Source: Patiria pectinifera (Eukaryota; Echinodermata; Asteroidea; Valvatida; Asterinidae). Taken from it: a DNA stretch of 64,000 nucleotides. The stretch lies in NCBI GenBank assembly GCA_029964075.1, contig CM057135.1, forward strand, positions 10,380,863 to 10,444,862, read 5' to 3'. Positions 1 through 64,000 of this stretch are shown in pieces. The notes beneath the pieces are model-generated. The model was not told the DNA's origin, searched no databases, and was given only the letters and a program-made list of their open reading frames with translations. Position 1 is the stretch's first letter. Every line of letters starts with the position of its first letter. A program made the position numbers and the translations under genes.

Positions 1-45
1 AGCTTGAAGTTTCAAAAGGAAAAATGCCAAATTAAGTGTAAAACT

Positions 46-630
46 TCAATTTGTGACCAGGGACTCCACTTCGGTTTCACTTTCATCACAAGTTTCATTT
101 GTCTCGTAAGAACAAGATGGTTCATCATCGCCATGCATTTTACCAACATTCTGCTCCTCCATGAGAGGTACACCCAAGTTCTGGTTTTCAACAAAACATT
201 CAGAGGCTTTTACTGGGGCTGACCATTCTCGATGATTTCTGGAAATGTGCGATGCTAAGGAGGACTTATTACAAAAGCACTTTGAACAGGGAACGAATGG
301 ACATTCTATCTGTATTCCACATTCAATGTGATACTTCATATGCCTAATCAAATCGCTTTTGTTTTGGAAATGTTGTTGACAAATCCTGACTTTGCATTTG
401 ACATCTATGGGTTCCATACTTTTCAATCGACAGGGGTTGTCTTTTCGATATTTGCTATGATTGCGAGTCACATGACTATTCAATGAGGCGTATGAGGCAA
501 ACGACAGCGAACATCCTGGGACACCACAAGGGAATCTGAAATTATGAACATTTCTATGGACACGTTTGTGTGTGGTATAGGCCTTCAAGGAGGATGTCGA
601 GTGTGGACACAACTGACAAATATAGGACAT
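46..630 (-). CDS. C2H2 zinc-finger protein, N-terminal exon
   Basis: This open frame of 194 codons starts with MSYICQLCP and contains at least four C2H2-like fingers: C-x2-C ... H-x3-H near residues 5-22, a C-x4-C finger with the GVPGCSLSFASY segment near 35-58, a C-x4-C finger near 78-100, and a C-x4-C-x-C finger near 108-132. An acidic, Ser/Glu-rich tail follows. Long C-x4-C fingers with the FPCGVPGC type of spacing occur in large lineage-specific, often transposon-associated families of aquatic animals (from memory). The role would be nucleic-acid binding; no partner is visible. The frame ends in TGA at its low-coordinate end, and an exon continuing off the left edge cannot be excluded. 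The ATG is the first in frame after non-coding sequence. A host gene or a transposon-borne gene are both possible. Confidence 0.6.
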   Translation of the reverse strand: MSYICQLCPHSTSSLKAYTTHKRVHRNVHNFRFPCGVPGCSLSFASYASLNSHVTRNHSKYRKDNPCRLKSMEPIDVKCKVRICQQHFQNKSDLIRHMKYHIECGIQIECPFVPCSKCFCNKSSLASHISRNHREWSAPVKASECFVENQNLGVPLMEEQNVGKMHGDDEPSCSYETNETCDESETEVESLVTN

Positions 631-1907
631 GTTTCATGTACAAATGGACCTTTGGCTTCACTAAGCTACGCATTGACCTCCAGGCTTCAACGACCCCCCT
701 GCAGTGTTAAATTTTGTGCCCTATCCTATCAAAACAATCAACAGTAGGGACAAGCCAACTTGTCACAGTCACAGGCCTAATGCTAACAACGTTTCATAAA
801 CTGAGAAATGATGGCCTAACTGTAAAAAAGCCTAACCCTAGCCAGCTAGCCTAATTTCCAGATGTCAAAACAACGTCATGGTGTCAAAGAAAGACGGTAA
901 GAACATGCTAGGCCTATACACACAGGTGCCTACATGACGTAGGGAAACGGTCATGTCATGCTAAAAATTTTCAACAACATGCAGTTCCAATGTGCTGTAC
1001 ATAAAGCCTAGGCCTTGTGGTTAATCCCGCGTACAGACATAGCATAGGCCTATAATAGTGGACACAGCTTTTACAACTTAATTATTGTATGCACATGTAA
1101 GCGTTTCTCAAGAAAATCAAACGTTATGGTGGGTTTGATCTCAAATCTGAACTTGCTAGAAGAATTGGCTCAAAACACTTTACCTTTATAGCTGAACTGA
1201 AAAGAAAACAATGAAGTTTCGTCGTTGATCGGCCATGCACGCCTAGCCTCAAATGCGTGTGCGCATATACCGTACACATAATAGGCACGTACGTACGTAC
1301 GTACGTATCTAGGTGTGTGTACAGATTTTACTGTGCTGGTACATCACAAATCACGCGCGCCCGACGTAGTTACCGCACTCCGATTGGCTGCCGCCCGAAA
1401 GATAACGTCATTGAAGCGTGATCCAAAACAGAACGGTTGTGAATTGAAGAGACAGCTTGTAAAGCTTAAAGACAACCTACGTACGTAGGCCAGGCCTTCT
1501 ATCTACTGCTTTTATTACTGGACTGCGCTGCTTTTAATAATTAAGAACACACCATTTAAGCACCCATGCAGTACTAACAGAAATTCTGGTGGGCGATTTT
1601 GGTCAGTCAAATGAAGGGAACAAAAAAACAAACCTTTTTTTCGGATATAAACCAAATGCAGAAGGAATATTTATAGCGTACAAAATTACAAAATTTGATG
1701 CCAGTCAGTGCAATCAGCAATAGAACAGGAATCGAACAGGACTAGGCTAGGCCTTTAGGCTATAAAAATTAAGTAAAAAACTTGTGAAAAACCAGGCCGT
1801 ATATGGATTTATTCCGTCGTTTTTGCAGATTCTTGTGAACCAAAAAAAGTTGACTATTTACGACACGACAGTCATAACAGAACAAACTAAAGCACGAACA
1901 CAATTTC
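631..1907. other. non-coding stretch upstream of the zinc-finger exon
   Basis: No convincing coding frame is seen on either strand. The stretch holds many AGGCCTA-like words and a short (ACGT)n microsatellite at about 1288-1308. If 46-630 is a first coding exon, its promoter and 5' untranslated sequence would lie here, but no core promoter element stands out. Confidence 0.4.
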
Positions 1908-2774
1908 ACTGCATTTTTACAAAATCATCGTAAAATTACAAAGTATGCGTTGAAATACCCCGAATATGTTAAATTTACAGAAACGGCTACATTAAGTATT
2001 AATTGTAAATGTCAAAGCATTAACAAACACACATTCTGTGTAAAAAAACAGAGCCTCTGTTTATAGCTTTACACAGTGGTAGTAAAAATGGTTAATGGAA
2101 TAATTAATATTGAAAACATGCAACAGTAGTAAAAAGTACGTTTTATATTGTAATTTTAAACTTCTTGTAAAATAACAAATACTTGTGCTTTAACCATCAG
2201 AAAGATGTAAAAAGATTCTTTTTTACATAATTTGTCTTTTTTGACAAGTTTTATTTTAAATAACAAAAGTGTTGGTGAAACACCCATAAAATGTTTTAAA
2301 ACAGCAAAGTTTACGGCAAATAGTTAATTTACATTTATTGAAATGTAAAAGCATATTACAAACAAAAATTATATGTAAGAAAAACAGATTTTTTTTCACG
2401 AACACACATTCTGTGTAAAAACAGAGGCTCTGTTTACAACTTTACCAAGTGGTTGTAGAAAAATTGAATATGTTAATACTGAAAACATGCGACAGAAGTA
2501 AAAGTACGTTTTAAATTGTAATTTTAAAGATATCTTGTAAAATAAGAAATAATTGTGCTTTCACAAAAAAAATATGTAAAAATAACAAAATGTTTACATA
2601 ATTTACCTATTTTGACAAGTTTTATATTTAAATAACAAAAGTTTTGGTAAAAGACATAAAAATGTTTAAAAACAGAAAAGTTTACAGGAAAAAAAGTTAA
2701 TTTACAGTTATTAAAATGTAAAAGCATATAACAAACAAAATTTATATGTAAAAAAACAGAAATTTTTTACAGTG
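1908..2774. repeat. AT-rich MITE-like block with an internal direct duplication
   Basis: The segment starts near CACTGCATTTTTAC and ends AAATTTTTTACAGTG, giving weak terminal inverted repeats. Its right end read in reverse (CACTGTAAAAAATT) matches the terminus of the element at 7275. Internally, the stretch from about 2028 (acacacattctgtgt) is repeated about 370 bp later from about 2400 with moderate divergence, so it is either an imperfect dimer or two tandem insertions. No coding capacity was seen. The left boundary is uncertain. Confidence 0.45.
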
Positions 2775-3026
2775 TGTCTACAAGACCCAACTGAATCCCA
2801 CCTTCAGGCGCCGGCTCTTTGGATCCCAACTGTTATATTACAACAACGCAAGTGCAACATTCCGCCAACAATTACTAGTATGCGGCGATAGCAACCTGAA
2901 CCTCGCAACAAACCTTACCATGACCATACAACGACATTGACTTCAACCAGAATCTAGTATTCGAGAAGTGAACTACTGAACTTCAGTAACGTCAGCCACC
3001 TACTTTCAGGGTCCGAGTGGGCAACG

Positions 3027-4237
3027 TTGAAGGCCTTAAACATCTGTAAGATACAACCCACCCGAAGAGGATGCCGTGCCGGAGTAAAAACCAAAGGTCA
3101 ACACATTCCAGTGATCGTCCGTCCCAGACAACACCATGGTGAAAACACGGCCAGTAGGACCGCATCCAATCTGGTAAACATTGATATTTCTGTCACACCG
3201 GTAACTGAACCTAAGAACATACACCTCCCTTCGGTCATGTTACTAAATGCCAGATCCTTTGTTCAACGAATAGATGAACTTCAGATAATGTTGAAGGCCA
3301 ATAATATTGATGTAGCGGCCGTCACAGAGACTTGGTTCCTGCCCGATGTGGAGGGTAGCTACTTCTCATTCCCACATTACAAACTGTATAGCAAACCTAG
3401 GGAAAACAAACGAGGAGGAGGCATAGCTTTATTTATACGTGAAAACATCCCAACCAGGCAATTGTCGGAAATCGAAGTGAACTTGAGACATTATGGGTGT
3501 GGGTGCGACCGAGTCGCCTACCCAGATCAGCCACAGGCGTAATTCTTTGCGTAGTTTATCACCCTCCGGCTTCACCGTACGATGCAGAACTGACAGATCA
3601 CTTATCTACATCACTAGACATCTTGCACAACAAGTATCCTGCTGCGGGTGTCATCTTGTTAGGGGACTTTAACAAGTTTGACACCAATAATCTTTGTCGG
3701 TTATGCGGCCTTGTACAAACAGTTGACAAACCTACAAGAGGGCAAGCAACTTTGGACAAGATTATATCCAATATTGACCAACACTACATCCAACCACAGA
3801 TATCAACTCCTATTGGCTTGAGTGATCACAATTCTGTGTTATGGTTCCCTAAAGTGTATCAGGATCATCGAAACATCACTTTTCGCAGAGTTGTGCGGCC
3901 AGTAAAGAACTCGGATAAATTGGCATTTGGCCGATGGATAACTGATTATGATTGGAGAGAGGTAACGTCAGCTGAATCACCTAATCACAAGACTGATGCA
4001 TTCTATGAAACCCTTCGAGCAGCAATGGATCGATTTTTCCCAACAAAAACAGTTTCCGTCCACGCTGAAGACCAACCATGGATGAATCCCGAGCTCAAGG
4101 CACTCGTCATCAAAAGACAAAAAGCATTTTCGGATGGCAAAACTTACCTTTGGAGATTCCTGCGAAACAAGGTTTCAAGACTTATAAAACAATCGAAACG
4201 AGAATTCTACAAGAAGAGCGTGAGACACCTGTTCTAA
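3027..4237 (+). pseudogene. LINE endonuclease domain (frameshifted)
   Basis: This is the apurinic/apyrimidinic endonuclease part of the LINE ORF, which nicks target DNA to prime reverse transcription. Motifs in order are the LLNARS segment (catalytic Asn) near codon 72, VTETWF (catalytic Glu), GGGIALFI, then in a second frame GDFN and a late SDH motif. The first frame (3027-3542) and second (3497-4237) overlap, so a small indel lies near 3500-3540. A second shift just after 4230 separates it from the reverse transcriptase frame. The Met at 3027 is only the first in frame, and the true start may be further upstream. Identity as a LINE endonuclease is secure from motif order and the adjoining reverse transcriptase. 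Confidence 0.8.
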
Positions 4238-4239
4238 CC

Positions 4240-5906
4240 CCAGAGATTGGCATAAAGAAATCAAGAAACTAACCGGTCTGAATAAAAAAACAAAGATTCA
4301 TTTACCTGAGTCTGCAAAGTATTCTGGGAAAGAGATTGCTTCGCAGATCAACGAACATTTTCTGTCTGTTGCAAGTGATATCCCCTGTCTGGATTCCAGT
4401 AGTCTGCCGGCATACTTACCACCAGATACTCCAGTGCCAACCGTGTCTCCACAAGATGTGTATTATAAACTGAAGAAGGTGAAACTGTACAAGAGTGGTG
4501 GTCCGGACTCAATCCCATCATGTCTGATTAAAGAGTTCGCCTATGAACTGTGCTTTCCTTTGTCTAACATTTTTAATTGCTCATTGAGTGAAGGTATTGT
4601 TCCGGGGATATGGAAATCTGCTTATGTTGTGCCAGTGCCGAAGTGCCAACCCCACACAATACCTAATCTCCGACCTATCTCCCTTACTTGTGTCTTTGCG
4701 AAAGTCTTTGAAGATTTTGTAACAAGCTGGATCAAACCTGATATCAATTGTTCTTTGGACAAACAACAGTTCGGCTCCCTTAAGGATGCCTCAACCACTC
4801 ATAACATGATAAAACTGTTAGATAAAGTATGTAGCGATACTGACATATCAAAAAACTCTACTGTTATTGTTGCAACAGATTTTTCCAAAGCATTTGATCG
4901 TGTTGACTATAACATTGTCATTTCCAAATTCATAAGTTTAGGTGTTCGACGTTCCATTATTCCTTGGATATGTAGCTTTTTGTCTTATCGTACCCAAGCT
5001 GTTTGTTACCAAGATGAGCTATCCGAATGGCGGTCAATACATGCAGGCATTCCACAAGGTACTAAACTAGGGCCTGTTGCTTTCTTGGCTATGATTAACG
5101 ATGCTGGATCCAATTCACCTGATGTTACGCATTATAAATATGTGGATGACTTAACATTGTGTCAGACTTTCAGTGACGTAAATCAATCCAGCTCGATGCA
5201 AATTGAACTTGACAGGCTAAATCAATGGGCTTTTGATAATAATATCAAATTAAACCCCACTAAATGCCAGACTATGACTGTGTGTTTTAAGAAGAATCCA
5301 ATCAACCCTCCTGATCTTCAAATAGGTGCCTCAGTCCTTGGTCAATCAAATTGTTTGAAAATTCTTGGTGTTTACATTCAAAACAATCTGAGATGGGACA
5401 CCCAGGTGACTACAATGTGCAATTCCTTTAACCGCAGACTGTACTTCTTACGCCAACTTAAACGCTGTGGTCTACCCATTGATGACTTGGTCACTGTTTA
5501 CATGCAGTACGTAAGACCCACTGTTGAGTATGCATGTCCTGTTTGGCATTCTGGATTGACAAAGGAACAAAGGGAATCGCTCGAAAAAATACAAAAAAGA
5601 GCATTTCGCACAATCCTTTCCATTAATGTTTGCGAGCACGTTCCCTATGACCTTATGTCTAATAGGATACAAATCCCCTCTCTCCAGGAAAGACGTGATC
5701 ATCTTTGTTTAAAGTTTGGTAAAAATCTTCTCTCATTTCATAAATACCGTGACTGGCTCCCACCCAAAAGATCAAACAACCTCCGCAATACCAACACCCT
5801 GTCAATCCCTCTATGTCGCACAAACCGATACAAGAATAGTGCAATCCCATTTTTAACCAATCTTCTTAATGAACAACTAAGCTCTACGTCTCACACCCCG
5901 GTGTGA
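4240..5906 (+). pseudogene. LINE reverse transcriptase domain
   Basis: The frame is open from about 4240 and its first Met is at 4434 (490 codons from there). Reverse transcriptase blocks appear in order: SGGPDSIPS, LRPISLT, the ATDFSKAFDRVD block with a catalytic Asp, GIPQGTKLGP, the active-site box YVDD at about codon 236 from the Met, and a thumb-like region. A C-terminal segment of the LINE type contains VRPTVEYACPVWH and RRDHL-like motifs. It would copy the element RNA at the nicked target. No RNase H domain is visible, as expected for CR1-like elements. The domain looks intact, but it is out of frame with the endonuclease, so the full protein cannot be made. Confidence 0.85.
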
Positions 5907-6221
5907 TATTTATCTTCATTTATTTACTGTTTTTTCGTAATCTGAGCAATCCATTTCTCCATGTTTGTTTTCCCAACTGTTTTTAATCAACTGTTTTTAG
6001 TCATTTTTTTATTAAATTTGTTTTGTTTTTATTGTGTACTCACCATTCTTGTTGTTACATGCAATAGGTTTTAACTCTCATCATAACTTTTTTCCGGTCT
6101 TCTAATTATTTTTATTGTAATACATACAGTTTTTACCTCTGTCTATTTTTAAAATGTTTTCCAAAGTAAACCTGCCCACAATTCAGCCTTCGGGCTGCGA
6201 CGGGAGAGTAAAATAAACCAT

Positions 6222-6251
6222 TTAATAATAATAATAATAATAATAATAATG
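6222..6251 (+). repeat. (AAT)n tail of the LINE
   Basis: About nine consecutive AAT units lie at the 3' end of the LINE. The sequence changes abruptly to the coding-like DIRS gag remnant after them, which fixes the insertion junction. Confidence 0.8.
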
Positions 6252-6994
6252 CTGGCCCACGATCGAGACGGCATGCGTGCTTGACGCAACCTGAATTTGA
6301 TGTCATAGTCTCGCTACCCATAACCTACTCTGCGAAATGCAGCCGAACGGACGATGTCAGCATATTTTAGCAACTGTCGCGCATGTGAAGGATGGCGCAT
6401 CAAATAGATAGACGCAAAAATGAGGAAAGCCGAAGTCCACTGCTCAATTGAGGTGATGCGAGGGGGTTGATTGTGGGGGCGAATTTGCCATGCTGGTGAC
6501 CCTTGCGACCCTATGGTAAACACGCAGTCACTTGCATTAGTGAAACTGTGAGAGGGCCGCAAAAGGGGGCCAAATTCTACGAATTCCCCATTCCAAATTT
6601 TATTCCGAATATGTTGGGGAACACCGACCCAAGATCATCGCAAACACTCATTACAGCAGTGCTATCGAGCCCCCCCCCCCCCCCATGGTTGACGAAGTGC
6701 TAACAACAGACTCGCCGATCCCGAAGTCAGAGGTGCATTGCCCGGCATGGTAACTGGTGAGGGACCAACGGCGGCCGCAGTTGACCTAGCCGTCGTCTCC
6801 ACGACGTGCGCCGGAATCTCGGCCGAGACTACGGGCGCGGTGCGGGATGATCGTGCCCTCCCCCTAGCAGACGTCTCCACTACTTGCGCCGCAGTCTCGG
6901 CCGTGACTACGGGCGCGGTACGGGATGATCGGGCCCTCGCCCTCTTTCCCTCGCTGGCAGAAGCGACACGCTTTGATTTCGTAACACGCGGCAT
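6252..6994 (-). pseudogene. DIRS/tyrosine-recombinase-type retroelement gag-like ORF, truncated
   Basis: The reading starts MPRVTKSKRVAS, runs through a basic Arg/Ser-rich segment with two copies of a roughly 96 bp tandem repeat (SSRTAPVV...VVET), and then a C-rich slippage run near 6668. It continues with KIWNGEFVEFG, ITSIEQWTSAFLIF, RQLLKYADIVR and RDYDIKFRLRQ. The pattern of W-T-x-AF, P..LLKY and W-x-YD-x2-FR is typical of the putative gag proteins found with metazoan DIRS-like elements and related tyrosine-recombinase elements (from memory of the pattern). Breaks are a frame change around the poly-C run, a TGA near 6635, and a TAG at about 6311 where Trp is expected. The frame is cut at 6252 by the LINE tail. 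No recombinase domain remains nearby. Confidence 0.55.
6795..6960. repeat. two-copy tandem repeat inside the gag-like frame
   Basis: Two copies of about 96 bp share tctcggccg and gactacgggcgcggt segments and encode the repeated Ser-Ser-Arg-Thr-Ala-Pro-Val-Val motif on the minus strand. GC content is much higher than in the surroundings. Confidence 0.6.
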
Positions 6995-7274
6995 CGCTTT
7001 TACAATCTTTGCCTTTGCAATTAAAAACTACACAGACACAATCACACACCTACACAAGTGTCCGACCTGTTAAACTGCTCCGACTTAAGTGACTGGCCAC
7101 ACAATCTGGTTTCGGCTACCCCCTTAGAAACAACAGCTGGGTCATAACTCAAGTGTCCGTGGGGTCAGAGAAGGAATTTATGACCCACTCCAGCCACCCT
7201 GTCTAGCGGCAATAACTTATTTGAAGCCTAAATGGGCCTTAAATGGCTTAAACGGGTTATTTAAAAAAAAACTA

Positions 7275-8385
7275 CACTGTAAAAAATTGCGTGATTTAAC
7301 AGTTGTTTTTCTGTTGAAATTTCTGTAAATTTACAGTAGATGTTACTGTTTTCGGATTTTTCTGTAAATCTACAAATTTGTTATTGCCTACGTACAGTTT
7401 TCTCCATTTCGCTGTTTGGTTACGGTATATTCGCTGTTAAACTCAAATTTTGTGGACGCACAAGGAACATCATGTTTTGAACAAGCCCCCGTTCTGACTC
7501 TGTTAGAACACAGTCACATCGCTGTCGGTCAACAGAGAATCATCTTTTTTTGTACAGGGTTCGGCCGTATCGCGTGATTTTTCACTGGTAGGCGGTAGTA
7601 GTGCAGCGTTACTGTGGCATAAACGCTGAAGGGTACCAGTATGTTGTCAAGGAAGGCGCGCGCGGGAGTCGGACTATACAGTACCATACAAGTTCCCGTT
7701 GCGTCCATGCGTATGCATACGGTAGCATCTTGGAGCAAATTTACCTATCCGTTTCTGCTTACATGTTTGTATTTTGTATTGTAAATGACTATTACTCTCA
7801 AGGAGAAGCGCTATAGAGAAGCAGTTTCATTTGTAAGCCTGATTGTCAACGACAACACATTTGAAAGTTGCTTGGTTGTCATTGCAGCATGACTCGCAGT
7901 AAGCCAACGTGCAAGTATCTACATTCGCACCTTCATGGGTTTTATCGATAGCACCGCCATTACATGACGTGTAACAAGTATCTGCATGTGAAGTACGTTC
8001 ATTATACGAGAATATCTGTGTACTGAGGCTCACACAGTACCTGTCATTCGCAATCCTCGATACAAACATGAACACTTTGTCGTTTATCGGCCCCCATCAA
8101 ATAATCACCGTTTAAACAAAAACAACATTTTGTTCAGCAACAGAGAGTTGTTAAGGAACAAAAAAACAGCGAATGTGCTGTTAGGTTACAAAACGACTAC
8201 ACTTAATCATCTGTTACAAAACAGTAGAATCCTCTGTAAATGAACAATATCAAATAAAGTAGAATCTGCTGTTAATGTACAGAGAAAAAAGAAACAGTAG
8301 AATATACTGTACAAAAACAGTAACTCCTGTAATGCCAATTGACAATAGAATCAACTGTTATTGAACAGACATTTTTTTAACAGTG
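7275..8385. mobile_element. non-autonomous DNA element, TA-flanked, CACTGT termini (copy 1)
   Basis: The element begins CACTGTAAAAAATTGCG and ends TTTTTTTAACAGTG. TA dinucleotides lie directly outside both ends (7273-7274 and 8386-8387), consistent with a TA target duplication. The subterminal regions are dense in CTGT/ACAG words. A second copy in the opposite orientation lies at 54994-56123 and matches along its length, including two short minus-strand frames here (7529-7738 and 7827-8075). Those frames are conserved only because the repeat is; they match no transposase I know. The family needs a transposase supplied in trans. Confidence 0.75.
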
Positions 8386-8387
8386 TA

Positions 8388-8600
8388 TGTTCCTGAAAAT
8401 CATCAACAAATAGGCAAAATTCGTATTAAATTTTCCCCTGGAATTTGAAGGATATGTTTAAGGGAATACAATGGATAGTATTGCTTTTTAATAAGAAGCT
8501 GATTTTAATGGGTTATTTAAAAATCTGTCTCATTCAAAAACAGCAACAAATAGACATAATTCGTGTTAAATTTACCCCTGGAATTTGAAGGAAACAATGA
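8388..8600. repeat. short direct repeat next to the CACTGT element
   Basis: Two copies of a ~50 bp unit with ttcgt-ttaaattt and cccctggaatttgaagga cores begin near 8404 and 8544, separated by about 140 bp. A gggttatttaaaaa word also occurs on both sides (near 7254 and 8509). This may be older repeat material into which copy 1 inserted. Confidence 0.45.
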
Positions 8601-10694
8601 TTACTAAGGCCCAAAAAAAATACTTGGTCTCTGGTCAGACCAAAGTTCCGGAATCGATGCGGCGACGCGCCTTTTTTTTTCCAGCTTGGATTGTACAGAC
8701 AAGGTGGGGTACTATTTTGCTTTTTTTTTGGTGTCCTCGTGTACATTGGTGTCCGCCATAATTTTCCTTGGTGCCCTCGATCATTTGCCTTGGTGCCATT
8801 TCCCATTCCTTGGTGCTCTTTGGTAAACAAAAATTGAGGAGGTGCGGCAATAGAGGGCGCTGTTGGAGCATTTTGGAAAAATAAAGATTGACGCACATGA
8901 TTAAAATCGACGCGGGCGCTGACCAGAGACCGACTTATTTATTTGTTTTGCCTAACAGACACTTCTATTGTTGTTCCGTCATTTGAAGTCTGGTTTACTG
9001 TGACAGTTAGCGATTTCCCCTGAATCGCATCGCAAAATGCGACGTGTTTTAGACAATCTGCGATCCACTTTTAAAAATGCAACGCAGAATTTTGCGATGC
9101 AAATTGCGATAGATTCTTTAAAACATTTTGGCTTTATTCCAGTAATTTACTAAATATCCCGGTCAATAAAGTTACTTTATTATGTGCATTTTGTGTTGGT
9201 CTCGTTTATTCTGAAACACACATTTACCGCGAGAACGTTGGGATAAATGATGTTCAATTGTTGACAGCGGCGATTCTTGGTTGACTCTGTTGCGCGAGGG
9301 AAGAGAGGTTCCCAGGGCTTAAAATTTGACGCGTTGGCCGACCCACTTCAAGATGAAACTTCAGGTTCATATCACAACACTTTCAGGTTGGAGGTTGACT
9401 CAAGAAGTTGAAAAATTTGACGATGTATGTGCGATGCAGTGAGACTACTTCTCAAACATGGCCAAAGTGTGCATGAATTGCGTTCGCGCATCGATAGTTT
9501 TTGGAAAAAGTTTCAACCATGAGGGCATAGATTATATGCTCTTTCATATTATAGGTAAATATGCCGTGATTAAAGCTGTTTTAAGACGTCGGGTTTAACA
9601 TTTTCCGTAACGAGTGGCATCAATCCGTGCACGTGCAGCAGTTGTCATGTTAGAAAATCCAACATTGTGGCACCAATCGCACGCGGTGCGGCGAACCACA
9701 CAAACGTTACCGAAACCCCATTAAATGGCTTCAACATCACATAATGTGCAGTCAATCAGGCGAGAAAAAAATAGTTCTGCTTCCAATAACATGAATATAG
9801 GGTAGGTAGGTAGGGATTCTTTTTTGCCAATTGCTTTTGTGCTGATCATATGTAAGTGCCCACGTGTAGTCAAGGCTCCAAGGAAATAAATAACACATTG
9901 CAAACTTAAGAAAACAAAACTACCAATTAATGATGAAATGCCTTAACTTCCTGGTATACTGTCATTTTCAAGAAAAGTAGACTGATTTATTTTCAAAACA
10001 AATTGGAATTGTCGTTGATAATATTGATATAGGGCAGATTTTTAGTGTCATTTTTTGAAGGAAATTTTGGGGTAAAAGGACAATGCTCACTGCAAAATCC
10101 AACACGAGAATTAATGACCATCACCGCAACGCACGGTTAATAAAATAATAGGCAAGACCGCGTTATTTTTCTTGGCTTCAACAGAAAACTGCACAAGAAA
10201 ATTGCACAAAGGACACTTTTCAAAATGAAAAAGAGGCTTCATTTCTAATTCTGAAAGTGACTTCCACATAAATTGAACTTGAAGACTCATATGCTCTCTT
10301 TAGATCTCAATCTTATTCCCGGTGAACATCGTAAACTTTGACAGAAAATTTATATAATTATATAATCGGACTATATTATCAGTCCCCCCTCCCTGCAAGC
10401 TGGAAGTCATAGCCACTGTTCCGATAAGTTCGATAAATACCTTCCTCGGCCAAGCATTCAATGCCGTACAAAGCGCCGTCGTGCCTGGAAAACTAGCAGC
10501 CCCGCGAACGGTGCGTAAGTTAACGTGTTAAGTTGGCCACAAGACTTGAAGTGGAAGTATCCACGCAGCTGTTTATCGCACACTCAACAACTTTTTGTCG
10601 TTATTTGTCGAAAGTTTCAAATAAAATGGATTAATCCCGTTATTGATCAAATTTGTTTATCGGTTGGATTTTATGAAAAAATATTGTTAAAAAC
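8601..10694. other. no recognisable genes; dispersed-repeat fragment
   Basis: Short frames on both strands look random. A segment at about 9943-9975 (cctggtatactgtcatttt) recurs at about 50108-50140, so at least part of this stretch is a dispersed repeat. A cluster of GCGAT-type words lies around 9010-9115. Nothing else can be supported. Confidence 0.4.
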
Positions 10695-11185
10695 TGTTCT
10701 GGCGTCTGCAAAGGCGTAGATTCAGGGAATCGGTAGCTTAGGTTCAACCAGAGAGTGTCAACCGAAGAGCAAAGAACGATATGGCCGGAGGTCAGAGCTG
10801 CGGTTTCCAAATGAACTTTATTCAACGGTGAACTGTAAAAAAGTACACAAAACCTTATAAAACAATCTAATTATCTATGAGTAACAGAGTGACTAGTACT
10901 AAACACTATTACAGAAAACTACGGCAGCAGATTTAACCATAAACGTAGCTGAGTCGAATCTAGATGATTTTAAGTCCAACAACAATAAAGAATGTAATAA
11001 ATCTACGCACGTGGAAAATATTGACTCAGCAGAATTATCTCGAAATGACATAGAAATATTGAGAGACTTACATGACTTTTGGGCTAGATGAATCTACAAA
11101 TGACTAAGGTGACCTGCAGGGATTACACAATGACTTGAATCGGACGATTGACTGAGATTTCTGAGAGAAATCAGGCAGAATGTCA
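10695..11185 (-). repeat. BEL/Pao 3' LTR (491 bp)
   Basis: It matches 17674-18378 closely, starting tgttctggcgtctgc and ending caggcagaatgtca, with only scattered substitutions. It lacks the ~215 bp segment present in the other LTR (17840-18056). The flanking internal sequence (11186-11402) carries no coding frame. Confidence 0.9.
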
Positions 11186-11402
11186 GGCTAAAATGTCTAC
11201 CTTGACAATGCCATTCATGAGGTGAACGGAGACCGTAAAAACTGAACAGCGCCCTCAGGCGGCTCTCCGGGTAAGTGACGACGGCCGTGACACTCCCCGT
11301 CTAAAAATACTTAAAGACAGGATTTTTACATAAACGCTTAGAAACATAACAAATGTATACGAGGAAGTTAGAGACTGTTACAGTCCAAATCCTATAGTCT
11401 CT

Positions 11403-13226
11403 TTAGTCTGAGTCGGGTGCCTTCTCGATGAGAGTGAGCTCTGAGATTGGCCTCAGGTAGGTGCGTCGGGTTCCTCCACTGCAGATGGTAACATCCGCCT
11501 TTTGAACTCTTCCATCTTCACTCAGGTGGACTTCGGTGACGCGAGCGAGAGGCCACTGGCACCTTGGGAGTTCCTTGTCACGTAGAAGGACGACATCTCC
11601 GTTGCTGACGTCGGGGTGTACGACAGGCCACTTCCGTCTGGGTTGTAGGCTGTGGACGTACTCTTTCCTCCAGCGGATCCAAAATTGATCTGCAAGGTAT
11701 TGCACGCGGCGCCAGCGTCTGCGACTGTACAAATCTTCTCTTACGAAGTTTCCGGGAGAGGGCTGGAGTTGCTGGGGTTTGATGGTCAGCAACATGGAGG
11801 GACTGATGGCTTGGGGGTCATCGGCGTCCGGTGAGACGGTACCTAATGGACGAGAGTTGACAATGGCGCATGCTTCGGCCATGAATGTAACGAGCACCTC
11901 GTGCGTCAACTGGTGCTTGCCAAGTTGCAGAAACATGACATCGAGGACACGTCTGACTGTGCCGATCTGACGCTCCCAAGCGCCGCCAAAATGTGAAGCG
12001 TGGGGAGGGTTAAATACCCACTAGCACTGTTGTGATGCTAGGTAGGATGCCACCTGTTCATGATCCATCTCCTTAAAGGCCTCGTCTAGCTTGTGGTTCG
12101 CACCGACAAAGTTGGTGCCCCTGTCGCACCTCAGTTTGGCTACTGGTCCCCTTACGGCCACAAATCTGCGGTAGGCAGATATAAATGATGACGTGTCCAT
12201 CGACTCAATGACCTCCACATGAATAGCCCTACTGTAGAGGCATGTGAAGAGGACAGCCCACCTTTTGGAATCGGAGGTTCCGCCCCTCGTCTTTCTGGTG
12301 ACGACTGTCCATGGCCCAAAGACGTCCATGCCAACATTGGTGAAAGGTGGTGATGCTGTAACTCTGTCTTCTGGCAGGTCAGCCATGACCTGGGTCAGTG
12401 GCTTTTCTCTCAGCTTTCTGCAGTTGATGCATTGGTTGATGATGCTTCTGATGAGGTTGTGGGACCCAATTACCCACAGGCCTGCTGATCTTATAGCCCT
12501 CAGTGTCAATTGTCGGCCTTGGTGTTGTACCTGGCGGTGGTAGTGTTCTGCCAACAGCTTGGAGACATGGCCATCCTTTGGAAGGACGATTGGATGGCAA
12601 GTTGCTAAGTCCATATCTGAGCGCTTAAGTCTTCCGCCCACTCTGATGATTCCGTCACTGTCGAGAAACGGGCTCAACTTCAGGAGCGGGCTTTTCCTGA
12701 TGATGGTTACGTTGGGATCGTTCTCCGCTTGCTTCAACGTCTGCATTTCCTCTCTGAAGGAGTGACTCTGTACTGCCTTGAGGATAGCCTTTTCTGCTTG
12801 TTGTAACTGTGAGACGGTCGGCTTTGACAAGTCTTCCGGTCTTTCATCGGGATCGGATGCTGTGGTTTCGTCCCTCGCTGCCTTGAAGGCTTGTACCCTT
12901 TGAATTAGGGAACAAACTGCCCGTCGAAGGGAGGGCCAGCTGGAAAATCTGGAGAATCGATCACAGCTAAGGGAAGATTCGACATCCGAAGTACCTTTGT
13001 CACTGGTTTCGTCCCAGATGTTTGTTGCGAGCGTGGTGACCTGCTCGCGTACCTCGGGGTCGTTTTCGTTTAGTGTTTGGCCGGCAGCATCCGTAGTCAC
13101 TACTTCAGTCTGAGGGGGGTCTGACTGCCACAAGAAGTTTGGTCCACGAAGCCAGCGTGTGTCGTTCAGCTCTCCTGCTGGAACAGACCGTCTGCAGGGT
13201 TTTGGTCTGTTGGAACATGGCGCCAC
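11403..13226 (-). pseudogene. BEL/Pao integrase
   Basis: The integrase inserts the cDNA copy into the genome. An HHCC-type zinc region (HYHRQVQHQG ... CINCRKL) is followed by the core with catalytic Asp in VGMDVFGPW, Asp in RCDRGTNF and Glu in GAWERQIG. A C-terminal basic domain has DVVLLRDKELPR and WPLARV motifs. One in-frame TAG at 12021-12023 splits it between the second Asp and the Glu; the rest of the frame is continuous. All three acidic residues remain, so the stop is the main lesion. It is in the same frame as the upstream RNase H start, but the RNase H has local shifts. Confidence 0.88.
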
Positions 13227-13557
13227 TGGTCAGGGTTGGAAGCCGTGTGGATCTTGTGAACCCTGTTGGCCACGTAGACGTGAAACCGTCTGGATTCGTT
13301 GGCTATAATAGCCCAGGACCACTTTACTGTCTGAGTAAAATGTGATGCTGTCAATGGCAACTCGGTCTCGCAATTCGGTTTCGACTGTCTGTGACAGTGT
13401 CGCGGCAAGGACAGCTGCACACAGTTCCAGGCGGGGGATGGAGACAGCATGTGAGGGGGTAACCCTTGCCTTGGCTAGGAGGAGGGACACATGTGGCTGA
13501 CTATGCTCGTTCAGCAACCTCAGATAGGCCACTGCTCCGATGGCGAGCTGGCTGGCG
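13166..13557 (-). pseudogene. BEL/Pao RNase H region
   Basis: Motifs of the retroelement RNase H are visible: IFCDAS-type start near 13565, IPRLELCAAVLA (catalytic Glu) and FYSDSKVVL (catalytic Asp). The reading moves between frames: one carries the start through FYSDSK, another carries VANRVHKI to DQNPADGL (13166-13310), and the first frame resumes before integrase. At least two small indels near 13315 and 13180 are implied, and another near 13600 separates it from the reverse transcriptase. It would degrade the RNA template after cDNA synthesis. Confidence 0.8.
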
Positions 13558-15918
13558 TCACAGAAGATGTGGACTTCCCTTCTTTTGACTTCGCCGAAGC
13601 CTGGCGGTTCGAAGCATCTCTGGATACGGATGTTCTAGGTCGAACAGAGAATCTCGCCAGCGGTTCCATTTAGGTAGGAAGCTTTCTGGAAGTGGCCTAT
13701 CCCACATGTCTTTAGGGGTATTCGTCTCCTTTTTCATCTCTGTCATTAGTTCGCGGAGAATGAGTTTCCCTTCGATGGTCACTGGCGTCACGAAGCCAAG
13801 GGGGTCAAAGACGGAGCTGGCAATTGAGAGTACACCTCGTCGAGAGAATGGTTTCTCCGGTAGGTTCACTACGAAAGTGAAAGCGTCCTTCTCGAGGGAC
13901 CAATGTACTCCAAGTGATCGCTGGACGGGAAGTCTGTCGTGGTTGAAGTCGAGATGTTGTACATTTTTTGCTCTTGCCTCTTCGGGTAGTCTATTCATCA
14001 CATCTTTACTGTTCGAGATGATATTGTGAAAGCGCACTTTCTTACTTGCGAGTGCGTCCCGGGTTCGTTGTATAAAGCTGACAGCCGCGTCTGGGTCTGG
14101 TAGAGAAGTTAGCCCATCGTCGACATAAAAGTCACGACAGACGAACTCTGACACATCGTCATCGCAAGTGGATTCCCCTTCCTTCACAACCATTCTGATG
14201 CCAAATGTTGCGATTGCTGGTGATGAAATGTTCCCGAAAAGGTGGACATTCATGCGGTGGTCAACGATTGGCTTCTCAGGATCGTTATCTTGGAACCAAA
14301 GGAAGTGGAGGTAGTCACGATGTTCGGGGTTCACATGAAAGTTGTGGAACATTTGCTCCACATCTCCCATGACTGCGATTTGGCCGACTCTGAACCGCAT
14401 GAGTAAGTCAGGCAGGCTATTCATCTGGTCTGGTCCTTGTAGTAAGGCTTTGTTCAGCGAAATACCGATGAATTCGGCGCTTGAATCGAAGACGACTCTG
14501 ATGCCCGTCTTCTTTGGATGTCGAACTGGGAAGTGAGGTAAGTACCACACGGTTCCGCTTGGTGCAGGGGGCACGTCGACTGGTACGGGGGCTGCGTGTG
14601 CTTTGCCAAGTATCTTACCCATAAAGGCTCGATACTCGTTCATCAACTCTGGTTTGCGGGTAGGAGTCCGGAGGAGGCTGTGCAGTCGAGCTTGTGCTTG
14701 GGACCGGTTGTTTGGGAGATGGGTTGGAGTTTCCTTGAAGGGCAGCAGAAATTCCAGATTTCCGTTGACATTTGTGTGGACGTTGTCTGTCATAGTCTTG
14801 ACAAAACGTTGATCCTCAATCGATGGGGCCTTGTTGTTATCGTCACGTGTCTCGACGTAGATGCTGGAAAATGCACCCTGGTTAGCACTGACTACATCCT
14901 TTGTGTTGATGTGATTTTCACAAGCACCACAGTAGTTTGGTTGATCGTCGGTAGTGTCGGAGCGAGGCTGAAGAGAGGCCGTCTGCGTCAGGACTGTACG
15001 GCTGACTGAGACGTGTTCTCTGTTCTTGACGCTGCTCATGCACATGCGGCCGGACACAGTCCAACCCATGTTTGTAGGCTGGGCCCAGGGGGTGTCTTTG
15101 GGTCCATTTCTTGATTCTCGGACTTTGAGGGGTTCCAGATAGCTCCTTCCGATGAGTAAGAGGATATCTACATCCTCCCTTGGGCTGGGAATCATGTCGG
15201 CAATCTGGCTCAGGTGGGAGAAGTTCTTGCAGAGGTCCGGGGACGGGATCTCGTCTCTGTCACCTGGGATGTTCTCGTTTTCTAGAACTGTGGGTAGGCG
15301 CTCTTTGTGGCCACTCAAGGACTCCATGACTAGTCCTTGTGCTCGTCTTCCTTCAGTGAGGATTTGCCGACCTCCGCAGGTTGACAGTTCATAGTCGTAG
15401 GATGGACCGTGGAGATTGAGTGCTTCGAAAAGCTTGGGATCTCCAAGGCATGCATTTGACTGGTCATCAAGGACGGCATAAGCTTCGATAGAAACAGACG
15501 GTGCGCTCTGATTGTAAACTTTGACTGGCACTATCTTGGAGCAGGAGCGTGCCATAACACATGACCTGTACCTTGTACATTTAGTGTTAGCTTCAGGTGT
15601 GTCTCCTCTCTTTTCTTCTGGTTTTGCTTTAGATCTCTCCTCTGGCTCCCCGCCATTCGGCTTGGTGGGGAAATGCATGAACGAAGCATGCGACTTGCTG
15701 TCACACTTTCTGCATCTGACTACGGTCTGACAGTCTTTGATTAGGTGCTTCTGGCCACATTTGAAACACAGACCCTTCTGTTTGCAGAACTGTGACCTTT
15801 CTGCCATTGGCTTTCTCCTAAAGGCGATGCATTCGGAGAGGTCGTGGTCGTGGAAGAGGCATCTTGCGGGGGGTGAAGAGTTCTGTTGCATAGGTGGGGT
15901 ACCCTTTGTAGCCATCAC
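13558..15918 (-). pseudogene. BEL/Pao gag C-terminus, protease and reverse transcriptase
   Basis: This 786-codon frame begins with the end of gag, carrying CCHC-like knuckles (CFKCGQKHLIKDC and CRKCDSKSH). An aspartic protease follows with YAVLDDQSNACLG as its active site near residue 150. The reverse transcriptase comes next, with VRHPKKTGIRVVFDSSA, GDVEQMFHNF (first Asp) and the DFYVDDGLTS active site. It would process the polyprotein and copy the element RNA. The frame continues upstream through an in-frame TGA at 16003-16005 into gag and is lost near 13600, before RNase H. Domain order and the LDDQSN site make the BEL/Pao assignment firm. Confidence 0.9.
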
Positions 15919-16002
15919 ACGAAAAGGTGACTTATGAGGCGGAAGAATAGCACTGGGTTTTTCTCTGTTCAGCTTGCTGATTTCGGCGTACGTACTTGGC
16001 GG

Positions 16003-17541
16003 TCAGAGGTCAGGATCATTGCTCGTTCTAGCCCTCTCCCTGAGAAACGATGCAAGTTCCTGAAATGGTGGGTAGCATTCGTGCGCCTTTTTGTACTTGG
16101 AGACGCATTCTCGCCACTTGTTGTGGACGAACTGGGGGAGTTTCTCCAGGAGTGGGTGGAGATTGTACGGATAGTTCAGGACGTTGAGTCCGGTCAAATC
16201 CTTCATCTGCACTGCCGCATCCACACACAAGTCTGCGAAGTCAAGAAGCTTTCGGCGCTCATCTGCTTTAATTTTGGGGAAGGCAATCAGCCTGTCTATT
16301 ATCTGGGATGCGATCCTTGTTTTGATCCCGAATCGTTCCTCGAGTTCCTGCCATGCCTCATCGTAGGCAGTCTGTGGGTCCATGACATGGCGATGTCGGA
16401 ACCGGTCAACGAGCTGTCGAATCTGGCCTGCTGTATACTTGGCCAAGAATGCAAGTTTCTGTGTCGGGGGTGTCTGTGCTTGGCTTATCATGGTGTGGAG
16501 AAAATGACCGCCATGGCTGAAACATGATAGGATCGCCTCGATATATGTCTGGTTCATGGGCTGGCTGTCTCTGGCGGGCTAGTGTCTCGCTGATTTGCTT
16601 CGTTAGGTCGATCAGCTGGTTCACAGGTTCAGCCTCCATTCTAGCTTCCGGTGGAGTAGGTCGCGTTGCATTTATCGAGTCGGTGGTCGGAGCAGAAGAA
16701 CTCTCCATCGGTTGAAATGGGGGTGCAGAGGCTTGCAATGGACTCGCAGCCGGTGGATGTTCATTACGTGGTCGTTGGAGGACTGCTCAGGTGTCGTTGT
16801 GGGTGGTGTCGTGTTTTCTTCCTGCTCCGCTTGTAGGATAGCGTTGGATCGAGCTCTCTCTATGGCTGCAGCTTGTTTAGCTCGTAGTATTTGCAAGTCA
16901 GCGTCAGCGGCTGCTCTGGTGGTTTGTTGCTCCAGGTCGTATTGGGTCTGTATGTTTTGTGCCTCTTGTTTGGCATGTTCAAGTTCCCTTGCTGCTTGCT
17001 GTGAGACCAACTCGGTTGTACGCTTGGCGATGACTTCCTCAAACGCTACATTTTCTGCAGCGGCTGCAGCGGAGGCTAGTGCTTGAGCCTTGATACTGAA
17101 GGATGAGGACGATGTCTTGGAAATTCGAGAAGCTCCATGACTTCTGGATGAGACTCTGGAATGCCTTGAAATATTTGATACAGTTTCCAAGGCCAAGGAG
17201 CAAGCCTTGTCAGTCGCTTTGACGATGGCGCTGTTGACAAGGTTACTGTGCTCGATGAAGTTTGTTTTTGTTTGGGCTGCACGGTCCGTGTAGGATGAAT
17301 CTGTTGCGTAAAGTCTTTCCAGTTCTTGGAAGGCCTCTGTGTACGCTTGAAAGGCAGACTGGATAGCGGCCAGTGTGTGCCGTATGACGTTTTCTCGGTC
17401 TGTTGGGTTCTGGAGGGTTTCGAGGAATTGTTTGGTAATTCCCCATCTGTGACTGAGTTCCTGTTCGGCGTTCTGCATATCAGCTGGCAGTCCTACAGGA
17501 GCAGGATTTTCCTCAGGCACTTCACCTCCGGATGTGGCCAT
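16003..17541 (-). pseudogene. BEL/Pao gag
   Basis: Gag forms the particle that packages element RNA. The start at 17541 (MATSGGEVPEEN) is the first Met after the leader. Residues 130-240 are Ala/Glu/Gln-rich and likely coiled coil. Around 16672 the frame ends, and the sequence continues in another frame (MQASAPPFQPMES ... DIYRGDPIMFQPW) before returning to the first frame (QTPPTQKLAFLAKYTAGQI) after about 16530. The LxYLxKYTxG-like region and the downstream E-x2-FG motif (EERFGIKTRIAS) are typical of BEL/Pao gag. A TGA at 16003-16005 interrupts the link to the protease frame. Confidence 0.82.
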
Positions 17542-17673
17542 TATTTTCTTTTGTTCGAGTCTCTTTAGGTTCTTGGGTGAATAACGTGTGCAGTCTTGCG
17601 TGTAGTATTCACTGTCAGTTGTTTTACAAGAAGTCGCCTTGAAGCCAGTTCTTTAACAACACAGTCATTTCAC

Positions 17674-18378
17674 TGTCCTGGCGTCTGCAAAGGCGTAGAT
17701 TCAGGGAATCGGTAGCTTAGGTTCAACCAGAGAGTGTCAACCGAAGAGCAAAGAACGATATGGCCGGAGGTCAAAGCTGCGGTTTCCAAATGAACTTTAT
17801 TCAACGGTGAGCTGTAAAAAAAAGTACACAAAGCCTTATAAAAACACTTTGATCCATGTTTAAAATGAAGAAATGCGTGTAAAACACTTACAAAAAGCAC
17901 TAAAATCCCTTTAAAATGAGCAGTTTATGTAAAATGAGCATAAACCTTAAATACAGGGATCGCTCCACCACGTGAATGGGTAACCTATCGGAATGGCGGG
18001 CGTTCAGGTTTTAAATACAGGTATTGCTCACTAAAGTAACTTCCAAAATACACGGAAATCTAATTATCTATGAGTAACAGAGTGACTAGTACTAAACACT
18101 ATTACAGAAAACTACGGCAGCAGATTTAACCATAAACGTAGCTGAGTCGAATCTAGATGATTTTAAGTCCAACAACAATAAAGAATGTAATAAATCTACG
18201 CACGTGGAAAATATTGACTCAGCAGAATTATCTCGAAATGACATAGAAATATTGAGAGACTTACATGACTGTGGGGCTAGATGAATCTACAAATGACTAA
18301 GGTGACCTGCAAGGATTACACAATGACTTGAATCGGACGATTGACTGAGATTTCTGAGAGAAATCAGGCAGAATGTCA
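17674..18378 (-). repeat. BEL/Pao 5' LTR (705 bp, with ~215 bp extra segment)
   Basis: Same termini as the left LTR. An additional segment at about 17840-18056 contains near-repeats such as aaatacaggNatNgctc and taaaatgagca and is absent from the left LTR. This is either an insertion here or a deletion there. The promoter and transcription start of the element should lie within this copy. Confidence 0.88.
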
Positions 18379-19570
18379 TGATGTGGGAATTCTGGCACAG
18401 TTTGACCTAATGAATGGATGAGATGAATAGGGAATAGGTGTGGGTAAGGAACCGGGTACAGTTTGACCTATTCTATGGGAAAGATTGCATAAGGTATGGA
18501 AAAATATATATTTTATGGTACATTTGGATCTTAGCCCGAATATGAGTTTCATACGTTAGTCCCTGTAAACGAACAGCTGGTCGGATCAATAATCCCCCAA
18601 CAATAGACGGGAGAGGGCGCGTGCCAAGTCAGCGCACTAGTATTGTTACGAAGTTAATCCGATCGATACAAAAGGTAATCGAAAGCAGAAAGCAGTGATA
18701 GATGGCACTCTTCTACACTGCCACCAGAATCATCCAAGTAAAAATATATGTCTGTGCGCGGTGATCGTAGAAAAGGGAAGGTTTTGGCATCAGCCAGAGC
18801 AAATGCTAGTACACATGCACACTACTGTATACATTACGGCCGTCCGATCACATAGCGCTGAAGTTTTCTTAATCCGTGACGGGTAAATTATCGATTAGGC
18901 TCTATAATTTGCAGATGCGCGTACAATAAGGAATGGATTCAGTGGTTTAAGCCATAACAAAACGTGCATGCGGGCATGTGGTTTTTAAAGGGGAACTACG
19001 GCCTGGAAAGTGCCCGATTGAGTGTATCGGAATAACACAACCATCCTTTACAACAGTGCATTTTGTAATAGTTCATACTAGAACGACCCCAATAAAACCC
19101 CATAAAACCCCAAACTATAGCCTATCCATAGTTAAAAATTCAATCGTAACGTGGTCGTCTTTTTTGCGGACGTGTGTGAAACCTTTTTTGGGGGGGGGGG
19201 GTGTTGGGGGGGGGGATTGGCGTTCGACGGGAAAAACGGTGCCCCTTTAACGCTGTCTGTATAGGAATTCACCGAACCCTAGTTGTACCTCCGTGCCGGA
19301 TTTGTTTACAAAATCGAGGATGACTGTTTCATTTACGACCATTTTACAGGGGTTATTTAAGAGGGAGTGTTCATGCACTAATTGTATGCCTGAAAGTAGG
19401 CTGTTCCGATTGATAAGACAACACAAAGAAAAATACAACTGCAGAAAGTATATACGTTATGACATTATTGCTTTATTGACGTAATTTCTCATTAAAACAC
19501 TCGTGTTTTTATTTGTCTGTCCCAATGTATTTCTTCGCAGTTATATCGTCATTGTCATGTTGACTAGTCT

Positions 19571-20125
19571 TTAATCATCACTGTCTTCCTCGCTGACGTC
19601 TCCTTCGTCTTGATGGAACAGTCCGTCAAATTTCATCTTATGTCTAGGCATAATTCTGCCGAGAGCCTTTTGTACGCTAATGCCCTTATATATTTTTTCT
19701 TCGACATTGTCCACAATATCTTGATGAGTATCGTTATCTTTCAGATGTAGGTAGCTTGACAGAAAATCCTTGTACTTGTCAAAAAATATTTGCTTGACTG
19801 CCCAGAGGGTCTTCCTATCGGCCTTTTCCTTTGCCTGATCTTTAACCATACGCTCGTTGATGTACTTTTCATGTTTTTCGCTCCACATTCCACGAGTCGC
19901 TTCTTTGGACTCTTCCAACCAGTCTTGGAAAGTAGCATTGTCTTGTAATTCAGAACTAGACTTATCTTCATCGTCATCTTCTACCTCCGAGTCCGTTTCC
20001 GAGCCCGATTTATCCACGTCAGGATGATCAGATTGAATAACCTCAATTTCAGTGTGCCTGTGCGCTCTTAATTCCGTGCTCATCCTACTCCATTCCGTGC
20101 TCATCCTACCCCATTCCGTGCTCAT
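19571..20125 (-). CDS. hypothetical acidic/charged protein of the TIR element
   Basis: This frame of 184 codons opens in a minisatellite, which encodes repeated MSTEW-type heptads. A strongly acidic stretch follows (SGSETDSEVEDDDEDKSSSE, residues ~38-57). A helical, Lys/Glu-rich domain comes next with DWLEESKEATRGMW, KTLWAVKQIFFDKYKDFL and RIMPRHKMKFDGLF, and the tail is acidic. The sequence is low in complexity at its start but protein-like in the middle. No catalytic motif is visible, and I do not recognise the family. The Met at 20125 lies within the repeat, so the true start could be an exon further right. It lies inside the TIR element with 20596-21153 upstream on the same strand. Confidence 0.45.
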   Translation of the reverse strand: MSTEWGRMSTEWSRMSTELRAHRHTEIEVIQSDHPDVDKSGSETDSEVEDDDEDKSSSELQDNATFQDWLEESKEATRGMWSEKHEKYINERMVKDQAKEKADRKTLWAVKQIFFDKYKDFLSSYLHLKDNDTHQDIVDNVEEKIYKGISVQKALGRIMPRHKMKFDGLFHQDEGDVSEEDSDD

Positions 20126-20352
20126 CCTACTCTATTCCGTGCTCAGCCTACTCTATTCCGTGCTCAGCCTACTCCATTCCGTGCTCATCCTACTCTATTT
20201 CGTGCTCATCCTACTCTATTCCGTGCTCATCCTACTCCATTCCGTGCTCGGCCTACTCTACTCCGTGCTCGGCCTACTCTATTCCGTGCTCAGCCTACTT
20301 CATCCCGTGCTCAGCCTACTCCATTCCGTGCTCAGCCCACTCTACTGATTCC
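20082..20352. repeat. 21-bp minisatellite
   Basis: About thirteen tandem copies of a 21 bp unit resembling attccgtgctcatcctactc, with interspersed variants (agcctac, ggcctac). The left edge overlaps the start of the acidic ORF. The length is a multiple of three, so expansion keeps the frame. Confidence 0.85.
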
Positions 20353-20595
20353 GTGCTCATTTGTGATAATTTACTTATTCTCTGCAACCTTTAATGAACA
20401 CGCTGAAATATTTGCAATAATAACACGTTTGAGATGGGTCATCTTTTTCTATTACTCTTTTGTATTCCAAACTATTTTACATTACCATACAAGTAACAAT
20501 ATAATATCAACAATTGAAAACAACTGGACACATTTTAATGTAAATCGAGTCAGCAAAGAGACATTAGGTAAATAAAAATTAATAATTCGGTTGAA

Positions 20596-21166
20596 TCAAA
20601 CATGTTGTTGGAAAGGGCCATCGACGTGACAAATATTATACAACACTGCCCTTCCGTTTTCAGGTTCTTTGACCCTCTTTTTGACATGCATATCGACATA
20701 CTTGGTAAAAAGACGATTTCTGGCATGAATAGTCGAATACTGTGAGACAGTGCGTTTGTTCTCTTTAGCGGTTGTATTCCACTCCGATCTGCACTTTCCT
20801 AAACCTGTTTCCAAAATGCCATCTACCGCTTTATCAAAGTACCTCTCTACCTTATCAGACACGTCCAACATCAAACATTCGTGATTTTTCTGGGTGAAGT
20901 CTTCGGCTATTGGTAGATTACATCCATAACATTGCTCGCTACACATTTCATCTACTTTCTTGAGAATGCAAGGAACGAATATCGACTGAATTATGTTAAA
21001 TGCAAGGTCTTTACAGGCTTCGCGTTCCTTCTCCTCCTCCAGTGTCCTGCTGGGCTTGTTGTATGGTACAGCGTCACCCGTATACCCCCATGGAAAGTCA
21101 TCTTCCGGATCCGGCGTAGCCTCATCACTCTGAGCATCGCCGTCACGTTTCATCTTCTTGCTTCCT
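20596..21166 (-). CDS. hypothetical protein with C-x2-C ... H-x-C motif (second exon)
   Basis: The frame from Met at 21153 has 185 codons. The N-terminus is acidic (DEATPDPEDDFPWGYTG). The centre has a probable zinc site, CYGCNLPIAEDFTQKNHECL, with C-x2-C and H-x-C spacing. A helical region (DKVERYFDKAVDGILETG) and a basic C-terminus follow. The likely exon start lies just upstream at about 21166 behind an AAG acceptor, and the end of 21306-21766 has a consensus donor, so the two probably form one spliced gene. The motif resembles uncharacterised proteins of aquatic animals that I cannot name with confidence. No function is assigned. Confidence 0.5.
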
Positions 21167-21305
21167 TGATTCTTAATTTAAAAAACAAAGAGAGGAAAAC
21201 AAAAAATCATTAACATTTAACGTAATGTTTTTCGAATTGAAGCCAACGGCATGTGTGATGAACGGAGGTAAACAATCCGGAAGAACGACTATGATTTATG
21301 CTCAC

Positions 21306-21766
21306 CTCCAGTTCTTTAACAGCTTCGGTGATGGCAGGCATCAATTCCACGATTTTCCCCATTCGTTCACCCTCAGGTTGATGCCTCGTGGACTGCTCCA
21401 GAAGTCTCTATCTTTCTTTTGAGCAAACTCCCAAATCTTAATAAAAATGTGTCCCTGGAAAGGTTCTACCACGGCGTGGCGGACTCCCGTTAGCTCGAAC
21501 CTGGCAGATGGGTTCATCTCTGCGCGACGGTTTTTGTTTGGGGCAGCATTCGGGTACGGTGCACTTTCATCTTCACCACGGGTCATCATACGCTGCTCTA
21601 GTCGCTCAAGTCGTTTGGGGTCGGTACTGGCTAACCCCTTGGGCTGTGCTTGTGCGTGGGAAGGGTAATACTCGCGTACTTCGTTACGACTACCAGCAGC
21701 GTCGTACTGTAACGACGAAGATGATGATGAGGTAGGTGGAATGTAGAAATTCTTCGGTGCACCCAT
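21306..21766 (-). CDS. hypothetical protein, first exon (spliced to 20596-21166)
   Basis: Starts MGAPKNFYIPPTSSSSSS, then a disordered Ser/Pro-rich region and DPKRLERLEQRMMTRGEDES. Near 21425 one frame runs to a stop at 21341, while another (RKIETSGAVHEAST ... MPAITEAVKELE) stays open and ends exactly at a GTGAGC donor (21300-21305), so either a frameshift or a further small splice is involved. No known domain is visible. Position and strand suggest it is the 5' part of the main gene of the TIR element. Confidence 0.4.
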
Positions 21767-21780
21767 CTTGTCTTTTTCTT

Positions 21781-22174
21781 TCAGGTTGTGTATACGTTGA
21801 TGTTGTCGAATGACAGCGCTCTATTTATCCCCCTCAACCTCTTTTCGTGCTGTAAGATACTCTTTCTAAGTTCCACGCGCTTGTATCCCCTTTTAGGAGA
21901 AGGTATTGCGCAATCTTGTGAAACGCAGAGGTTAAAATTAATTTGTGACGATATCCCTAAAAATGTAACTCGTGACACCATCTCTAAACTATGCCTCGCA
22001 TTACGGGCGCCACCGTATGCCCTTTCAAAAAATATCGTAACGGTTCCGGCTAACCCCATGGACTGGTCAATAAGTACTTTTGGCCCTCCTGCGTCAACAG
22101 TCCCATTGTCCGGTATTGATCCCCACATAACGTGCCGACAGCTCACTAGGCTAGTGCGCAATCGATCGGATTAA
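21781..22174. other. overlapping ORFs of unknown strand inside the TIR element
   Basis: Long frames exist on both strands here (+ 21788-22174, 128 codons; - 21781-22161, 126 codons). Neither shows a known motif. The plus frame has a hydrophobic start and Pro/Ser-rich end and stops about 50 bp before the right inverted repeat. The minus frame would lie upstream of the hypothetical gene and could encode its leader. At most one is real. Confidence 0.3.
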
Positions 22175-22469
22175 CCACCAATCCATAGTCCACTGACCAC
22201 ATGGACAATTATACAACAACACTTCCAGTCTATTGTTGGGGATTAAAGATCCGACCAGCTGTTCGTTCACATTGCACCACTCAGTTGCAATTACATGTAG
22301 ATACATATTCTATTGAAATTGTAATATTTGTTCCTACCTTATGCAATCTTTCCCATAGAATAGGTCAAACTGTACCCGGTTCCTTACCCCCACCTATTCC
22401 CCACCTATTCCCTATTCTCATCCATTCATTATGTCAAACTGTGCCAGAATTCCCGTCTCCATTCATTCA

Positions 22470-22471
<2 letters not shown>

Positions 22472-22560
<89 letters not shown>

Positions 22561-22562
22561 GT
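22472..22562. repeat. (TA)n microsatellite
   Basis: A run of about 40 TA units directly to the right of the TIR element. It may have obscured that element's target duplication. Confidence 0.95.
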
Positions 22563-22731
22563 GTATATACATATTTACATATTTATGTGACCTTAACATA
22601 TTTCTTTAGAAAAGGTCAAAGTGTGTCAGACAGTCTACCTAAACTACTCATATACTTTCAAGTAGTGAAGATGCATGCCTACTCTTCACATAATAATACA
22701 ATAAAATCGAATGACTGTTTTGTTTCTGTAG

Positions 22732-22897
22732 GTGAACGGTTCACTGTTCTTATGTCTTGATGGCAATTTTGGCCTGGTCCGGAAAAGTAACTCCGGATTT
22801 AGTACCACCCCCGAAGCATAGAACCCATATGTTTGCTGACTCCAAAGATGTGGATGAGTTTGTTGGCAACCAGACAGAGGACAAAGACCCAGAACAG
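22732..22897 (+). pseudogene. KDZ transposase exon (LDGNF block)
   Basis: Acceptor TTTCTGTAG before 22732 and donor GTAAGT after 22897. The first third reads [16 protein letters not shown] and the rest, in a second frame, PPPKHRTHMFADSKDVDEFV. A single-base indel near 22795-22805 is required. The Asp in LDGNF is the expected first catalytic acid. Confidence 0.7.
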
Positions 22898-23231
22898 GTA
22901 AGTACCGGTAGCTTCATGCTTACATTTACATATTTACATATTTTGTACGGTCATATTTTAACGTTCTTGTAGTTCCTTATTTTTTTTTGTTCTTCAAGTG
23001 AAAACAAATATAGTAGGGCCTATGCATTATTTACCATATTTTTCAGCTACCCAAACTTTCATTCACCATTGAAATGCAGAAGAAATTTAAAAATGAATTT
23101 TTTTGACCATTTTTTTTTCTCAGCCTGACAAAGATATAATTCTCCACTTGTATTACAGAGGGCTCCACCCAATATTGAAATCATTGGAATGGTATCTATT
23201 GATTTGATTCAAATTTATTTCATTATTTTAG

Positions 23232-23368
23232 GACTGTAGTATATTTCAGGCTGGTGATATCTTGCGATCTGAAAACAAAGCCCGGGGTTTAAATTCAACT
23301 GGTGTGTTTGGCTGCTCTTGCCGTCATGGAATGCCCAAGTTGTTTTTGGATATGAGACATGGAGAACG
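23232..23368 (+). pseudogene. KDZ transposase exon (GCSCRHG block)
   Basis: Acceptor TTATTTTAG, donor GGTAGC. The frame is intact and carries FQAGDILRSENKARGL and CSCRHGMPKLFLDMRHGER. The C-x-C-x2-H cluster is typical of KDZ proteins. Confidence 0.75.
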
Positions 23369-23709
23369 GTAGCTATTTCAGAATTTATTTATTCATAATT
23401 ATACTGTGCACTGATTAAAAAGCACTGTTTCGTCAAGATTAATTTCATGTTTTTATTTAGTTGAAGACAAGTTTCTCTTAGCGTATAGTTGACATGGACT
23501 TGCACATTGTGAGACAAAATGGTCAGACACAATTTCAAACTTTTGCAGCTGTTGAGCTTCTGCTTGCTACAAATTCAGAATTAACTTTTCAAATATGTCT
23601 CTAGGGCCATCCACAAAATGTGCTTCCTATTTTTTCTACTCACAAATTCTAATTGTATTTTCCAATTGTGTATCATTTTATTAGATTATGTAATTTGTTA
23701 TTCCATCAG

Positions 23710-23818
23710 GATGGCATATTCTGTGTTTGTAGTAAATCTGCTCAGAGCAGGATTGAACCCCGGACTAAAACTCCATATCATATATGACATTGCCTGCAAG
23801 CTTGACAGACACCTGGAG
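23710..23818 (+). pseudogene. KDZ transposase exon (YDIACKLDRHL block)
   Basis: Acceptor TTCCATCAG, donor GTATGA. Intact frame MAYSVFVVNLLRAGLN then IIYDIACKLDRHLE; the YD in this block is a diagnostic KDZ motif and supplies a catalytic Asp. Confidence 0.8.
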
Positions 23819-24510
23819 GTATGATACAAGCGTATGGTGTAGAGGGGAGTTTGATTTCTAATCTTTGCTTAAAAGCTAAAACAAATAAATAAAACTTAAA
23901 AGAATGTCTTTTGAATTTTAATACGAGCCACATTGCAGGATTTAATGTCCATCATTATACAATTTACTAGCATGCCCTTGAACCCCTAGTATGGTGATTC
24001 GAATCCCAAGCAATTGCATTTCAAACCCCAAAACCAACAATTATTAAATCAATACTGATGCCCTTTCTAATTTACAGAGTTCATTCTGGTCAGTGTGAGA
24101 TGTAGTCTCTAATGTAGATTATGGTTAAAAGAAAGTGTAGTATTTTAGGAGGCTCAGACATAAACATGTATGCTTTAGCCAAGCATTACTTCAAAGGGTG
24201 TACGTTTTAGCTGCACTGGCGTGTATATAGCTCAAAATATAATTTAACCTTGATGAAAATTGTTTGTGTTTATACTGACTAATGTTCTTCCATGCATATA
24301 CCATTTAACGCAGAGGGAAAAAAGACTAACAAATATAGAGTTATATTCGTAAGTTGGTTACAGGCGTAAACCCCCTTAGAATTTTGGTTGCATGATTCCA
24401 AATTTTCCACAGTCCTCAGCTGAGAGTGACAAAATAATGGACATGAATTACGAAATGTGTCAACTATATAATGTATTTAATTAAAATATGTATTTAATCC
24501 TTTTTTCCAG

Positions 24511-24594
24511 AGACACTATCCAACAGACCGCTATTCAGATGTTATCTTGGGCCTTCGATTGTTCCACTCATATGGTCATAAAATGAATTGCCAG
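24511..24594 (+). pseudogene. KDZ transposase exon (FHSYGHKMNCQ block)
   Basis: Acceptor TTTTTTCCAG, donor GTATTT. The HSYGHKMNCQ motif is close to the H.YGH...CQ signature of KDZ transposases. Confidence 0.75.
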
Positions 24595-24892
24595 GTATTT
24601 TTGGACATGGGTAGAGCCCTTATAATCTCAGTTATTTGTGAGATATATCATTTTTGGATATCACATGCACACTCATGTAGATTTTCCGAGTGCTTCTTTT
24701 TTTTTTTTTATATAAAATGGGGATTTCATTCTAAAGTGAGCATATTCGTATCATATTATGTTATGTGCATTAACAACACACATGCATATTCACTCCCAGG
24801 TCCAATACAGCACAGTGTTGTCTGTTTAATGAGGGATCATTTTACTTGTTAAAGTACAAACTAAATTTGTACAAGTACCTCTTGTCTTTCAG

Positions 24893-24974
24893 GTCACGGT
24901 TTGGTCAGTAGCATGGAGAAAGCATACAACACTGTCTCAGCTTGAGCTCGATACCCTACTTGCTGAATGGGGAG
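24893..24974 (+). pseudogene. probable KDZ transposase exon
   Basis: Acceptor TCTTTCAG, donor GTAAGC, open frame VTVWSVAWRKHTTLSQLELD. Position and splice phase fit the upstream exons; motif support is weaker. Confidence 0.5.
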
Positions 24975-26293
24975 GTAAGCTCGAATCCGAAATACACATG
25001 TGCTTCTGTATGAAGAGTTAACATAAATGTATACTATGTACATGTATATGCATTTCAAACATCTGTCTGCGTGCACACCATAACTGACGTTAAAAAAAAG
25101 TCCCATTCGCCTATGTTGAATGGCATTTACCATTCAATAGTTATAGGATAATCCTTGTTGCATGGTGTGGTATTTGTATGCAAATGCATGCTGGTGTGCG
25201 CATTCAGCAATGCAAATATCACACATCATTCCCAATAGCCAGTAGCGACACAGAGTTGGGTTCAAACACTTCGTGAAGGGGTGGATTGGAAGAGAGAAAT
25301 ACATTTCCCAACAATGTTGTAAAGAAATAGAAGTTCATTAACTGTAAATCAAATGATAAGGATCCATATGTCAGTTATATAAAACAAATATTGAGTGGCT
25401 TTAAATTGTAAATGGAAGGGAATAAAATTGCTGGGTAAAATCAGGACTTGTCCATTTCGCTCGGTTTCGCCTCGTGAAAGAAAAAGAATATTTTACCTTG
25501 TGATAATATTCCTCCAATTCCACTCTGAGCCACTATTTGTATACTGTGGCGGAGTGGCCGCTGGCGGCGCTGTGCAGTGACCTAGTTTTGCGGCAGCTAT
25601 TTTGGGGGTCGCGTGATGCACAGCGCGCGCGTGATCACTGCATGATCAGCTCCTGTACAGATGTGCCAAGCGGGCTTACTTCGCGCCGTTTACGGAGTTC
25701 ACGTCTGGCTGTCTTACTGGAAGGATCTGTATGCGATAGACAGTGCTTTTAGAATAAGAATCTTTAGAATTGTTAGTACAAAACGAAGTGATTTGTGTAA
25801 GTTCAAGAGTCAGAATAAACCAATCATCAAAATCAAGAAGAACATTTCATCGTCTATTTATTGTGTGGAATAACCAAACAGAAGTTGACGTTCCCCAGAA
25901 ACCCTTACCGCTCGAGATTTACGTTACAATACTATACCATGCATGTGTCCTCAACATATTAAATACATGTAGTTTGAAACATTGCATGGTGAATTGCTTT
26001 ACTGCACTTTCCATCAAAGCTTTTTTCAGTGTTAGATAATTAGTTCAAAAATTGTATGATTTGTTTACCTGAATTTTTTTGAGATATTTCACATTGAACT
26101 GTTACATAAATAAACAGGAGCATTGTGGTGTAGCATTTTAAAAACGCTAATGCACACTAAAAACAATGTTGAAAAGATGATGACTTTGACACAGCTGTGT
26201 ACCTGATAATTGTTTTACTTTCTTGGTTTCACTCAGTAAAGCACATTATTAGTCGTGGTTGGACAGATTGATGTAGGCCCTACACACTTTTAA

Positions 26294-26605
26294 AGAGGTT
26301 GTGGAATGCTCGAAGACATTTCCGTCATTTTTCGGGTATATGAAGCCTAAGGTTTGATGAAATAAAAACGACTATTGTTTCTGTCATGAAGCTGTTTTTC
26401 AGGTCCAGTTTCGACCCGAACGTGCAACTGTGTAAAAGTCGTCGTTGCGGGCAGCAAAAAAAAACACAGTAAATCGTGGCTGGACTGGACCTGGAAAACA
26501 GTACTCATTTCATGACAGAAACAATAGTCGTTTTTATTTCATCACACCTTAGGCTACATATACCCGAAAAATGACGGAAATGTCTTCGAGCATTCCACAA
26601 TCTCT
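26294..26605. mobile_element. TTAA-flanked MITE with ~110 bp inverted repeats
   Basis: TTAA lies at both borders (26290-26293 and 26606-26609). Termini read AGAGGTTGTGGAATGCTC and its complement, and the arms extend over about 110 bp each (to the TTTCTGTCATGA block). The TTAA target is typical of piggyBac- and Kolobok-type elements. It sits in an intron of the KDZ gene. The larger element at 42843-45782 shares this left half. Confidence 0.85.
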
Positions 26606-26732
26606 TTAAGGTTGTCATTTACACCTTTTTGTAAGACAGCAAGTTTTCAAATTGTACACCTTTCTTGCTTTTTTTTTGTCACTGTATTGAAAATCATGCT
26701 GCTTCATTTTGTGTTATTTTCCCATGCTGCAG

Positions 26733-26795
26733 TCAAGGAAGCACAGGCAGCAGACAGGTTTCATGCTGAACAGAAGCCATCAAATAAAAAGCAAA
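26733..26795 (+). pseudogene. probable KDZ transposase exon (late)
   Basis: Acceptor CATGCTGCAG, donor GTACGT, frame VKEAQAADRFHAEQKPSNKK. It is short and charged, supported mainly by splice signals and position. Confidence 0.4.
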
Positions 26796-27230
26796 GTACG
26801 TATTGACTAACAGACAAACTGTATTCATATGTACTAGTCAAAATACTTTTTGAAATATCTGATTGCATATTAAGCAGTCAGTAAATCAGTTTGTATATAA
26901 ATTCCTTTACAAACAAGCATTTGAGATCAAGGTTGTTAGAAGATATATAGGGATGAAGGCTTTCTGACTGCACTTGAAAACAAATGAAGTGACTGTTGGA
27001 AGTTTTTGTAATTTGATTATGTGTATACACCCATCTTTTGGTTGAAGAAAAGAAATAATTAGGCTTCATGCTTCATACTTAGGGAGGACCCATCTCATTT
27101 AATGTCCTGGACAATCTTCCAGCAACTGGTTGTAAATATTCTATTCTGTATTTGTTTTTGTGTTATACATATTGCATGGAGACTTCATTAGCTGCTGCTA
27201 TATTTGCAAAACTGTTTATATCATTTGCAG

Positions 27231-27267
27231 GAACATTGTAGGAAAGTTGTTGAGAATCATGTCATAT
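27231..27267 (+). pseudogene. KDZ transposase exon fragment cut by the gypsy LTR
   Basis: Acceptor TCATTTGCAG and an open frame EHCRKVVENHV before the LTR begins at 27268. The continuation is not recognisable beyond the element's other end (36138 onward). Confidence 0.4.
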
Positions 27268-28186
27268 TGTGGCGGATTGCTCCCGAACCCAGTTACTTCC
27301 TCGGACCGGAGACTGACGAGCAGCCTCAAAGCTAAGGGATGCAAGTTCGTTTTGGTGGAAATATACCGCCTAAGGAATTGATTGGCTAACTCTGCTCAAT
27401 AAGTCAAATAAACACAACAGGACACCTGATTTCGGACCACAATGATTTAAATCTGGTTTATTGAATCAACAATTGCCTTATGAATGATTGATAATTAAAT
27501 GACTTGATTAAACCTCTTGGACTTGGGGAAACCTTTTATTATTAATTAAATTTGCTGTATGGCTTACTACCCGATGTGCAAGGCTGACTACCTCGCTGTT
27601 TGGCTTACTACAAGGCTTACAAACTACAACAGTCGTTAAGTTTATTATAGAGGTTCTGAGGTAACAACTTAAGCTGCAGACGATCAACGTGGCTTACAAT
27701 AGCTGCTGGGGTCGCTAGTCAGCCACACAGGGAACACAGCCGTATGAAAGCAAGGTCAGAACACGTTCACCGCCATTCACCGTAAAGGTGTACACCACAG
27801 CAGGAACACCGACACCTCTCCCGATACTTGGCACGCTCAACCACCTTGGCTGATGCTACTCCCAACGCACGGCTTACTTATGTTCTCCGCTACAACGGGG
27901 AACTAAACGCTACCGGGCTAAGTGCACGCAGCTCGCCGGCAACAATCTAGCGATCTCGGCTCCCTAGTAAGCGCTACCCACGGCACAAAGCCGATCCTAG
28001 TAAACCACACACAAACCACAAACTCTACAAAGTTCGCGCTTACCTCTCACTGTTGTCTCCTCGACCGCCATGAACGCACTGCCCGTCTTACCACGTGTGT
28101 ACGACTCCACAGCACAATGCTGGGCGACGCGCAGCCAATCACATCTCTGCGCGCAGTCACGCACACTAATGCTCAACCCCGTGACA
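27268..28186 (-). repeat. Ty3/gypsy 3' LTR (919 bp)
   Basis: Plus-strand reading starts TGTGGCGGATTGCTCC and ends CACCCCGTGACA-like. It is nearly identical to 35270-36137, with an extra ~30 bp near 27465-27495 and an extra ~18 bp near 28100 absent from the other LTR. High identity indicates a fairly recent insertion. Confidence 0.92.
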
Positions 28187-28866
28187 TTGCTCACTGGGGG
28201 GAAATCCCTAAATTGTGCTAGTCTCCACACCAGCCTACATGTTTAGAACACTTTCGCCACACAGGACCGGGCAAAGCCTGGAACGTCCTCGTTTAGAAAA
28301 GCTTAACAAAAAAAATAAAGAAAGTGTCTCTAATACCTAACTGTTTCAATACAGTTCAATGTAAAACATAAGGTTTAACCTTTCCTTTATAATACAATAC
28401 AAAACATAAGGGTCTTAACTTTTCCTGTATACATCAATAAGAAAGTTAAGGGGGGGGGGCTGATGTTGAAACTCATTAAATATGCACAGCATCTTGTACA
28501 TAGAAAAAGGCGACTTTACTTCAAGTCTAAATTTATACAATCAAAATACACTTAGTGTTACTGATGTGGACTTACACATATACACTGCTTTTTTTTTCCT
28601 CTATAAAATACACACTTCTTGAAAAATAGAAAAACCTTTTTTATACAAAAATAACGTTTTTTCAACCTTTTAACAATTATTAAGTGGTTTCTATAACAAT
28701 GAAAAACAAGTATAAATAGGAAGAACAAGTATTAATATGAAAGAACAAGTATAAATATGAAAGAACAAGTATAAATATGAAAGAACAAAATCACCCTGCA
28801 AATCAAGTCAACAATAAAACATAATCGAATGATTAAACTTAGCACACTTAGAACACAGCTGCTGCC
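28187..28866. other. gypsy 3' untranslated region with tandem ~20 bp repeat
   Basis: No coding frame. Between about 28706 and 28792, four to five units of aagaacaagtataaatatga lie in tandem. A poly-G run occurs near 28451. A clear polypurine tract next to the LTR is not evident. Confidence 0.5.
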
Positions 28867-29658
28867 CTAGTTGCTGACCGGACTTTCCCACACTGCGTCG
28901 ATCTTCGCCTGGAAAGTTCGCCGTTTTTCTTCCTGTCTAACCATCCTGGCTCCGACCCATACCTCTCGGACAATGTGCTCTTTGATTGTAGCAAGCCTTC
29001 TTTTCAGCTTCGGCCGCCTGGTTGACGATTCTTCAGGTTGTCCGTCGGACATCTCCTCTAGTGATGGCATTGAGGATGCTGTTGACGCGACCGGTGATAC
29101 TGACGGGTGTCCTCCCATGAACATCGACCGGGGCTTTCCAGTCAAGGGACGGACTGGTGCCTGCTGCACTGGTGGAACTGGTGCCTGCTTCACTGGTGGA
29201 ACTGGTGGAGGAGTCGCTGCTCGAGGGGACCCGCTCCTCACTAGGGGTGAGTTTGGACAAGGGGATAGCGACAGCGCATCTGGATCTACTGCTGTGCTTT
29301 CCTGACCCTCCACAGGAAGTGCTGGTACGGCTGGAGCTTCGGTGGGCCCTGTCTGGCTCCACCCTGCGCTATCTAGCGCTCTGGTTTCGGTGTGAGGTAT
29401 ATCTGGCCGTTCTACCTCTGGCCGGATGGAATCGCATTCCTGCACCCAACTTGGGTGAAATCCTCCGTAGTGACGTCTCATGGTGTCGCTACGTGTTGAC
29501 CTGTAAGCGCATCTCCGGCAGTAGAGATACATCACTGGACCGTGTGACTCATGGACATGTCTTCACAAGCTTTGACGTTGCCAATACCAATTCAGGCACA
29601 TTGTGCATCTGAACTTTCTTGGCTTCTTCTGTCGCTTCTGGGCTTCGTTCTTTTTCAT
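28867..29658 (-). pseudogene. C2H2 zinc-finger ORF downstream of gypsy integrase
   Basis: Starting at the ATG at 29658 (MKKNEAQKRQKKPRKF), two C2H2-like fingers follow: C-T-M-C with the His pair RHVHESH, then CRRCAYRSTRSDTMRRHYGGFH. A long Pro/Ser/Val-rich linker with PPVPPVKQAPVPPVQQAPV and a basic C-terminal helix (RRLATIKEHIVREVW) complete it. One in-frame TGA at 29563-29565 sits inside the first finger. The ORF begins about 80 bp after the integrase stop, on the same strand and within the LTRs, so it belongs to the element. Nucleic-acid binding is inferred. An env-like role is unlikely: no signal peptide or membrane span. Confidence 0.65.
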
Positions 29659-29739
29659 CTTAGATCTGATGGAAAAACAAACCAAAACGACATGGTTAAA
29701 ATCCATCTACACACTGGCTACATCAACTAGCAATTAGGC

Positions 29740-31119
29740 CTACTCTACATAACGAAGGGGAAGTCGCCTATTACGCCTTGGGTTGCGCCTTGGCATTTGT
29801 CCCTCGTCTTCCCAATTTGACCTTGGCTCTTCCTCTGGAGCCTCTATCAGCTCTTCTGCTGCAGTTTCTTCTGCTGCAGTTTCTTCTGCTGCAGTTTCTT
29901 CTGCTGCAGTTTCTTCTGCTTGAACCCCCTCACTAAGGTTCTGCCCCTTAATCTTGTACTCCCAGGGTACAAGGGGTTCACCCATGTATGGTTTCAGCCT
30001 ATTGCTGTGCACCACACGCGGCTTGCTTCCTGGTCGCAACTGGATGCGAAATGTCACATCTGATAAGCGGCTAACGATTAGCCATGGCCCCTCCCACAAC
30101 TTGGGGGACACGCCCTTCTTTCTCGCTGGATTGAAGAGCCAAACGAATTGACCTTCTTTGAAACCTCTATGAGCCGCCCGGCGGTCATAGTTTCGCTTCT
30201 GTCTCTGGGCATTCTTCCCGAGACACTCATGGGCCCTCTGGTGTGCAGCCTGCATATTCTTACGCAAATTCTCTGCAAAGTCTAGCCCATGGTTGTCATC
30301 TTCGACCTCTTGACACTCTGTCAGTAAGTCAATCGGCAAACTGACTTCTCTGCCTAGCATCATCATATTTGGTGATTCACCCGTAGAATCTAGGGGTGTA
30401 CACCGATATGCGAATGTGGCATACGGGAGGAACTCATCCCAGTCCCGTTGTCGTCTCTTGGGATCAATCAACACCGAAACGATGTTCACAAGCGTTTTGT
30501 TAAAACGCTCGACCAACCCGTCAGACTTCGGATTGTAGGCGGTGGTACGAGTCTTAGTGATGCCTAAGATCCGCAACACCTCGCCAAAAACCTCCGACTC
30601 AAAGTTACTGCCTTGGTCCGAGTGCAGTTCCTGAGGAACCCCAAACCTGCAGATAAACTCGTTAACCAACTTGAGGGCAACTGTAGTAGCGGTGGCATCC
30701 GGAAGCGGATAGGCCTCCATCCATTTTGTACAGTAGTCAGCGACTACAAAGATCCACCGATTCCCACTATCGCTCTTGGGCAGTGGCCCGAGCAAATCGA
30801 ATGCCACCCTCTCCATGGGCACACCAACCCTATATTGCTGTAAGGGTGCCTTACCCTTCTTGGCTGGCGATTTCCGCCTAGGACACATGTCACAACTACG
30901 AATAAACGACCTGATATCGGCCGCTACGCCTGGCCAGTAGTACCTCAGCCTCACCTTGGCCTCGGTCCTTCTAACCCCAAGGTGGCCGCTGAGCAGCCCT
31001 CCATGCAGCTCTGACAAGACTTCTTTCCCATGGGCTACTGGCAGCACCAACCGCCATCGTCCCACCTTTCCATCTTCGGACTCCCATCTCCGATAGAGAA
31101 GTCCGTTTCTCACAACCAA
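29740..31119 (-). pseudogene. gypsy integrase
   Basis: The HHCC zinc region (ELHGGLLSGHLGVRR ... CDMCPRRK) is followed by the catalytic core: Asp in VAFDLLGPLP, Asp in LHSDQGSNFES, Glu in GLVERFNKTL. The C-terminal domain includes the GPY/F-like KLWEGPWLIVSRLSDV. A tail of AAEET repeats encoded by 15 bp units (29848-29922) precedes a basic end. All key residues are present. It is joined in frame to the RNase H region but for a TGA at 31126-31128. It would integrate the element's cDNA. The first Met at 31119 is not a real start, because this is part of a polyprotein. Confidence 0.92.
29848..29922. repeat. 15-bp tandem repeat in the integrase tail
   Basis: Five near-identical units of cttctgctgcagttt encode Ala-Ala-Glu-Glu-Thr repeats on the minus strand. 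Confidence 0.9.
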
Positions 31120-31125
31120 CTGGTC

Positions 31126-32586
31126 TCATAAAGACCAAAGTGTCTTACTACCTGCTTGGGTGTGGGACACTTCCTGCCAAGCTGGGCGACTGTCACAACT
31201 CTCTTTGGCTCTGATGAGCCAACCCATGCAATTGTCGGCCAACTGGGCCTCCCTCAACACTTCATTTGTCAAAGTCGGCTGAGCCTCTATGCCCCTAGCC
31301 AGTGCCTCCTCTGGTGTGGCCTGGCTCCCGGAATCCTCATTGACCTCAGTTTTCTCAGCAGTGTCCTCACTTAGGCCACACTGCCTACAGGGCCGTCGAG
31401 ACAGCCCATCAGCATTACCGTGTTTCTTCCCCGGCCTATGCTGAATCTCTACGTCGTACGCAGAAATAATCTGGATCCATCGTGCCACCTGACCTTCGGG
31501 GTTCTTAAAGTTGAGCAACCACCGAAGTGCGGCATGGTCGGTCCTCAACGTCACTTTTCGGCCATACAAATACTGCCGAAAGTGCTTAATGTACACGACA
31601 ACTGCCAACAACTCTCGTCGTGTCACGCAATAATTGCGTTCAGCCTTGCTCAGCTTACGGCTAGCGTAAGCTAGGACTTTTTCCTCTCCATCTTGTGCTA
31701 GGGACAAGACCCCACCTATGCCGTCTCCACTGACATCTGTGTCCAAGAGAAAATCGCCCTCCGGAATTGGATAGGACAATATCGGGGCAGACTGGAGCTT
31801 AGCCTTAAGCTCATCGAATGCCACCTGGCACGCCTCGCTCCAAACAAACTCCCTCGCCTTCTCTGTAACGGCGTGGAGCGAACTCGCAGTTTCTGCGAAA
31901 CCTTTGATGTACTTCCTGTAATAGGATGTGAGGCCCAAGAAACTTCTCACATCCCTGACACATCGAGGGACTGGCCAATCAGCAACGGCTTGGACCTTCT
32001 TGGAGTCTGTTGCCACCCCGTCTGCTGAGACAATATGGCCCAAATAACTCACTAACCGTTGAAATAAATGGCATTTGCTGGGCTTCAACTTGAGCCCAGC
32101 ATCTCTCAACCTACCCAACACTATCCGGAGACGCTCTTGGGTCTCCTCAACCGTTCGACCAAACACAATGATATCGTCTTGGTAAATCAATAAGATTTCC
32201 CACTGCAGGCCCCTCATGACCTGCTCCATAAGGCGCTCAAACGTTGCTGGGGCGTTGCATAACCCAAAGGGCATGCACTTCCAGCGGAAGAGACCATTCC
32301 TCACTACAAAGGATGACTTCTGGCTGGCGTCTTCATCGAGAGCTACCTGCCAGTACCCTGACGCTAAATCTAAGGTACAGAACCATTTCGCCCCATGCAA
32401 CGCATCAAATGTCTCATCAATGCGTGGCACTGGGTAAGCGTCCTTGATGGTGACACCGTTAAGCTTCCGGTAGTCTACACAGAACCGCTTTGTCCCATCT
32501 TTCTTACCAACCAGGACAACGTTTGCAGCCCAGGGGCTATCAGAAGGCTCTATGATGCCTCTCTCCTGGAGGTCAACAACTTGCCT
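31126..32586 (-). pseudogene. gypsy reverse transcriptase and RNase H
   Basis: The frame is open from about 32586 (the first Met, 32430, is internal). RT motifs are FCVDYRKLN before that Met, then FCTLDLASGYWQV (first Asp), FGLCNAPATFERLM, the LIYQDDIIVFG active site, and LGHIVSADGV. RNase H has LDTDVSGDGIGGVL, REKEL-like RRELLAVVV and LRTDHAALRWL. The connection domain and NADGLSRRP motif follow. An in-frame TAG at 32587-32589 separates it from the protease side, and a TGA at 31126-31128 from integrase. The catalytic residues are intact. It would make cDNA in the particle. Confidence 0.92.
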
Positions 32587-33327
32587 CTAAATCTCCTCCT
32601 GGTAACTATATGGGTGACGCCTTGGCCGTTCCTTTACCGGCCTTGCATCTCCGGTATTGATGTGGTGTCGAACCACATCAGTCCGGCCAATGTCAAACTC
32701 ACCCCTCGAAAAGACATCTTGATATTCTCTCAAACACCCTTGGACCAACCCATGGTGTTCTACGTCAACGTTGGCTTTACACCGTTCGAATAAATCGACT
32801 AAGTGTTCGGGTATCTCAGGCTCTGCGGAACAAGTAGCCACTTTGCCTACCTGAATTGCACTCGACTCGACCGCGGAGATAACTCCTGCGGTTGTCCCCT
32901 TTCTAGCTGTCCTGGTCTCACGACCAGGATTGAAAACTCTCAGCGGAACGTACTCAGTCCCTGCTTCTACCAATGCTCGCCCTAGCGCTAAGCCTTTCGT
33001 GGCTAACTCGCCTCCTCCCTCAAGAGGTTCAACAATTGCTGGCCCAACCAGCCTGTGACATTTCTCAGCCACTACTCCAGGCACGACAGCTTCGTGACCA
33101 GACGGTATCTCTGTGGTCTCTGCAACCAACACTCTACCGATGAACGGTTCACCTCCACCATCGGTACATTGGATGTTCTCACTGTTGAGCATCCACCTCT
33201 TGCTTAGGAAGTCCAAGTTCCCACCTGTAGTCAACAAAAAATCCAAACCTAAGATGCCAGCGCATCTTATCTCTGCAAAAACTGCCTTCACCGGGGAAAT
33301 AGTACGACCAATCTGAATGTCCACTCA
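32587..33327 (-). pseudogene. gypsy protease C-terminus and linker
   Basis: In the same frame as its neighbours, this part begins after a TGA at 33325-33327. It contains CAGILGLDFLL, the usual G-x-DFL end of retroelement aspartic proteases. A variable linker follows, leading into RRHPYSYQEEI just before the RT, where it hits TAG at 32587. No separate enzyme is encoded; this is a polyprotein section. Confidence 0.8.
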
Positions 33328-33987
33328 TGCCGCTCCCAGCACTTCCAGTGGTTTACCATCAACCTGCTGGACGCTAACTTCATGTGCAAGCAAGGCAGGC
33401 CTTTGCTCTTTTGGCATCTGGTAGTAGATCCTACTACTAATCAATGTATCAGTCGACCCAGTGTCTACTAAAAATCTGCATTTTGTCTTCCTGACAATTC
33501 CTTCAACAAATAAGCCATGCTTTGGGCTCTTGACCACACTTGGGGTCACAATAAATCTCTTGTCGCAGCTTGTCGCCTGCGAACCATTTTCCCCACCAAG
33601 CTTGGGGTGCTTTACTGTTGAGGACCCTTCGGAGTCTCCAGCCTGCCCGCGGGTCCTCCGTTTGGCTGGTCTCCGTTTCCCTGCTGGAACTTCGTTTCCT
33701 TGGGTGGCTTCTTGCAACTTCTGGCAAAATGGCCTTTCCCACCACAATTGAAACATGTCAACAATTTGGGATCCTTTGGAGATACCTGCATCCCCCGGGG
33801 CACTTCCCCTTCTACCTAAATCTGACAATCTGGCCAAGATGGCATCCAACTTTTGGCCCTGTTCACTGAGTTCAGATTGTAACTTGCCAACTTCCGACTC
33901 GACTTTACCAAAAGCCTCAGACTGTTCACCCACGGTGACTTCGAGTTTCCCAACTCGGTCATCGGTTGCTGAATCGAGAGCTCTGAC
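33328..33987 (-). pseudogene. gypsy gag zinc knuckle and protease active site
   Basis: The frame carries the protease active site FLVDTGSTDTLIS near 33440. Upstream, a CCHC knuckle (CFNCGGKGHFARSC, about 33728-33770) lies in a different frame (33612-33803), so a pair of compensating small indels near 33790 and 33630 is implied. A coiled-coil-like stretch (KVESEVGKLQSELSEQGQKL) precedes it. The knuckle would bind element RNA and the protease would cut the polyprotein. The upstream link to gag is broken by TAA at 33988-33990. Confidence 0.8.
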
Positions 33988-35190
33988 TTACTTGACTGGC
34001 TTTCCCTCAAGTACCCTCTGCCTCTCGACCTTCTCGTAATTCTCGGTCTCTAATGCGGCCTGTATGGCCTCGTCCAAGTTCTTTGGACGTGCCCTATGAA
34101 TCCCTTCACGCACCGTCTGACTCGTGACGGCATCGTGGAAGTGATTCTTGGCAAGTCGATCTCGTGCGTCTTCCTTCAACTCAGGATATGCTTTTACTGT
34201 AAGCTTACGCACCGCTTGCCCTAACTCTTGCAAGGACTCCTTCGGCCCTTGCCGACGGTGTCGCAATTAGACTAAGTAATTCTCAGCCTGCAAGCCGGAA
34301 TCAAACCTCCTCTTCAACAACTTCACCATTTCCGCGTAACTATACTCATGTCCACATGCGGATCCTTCTCCCAGTACTCTGAGAGCATTTCCCTGAAGGC
34401 TTGCAGCGAGGAATGTAGCAGCTTCCTCATCATCCCAGTGGTTAGCCTTCTTACACGACTCAAAATGTCTGTGGTACTGTCTCCACAAGACCTTACCACT
34501 ATACCTATCGGGAATGATGTTTGGACGGTGCCGCTTCCGTCCCAACTGCTTCTTCAACTCACTCTCATTACATACCCTTGGCTCACTTTTTAATGGCCAA
34601 GGGCCTACCGACGGGACAACTTCAACCTTTCCCGATCGGTCAACACTATCGCCTACTCGGATAGCAAAACTCATTAGTTCTGCCCTCAACTTCTCAGGGG
34701 TCAAAACCTCCTGTCCCTCTGCAAAGGGATTATTCCCTGTCGAACTTTGACCTGGTCTTACGTTACTCAGACCATCTTCTTTATACGCACCAGGCATCTT
34801 AGCCACCGGCGTTTTACCCTCTACCGATAAGTCCAATGCAGGTTTCCTAAAGGGTGTGCTCTCCCAAAAGCTCACCTCTTTCATGCCCTCATGGACTATC
34901 TCCGGCGACATGGCCACACTCGGCATCATTGCCTTTGCCCTGAACGACTCATAGCCAGTTTCGCTTGGGACTCGAAACTCAATTTCCGGGTCAACCCGAA
35001 ACCGATACTTCTCTAGCTCAGCCTCTTTTGCAGACTTTTCTAGCTGCAACAACTGATGCTCCATTCGCAAGCGACTCAATTCCTCTTCGAGTGCCTGCAC
35101 TTTGCTCTCACCTGGCGAGGCAACCGCACCACTCTGCCTGCTCATGGCAACGATAACCGACAACGGACTCTTTTTAACAACACCAAACAA
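33988..35190 (-). pseudogene. gypsy gag
   Basis: The start at 35190 (MFGVVKKSPLSVIV) is the first Met after the primer-binding region. It has a coiled coil (KVQALEEELSRLRMEHQLLQ) near residues 30-60. The capsid-like core follows, with KVLWRQYHRHFESCKKANHW and EAATFLAASLQGNALRVLG. An in-frame TAA at 34267-34269 interrupts it between AENYLV and the RRQGPKESLQELGQAVRKL segment that normally follows. A second TAA ends this part at 33988. It forms the particle shell. Confidence 0.85.
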
Positions 35191-35247
35191 TTTAGTAAGC
35201 TCTCCGAAAGCTTTCGACTTATTAGCGAATTTTACTCAATCAATTCC

Positions 35248-35266
35248 AATCCCACTTCTGACACCA
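35248..35266 (-). other. primer-binding-site-like sequence of the gypsy element
   Basis: Just inside the 5' LTR the minus strand reads TGGTGTCAGAAGTGGGATT, starting with TGG as expected for a tRNA 3' end complement. The specific tRNA was not identified. Confidence 0.6.
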
Positions 35267-35269
35267 TTT

Positions 35270-36137
35270 TGTGGCGGATTGCTCCCGAACCCAGTTACTT
35301 CCTCGGACCGGAGACTCACGAGCAGCCTCAAGGCTAAGGGATGCAAGTTCGTTTTGGTGGAAATATACCGCCTAAGGAATTGATTGGCTAACTCTGCTCA
35401 ATAAGTCAAATAAACACAACAGGACACCTGATTTCGGACCACAATGATTTAAATCTAGTTTAATTAAATGACTTGATTGAACCTCTTGGACTTGGGGAAA
35501 CCTTTTATTATTAATCAAATTTGCTGTATGGCTTACTACCCGATGTGCAAGGCTGACTACCTCGCTGTTTGGCTTACTACAAGGCTTACAAACTACAACA
35601 GTCGTTAAGTTTATTATAGAGGTTCTGAGGTAACAACTTAAGCTGCAGACGATCAACGTGGCTTACAATAGCTGCTGGGGTCGCTAGTCAGCCACACAGG
35701 GAACGCAGCCGTATGAAAGCAAGGTCAGTACACGTTCACCGCCATTCACTGTAAAGGTGTACACCACAGCAGGAACACCGACACCTCTCCCGATACTTGG
35801 CACGCTCAACCACCTTGGCTGATGCTACTCCCAACGCACGGCTTACTTATGTTCTCCGCTACAACGGGGAACTAAACGCTACCGGGCTAAGTGCACGCAG
35901 CTCGCCGGCAACAACCTAGCGATCTCGGCTCCCTAGTAAGCGCTACCCACGGCACAAAGCCGATCCTAGTAAACCACACACAAACCACAAACTCTACAAA
36001 GTTCGCGCTTACCTCTCACTGTTGTCTCCTCGACCGCCATGAACGCACTGCCCGTCTTACCACGTGTGTACTGGGCGACGCGCAGCCAATCACATCTCTG
36101 CGCGCAGTCACGCACACTAATGCTCCACCCCGTGACA
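35270..36137 (-). repeat. Ty3/gypsy 5' LTR (868 bp)
   Basis: Matches 27268-28186 with two small deletions. It should contain the element promoter. The sequence outside (atggctaaac) does not continue the interrupted KDZ exon recognisably. Confidence 0.92.
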
Positions 36138-37616
36138 ATGGCTAAACTGCCCCAAACTGCTATCTAGGGATTGTCATAATAATAAATACACAAAAACTAT
36201 TTTCCCAACGAATATCATTATAGTGGTGCAAAAAAGGGAGGGTGGTATTGGGTCACGCCCATCCACATCCGAGGTGTTTACCCCCCCCCCCCGGACACTT
36301 TTGCTCCCCATCTCAACGCCAACCTTTTCTCAAATAGTGGAGATATGAATAAACCTTTTATTGGAGTACTATTGTATGAATGCGCCTACTGAAAATGAGG
36401 CCATCTATATAGCGCCACCACGCAATTAATAACGAAAATCGCAAAACCTTGCAAAGAAAACAATCCTTCTATAGTGACTGCCGTCTGGTGTGTATTAAAA
36501 CCCAGCGAAAGGACGTGTGCAATCATTATTTTAGTTTAAGTTCAAATCCACAGTTTGTATGGCGTTACAGAATTTAAGATCTTCAAGATGCTCAGATCGA
36601 TGTTCATTTTTTTTTAAATTACCGTTCGTCATCATTTTTGTGTCAAAGGTTTGCCCGCATACATCTTCTACAATTAGGCTGGTGAAACTATTTCGTTCCT
36701 TGCGTTCCATACACGATCCCAGAAATATTTACAGACCGGAAAAACAAATGGGGAAAAGTATGTTAAACTGTAAACGTAAAGTTTTAAAAAAGTCACATAA
36801 AACCCGAAAATCTGACAACTATAAGGGGGGTTTGTCTGCAAATTAGTTTGTCTGGCTCGTAAAGAGGGTTCATATAATTTAACATCAGTTCGAGTATCGT
36901 GATAAACTATCTCATTTTAATATAGGCTAATAAAGGTAAAACAAAACTTGCCCCATATAGGTTTTGCGGGTGTGTTTTTGCTACTGCTGCCCATATTGGA
37001 ATCTGACTAACTTATTGAGAGCCTCTATTAATTATACCCCGGCAAATCATTGTTCCTACTTGGGCATCATTAATATTGCGTCAAGGTCATTTTTAAGTCA
37101 CTTATAAGAGCTTAAAAATTACATTTCCCCAGGGAGATAATGTTAATTCTTACTGGCCTAGTTGAGGGTTTGTGGGACACCGTCCAGATATATGTGGTCG
37201 TTTATAATTATGTTCAGTGCGATAGAAAACTGCACACAAAACAAAACTAATTGAAGCAAAATAAGGTTAGGAAAAATACACAACAAAACAAAAAGTCTAA
37301 ACAACAAACAAAGCGAAAACAAAAGAACTAAAGAAAAAGACAAAATTTCCTCCTCTCCGAAAGACAATCTACAACAAAAAGCACATAAAAAAAAGAAAAA
37401 ACCACAGTAACAGAATCCAATCTTCTGTCAACGTTGTACGCATTGAGAAAGGTGCTAGATGCAGTGTGAGATGCAGTGTGAGAACAAGGACAACATGAAA
37501 ATAATGCCCCAGGGTCTAACCCTTTTCAACTCACTTTTGTCTATATTGCTGTCGCGTCATTTGATGCATGTTTTGCAACAAATTGCAATAAAAAACATTA
37601 TTGCGAATACACCCAT
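36138..37616. other. no recognisable genes
   Basis: AT-rich sequence with poly-C near 36282 and scattered short frames lacking motifs. No element boundaries were recognised. Confidence 0.4.
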
Positions 37617-38229
37617 CTAGCAGACATCTTTCTTGTCTTCTCTAAAATCGTTGTCGACGAGCTTTGGCAGCTGAACACTGAGGGAGGCTGTCATGTTCGG
37701 ATCTGCTGAGTTGATGCTGCCTCCCCAGTAGACCGTGGGCCAGAAATCCTTATCTCGCCTAGAAAATGAAGTCCGTTAAAAAATTTTGGTGGCAAGAAAA
37801 AAATGCTTGTTCTTTGTCAATTCGAGGGTGCTGAATTCAATTCTTCCTGTTGCCGAGCTGTCAAGTGGCACGTTTAGTCACAATCCCCGTCCAAAGTTTG
37901 ATCCCCCCAAAAAAATCTATTAGGGGTCCCTAGCGACCGATGGCGGTATCCATCCCCTTAAAGTTCTCAGAAACAGCTACTCAGATTCAAATGCAGATCG
38001 TCACCCACTTAGAATAATTAATTATTATTAACTCTACAGACTTGAAGGTTCATATACAAGGTGGTTTCTTAATTACATGTACTTTAATATGCAAAAACAA
38101 TGCTCATATATGTTTTATTGCAAATTGGCACAGAAGGCATACAAGTAACTGACTTTTCCATATAAGGCATGACTGACCTTTTCTATAATTGTATACGACT
38201 GCAATATATAACTAACCTAAAACAGTTGT

Positions 38230-38960
38230 TATATTGATGCCAAGGAAAAATATCATATTAATGGTTTTATTGTTGTGATCATTAAATATGAAATTATGCA
38301 CAAAATAACGCTTTGGCCATATTCAGTGTTTTTTATGCCAATAAATAGTTTGTTCAAGGTATCACTGAATTTTTGCATGTGAGGCTGAAAGTATTGAATT
38401 ACATGTACATTTATGTCATTAATCCAAAATGAGCTGTCTCCAAATTTAACATAATCACATAATTACATAATTATGGTAATTAATTGTGCAATTTTGCAAC
38501 AAATTGGATTATAACAGCACTAACTTTTAATCTTAAATGTTTATGAAAGGAAAAACTATTTGGAGAAGACCGACTTATTTCATTTACCTAAAATAAACTC
38601 CTTGATGCAACAATAAATGGTAATTAATTCTCAAACTATCAACAAGTAACGCTAAGTTGACCACAGTCAACACTTTGTACCACCCAATTTTTTCAAGATA
38701 CATGTATCACCGAGTTTTCCATAACATATGAAGTTCAAAGACTTATTTGCAGATTACCAAATTATGTCATTTACCTAAAATAGAGTATTTGATTCCAACA
38801 ATGACCTAATTGGAAAGGTTTTATTTTGTGGTAATTAATTAATAAATAAGCAACAAATAATTCTTTGGCCATACTCAATAATGAATATGTTCTTCTAAAA
38901 AAAATGCTTCAAGGTATCACTGAATTTGCCATTAACACAAAAATGAACTGTCTAGAACTG
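38230..38960. repeat. diverged direct repeat inside the 3.5 kb element
   Basis: A block containing tttggccata and tcaaggtatcactgaattt occurs near 38312-38372 and again near 38868-38930, about 555 bp apart, with drifted sequence between. No coding frame was seen. Confidence 0.5.
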
Positions 38961-39436
38961 GAACTTCCATAATTCCAAATACATGTATGTCATAATTATT
39001 GTAATAAAGTATGCAATTATGCAATAATGGATTGTCAAGGCATTACATGTATTGAGTTTTTCACTTAAGTGTGGAGCTGTTGCGCCCGTCTCAAGCATCA
39101 ACTTGGGTCGACAGAAGGTAGAGCTGGAAGAACTATTTGCTGTAAAATACAAACCAAAGAAATATTCTTCCTGACAGACATGATGGCAAATGACGTTTCT
39201 GCTGTCAACACCATGCCAAAAAAAAAAGCTATGCATATTTACAAGTACATGTAGAATGAGCAAACAGATAAGTATGGCTGATGATGAATACATGTACATG
39301 TATGTAAACTTTTCCGTACTACGTGAAGTCCCTGTGTCTATTCATCGTCTTCAATGTCACTTTGTTTTTTGATTTGTTTTTTTGGGGGGGAGGGGGGAGG
39401 AGTAACACAACATTGGTGATAGCTTCAATGTCTTAC

Positions 39437-40930
39437 CTTGATGTAAGTCTTGTGTCATGATCTGTGATACCGGACTTCGATTGCCACCATGTCTTGACCT
39501 TGAATATCAAGAAGGATGGATTCATCATTGAGTAGTTCAGCAGCCTTGAGCAGTTGTCCACCTGAAAAATATAGTGAAAACAAAATCTGGTTCAAAGTGG
39601 TTTCAACAATTTTGTGGAAATGTCTTTCCATTTATATGAAATTATGGTGGTGTCACACTTTATAAACATGTACATGTAATTATGACTGTACCTTTTTCAT
39701 ATTCGCAGTTTGTGAGTGGCTCTTTTTTCCGCGGTCCATATGGCGGCTGGATCCATTTGCTCTTATTGCATATGATGCACTCCACTGGTAGAACATGCCT
39801 GGTCCTTTGCTCTTTCTCTCCTGTGCGTCTTCTCTTGCGGGGGATTACCACATCTCCTGTGCCATCACCTCCTTCACTAGTTGAGCTTTTCTCCATCCTC
39901 AGTTTTGCTCGCTTTATTTTTGATACATTGCAGAATCTGTTGAAATGAGAACGAGACAGATGAAATATTTGGCAATGAAATGGCTGATTGTATTTAAATA
40001 ATAGAGATCCGAAAGTTTCAGTTAAAAGTATGTTTGTAGTCAAATCATACTTCTTGTAGAAGTAGAATTATTTTTTTTCCCCTTCGTAGTCGATATTCCT
40101 CATGTCCGTGGCTCTTAAAAGAAAAATACAGAATGTCCGAAAACCAATCTGTCTATAGTCTGCCTCTTACAGCCATGGATCCCAACACTGAGTATTACAA
40201 GAACCAGACAATGCTATAAAGACTAACAACAGAGGTTGACAATTACGTTACAGCTGCTGTAACGATAGCCGCTGTGAAACAAATAAGTGAAAGATTCCCA
40301 GATCTGGCCATCACTAATTTTTCCCTTCAGTGACCTATCAGCCATCGGAAAGTGAAAATCAGTCCTTAAAACTTAGCAGGGAAAATATTGAAGTATTTAC
40401 TGAGAACACAACTCCAAATTTTAAGACCAGTTTCATATGTTCTGACTGTAAAGGGTGACAAGTGATGGCCAAATATGGTTATCTTTCCCCCAAATACTCA
40501 ATCATTGTCAGATTGTCATGTTTCTCCAATCCTATTTTATTTTCAATGTACTAATAATAGCAAACACAACCTATTTATTTGCTTTAAAAAATGACTTCAG
40601 TTACGTATTATAATAGTATAAATAGCCCCCCCCCCCACTACGATGATAACAATTATCATTCGACATGTTTGTAATTGGAAACTTACATCTGGTAATACTA
40701 CTAGCAATGCCGGTGCGGTCATGACGGTGGTAGCCGTACTCGGCCTTTGGTCGTTCGTTTTTCGCTATATCTTTGCTTTTTTGGGCAACTTCCCTCTCCT
40801 TTCCATCCAATTCTTGCCATTGCTGACAACAAGTTACAAACTTCTTCCAGCACGTCTCTGAAAATGGTGAAATTTTACCGCTTTCTTCGCCAACGTTGCA
40901 AACACACGTCCTGCCGACGGGCGCCGCCAT
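39437..40930 (-). pseudogene. Cys-rich transposon protein, three exons recognised
   Basis: Exon 1 (about 40687-40930) starts MAAPVGRTCVCNVGEESGKI with a C-x-C pair, PFSETCWKKF and GYHRH. Exon 2 (39691-39936) carries FCNVSKIKRAK, a basic patch PRKRRRTGEKEQR that may be a nuclear signal, and ECIICNKSKW ... RKKEPLTNCE. Exon 3 (39437-39561) carries GQLLKAAELLNDESILLDIQ and DMVAIEVRYH. This modular set of Cys/His segments occurs in uncharacterised, probably transposon-borne families of cnidarians and deuterostomes (from memory). An in-frame TGA at 39455-39457 stands where a Cys of the YHxxC motif would be. The exon 1 to exon 2 phase does not match cleanly. Further exons toward 37800 were not recognised. 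Confidence 0.5.
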
Positions 40931-41303
40931 GTTCCTCCTGACGTCCTCGTCCCCGGGAAAATTAACGCAATTTTCTAAATTGGCTACGAAGCGCCGATTC
41001 GAGGTTGCAACATACCGCCCTCAATCGGCGTTCAAAAAAACATCGCCGACGCGACGGGAAAGTGGCAATTTTCTACCTTGGTTTTCACATTAGTTTGCCG
41101 GGTTTTCTGCCGGCAACATCAAAAATATTATTCAGTGTCACAAAAGGAGTTCATTAGAAAAGAAAAAAAGTTGCCACCAAAACTCCGAACGATTCTGCAC
41201 GCTACGATTTCTGGCCCACGGTCTACAGATGGCGATCGAGTCTGACGGTCACCTTCCCATACTGTGGACAGCCCTCCACACGACATTCAGCGTTAGCTCG
41301 GCG

Positions 41304-41815
41304 CTGCAAAGGGGAAAAGGATTTACAACTCATGATCTGTTACGGAATATTAATTCCAATAACATCTGCAACGAATAAAATGCGTTTTTAATTCGATTTT
41401 TCCCTTTTGATAAATATTCCCGCACTATATGCCGACCCTTCTGCCGTCACCGTAATCCGCTTTGCTTTCTTTTCAAAACAATTCAGGAAGATTTTCGTTT
41501 TTGAGAAAAAAACCCAAACCAGAAGTAATCAACCATAAAGATTCAGTACAGGATTGACGACAATAGGGATAGGCGGGGGATTAAGGGGGGGGGGGTGTGG
41601 GTGATGTTCCCCTAAAATATTTCGTAGATACTGCCCTCTCCATTCAAATGCCCTATTTTTAGCAGCGCTTAACCCCCGATGTAAAAACAATCATGCCATT
41701 TTTGTTCCAGCGGTCGGTATGTTTTTGTGTGTTTTTTTTGCGCATGGATTGCCACGGAGAGCGCCATTTAAATATTTGTTTTGAGCAGCGCCCCCATTGA
41801 CCGATGGTACCAGCC

Positions 41816-41860
<45 letters not shown>

Positions 41861-42838
41861 TAATTATTTTACGGAGGCCCAGTGTCAGGAGAAAAAATAG
41901 AAGTGTTTGCATTTCGGCACGAATGTAGTTTATTTACGCTTTACAATTACACTCATCCTCTGTATAGCGATAGAAATTAAGACGTCCCGCCTTTCTTAGA
42001 CTCCTATTTTACGTGATCTTTCTTAATATACTCCAGCGTGTACAAATGAACGTGGAAACTATATTGAAAATAGCCGTCTCAGAAAGAGGACTGTTTTTGT
42101 ATCGTTTTAAAGAGGGTGATTGTGCTTTAGAAGCGTAAATAAACTACAACTTCAGTCTAAAGGTGAAAATCAACATTTCACAAAGTTAAAAATTATCGGG
42201 AAGGCCTACGTGTTCCAAGTGTGGCCTTTATTTACAGAGGTAGTCCGGCAAATTGGCCACATTTATGGGGCTAGCAATGCATGATGATAATGTAGTCTCC
42301 GAGCGTGTCAAAATAGGAAGCACACCACTCAGCATTTCGGCAACTATAGCTAATGCATGCATTCACTGCCCAAGCATCCACGGTTAACAAAAATCATGAT
42401 TAAGCCTATGGTCTATATACCTACAGCTGAGAAAACCATGCGTTTCCTAATTGTTATAGTCCTAGTACATGCATGCTGCGGCAGGATTTTCATACATGGT
42501 CAATGACATAAGTATAATGCAACTGTCCTTAATGTTAGAATTAGTAAATAAATAAGCACAGACCTTTACGCAAACAGCTCTTCGCCTTGCTTTCATTCCG
42601 GTGTTCTGATCTTTTTCGGTAAATAATGATTTGCACGCAACATAAGCTTTGGGTCCAAGATGGCTACCGTGCATGCACTCACATCGAAGGGCCAGGCCAG
42701 CGTGACGTACGGCTGGTGTACGGCTGGGATGACGGTGCCCATGACAAACGAAGCCACGAACACTATCGGTTCATACACAGAAAAAAAGTCATGCATATTA
42801 CATGAGGATCTCCGCAAAAGAAGTTGTACGGTAATACC
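41304..42838. other. no recognisable genes; (CA)n microsatellite
   Basis: Contains a (CA)n run at 41817-41859 and poly-G near 41587. A minus frame at 42593-42817 has hydrophobic segments (IVFVASFVMGTVIPAV) but no family or splice support. Upstream exons of the split zinc-binding gene may lie here undetected. Confidence 0.35.
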
Positions 42839-42842
42839 TTAA

Positions 42843-45782
42843 AGACGTTGTGGAATGCTCCAAGACATTTCCGTCATTTTTCGGGTATATGTAGCCTAGG
42901 GTGTGATGAAATAAAAACGACTATTGTTTCTGTCATGAAATGAATACAAAAGGTACTTTTGAGAGCTGTTTTTCAGGTTCTGTTTCGACCCGAGCGTGCA
43001 ATTTGTGTAAAAGTCGTCGTTGGGGGCAGCAAACAAACATAGTAAATCGTGACGTAATAAACAGGACTCCCGATGCAGCGTAGTTCCAGCGAAACTTTTT
43101 GCAAATCACCCCGCGCAACGACATGACTTTGTTTACAATTACTCTGAGCGACATTTTGTATGGGCAGCCACATGCTCCATAAATTCAACCGTAGTTGGCA
43201 ACAGCTTTTACCCCTGAAATTCTAATAGGCAAGTTCAGAATTTAATAGGAAGATATCTCCATTTACTTTTTGGTACTTTCTATTGATTATTCAGTGTTTT
43301 GATAGTTACACATCATTTTATTTATAGAACGGGGATCATTCTTTTGTGTTTGCCCTAACGGCCAACCATAGTAAGAAATGTCTGCGTGCATCAACATCGT
43401 TCGATCGTTCACGTCACATGCACATATCGCATCACCGTGACACGCGCTATGTATGTAAAGGTGGCTGAAAATTCACGGGTGTACTTGTGCCGCTGGCCCG
43501 GCCGCTGGGACCGTAGATTTTGACACCGGTAAACGGTGTTGGAATTTCAAAATAATTCGTTGTTGATACGTGTACGGGTAGCGAACGCACTAGGCCAAGG
43601 CAAACCTATATGCCTATAATTGTGTCAGTCGCTGGTTGTAATCACACCACATTGCAACAAATTTCCAGCTTTCCCGTCCGGGTGTCAGCATGGAGGAATA
43701 AGAATCCTCCGTAGCCATGCAGTTTGTCCGATGTTCCGTGATGCGAAAACACGAGATCGGATTTCAGCCAAATTAACGGATAGAACGCTGATCGCATGCA
43801 CTGTACATTTCGTACGGCAAGAGTCTTCTTTTCTCAAGAGATTTGTTGAAATTGCATGGACAAGAAATAATAAAGATATGATTTGGTAATGATTTCTAGA
43901 GAAGACTGTTTTAGACCATTTGTCCATTGCCAAACTTGAAGAACCGTAGACCCGTTCAACTGTATCCTCGACTCTCCATTATCAGCGCAGCATACGCGCG
44001 CGCACGCGTTGTCCACACACAAATTGAAGGTAAATGCGTAGAAAAAAGACCGCGTAGTTTTCCTTACGTACGTTAGTGCTGATTAATAATGTGACGGGCC
44101 TCCATTTTCCCTAGAACTTCTTTTGATCGAATGACAAATTCTCTGCCACTGGAGTTTCTTGAATAAAGTCATGAGGTACTAAAAAATAATGATAGTGCTC
44201 GTTAAATTTCGGGACCAGTGAATTTTGTTTTCAACCGGGATCCCGGGGGGGTTCTGGGGGGCTAGAACATTTCAGGGGGGGGGGGGGCGTCATGTAGATC
44301 AATGATAATTTTTTTAGAAACTCAAAATCTCAGTGGGGGGGCGACAAGGTTTCATGGGGGGCTGTCGCCCCCCCCCCCCCCCCCCCCCTGTGGCTACGCC
44401 ACTGTCCCCAGCTAAATCCGGTACCCTTCACACACCTGAGTGGAAAGAGCTAAGTGGGGGTAAAGTGGCTTGCCCAAGGACACAACATATGGTCAGCAGC
44501 AGGATTCGAATCCCTGACTCTCTGACCATGTATCACCATCCCTATAACAACTAGGCCACATTGTCCGGATTTGGTGCAAAGGCACATTAATAGCTCACAG
44601 TGACTTCTCATGAAATTGACAGGATAATGGAAATTTGAGAAAAAGATGAGATGGTGTGATATTTAATATTCATAATTGATGTGAAGATGAAGTCCAGAGA
44701 TTTTTGTTCTATGAACGGAGCATGAATATGATTTATGAATTGTACTTTTTTTGTAGCCACGTTTACAGGCCGAGGTTTACATGGTCTCCTGGCGTTGTTT
44801 TACGGATTTGTTTTGGTAAACAATAAAGTTAACAATTTCAAAATTCAAGTAAATTCGTAATTATCGTTTCAGGATGTTAAAACAAGGATTAAAATGCACA
44901 AGGAAAGAAAAGAGAAGAGGACTAATTTTTTGTGGCGAACGTATACATAAAAAGCACCAGGCAACGCAAGGAACTTGACCGGGGCCCGCGACGCTGCTAA
45001 CCGTACAACATTAGTTCTGGACACGGTCGACCACATCCACCGCCGTGATGCGTTATGCGTGCCGTACGCGTAAAATTCGAAAACAACCTGACGATATGCC
45101 GTCTCTTTGGACTGAATATTTACCAGAATAACGCTTGAGATTGTCTGTAAAACACAAAGAAAGTTGCGATAGGACTGTTAATGCTCATCTAAAAATGTTA
45201 TCATGAACATAATACTTTGAGTCCTTGGATAAAACGCAGCTGTTTTTTTCACGCCGAACGTCGCAGACCGTACCACTCATCAAAGCCGCGTTGCCTGGCG
45301 TTTTCAGCTGGCCAGTTGCAGTATCCTTGTTTTCGCTGGTCTCTTTTTCGGGCAGTTGGGGCTCAAATTTATACGGAAGAACAGCTCAGAGGTCACCGTG
45401 TCCTTGTTCAATATACTCATCCACAAATTAAGCAATGGGAAGGAATATCAATCTCCGTGAGTCTTTTACAAAATGTTGATTTTTCACTGCTTGACTGCGA
45501 GTCACACGTGCTGACGGGGCGGGTTGGGCAGCAGTAAACAGTCGTTGTATAAACGAGTCCCGTTTATTACGTCACGCTTTTTCTGATTTTACGAAGAGCC
45601 CGACGACTGTTGATTTCAATTATGCGCTCGCCGACCAACAAATTACTCGATGAATTTCAGTTTTATAAACATATAAACGCACATTAGAAAAGAATGGGAG
45701 TTTGTCATTATGCTATATATGGGTCTACTCTACAATATAAAAATATAAAAAACAAAACGATTTTCAGCATTCCACAACCTCT
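42843..45782. mobile_element. 2.9 kb TTAA-flanked element, larger relative of the 26294 MITE
   Basis: TTAA flanks both ends (42839-42842, 45783-45786). The left ~220 bp match the 26294-26605 MITE (AGACGTTGTGGAATGCTC onward, including the GTAAAAGTCGTCGTTG block). The right terminus CAGCATTCCACAACCTCT is the inverted match for about 20 bp. The interior has no intact transposase. A frame from 43612 starts MPIIVSVAGCNH and shows a weak SFPVR segment faintly like a THAP finger, as found in Kolobok-type elements, but with early stops; I do not claim it. A long G/C-run region lies near 44240-44400. Confidence 0.65.
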
Positions 45783-45786
45783 TTAA

Positions 45787-46516
45787 AAAAAAATTATAAC
45801 CCGTATTACAAAGCTATAACACATTATGCTAATACCATCTAACAATCGTAACAAAAAAGTGTAAGGTCATGCCTGGTTACACATGTAATAGTTTGCAAGC
45901 TGTTTCGAGTCCATGGGACTGGTCAAGTCCTTTGTCAGACCATTATCGTTGCGGGTATCGATTAGGGGATGGTGAAAATGATAAAGTTTTGACAAAACTC
46001 TAGTCCAAACGGATAGTTTTGAAGATTTCTTGAACACCGCAACGAATCTACCGAAAAAGATGAGGACAATTCGAGATTTGCAGGGCCTATTTTGAATTTA
46101 AAGACTACTATCAAGATCTGACAAAAGTGGTTGAACCAGGAGGAATAAGAACGGTAAAGTGAACCGTGCTCTGGAAAATAACTTTGTGGATTGATCAGTA
46201 CGGCGTGGAAGGTTCATGCAAAATACTTGAAAAAAATACTCAAATATAGAGAAAATACTTGGCTTCTCACTTATTTAAAAACTTGAGTTACAAGTTGAAA
46301 GAGAAAGAAATAGTTCAGTTAATACTTGGTAAAAATAAAATTGCATTAATATCATGACTGAGCTGTCTGAGCATTGTTTTATTGTTACTCAAGTATTATT
46401 ATTTCTTTGATAAAGATGACCCTTAACGTTAATTTTAACAAATGTAGAAATTAAAAAAGTCAGTGGTAGGTATTATGCATCTTTACCTAAACAATTTTAA
46501 AACATACCTTTGTTGG
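45787..46516. other. no recognisable genes
   Basis: AT-rich, short frames only; nothing supported. Confidence 0.35.
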
Positions 46517-46655
46517 GATCAGTGTTGGAGCAAAGGCTTTGACCCTCAAGGCCAAGGCTTTGACCCTCAAGGCCAAGGCCAAGGCCAATGCTTTGACCCT
46601 CAAGCCTCGAGGCCAAGGCCTAGGCTTAACCCTCAAGGCCAAGGCCAAGGCCCTG
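46517..46655. repeat. AAGGCC minisatellite (first cluster)
   Basis: Short repeats of ctcaaggccaaggc and gctttgaccctcaaggcc. A similar cluster in the same orientation lies at about 47565-47722. Confidence 0.75.
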
Positions 46656-46717
46656 TTTTATAAAATGACCACTGATATAGAACTAATTATAGTCACATGA
46701 GTGACACATCATCACGC

Positions 46718-47023
46718 AAGGGCGGACCCAGAACACAATTTGGGAGGGGGGGGGGAGGCAAAGAAATTTTGGTCCCCCCCCCCCAAAAAAAGTGGGTCAA
46801 AAAATTACGGCTTGGGCTTCGGGGCCCGCTTAAGGGCCCCGAATTTTTTTTGGATTCCAGATGCTCTGTGGTGCGTTTGACCATTTTAACCGATGTTTTT
46901 TTGAGGAAAAGATGGTGGTGTACTCATTGCCTGCCTTTATTACGACGTCACATAAAAAAAAAATGGTTTCTTTTTTTGGGGAGGGGGGCATGGCCCCTTT
47001 TGGCCCCCCTGGATCCGCCCTTA
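46718..47023. mobile_element. short MITE with AAGGGCGGAYCCAG termini
   Basis: Inverted ends AAGGGCGGACCCAG (46718) and CTGGATCCGCCCTT (47010-47023) enclose about 300 bp containing G- and C-runs. A related end (aggcggatccaagg) occurs near 48796. No coding capacity. Confidence 0.6.
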
Positions 47024-47564
47024 TCATCACGAATTGCTCGTTACGAAGAACAACATTTCTTTATAATTGCAATCAACATGCTCGCATAGGCCTACACCGT
47101 TTTATGACTGCACTGTATCTATTAAAGTATAAGTTCAGGTCTTCAATATGGTTTAACTAAACAAAATAATGATTTACTTCTATATTGACACTCAATTCTC
47201 CCAAGTGAAACAAAAGGGGGATCCAAGAAACTGATTTGGGAAATTTTTATTTGTTGGGACATGGTCAGAAATATCAGCACTATCTAAAACAGATACATGC
47301 AAATCTGTAGCACTTATCAGGGAGACATACAACCAATCAGATCTATTCCATAGTCATATGCAATTAAAGTGATCATCTCATTAGCCCCACAAGTGTACGG
47401 AATATTTTTGCAGCAAATCTACTACAACGGTAACAAAATGTAATGGTACAAAAGTGGAAGTGTGCCCAATACAAATCTATAGGGTGCTTCCCTCCTCCAT
47501 GGTAATACGAATAAAATGGTAACAGCAACATTTCGAACAGATTTATCTTGAAAATGCAAAAATC
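47024..47564. other. no recognisable genes
   Basis: Between the MITE and the second minisatellite; no frame with recognisable motifs. Confidence 0.35.
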
Positions 47565-47722
47565 TATGGGCCTTGAAGAGCCTTGACTCAAAATTGCAAG
47601 GCCCTGAACCCTCAAGGCCAAGGCCAAGGCTTTTGCCCTCAAGCCTCGAGGCCAAGGCCAAGACCCTAAAATCCAGCCTTAAGGCAGCCTTAAGGCCAAG
47701 GCCCAGCATCAAGGCACTACAT
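47565..47722. repeat. AAGGCC minisatellite (second cluster)
   Basis: Repeats of ctcaaggccaaggc plus gcctcgaggcc, matching the first cluster about 1 kb to the left. Confidence 0.75.
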
Positions 47723-47880
47723 CACTGTTTGGGATGCAGGCCCATAAATACATGTAGCATTGCATAGGTACGTGTATATATTGATACCATACATGTATTA
47801 TGAAACTTATTGACTGTGTACCATAAAATATAATTTGAAAAAAAACCTACATACCGACCCTTCATTTTCTTCTAAATTTA

Positions 47881-48204
47881 TTGATGTATTTTTTTTGGGG
47901 GGGGGGCCCTTACATAGTTTCACTACAGAATTGGTATCGGAGCTGTAAAGGCAAGTTCTGCCGTAGTGCTGCATCTGTGAACTGTGAACATACATACTGC
48001 AGTCGATGGCCATCCACTGTCGCCTCTCCCCAACACCAGGAACAGTATAAAGAATTTAATACGTGGCTATATTTAAATTTTAAAGCCAATAAATACGAAG
48101 AAATGAACATCACACTGCGTGGAACTAATTTTGAATTCTGCACAGTGCTTCTTGATGAACAATTCTCTGTGGTTTTTGAATCCGAACAGCACCACTACTG
48201 CTGA
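47881..48204 (+). other. open frame of unknown significance
   Basis: A 107-codon frame with RSCKGKFCRSAASVNCEHTY and ITLRGTNFEFCTVLLDEQF segments. It reads somewhat protein-like and Cys-rich, but the start lies in a T/G run and there is no splice or family evidence. The opposite strand is also open for 77 codons. Confidence 0.25.
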
Positions 48205-48307
48205 TTCGTTTGACATGGCACTGCTGACCAGTAAGCCTTGAAAGTTATATTTTTTGGCAGTTAAGACTTTTCACACAGCTGTAGGTAAAAAACCAGGTTT
48301 TAAATAA

Positions 48308-48807
48308 TGGAAAAGAATGTGCTGCATTCATATGGCATAAGGCACACAGAGTTGTTTTCATCAAACCAGTCTTGGTGGATTCACTGTTTGGGTCCAAGGG
48401 CAGCTTTTGCTGTGTCTAACACCAATTCTTTGAACTGGCTCCACTTTTCAATCGGGTCTCCAGCCAGTGGTCTAATAGTCACGGCATCATCAAGGTATTG
48501 GTACTCTCCACTGTTTGACTTTTCAGACTCACGATGTTGAATTTACCTTGCATGAGCTTTTGCTTGCTGTGGCATACTGGAGCAAGTGAAGGTTGAGAAC
48601 TGATCTGACCAGCACGTGATCCGTCCAACATTCAGCTCCCCGCCTGACTCTGGTGACGCTAAAATCACGAACATCACGTCTGCGGACAATGACGTAATCT
48701 ATGAGATGCCATTGCTGGGACCGTGGATGTGGTCTTGTATTTATTCTGCAGTCTGAAGAGTGAGCTGTTAGTAGGAGTAGCCAATTGCTGTTCATAGGCG
48801 GATCCAA
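48308..48807 (-). pseudogene. LINE endonuclease fragment
   Basis: The minus strand reads HPRSQQWHLIDYVIVRRRDV and GAECWTDHVLV (48529-48807). After a frame change it continues with GDPIEKWSQFKELVLDTAKA ... LGPKQ, a stop, and HQDWFDENN. The DYV..R.RD and C-W-TDH-x-LV pattern is the C-terminal half of a LINE apurinic endonuclease, followed by the usual linker. It differs from the LINE at 2776. It is truncated on both sides, with a TGA and a frameshift, and has no reverse transcriptase. Confidence 0.7.
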
Positions 48808-48810
48808 GGT

Positions 48811-51188
48811 GGGGGGGGGGTCTAGGGGGTCTGGACCCCCCTTTTCTTTTTCTTTTTTCTTAGACCTGACCTAAAGCCCGGAAAGCTCGGAAATCATTTT
48901 CGAAAAAAACCAAAACTGCCTCCGTGCCCCCTTTCCCACCCCCACCCCCAGTGCCGAATTATCCAAAAGGCACAGTAAGCACCGTGACTAGGGACTACAC
49001 AAAAAAATATGGGGGCCTACGAAAAATCGAAAGCCTACAAAACTACAACATTCTTACAGTCACTCTTCATACTAGTACAAAGTTTCTCGCAAACCTTAAT
49101 ACATGTAATAAGCCTACATTTTAATTACTGGGGAAATCGAACATGTGTGTAATGTGTCCAGTGTTTGTTGTGAAGGGGCTTAATCATACATGCAGCCTAT
49201 GCGTAAAGAGAGTCAAACGGAAAGAGTGTAGGCCCGTCGCCAAGGAGGGACCCGGAGGGGCCGCCTCCCGGCGAGCAATTGGTCCCCCCCCCCCGTCTGC
49301 AAAATCCATGAGCATATAAATATATATATATATATACTTAAATCTTGTGATGTGCCCCCTAGCTGGTACTGTGCCCCCGTATGCACAGAGCTTGCAACGG
49401 GGCTGCTCAAGTAGTTAGGATGGGGGGGGGCGGAGACAAATCCAATTATCTCCCCTAAAAAATATATATATCAGTCTAGGCACCAGACCAGACTATTAAT
49501 CTTTGATATCAGCCACCCTCTTGTAGATCGCAACACAGACTCACAGCGACTGGTGCGCGAGTCTACATTTGCCTTGACTCTTAAGTGACATCAGTTTCCT
49601 CTCGTGTTTTAAAGTCGGGCTGTCATAACAATGAAGGTCGTGCTGTATGTTATGACAAATTCTATAGAGCCTCAGTCAACACATTCAAGGTCGGGCTGTT
49701 TATAGGCCTACGTCAAATTCTATGGTGTCTATTACGCATAGGTGCATTTATAATCAGGATGACTCGGTTCTAAAACTGGGTATTACTTGTAATACTCTAA
49801 ACACGAAATCAGTCGATCACTGCCAAATCTAGAAATCTATTTCTGTTTGCTATTTAAGTAAAGGGGGGGGGGGGATTTGGCATAAAAGGCTTGGTGTTTC
49901 GTCACAACAGTGAGTTGCACATCGCATCAAAGCTGTTCACATCTTAATACACTCTGCATTTTGTTGGTTATATACTGTTTGAACTCTATTTAAAGGGAAA
50001 ATACAACATTTGCAAACATCAAAAAATAAAACTACCAAATCATTTTGAAATACCTTGCTGGACTGTTAGTGAATGACAGTGTAAAGCATCTTGTAAAATC
50101 ATTGCACCTGGTATACTGTCATTTTCAAGAAAAGTGGTATTTTTGTATCAATTTCCAACGCTGATCGGCCGAAATTTTTGAATTTTTTGAAATACTGGCC
50201 CCAGTTGACCATCGCACTTGTTTGCAATCGATTACACACCAATGAACGGGTACAAGCCAGCTAGACTGGTTCCCTGACCTTACAATTCCCCAATATATGT
50301 AAACTGCTCTGTTTCTTCTTAAATGGAGTCAGGGAACCAGACTACAGGAAAATGATTGTTTTTCTTGGTTTATAGCATTTTCGAACCCAAACCCTCAAAA
50401 AAGTCAGTGTAACTATATTTGCTATATATTTCCAACCCCCCAATTCCATCCATTCCTGAAAATTACAGCAAAAGCAAATTATGAATATTCCCTTTAACGC
50501 TTTAAAAAGATTGGTCTCTGCAAACTACGTTTGTAGCCTTACAACCAGCAGTTCGAACAGGAACATCCATCTTTTGCTTTCAAAGGTAGGCCTAATGCCT
50601 TAAAATGCTATATAAGACATCTATATTACATGATGTGATGTTTGTAACTACAAAATGTATGTGACGAAAAGAGTTGTAGGAAAGTTAAATAACTCACCAG
50701 AATGTCAATATACAAAACAGCCAAAACTGGGCTGAGTCCATCAATATTGGGCAACTGATCACACCGTGAATTCAGGTGATCGCGGTCCAGCCAGAACGAT
50801 CATTAACGCACAGAAAGTTTGGTCAATAAACACACAAAAGTCTACAAAAGCAGCTTGGATTGATCACAGTGTCAATTAAGAGTTGAGTTTAGCTTTAAAA
50901 CTTACGTGTATGTGTGTAGATAATACACTATTATATTGCGTGTGACAAAAAACCCTACATGTGGGCTATAGTGCAATAGCAGTCGACCATGCATGCACAA
51001 TGGGAGTCCAACTGCGTAGCTCTGTGGTACAGCCAGACGCAGTCCGGCAAGCACAATGGTTGACCTTCCTTTGAACTAACACTTATACAAGGTGCGTTAA
51101 AGGTGCAGTCTAAAACATAAAGGGGACGCTTCAGAGTTGAGTATAAATGCTTAATTTGTTTTTGTTTGTTTGGGTTTTTTTTCAGACG
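48811..51188. other. no recognisable genes; mixed repeat fragments
   Basis: Holds G-runs (48812, 49426, 49863), a short TA run near 49318-49336, and the dispersed-repeat piece at about 50108-50140 shared with 9943-9975. No coding frame is supported. Confidence 0.4.
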
Positions 51189-51506
51189 ATGGCTAACCCA
51201 ATGCAGACAGTTGACATGACGTACAGCCAAGAAGCATTAATCTTGGCAAATAATATGGTCAACGAGACTAGAAACTGGATTGGAGAAAAGATCGGCAGCA
51301 TGATGCAGCAATGGGAGATTGCGAAAAACCACTTGGAGGAACACCGCCACGACATGGCATTAAAAGTTTTATCTGTAACGCCAGACTTTAATCAGTCACC
51401 ACCTCTACCAATTTTAATAAGCAATGAAATGGGAGAAGGGGATCAACAGACTGAAAGGGTTCCAAAAAAAACCTGTTTCCCAGAAATATTTATAACAAAA
51501 TTGTAG
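51189..51506 (+). CDS. unknown small protein at the left end of the virus-like cluster
   Basis: A 105-codon frame starts MANPMQTVDMTYSQEALILA. It is helical in its first two thirds (NNMVNETRNWIGEKIGSMMQ) and then Pro-rich and disordered. It has no cysteines suggesting zinc binding and no membrane segment. The next 80 bp lead into a frame of the virus-like cluster on the same strand (51580-51822), so both may be pieces of one decayed gene, this being the N-terminal helical part. A pyrimidine tract and CAG lie just upstream, which could be chance. Assignment to the cluster is inference from position and composition. Confidence 0.4.
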   Translation: MANPMQTVDMTYSQEALILANNMVNETRNWIGEKIGSMMQQWEIAKNHLEEHRHDMALKVLSVTPDFNQSPPLPILISNEMGEGDQQTERVPKKTCFPEIFITKL

Positions 51507-51579
51507 CTTAATATAATGATATAGACCATCGAGTGAATGATAGTGTTATCCCCTGCGTGGTAGACCATGAACGTTATAG

Positions 51580-51822
51580 TTTAAGCTATTTGAAAATTGC
51601 GTAAAACACTGTAATGAAGTATATAAACGAGGGGAAAACTGGGCTTTATACAACGCGGCAAACTTTGGGAATTGGCTAGAAGTTTCTTTTAAAACATTTC
51701 GACGGGATAAACAAAGGGGGAGGATACTTTCACCTAACTTTGATTGTTGGTTAAGGCAGAACTGCAATATAAAGAAGAATTGGAGTAAGACACTCGGAGA
51801 GTTTTATCTACTCGTAAAATAG
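51580..51822 (+). pseudogene. virus-like cluster protein, W/K-rich helical domain
   Basis: The open frame contains NEVYKRGENWALYNAANFGN, WLEVSFKTFRRDK and NFDCWLRQNCNIKKNWSKTL, with regularly spaced Trp, Tyr and basic residues. This pattern is familiar to me from a conserved uncharacterised protein found beside the other genes of this cluster in cnidarian and other aquatic-animal genomes (memory, not searched). It has no start codon of its own and ends at TAG (51820-51822). A DNA-binding helical domain is plausible but not shown. Confidence 0.45.
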
Positions 51823-52039
51823 TACCCACAATTACTCCGCTGTTGTCTATCGTTAACATGTTTTAGAAAAAAACAAAAAGCATATACGAACTTTTTTTTA
51901 GGTGAATACAAAGATGTAGGCCACAAATGAACACATGTTAACTTGCGATTGTAATCACTGTGGTCCACTGTAAATAATATACAAATGTATAAATAACTGA
52001 TGTTTGAATATTGAAAAACAAGTATTAATTAATGAAAAG

Positions 52040-52350
52040 CGATATTTGTGTACAAATTAACGATTTTCAAAAATTTTCTAAGTGCCACAAAAGCACACTG
52101 CAATGTGCTTTTTCCATATGTTGTGTACAAATGGTAGATTTTCTAAAAATTATTAAGTGCCACAAAAGCACACTGCAATGTGCTTTTTCCATATGTTGTG
52201 TAGAAATGGTAGATTTTAAAAATATTTTCTAAGTCAGCGCCAAAAGCACACTGCAATGTGCTTTTTCCTTATGTTGTGTACAAATTAACGATTTTCAAAA
52301 AAAATTCTAAGTGGCACAAAAGCACACTGCAATGTGCTTTTTCTATATGT
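52040..52350. repeat. four tandem ~78 bp repeats, each with a 9-bp-stem hairpin
   Basis: Four copies of a unit contain AAAAGCACACTGCAATGTGC followed by TTTT. Each forms a stem AAAAGCACA/TGTGCTTTT with a six-base CTGCAA loop (near 52096, 52164, 52243 and 52320). Spacers carry tgtgtacaaa and gattttnaaaa words. The repeat lies between two genes of the virus-like cluster. A short plus frame through it (52032-52232) is a by-product. Confidence 0.8.
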
Positions 52351-52682
52351 TGTGTATAATTAAATTCTACCGAGTGCATTTTGAAGATGAAAATGTAAAA
52401 TAAACATTTATTAAAAATCTGAAAAGTTTTCTATTGTTTTTATTTTGGGGTAACGTTTGAGTATTATAAGGCTGATGGTCCTAGAGAATTTTTTTATGTC
52501 AGGGTGGTATATTTAATTTGGTGATAGAAACAGAGGGTGCTATTAACGGGCACTAAGAGATCTGATTTCAATTATATACAGATAGGTGCTGTTCAATAAT
52601 AATATAAAAAAAACAGAGTGCGATATTTAATTCTTTAATTAAAAATGCAATCATTTTTATTTAAATTAAGTTTATTTATTAG

Positions 52683-53158
52683 ATGGAATACTTTGAGACG
52701 CCGCAACTCGGGGATAAGTGCAATCACCATATAATCATCGAGAATGGTTTCCTAATTTGTGAAACCTGCGGTGAGATAATCTCACGTTACTTTGATTTTT
52801 CGGCAGAAAATGTGCAAGAAGATCGTATCAATTGGTCCATTTTAAAAAGGAATAAACAAAAGCCCTCGAGAAACTGATTTTATCCGTGTCTCCACAGCAA
52901 GACTCAGAAGACGGTGAAGAAACGATCAATAAATATAACGAGCTCGTTAATAACAAAACATTGAGGGGAAACGGATGTGTCAAAAGATCATTAATAGCCG
53001 AGTGTTTTTATTATGTCCTTCGATGAGACAAAGAACGAGTTAGAGATTTAATTAAAGTGACTCAAAATCAATTTAATAAAGCCTTAAAAAGATACCATGA
53101 ACACTACAATAAAGGCGGGGCCGAGGGTGACACCCTAAGAGGTGAAATAGAGGTATAA
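52683..53158 (+). pseudogene. TFIIB/VLTF3-like zinc-ribbon transcription factor of the virus-like element
   Basis: The Met at 52683 opens MEYFETPQLGDKCNHH. A zinc ribbon follows (C-x-H, then LICETCGEIIS with C-x2-C), then the FDFSAENVQEDRINW segment. After a frameshift near 52870 the sequence continues with RGNGCVKRSLIAECFYYVLR and VTQNQFNKALKRYHEHYN, resembling the cyclin-like part of TFIIB-type factors and poxvirus/NCLDV late transcription factor VLTF3. An in-frame TGA lies near 53023 and the frame ends at TAA 53156-53158. The role would be recruiting RNA polymerase to viral late promoters. The zinc ribbon is clear; assignment to VLTF3 rather than TFIIB is inference. No introns are seen, unlike a host TFIIB gene. 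Confidence 0.55.
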
Positions 53159-53186
53159 CACGGTGGATCGCTTTCATAATGTTCAT

Positions 53187-53799
53187 TTACCGAGAATTCG
53201 AACTTGCAAGTTTTTCGATAAGACATTTTTTTTCTTTTGTCAGCTGTTCGTCTACCCGTTTTTTAACTTCTTTTTCAAAGTCTGAATCGTTTTTTATTTT
53301 TTTGAAGCTTTGTGCTGGTCTTTGTTCTAATTTTCTGCTTAAGCTCGTTAAATTTGCGAAATCAATACAAACTCTTCGTGCGATTTATCTCTGTCGTTGA
53401 TGGCTCGAGACACGTATTATTCAATCGTGTTAAGTTTTGAGTCCGCTAAATATTTTATTCTGGTCGTGCTTTTTCAGCTTGGCGGATAAGCGATTCTAAG
53501 CATAATATTTACACCAAAAGCGCCTATAAACGTTCCTTCTAGCACCAATCCAACGGGGGCTGATGTAACACCCAAGAGAGCGGGAATACTGACAACCCCC
53601 GCTATAGCCCCCAATCCTTCTAATCCTATCTCTACGTAATTAATAGTGTCGATCACTCTCTTATTTTTTTTTTAAGTGCGCTCTCGGTGGTCTCTCTCTC
53701 TTTTAAGAGTAAAGATCGAATCTCTTCAATCTGTTTAAGTCTGTACACTTTTGTTTCTTCGTTACTATAAATATCGGGGTATAATACATTATTACTCAT
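53187..53799 (-). pseudogene. virus-like cluster membrane protein with glycine-rich hydrophobic core
   Basis: Reading from the ATG at 53799 (MSNNVLYPDIYSNEETKVY), a charged coiled-coil segment (RLKQIEEIRSLLLKERETTE) comes first. A hydrophobic Gly/Ala/Val-rich core follows (LEGLGAIAGVVSIPALLGV, GLVLEGTFIGAFGVN) that could insert in a membrane. A Lys-rich region, a YLADSKLNTIE / YVSRAINDRDKSHEEF segment and a charged tail come last. At least three breaks occur: in the A-run at about 53675, near 53480, and near 53410. The order coil-hydrophobic core-short HEEF segment matches a conserved small protein of this cluster elsewhere (memory). It may be a virion membrane component. Confidence 0.5.
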
Positions 53800-53814
53800 G
53801 TTTTAGATATAAAA

Positions 53815-54945
53815 TTAAAAGATCTCTAACTCTATCATTATACTCACCCCCTTGTTGTTGATGATCTGTCCTTTTTCACCTCTGATTGAAAATATCAGTT
53901 TGTCGATTATACCGTTTTTAAGTTTTTTGAAACCCTCGACTCTATCAGGCTCGGGTTCGCGCGTACCCACAGGTACAATTTTTTAGATGTCAGACGGTCG
54001 ACCATCGAGGAAATTTGTACTCGTACTTAATTGCGGGCAGCGAATAAACAAAAATGTAAACGGATTAACGTTGTAAGACCTCGTGTACACCACTTTGGGT
54101 ACCAGTTGTCCTTTGGGTAAATTGAGTAATCGAGAGACTTCTGTATATAAATGCCATTTGAGTTTCACGTCGGCTACCACCAACATCACCCTTTTAGATT
54201 CTCTAAATATTCGAAAACTTACCCTGCAGGGCCCTGGGTATAGAATTTAAAATGAAATTGAAACCAATCGACGTCGTACCACCCCGGTGGTATGGTGACT
54301 GAACCGGAGACTCCGGCTGGTAACGGCACTATATGACTCGGAGAAATAAAATTAAAATTATCACCAGACACAATAAGACTTCCCCGTATTGTTACATCCG
54401 CTTCTCTAACTACTCTCACATTATCTTTGCTTGTTCTACCTTGAATATATTCTACCGCTATAGTTTTACCTTCAGTGATGTGTTGGTGTCTTTCATATAA
54501 TATTTTTATAAACAAATTAATCGTTTTGAGTTGTAGGTCGGTTACTGAGCTTTCTTCTCTTATATTAGCTAAAAACAAATATATTTTTTGTTGTTTGTGC
54601 TATTTCTTCTCTGAGCGATTCTATAGCAGATTCTAGTCTATCTCATTCATACGCTTCTATAAGATCGTTTATTACTCTATTGAAAACATTTTCGTCGTTA
54701 ATTAAATAGTCGTAGGGTATGTTGGGTACAAGTCGCTCGATAAAATCTCTATCTTTTACCCATCAGGATTGTTTTCTTGTGGTCTTTCAGCATCATCAGA
54801 AGTTTCAGCGGGTCTCCCGTCTTTTTGCAAAAATCAATCAATCTCCGTGGCACTGGAAATATTAAAATATCCGGCGTTAAACAACACCCTTTTTACGCGT
54901 ACAGATTTTTGACCGTTTAAATTATCTACGACGTCTTCTTAAAAA
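53815..54945 (-). pseudogene. virus-like cluster structural protein, jelly-roll-like C-terminal half
   Basis: The N-terminal part (54580-54945) is in pieces: SVRVKRVLFNAGYFN, YPYDYLINDENVFNRVINDL and an ESLREEIAQTTK coil, separated by stops. The middle (54219-54578) contains GKTIAVEYIQGR and the SGSVTIPPGWYDVDWFQFHF stretch. After a frameshift near 54225 it resumes VSFRIFRESKRVMLV, NVNPFTFLFIRCPQLST, GRPSDI and ends MIELEIF (53815-53817 stop). Beta-rich repeated segments and the FIRCPQLSTSTNFLDG motif suggest a jelly-roll capsid or penton-like protein; this is inference from composition and remembered relatives. It diverges from the plus-strand gene starting at 54958, with only about 15 bp between their starts. 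Confidence 0.5.
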
Positions 54946-54957
54946 TGAATTAAAATA

Positions 54958-57403
54958 ATGAGTGATTTTGAGTCGTTAAAAAAGCAGAAACTACACTGTT
55001 AAAAAAATCTCTGTTCATTAACAGTTGATTCTATTGTCAATTGGCATTACAGGAGTTACTGTTTTTGCACAGTATATTCTACTGTTTCTTTTTTCTCTGT
55101 ACATTAACAGCAGATTCTACTTTATTTGATATTGTTCAATTACAGGAGATTCTACTGTTTTGCAACAGATGATTAAGTGTTGTCGTTTTGTAACCTAACA
55201 GCATCTTCGCTGTTTTTGTTTGTTCCTTAACAACTCTCTGTCACTGGACAAAAGGTTGTTTTTGTTTAAACGGTGATTATTAATGGGGGCCGATAAACGA
55301 CAAAGTGTTCATGTTTGTATCGAGGATTGCGAATGACAGGTCCTGTGTGAGCTTCAGTTCACAGATATTCTCGTATAATGAACGTACTTCACATGCAGAT
55401 ACTTGTAACACGTCATGTAATGGCGGTGCTATCGATAAAACTCATGAACGTTCGAATGTAGATGCTTGCACGTTGGCTTACGGCGAGTCATGCTGCAATG
55501 ACAACCAGGCAACTTTCAACTGATGTTGTCGTTGACAATCAGGCTTACAAACTGAAACCGCTTCTATATAGCGCTTCTCCTTGAGAATGATAGTCATTTA
55601 CAATACAAATACAAACATGTAAGCAGAAACGGATAAGTAAATTTGCTCCAAGCTGCTACAACATCACACTCACGCGTGGCATACGCACGGACGCAACGGG
55701 AAGTTGTATGTTAATAGTATAGTCCGACTCCCGCGCGCGCCTTCCTTGGCAACATACTGGTACCCTTCAGCGTTTATGCCACAGTAACGTTGCACTACTA
55801 CCGCCTACCTGGGAAAAATCACGCGATACGGCCGAACCCTGTACAAAAAAAGATGATTCTCTGTTGACCGACAGCGATGTGACTGTGTTCTAACAGAGTC
55901 GAAACGGGGGGGCTTGTTCAAAACATGATGTTCCTTGTGCGTGCACAGAATTTTAGTTTAACAGCGAATATTCCGTAACCAAACAGAGGAATGGAGAAAA
56001 CTGTACGTAAGCAGGAACACATTTGTAGATTTACAGAAAAATCCGAAAACAGTAACATCTACTGTAAATTTACAGAAATTTCATCAGAAAAACAACTGTT
56101 AAATAACGCAATTTTTTACAGTGTAGGTATAGCTGATCAGGTAACGAAACACGTAAATCAAAATGTAGCCAAGGCAACCGGGCTAACGCATCAAGCTGCA
56201 TCCCAGGCAAAGTTTTTAAACAGCACTTAACCCACCCAGTGAACTGGAGGTCAAAGTTAATAATACCAAGGGGTTTTCAAGCTTGTTTCCCGACTTAACC
56301 TCGGACTATAAATTGCCTCACATCACAACGGACTAAACGCGAGCAACCGTTACGTTTGGGCCATCTTTAACTTCTATTTATATTTTACGGTCAGAAAGAT
56401 CCTGTACGACTTTGCCGCTCCTTTACCGGGAGATGACGCATTTAACGCTTTAGACAACATTTATCATCACAGAGCATGTACCGGTACCTGTTTGTTGTTT
56501 GGCATAGATCAAAACAAGTCTTTTAAACAGACGAGAGACACAAACTCTAACGGTTTGGGTACCTCATACATATTTAATAAGGGCAAGTTTGTGGCGGTTG
56601 GTGAATGCGATAGAGCATTACCCGACAACCCCAACGTTATTTACGGCGGCTATCACGGTCTAGATAGTCCTAGAAAGAGTGGAAGCCATTACGTTCCTTG
56701 GACGGTTATTTACATCGAACAAAATGAATCGGTACAAAAGGCTTGGTTAGATTTATACCCGACACGAGTTCGTTTACCCCCGCAGGAATCATAAGGATCA
56801 ACGAATCAATCAGATCTTACGTGTACGCTTTATTAGGTGCGCAGGCTCAAATAAAAACGAGCGTATTAACACCGGGCACCGGATGAGATGCTCAGAGACA
56901 ATTTAACGTCATCGTAGAAAACATCACCAACGCGGAAGACAACATGGACACGAGTATCGATCAATTTCAAGACTCTTTGCAGTATGCCAGAACGCCTTTA
57001 AATTTTGTGGTGAAACTGGGTTGTATTTAATTCCATCTGATATAAACTTGACGGTTGAAACGCACGATGTAATAACAATCTTCAAATTGCTACCCAGAGT
57101 ATGAAAACTGGTTTGGTGTCGGAAATAAACTCACAACCTCAACCGGACGACTCTTTTGATGACACCGATTACGTCGCGCCACCAACACCCCCAGAGCCTA
57201 TGACAAACGATGTTGTATCACCAACACCAGCACCTACACCCTCACCAACACCAGCACCAGCACCCTCACCTACAGTTTTAACCCAAGAACCCACGAAACT
57301 GCAAACTCACCAAGACGAAAATTTATCGTTGACGGTAGGAATGTTAGCTATCTTTGGCATGGGTATTTTGGCTTACGAGGTAACGCAATCAGTCACACTC
57401 TAA
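54958..57403 (+). pseudogene. virus-like cluster membrane-anchored protein, split by a MITE
   Basis: Starts MSDFESLKKQKL at 54958, is interrupted after 12 codons by the 1.13 kb element (54994-56123), and resumes in frame at 56126 with QNVAKATGLTHQAASQAKFL. It then passes through frameshifted segments: YHHRACTGTCLLFGIDQNKS, GECDRALPDNPNVIYGGYHG, SGSHYVPWTVIYIE (56440-56794), then RSYVYALLGAQAQIK and TPLNFVVKLGC (56800-57030). The end is a proline-rich stalk of APTPSP repeats and a C-terminal hydrophobic helix MLAIFGMGILAYEV (57101-57403). The layout, a soluble domain, Pro-rich stalk and tail anchor, fits a virion surface or membrane protein. Frame changes occur near 56230, 56300-56440, 56795, 56886 and 57030-57100. 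I recall similar proteins from cnidarian genomes. Confidence 0.55.
54994..56123. mobile_element. CACTGT-terminal non-autonomous element (copy 2), inside a virus-like gene
   Basis: Begins CACTGTTAAAAAAATCTC and ends CAATTTTTTACAGTG with TA at both borders (54992-54993, 56124-56125). It is the inverted counterpart of 7275-8385. It interrupts the gene starting at 54958, and the coding frame on both sides is continuous if one TA is removed with it. Confidence 0.85.
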
Positions 57404-57447
57404 TAAAAAAAAGGCCTTACCAACTTTGTGCTGGTAAGGCTTTTTTG
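57404..57447. terminator. hairpin between convergent virus-like genes
   Basis: AAGGCCTTACCA, a nine-base loop, then TGGTAAGGCTTTTTT form a near-perfect stem flanked by A-run and T-run. It sits immediately after the stop of the plus gene and about 30 bp before the stop of the minus gene, as a bidirectional terminator would. Function is inferred. Confidence 0.6.
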
Positions 57448-57475
57448 GGGGTTTAAACTTTAATAACAACTATTA

Positions 57476-58181
57476 CTACCATCGTTTTTGCAAGTACGCC
57501 AACACCAAGGCTCCCACACCCGAAAATACAGCCCACACGTGTTCGGCCAACCACGATACAGACTTACTCAGCGCGTTAAATATCCAACTTAATACGCTGC
57601 CTATGATACCCGGCAGAGCACCCAACGCGCTCACTCCGAGTTTTTAAAGAGCAGATGCAAAATTAGCGAGTTGTTTTGAAATCCACTCTTTTTATACCAC
57701 CTTTTGGTGGAGTCGGTTTTGGAGGTGTTGGCGATGGCGCGGGTGTGACACCCGCACTACGGTCACACCTTGTTCTCTGAACAGAGTTCTAATCTTTTCC
57801 GCCAGAGTCGTGTCGTCGCCTAATATTTTATTAATCGTTTCTTATTCTAGCGATCTGACTTTTGAGCCCTCGTTCGTTGGCTTTTGCGGCTTCTAATCTG
57901 GCGGATCTTTCAACGCTCAAGTCGCTCAATTTATGGTTTAACTCTCGTCGACCCTCTTCGCTGTGCGATTCGTCGAGTTCTTGTCTCGTGGCAGCTATCT
58001 CTCGGTCGAGTTCTGTGAGACGCGATAAAATAAAGTCTAGGTTACCTCTTAACGTCTGAAGACTTTTGTCTAAGCCCTGGAGTTCTCTGTAATTCAATCC
58101 TTCCGTTTGAGCGCCGGTGTCGCGTTGTAAATCGTCTATAATCTCGGTTACCTCATCGGTGACGCTGGGTAGTTCTGTCAT
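57476..58181 (-). pseudogene. virus-like cluster coiled-coil protein with C-terminal membrane-active region
   Basis: Starts MTELPSVTDEVTEIIDDLQR. A long coiled coil follows (QGLDKSLQTLRGNLDFILSR ... EIAATRQELDES). The frame stops at 57831, but the sequence continues in another frame with LGDDTTLAEKIRTLFREQGV. After a further shift comes a Pro/Gly linker, then EWISKQLAN, a stop (TAA near 57644), and GVSALGALPGIIGSVLSWIF / SKSVSWLAEHVWAVFSGVG / LVLAYLQKRW before TAG at 57476. The amphipathic Gly/Trp-rich end could disrupt or span membranes. Domain order matches a conserved uncharacterised protein of this cluster in other aquatic animals (memory). It has at least two frameshifts and one stop. 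Confidence 0.5.
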
Positions 58182-58220
58182 GGGGATACTCTCGGGTTGT
58201 ACTTGTTCGACCGGGTTAAT

Positions 58221-58675
58221 TTAATAATCCTTAAAACCCAATCTTGTTCTAATGAAATCTCTAGGTTTTAACCCTAACGCTTTTGCATTTTTTTCTCTAC
58301 TCAGTAGACCCAATATTTTTTAGGAATTTTTGCATTTTTTTCTCTACTCAGTAGACCCAATATTTTTTTAGGGGTTTCTTATATCCGTCAACCTTACTGG
58401 ACCTTTCTCCGTCTGGTAAAATAGACCGTCTTCATTGCTGACGAAATGTTCGAATTGTGGAAGTAACGGTTCGTCACCTCTGTTAAAATGTTTGTAAAAT
58501 CATCGACGCTATCACTTGTGATCACGTTTCTTTCTCGATATAAAACCTCATCTATGTCGGTAGTGAGGATTGGTGGTGCAAGAGTATCAAAAGTGTCATC
58601 TACATTGGTCTCTGCTACATCATCGTCGTCTTCGTTATTGTCAAAGGGATCTATCTCAGGTCCTCCTTCAGCCAT
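58221..58675 (-). pseudogene. virus-like cluster acidic N-terminus protein
   Basis: Starts MAEGGPEIDPFDNNEDDDDV, very acidic for the first 30 residues, then mixed. The first frame ends at 58394 (TRRRKVQ), and a short C-terminal segment with KALGLKPRDFIRTRLGFKDY ends at TAA 58221-58223. Between them is a ~45 bp tandem duplication (58277-58371). The start lies about 22 bp after the stop of the next gene upstream (58698). No enzymatic motif is visible. Confidence 0.45.
58277..58371. repeat. two-copy ~46 bp tandem duplication
   Basis: The block tttttctctactcagtagac followed by ccaatattttt occurs twice in tandem, starting near 58279 and 58326. It disrupts the minus-strand coding frame. Confidence 0.85.
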
Positions 58676-58736
58676 TTATTTAATAAACCTATTTAAATTA
58701 CGTCGTTTTGACGATACTGCCCGGTAGTATACCCTG

Positions 58737-61700
58737 CACGGCAGTTCCACATGCATAGCGCGTACACACAAAAAGGTTCTGTAATGCGTTAGTTCTGTAT
58801 TTGTGAACTCCAATGATGCAGGTGACGTCACACAACATGGCGCCGTCCACATACAGAAAAAAAACATCCATGTTTCGTCCCAAATAATGTCAAAATTAGA
58901 CACTTTAGAAATATGTTTTATTATCATAAATGACAAGCAATGACGGGATATGATGTTTTCTTTAGGAAATAAATGAGAAAGGGGTATAATTTATATGCTA
59001 AGGTGTGTTTTAGGGGAATTTTCGCCAACATTTTTGCAATGCGGGATGAATTTATTCGCGTATCGAAGACTTTTAAAAGCCTTCAATAAAAGCGAAACGC
59101 ACAATTTCAGAAGAAATGTTTATGTTGATACCATTATTCAGTTATGAAAATAGCCAAATCATACTTTTTCCTGGTTGGGTCGACATTTTAAAATAAAATA
59201 TAGACGTTGAAAGTCAGACTACGATTCCAAAGCTTCGCTGAGAATTCGGGCTGCAGCATCGCTGGTTCACGATCTAGTATCCCACTAATACATGCAAACT
59301 GGCGCGCGGGTACCAACTGGCCTAGCGCCGCGTGTGTTGTGTACACAAAAGCGCCGTACAACGTGTACACGTACATGTACATTGTACATGTGTACGTAAA
59401 ACCATCGCATTCGGGACAATCGAAAGACATTGAATAACAAATGCATAAAATGCAAAACAGATTACATGGAAATAAAGAACCATCTATATCTGTCTTTAGA
59501 TGAAAACACTCACTGTGGACAAAATAAACACACAATCCGAAATTCACAAATGTTTAGTGTTGTACAGTGAGTGAGTATTGTACAGCATATTAAAGCAGCC
59601 CAATCCAAAACCAAGCATGAATTTGCCATCAGTATAGCTAGACACTCTATCCTCTTAATTTTCTGGGGAAGTTGCTGACAATTAATTGGATCTATAGCTT
59701 AAACAAAACAATAACAAATAGGTTTTTGTTTGGCAATAAACGCATTCTTTATTTCACAACCAATCCATATCATTTAAAAACAAAAGTTTCATTTACAGAA
59801 GTGAAACTTCACAACAGCCATATTTTACAAGTAAATAAAGTGCACATGTAATGCAGGCATGAACTCAACTAGTGAAATCAGGTTTGGCAAATTATAAAAC
59901 TATGAAAAGCCTGAAAAATTAAGTAGGGTAGTTGCAGTTGATTCAAGAAAGTGATTCAAAAATTCAACTTTATGAAAGGGCAAATGGATTTAAGCATACC
60001 CTCACACCTGAAGACAGTAAAGGGTTTTTTTTATATTTATTTGTTATTAATATTTTGTTGGAGAAAGGAGCTTGCACTGCAGTTCAACTGCACTATTTCA
60101 TAAGTGGTGGTGATGGCAATTTCAGGTTTCAAATTTTCGCTTAATTAAAATTTCACATACGTACGTATACACGTACCTGGATGACCTGCACCCGCAGATT
60201 TACAAAGCACTACATCACTTCACAATTTGATGCAAACACAGTCTACTGTGAAGTTCTTTTCCAGTGTGAATGCATCATACATCGTCAATTTTGTTAAATA
60301 TTTTAAAGAAGTTTTCACAAGTACAATCGACGACTCTTGACTTTTCGACGACTATTTACTGTTCTTTGAATAAATACATAACATGAAAATACATGAACAT
60401 GTACATGTAGTCACCTTTTGTCCTTTAAATACACTACGACGTGTCGCACTTACAGCATATTTTGTGAAATGAATCACAGGATGCGTCATCCTAGGGATAC
60501 AATGATGCATCGTAGGTTACAATAAGTTTCATGAAATCAGGTACAGATTGTCATCGTCACTACGAACGACACTCTCGCACCCGTGTGTGCGCTGTACGCG
60601 CACGTGCTTACAGAACCGGGATATTTGGTGTTTACGAACTGATATCCGCCACAGTGCGGCACTTTTAGAGCGCACCCTGTACATTTTTGTTTTCACGAAC
60701 TGACACCCAAGCATGATGCAGCAATATCCGTGTACTTGTGCGATTATACATGTACAAATTTTTCATTAAAAAGCGATTTAATTGGTAAAATTAAGATCAG
60801 TGTCAGTTCGTGAAACCGAAAATGCATGGGTGCGCTCTAATAGTGTCGCACTGTGGGGGATGTCAGTTTGTGAAACAAAAAATATTCCGAATCTGTAAAT
60901 ACTCATGTGTGCGCAAGTGTCAGTTTGTGGTGACATTGACAAGATATATACTATCTGAAATGGCAATAAGGACAAAACAGAAACTGTCCTGATCAAAGAT
61001 TACCTCCAGTTATCTCTGAAATGCCCAAACTATCTCAATTCTCTCAACCCCCCCCCCCCACCCCCGGCAGTAAGATATTCATTATGAAATGTTTACGTCA
61101 ACTATGTTATTCAAGCATCTGGGACAGGGAGGCAGCTAACAGACTACACTTACCACTCCCAATTCAGATCACACTAAAAATATTTGTACATGTACTCCAC
61201 ACCATGGACTATCGGAAAGGTTTAGAGTGGGGGTTGGGCTGTTTGAATGAACATGGCCATGTCATGGCATCGTCAGGAACTGATACGGAGTTCAATCGCA
61301 ATGGGTGGGTAGTACAGATCAGATGCGGAGGAATCATAAGCTCGTCCATTATACCCGGCCATGCATGTCCTTGCCATCTTCAATCCAGAAATAGGAAGAA
61401 ACTCTTCAAAACCTGAAAGCACAACAAGAATATAACAAATGGAACAAAGTCAATGGGATACTTTGAGTTGCATGGTGGCAGCAAATACACCAGTCCTTTT
61501 CTGGTGTTGACGTCAATTTGAACATGTGCACATTAGGTTAAATGTGACGTAAAAAAATGAAAAGGACAGGTAAAAGGAAGCGTCTCAAAAGTATCTGTTG
61601 AAAATTATTGCCAGGTTATTTTCAAGATTGTTGTCTGTGCCTTTGCTGGGATTTTTCTTGCATTGAATATGACAGTACTGGAATATGAGTGTTAAAAACT

Positions 61701-63639
61701 ATAGAAGATAAGAAAGTTTCATATTTTATCTTTTTCTATAGGCACAGACATATACATGTACATGTAAACATGTACTTGTACATGATGTATGTACATGCAT
61801 GTACATACATGCCATGATCAATTTCTAAGTAAAATAATATCAAGATGCTCACCGATGAAAATTGTCAAATTTTCTGAAGGTATCCTTCGTCAGGGCAGGG
61901 TACGTCATCTGCGTGCCATGGTGGAATGCCGTACACTCCGCATAAGAAGAAATGTAGGCCAACCTCCTCCACAGCGTCCGAGAGACAACCAATAGGTCTA
62001 GATGGCAAATTTAAGTACACATTCAAGTTCATGTACAGTTACGTGACGTTTGTGTTTGTACACAACAAGAACAAGAGCATGCATTACATGGGTTTCGAGT
62101 AAACTCCGTACCCAACAATTAACCACAAGACTGTTACCCACTCGGTCCCTAACAGACGGGTCTGACCGTCTGAGACAGCATGGCCAACTCAGTTCCACTT
62201 CCAGGTCAACTTGGTCCCAGGTACAAATGTATAAAAGTCGGTCCAATGTCAACTAAGCATGCTAAGCATGCTAAGGGGGTAAGTCAAGTCATTTAAGTCC
62301 CAGGTCAAATTTGAAATAAATGGAAAAAAATACTCTACAATTAATTATATGACTGAGTGAGGGCAAAAAAGAAATAGCCTAATGTATTGACGGCCCCGGC
62401 AATGTAACTTGCATGTAGGGCCTACATGTCAAATCCTTTGTTTACGCATTTAGATTAGAACATACATGTACAGTACACAGTTTCCTTGAGAAGTTTTCAA
62501 GAACATTAATTAAATGAGCAATGTCAGGCTCCTGCCTGCAAAGAATGACCTCCATTCCTCCATTGTCCATCATCAACATGATCAAGACATCATTCATGTT
62601 CCTGCATGATGCATGCCAGCAAATCCTGACCACGCTGACCAAATTTTACATGAAATTTAAAAATCATAATGAAATTGGAGGATTCAGGACTGTTACTGTT
62701 AGAATTAAGCATTGTGATTATTTATTACGAATACTATTTTCTGGGTAATTGCAACTAGCAAGGCACACTGGGCAGAAATATTTCTTAGATGAAAGTCTTT
62801 TACATACACGAGTCGTTGCGTCGTCCAAAAGTGCGTGCTGTGGGATAGCTCAAGGCGCCTACGCTACGACTGTTTCATGTACGACATTACTGTAATGACT
62901 TCCTGTCATGGCGCGGCGTACGTACATTGTACACAAAATCCTTGTGTCGCAGGCTAAAAACAAGGAGAAACTACAAAAACTACATCTTCTGAGCAGAGTA
63001 AATACATAATCTGTCGGCTTACCTTTGAGATTTCCGTCTGAATCTCCGAAATCATGCCAAAACATGGCCACGAAGGTCCCCACTCGTCACGCCATGACAC
63101 TGCATGTGCACTTCGTACGTTGCGACTTGACGAATTCCTGTTTTATTCACCCTCAATATTGCCTAAAATCTCACGAAAGCATGTTGTCCCAAACCTTTCG
63201 TCCATATCAACGTGAACTTAGATAACTCATTTATTGAGATTGACCAAGTATGCGTCACAAAATTGCGTCTTACTTTATATAAATGATGTTTTCTCGAAGT
63301 GGAAATGAGGGCACGAAAACGCTAAATCGTACCAGGTCACAAGTCACACGCTGCATAAAAAATACACATTATCATAATTTGTGCACGCTAGATGGCAACT
63401 GTCGACCGTACATAGCTTCATTGATGGTTTGTTAAGCCTTATTTGGTAATCTGTTGCATATTCATGTTAATAAACCAATCAATTTTTATATCTTTCGCGG
63501 GGTATTTAAATCCACCAACGAAACAAAGGGATCGCTGCGCCTAAGGTTTATTTACATCGCGCTAGGGTGTCACGTGGTATTACCACTAACTCCATCTCGC
63601 CAACAGAGGGCGTACTTTTTTATGCGTGAAACTGCCGTG
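58737..63639. mobile_element. 4.9 kb element with CACGGCAG termini and CCTG target duplication
   Basis: Inverted ends CACGGCAGTTCCACATGCAT (left) and ATGCGTGAAACTGCCGTG (right). A perfect 4 bp duplication CCTG flanks it (58733-58736, 63640-63643). The interior has candidate minus-strand exons, for example one ending before a GTAAGC donor near 63024 (FVAMFWHDFGDSDGNLK), a 61855-61990 frame ending at a GTGAGC donor, and 61220-61417 starting after a TTTCAG acceptor. None shows a recognisable transposase core. The left 2 kb are non-coding. Superfamily is unknown; a 4 bp duplication is seen in several cut-and-paste groups. Confidence 0.75.
60598..60914. repeat. fold-back repeat inside the 4.9 kb element
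   Basis: Arms 60598-60706 and 60800-60914 are inverted copies (about 80% by eye), sharing GTGTCAGTTCGTGAAA, GGTGCGCTCTAA and CGCACTGTGG blocks, with a ~93 bp loop. No coding capacity. It may be a nested MITE or part of the host element. Confidence 0.65.
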
Positions 63640-63847
63640 CCTGGGTCACCAACCAATTTTGCGTGGCCAGAGCTCCACTTATAATACCCGTCAATTTACC
63701 CATATCTTCTACGCTTAGTTTATTTATATCCGGCGCTTTCATTTTGAGTAGTTTATTTCCTACCATGGCGTATCCCATCGAAAGACCCGATATGACGGCT
63801 CCGTGATAAATCGTATTTGCTATCCCGCTGGTGTCAAAGTTACTCAT

Positions 63848-64000
63848 TGTTTTTAATATAAACATTTTTACATTGCTGTTTATTCCATGTCTAGCAGTTG
63901 CCTTACTTTTTAGTACCAGCAACCCCAGTCCTACTACCGACGCTACAGCTCCCCACATCGCCCAAGAGCTGTAATTTACAGCATCGTCCGATGTTACATC
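63848..64000 (-). pseudogene. virus-like cluster membrane protein, C-terminal part, runs off the window
   Basis: The frame is open from the right edge: SDDAVNYSSWAMWGAVASVV followed by GLGLLVLKSKATA. It has one strong membrane helix and a basic tail. It reads straight into the start of the next small protein without a stop, so its own stop has probably been lost. It shows that the virus-like element continues to the right of this window. Confidence 0.45.

Follow-up and report, generated by a model that had tools for sequence, protein, structure and literature searches.

Animal Polintons have mostly been studied as relics; their terminal inverted repeats typically have an AG tip, and their target site duplication is 6 bp long. 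Adintoviruses, which also occur in animals, are defined in the passages of PMC11071296 that deal with them by a BLASTp-recognisable Hexon and PolB and by an integrase chromodomain. Elements in which adintovirus-like PolB and integrase are joined to poxvirus- or megavirus-like virion proteins, such as Meld23486, have already been described in the same part of that source.

We analyzed a 64,000-nucleotide stretch of the Patiria pectinifera genome (C7:10380863-10444862, hereafter the window; genome of 613.5 Mb in 1020 contigs), 40 kb of its right flank and pieces of other copies of the element. The window very probably carries a copy of an endogenous Polinton-class dsDNA virus that has decayed in place. 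The lineage was assigned on the basis of an rve integrase, an A32-like ATPase, PolB motifs, a capsid family with a weak Capsid_N match and terminal inverted repeats. This broken integrated dsDNA element (copy 1) spans approximately positions 49410-64000 of the window and 2.3 kb of the right flank, and its DNA homology with the left end of a second copy (copy 2) begins at 49466, with 87.5% identity. The original prediction had placed a decayed virus-like cluster at 51189-64000, continuing to the right; it does continue, but only to L009:2277, and its start is about 1.8 kb further left, at 49410. Ten genes of related copies have tblastn counterparts in window positions 51189-64000, in the same order as in copy 2 (L009-L010). 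The predicted cluster is present, its small genes being tightly packed and alternating in orientation, as are the zinc-ribbon gene (52683), the beta-rich, Gly-rich membrane, tail-anchored and coiled-coil proteins and the hairpins. Of the predicted interval, 4.9 kb are a foreign insertion, and most of the genes are broken. Eight of the ten counterparts are in at least two pieces or have stops inside a single piece; the ninth, the acidic protein gene, is in two pieces, and the tenth extends past the window edge. The features of copy 1 are as follows (similarities from tblastn).

49410-49722, plus strand: decayed left terminus and terminal region; agtagttagg at 49410 is, by eye, a decayed AGTAGGTATA tip
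51189-51849, plus strand: broken gene of an orphan family adjoining the terminus, named TERM here; 64-75% to frame L009:3668-4528, three pieces with 0, 2 and 1 stops
52042-52356, no strand: tandem array of 4.2 units of 75 bp, with the palindrome AAAAGCACA..TGTGCTTTT in each; four hairpins
52683-53152, plus strand: broken TFIIB-like gene, zinc ribbon and cyclin-like part; two pieces, at 90% and 76% to the L043 protein, the second with 2 stops
53193-53799, minus strand: broken Gly-rich membrane protein gene; 50-75% to L043:1970-2614, three pieces with 3, 3 and 0 stops
53821-54563, minus strand: broken beta-rich protein gene; 40-80% to frames of L038 and L043, in pieces
54595-54938, minus strand: broken homolog of frame L009:6975-7478; 57-72%, two pieces with 1 and 2 stops
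56129-57388, plus strand: broken structural Pro-rich tail-anchored protein gene; matches L010:1334-2760 in five pieces; its ORF 57101-57403 has an open 3' end
57414-57440, no strand: hairpin with a perfect 9-bp stem and A- and T-runs, between convergent genes
57479-57841, minus strand: broken amphipathic/membrane protein gene; 64% to L010:2860-3183, 2 stops
57834-58304, minus strand: coiled-coil protein gene with a 116-aa ORF (57834-58181); 68% to L010:3304-3666, 1 stop
58371-58675, minus strand: acidic small protein gene; 47-49% to L010:3645-3968, two pieces
58737-63639, no strand: foreign 4.9-kb insertion, outside the element; its two sides, 58736 and 63640, join at L010:4026-4029
63640-64000, minus strand: 3' part of a membrane protein gene, continuing into L009:1-559
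Beyond the window: ATPase of copy 1 at L009:889-1462, then capsid remnants at L009:1470-2277

Rfam and tRNA searches of window positions 49000-64000 gave no matches.

The capsid gene of copy 1 ends at L009:2277, and a terminal repeat, AGTAGGTATAAGTGG, begins at L009:2278. Since the repeat starts exactly where the capsid gene stops, copy 2 appears to have been inserted inside the capsid gene of copy 1; two independent side-by-side insertions were rejected, because the boundary lies within that gene. Copy 2, located in the right flank, contains pieces of the ATPase, capsid, rve integrase and PolB genes. It is broken as well: judging from the frames, its parts in L009 and L010 are separated by a reverse-transcriptase element, and its PolB is split across L010, L011 and L012 (tblastn). 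The 40-kb right flank showed neither the rest of copy 1 nor the right end of either copy, and the 1.5 kb that follow L012 (L148) have no match to the element loci.

The original prediction of an endogenised virus or virus-like element, which proposed a search to the right for hallmark genes and terminal inverted repeats, is borne out by the A32-like ATPase, rve integrase, PolB motifs and capsid protein of the flank and by the repeats of other copies; the objection that the flanking contig might lack any viral hallmark gene therefore fails. The packaging ATPase of the right flank matches PF04665 with an E-value of 2e-8 (1.4e-9 in another copy), and the integrase matches PF00665 with 1.1e-8 (3.3e-11 in another copy), all above the cut-off. 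L010 contains KLMNNSVFG and YTDTDS, which we take to be PolB motifs; no Pfam PolB model matched the PolB pieces scanned. One piece gave a below-cut-off match to ribosomal L31e, presumably spurious. Forty PF03175 PolB matches first assigned to the family were rejected, as none lies within 20 kb of the 180 capsid and TFIIB-like matches, out of 300, taken from the same contigs; they are probably from a different Polinton lineage, and no tblastn match was found between the PolB pieces of the family and eight PolB loci of that lineage.

The capsid protein has 422 codons and 1442 homologs at E ≤ 1e-3. Among 36 aligned homologs, drawn from 120 listed of the 1442, 28 touch Capsid_N, the best with an E-value of 1.3e-4, below the cut-off; five of seven homologs scanned singly match it at a similar position, all below the Pfam cut-off. 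PF21734 is a competing weak match in two of the 36. The family's own capsid protein and its nearest homolog P0002 have no Capsid_N match at E ≤ 1, and no solved structure was matched significantly by the capsid profile (best E 0.12). By its homologs' weak Capsid_N matches, the protein leans towards the NCLDV type. Neither an Ulp1/adenain-type maturation protease nor an RNA polymerase subunit was recognised in the frames scanned, which comprise part of the intact-copy frames. In IMG/VR, 24 stretches fit a pattern, none of them confirmed.

The left-end tip AGTAGGTAT(T/A)AGTGGGGG opens six of the 12 left-end pieces (L053-L064) and closes, in inverted form, two of the three right-end pieces (L065 and L066). 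The left end of L062, compared in inverted orientation with the three right ends, shows 96.8-97.7% identity over 186-259 bp, and the terminal inverted repeats start with 5'-AG (AGTAGG...CCTACT). The 27-base tip was found at 87 and 89 genomic sites with up to two mismatches, and its reversed pattern at none. Among 100 listed termini, 84 form 42 facing pairs with a median spacing of 16.5 kb, and 34 pairs fall within 15.8-17.2 kb. The only site duplication seen, of 5 bp and not 6 bp, is that of a single pair (C14:7556589/7572684), where CTCAC adjoins both tips.

The copy numbers are lower bounds, since 150 of 756 candidate capsid matches and 150 of 677 TFIIB-like candidates were scored. For 72 of these 150 TFIIB-like matches, a listed capsid gene follows downstream in opposite orientation, in 65 cases at 7.6-8.4 kb, and among the matches listed there is no TFIIB-like/capsid pair within 25 kb in any other arrangement. 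Given this fixed arrangement, unrelated host genes were rejected as an explanation. The family gene order, in element orientation, is a composite from different copies. On the left are TERM (plus strand, some copies), the TFIIB-like gene (plus) and the Gly-rich membrane, beta-rich and third genes (all minus); in the middle, the structural tail-anchored gene (plus) precedes seven minus-strand genes, the last three of which encode the A32-like ATPase, the capsid protein and a 140-aa protein; on the right are the integrase (plus), PolB (minus) and the terminal repeat. TERM has 143 matches in the genome, while among 107 candidates outside it no homolog was found at E ≤ 1e-3. Of 90 TERM places, 27 are no more than 15 kb away from a listed element gene, on the left in 22 cases and on the right in five, and in 29 of 30 relations TERM is on the plus strand of the element. 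Some TERM copies form clusters elsewhere on C7.

The dN/dS ratio is 0.08 for the capsid (12 intact of 19 loci), 0.14 for the integrase (16 distinct of 18) and 0.17 for the TFIIB-like gene (20 distinct intact sequences; 29 loci, with eight places represented twice), all for loci that are best matches to the protein query and have intact frames, which lowers dN. An ATPase value of 0.51 was discarded because frameshifted copies had been compared without alignment. Over a 636-bp stretch, the 19 capsid loci have a median DNA identity of 98.9% (96.3% to copy 2), which may be overstated, since these loci are best matches. The sampled copies have been under purifying selection and have spread recently; chance ORFs were rejected on the basis of the dN/dS values.

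These results also bear on whether the element, still of the Polinton class, is a purely intracellular transposon in which the capsid genes are passengers. Its many copies in one genome, their clustering on C7:1-24 Mb and the nesting would agree with this, whereas the low dN/dS of the capsid gene suggests that the capsid was needed for spread, even if the sample favours conserved copies; we consider such a transposon unlikely.

On the favoured reading, an endogenous Polinton-class virus, the rve integrase would insert linear DNA with terminal inverted repeats into the host genome, PolB would replicate the element DNA, and the A32-like ATPase would package it into a capsid of the NCLDV-leaning protein. 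Many genes would be read from short AT-rich promoter-like signals beside the start codon, the TFIIB-like factor probably helping, and hairpins would mark some gene ends, where transcripts may terminate. That virions form or formed, and what the TFIIB-like factor binds, is inferred. Points that weigh against this reading are the below-cut-off Capsid_N matches and their absence from the family's own capsid protein, the PolB pieces with no Pfam match, the protease not recognised in the scanned frames, the 5-bp site duplication, the right ends not found and a sampling that favours low dN/dS.

A TFIIB/VLTF3-like factor had been predicted; comparison of profiles agrees with a TFIIB-like protein, but no convincing Pfam match accompanies it. 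The Pfam TFIIB model (PF00382) has no match at E ≤ 1 in the P0001, L043 or L035 proteins, no other Pfam model matched convincingly, and a genome search with PF00382 gave four matches, none at a listed TFIIB-like element locus. The first part of the protein aligns with the zinc ribbon of 79 archaeal TFBs with a score of 29.7, reached by none of 100 column shuffles, and the second part aligns with TFB cyclin repeat 1 with a score of 23.3, reached by one of 100, in colinear order; for the whole protein against the 79 TFBs, none of 60 shuffles reaches the score. The hhalign probabilities are 49% for the zinc part, 6% for the cyclin part and 18% for the whole; because they are low, we call the gene TFIIB-like in the broad sense, and not a proven TFIIB. 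One homolog, at 96%, was found among 11 candidates. The literature searched, of partial coverage, yielded no Polinton described as having a TFIIB-like gene.

The TATA-like sequence T[AT]TAAA begins 18-28 bases before the ATG at nine of 14 gene starts, which include the TFIIB-like gene in two subfamilies and two starts of the decayed copy 1. Dinucleotide shuffles of these starts give a mean of 2.0 and a maximum of 7, and none of 1500 reaches nine. Four of these genes had suggested the motif; among the remaining ten starts, five have the box, a number reached by two of 1500 shuffles. When the interval is shifted by 6 bases, five and six starts have the box, and by 12 bases, two and two. Counted anywhere in 40 bases, the box is found at ten of 14 starts (five of 1500 shuffles reach this) and at six of the ten hold-out starts (67 of 1500); as this signal is weaker, the position of the box is the notable part. 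The starts without it are those of the PolB, beta-rich, coiled-coil, structural and TERM genes. At canonical Pol II spacing, a box this near the ATG would set the start at or past the ATG, so a different start-site rule is proposed.

The hairpin at 57414-57440 has a folding z-score of -4.56, reached by none of 200 shuffles. Its sequence occurs at 225 and 208 sites in the genome with up to three mismatches, and the reversed pattern at none. At the other two convergent junctions, no hairpin was found by eye or by scan; a scan for an A-run, stem and T-run gave none in the remaining 49 kb of the window and, outside the element, a single case in the L060 flank. Tandem arrays whose 83-bp unit contains the palindrome AAAAAGCCACTCNGAGTGGCTTTTT were found in three loci: L065 (8.9 units) and L066 (11.9 units) have theirs on the stretch from PolB to the right terminal repeat, and L043 (6.9 units) has its array in the gap that separates TERM from the TFIIB-like gene. 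The 75-bp array of copy 1 has the same position as that of L043 and an unrelated sequence; its palindrome is reached by five of 400 shuffles. Stems of at least 9 bp were found in five of 14 arrays with a period of 55-110 in the loci examined (L065, L066, L043, L034 and window 52042). The decayed array of copy 2 (L009) has a consensus stem of 4 bp, with one unit retaining the hairpin, and the arrays of L045, L048 and L051 are unremarkable or weak. A 74-bp array of L067, with a weaker palindrome reached by 27 of 400 shuffles, was not counted as support. Two unrelated array units of one form are suggestive of a functional role, not proof of it.

It is conceivable, if rather doubtful, that the element is a Polinton-class animal virus with its own expression signals in the style of large DNA viruses, comprising the TFIIB-like factor, boxes so near the ATG that transcription would start unusually close to it, gene-end hairpins and a subterminal palindrome array. 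If so, the array, possibly paired with the TERM protein, would serve replication, packaging or insulation, and the element would rely either on host Pol II, which it would redirect, or on a polymerase borrowed from a helper virus. Within the Polinton-class explanation, and without excluding other readings of it, the element could also be a virophage-like satellite of a large DNA virus of the animal, which we regard as quite improbable. Besides the boxes, the gene-end hairpin and the scanned frames without an RNA polymerase subunit, such a satellite would be in line with endogenous mavirus-like promoter motifs, which implicate giant viruses according to the relevant part of PMC8547959. However, no helper virus is known for the element, which itself encodes a TFIIB-like factor; the virophage of PMC11464507 is reported to lack transcription factors. 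It is highly improbable that the locus is an endogenised NCLDV fragment, with ATPase, capsid and TFIIB-like factor derived from a large virus: PF04665, Capsid_N, the TFIIB-like profile match and the boxes would fit, but the copies are discrete units of about 16.5 kb bounded by terminal inverted repeats, with an rve integrase and PolB motifs, and the genome has no match to PF04451 or PF04947, a weak argument since the control genomes have none either.

In an element of this small size, the TFIIB-like gene and promoter-like signals bear on how transcription machinery is split among integrated dsDNA viruses, virophages and NCLDVs. Dozens of repeat-bounded copies, together with capsid genes that are intact and have been under purifying selection, make virion formation by animal Polintons testable, and the palindrome arrays offer an easy marker in the search for relatives; we do not claim novelty for the boxes and arrays.

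Like Polintons/Mavericks (Polintoviricetes), the element has an rve integrase, PolB motifs, a packaging ATPase, terminal inverted repeats starting with AG and integrated units of about 16 kb. It differs from them in the NCLDV-leaning capsid protein of 422 aa, the TFIIB-like gene and the palindrome arrays, as well as in having no recognised protease in the scanned frames and one site duplication of 5 bp. Mavirus-like EMALEs differ in their protist hosts and known giant-virus partner, and we know of no TFIIB-like gene in them. As far as they are described in the part of PMC8547959 concerned, they share with the element many integrated copies and promoter motifs at genes. Meldvirus chimeras, compared by their description in PMC11071296, likewise combine adintovirus-like PolB and integrase with virion proteins that resemble those of poxviruses or megaviruses; unlike for our element, with its TFIIB-like gene, the terms 'TFIIB' and 'transcription factor' are absent from the main text of that paper. 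Adintoviruses share the combination of PolB, integrase and capsid in animals. The TFIIB-like gene, the boxes and the subterminal palindrome arrays are unusual features for a Polinton-class element.

Among the matches listed, copies of the Polinton-class element are enriched in positions 1-24000000 of C7, the contig carrying the window: 36 of the 150 capsid and 43 of the 150 TFIIB-like matches lie there vs. 5.9 expected by length, with the 24 Mb limit of this cluster picked post hoc, after inspection of the data. Possibly, this is a low-recombination or sex-linked region. Frames similar to TERM, an orphan family adjoining the element's left terminus in some copies, are clustered at C7:38.72, 41.79, and 42.09 Mb; none of the listed element genes was found within 15 kb of these clusters.

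Other features are as follows:
window 58737-63639, 4.9-kb insertion inside the decayed copy 1, inverted repeats near 60608-60898
window 2958-5906, 11403-17652, 29740-35235, LINE-like, BEL/Pao-like, Gypsy-like retroelements, classed by eye on their open frames
window 19571-21820 and L011:1008-1511 (right flank), acidic protein frames adjoining FRAHPTL-type minisatellite

The insertion may be flanked by a 4-bp site duplication. One acidic frame from the minisatellite-flanked set occurs a second time in L011, and another of these frames was judged by eye to be PC4-like.

The PolB frames at the loci L001-L008 and the other PF03175 loci are at most 1455 codons long; these loci probably represent a second Polinton lineage in the same genome as the window element.
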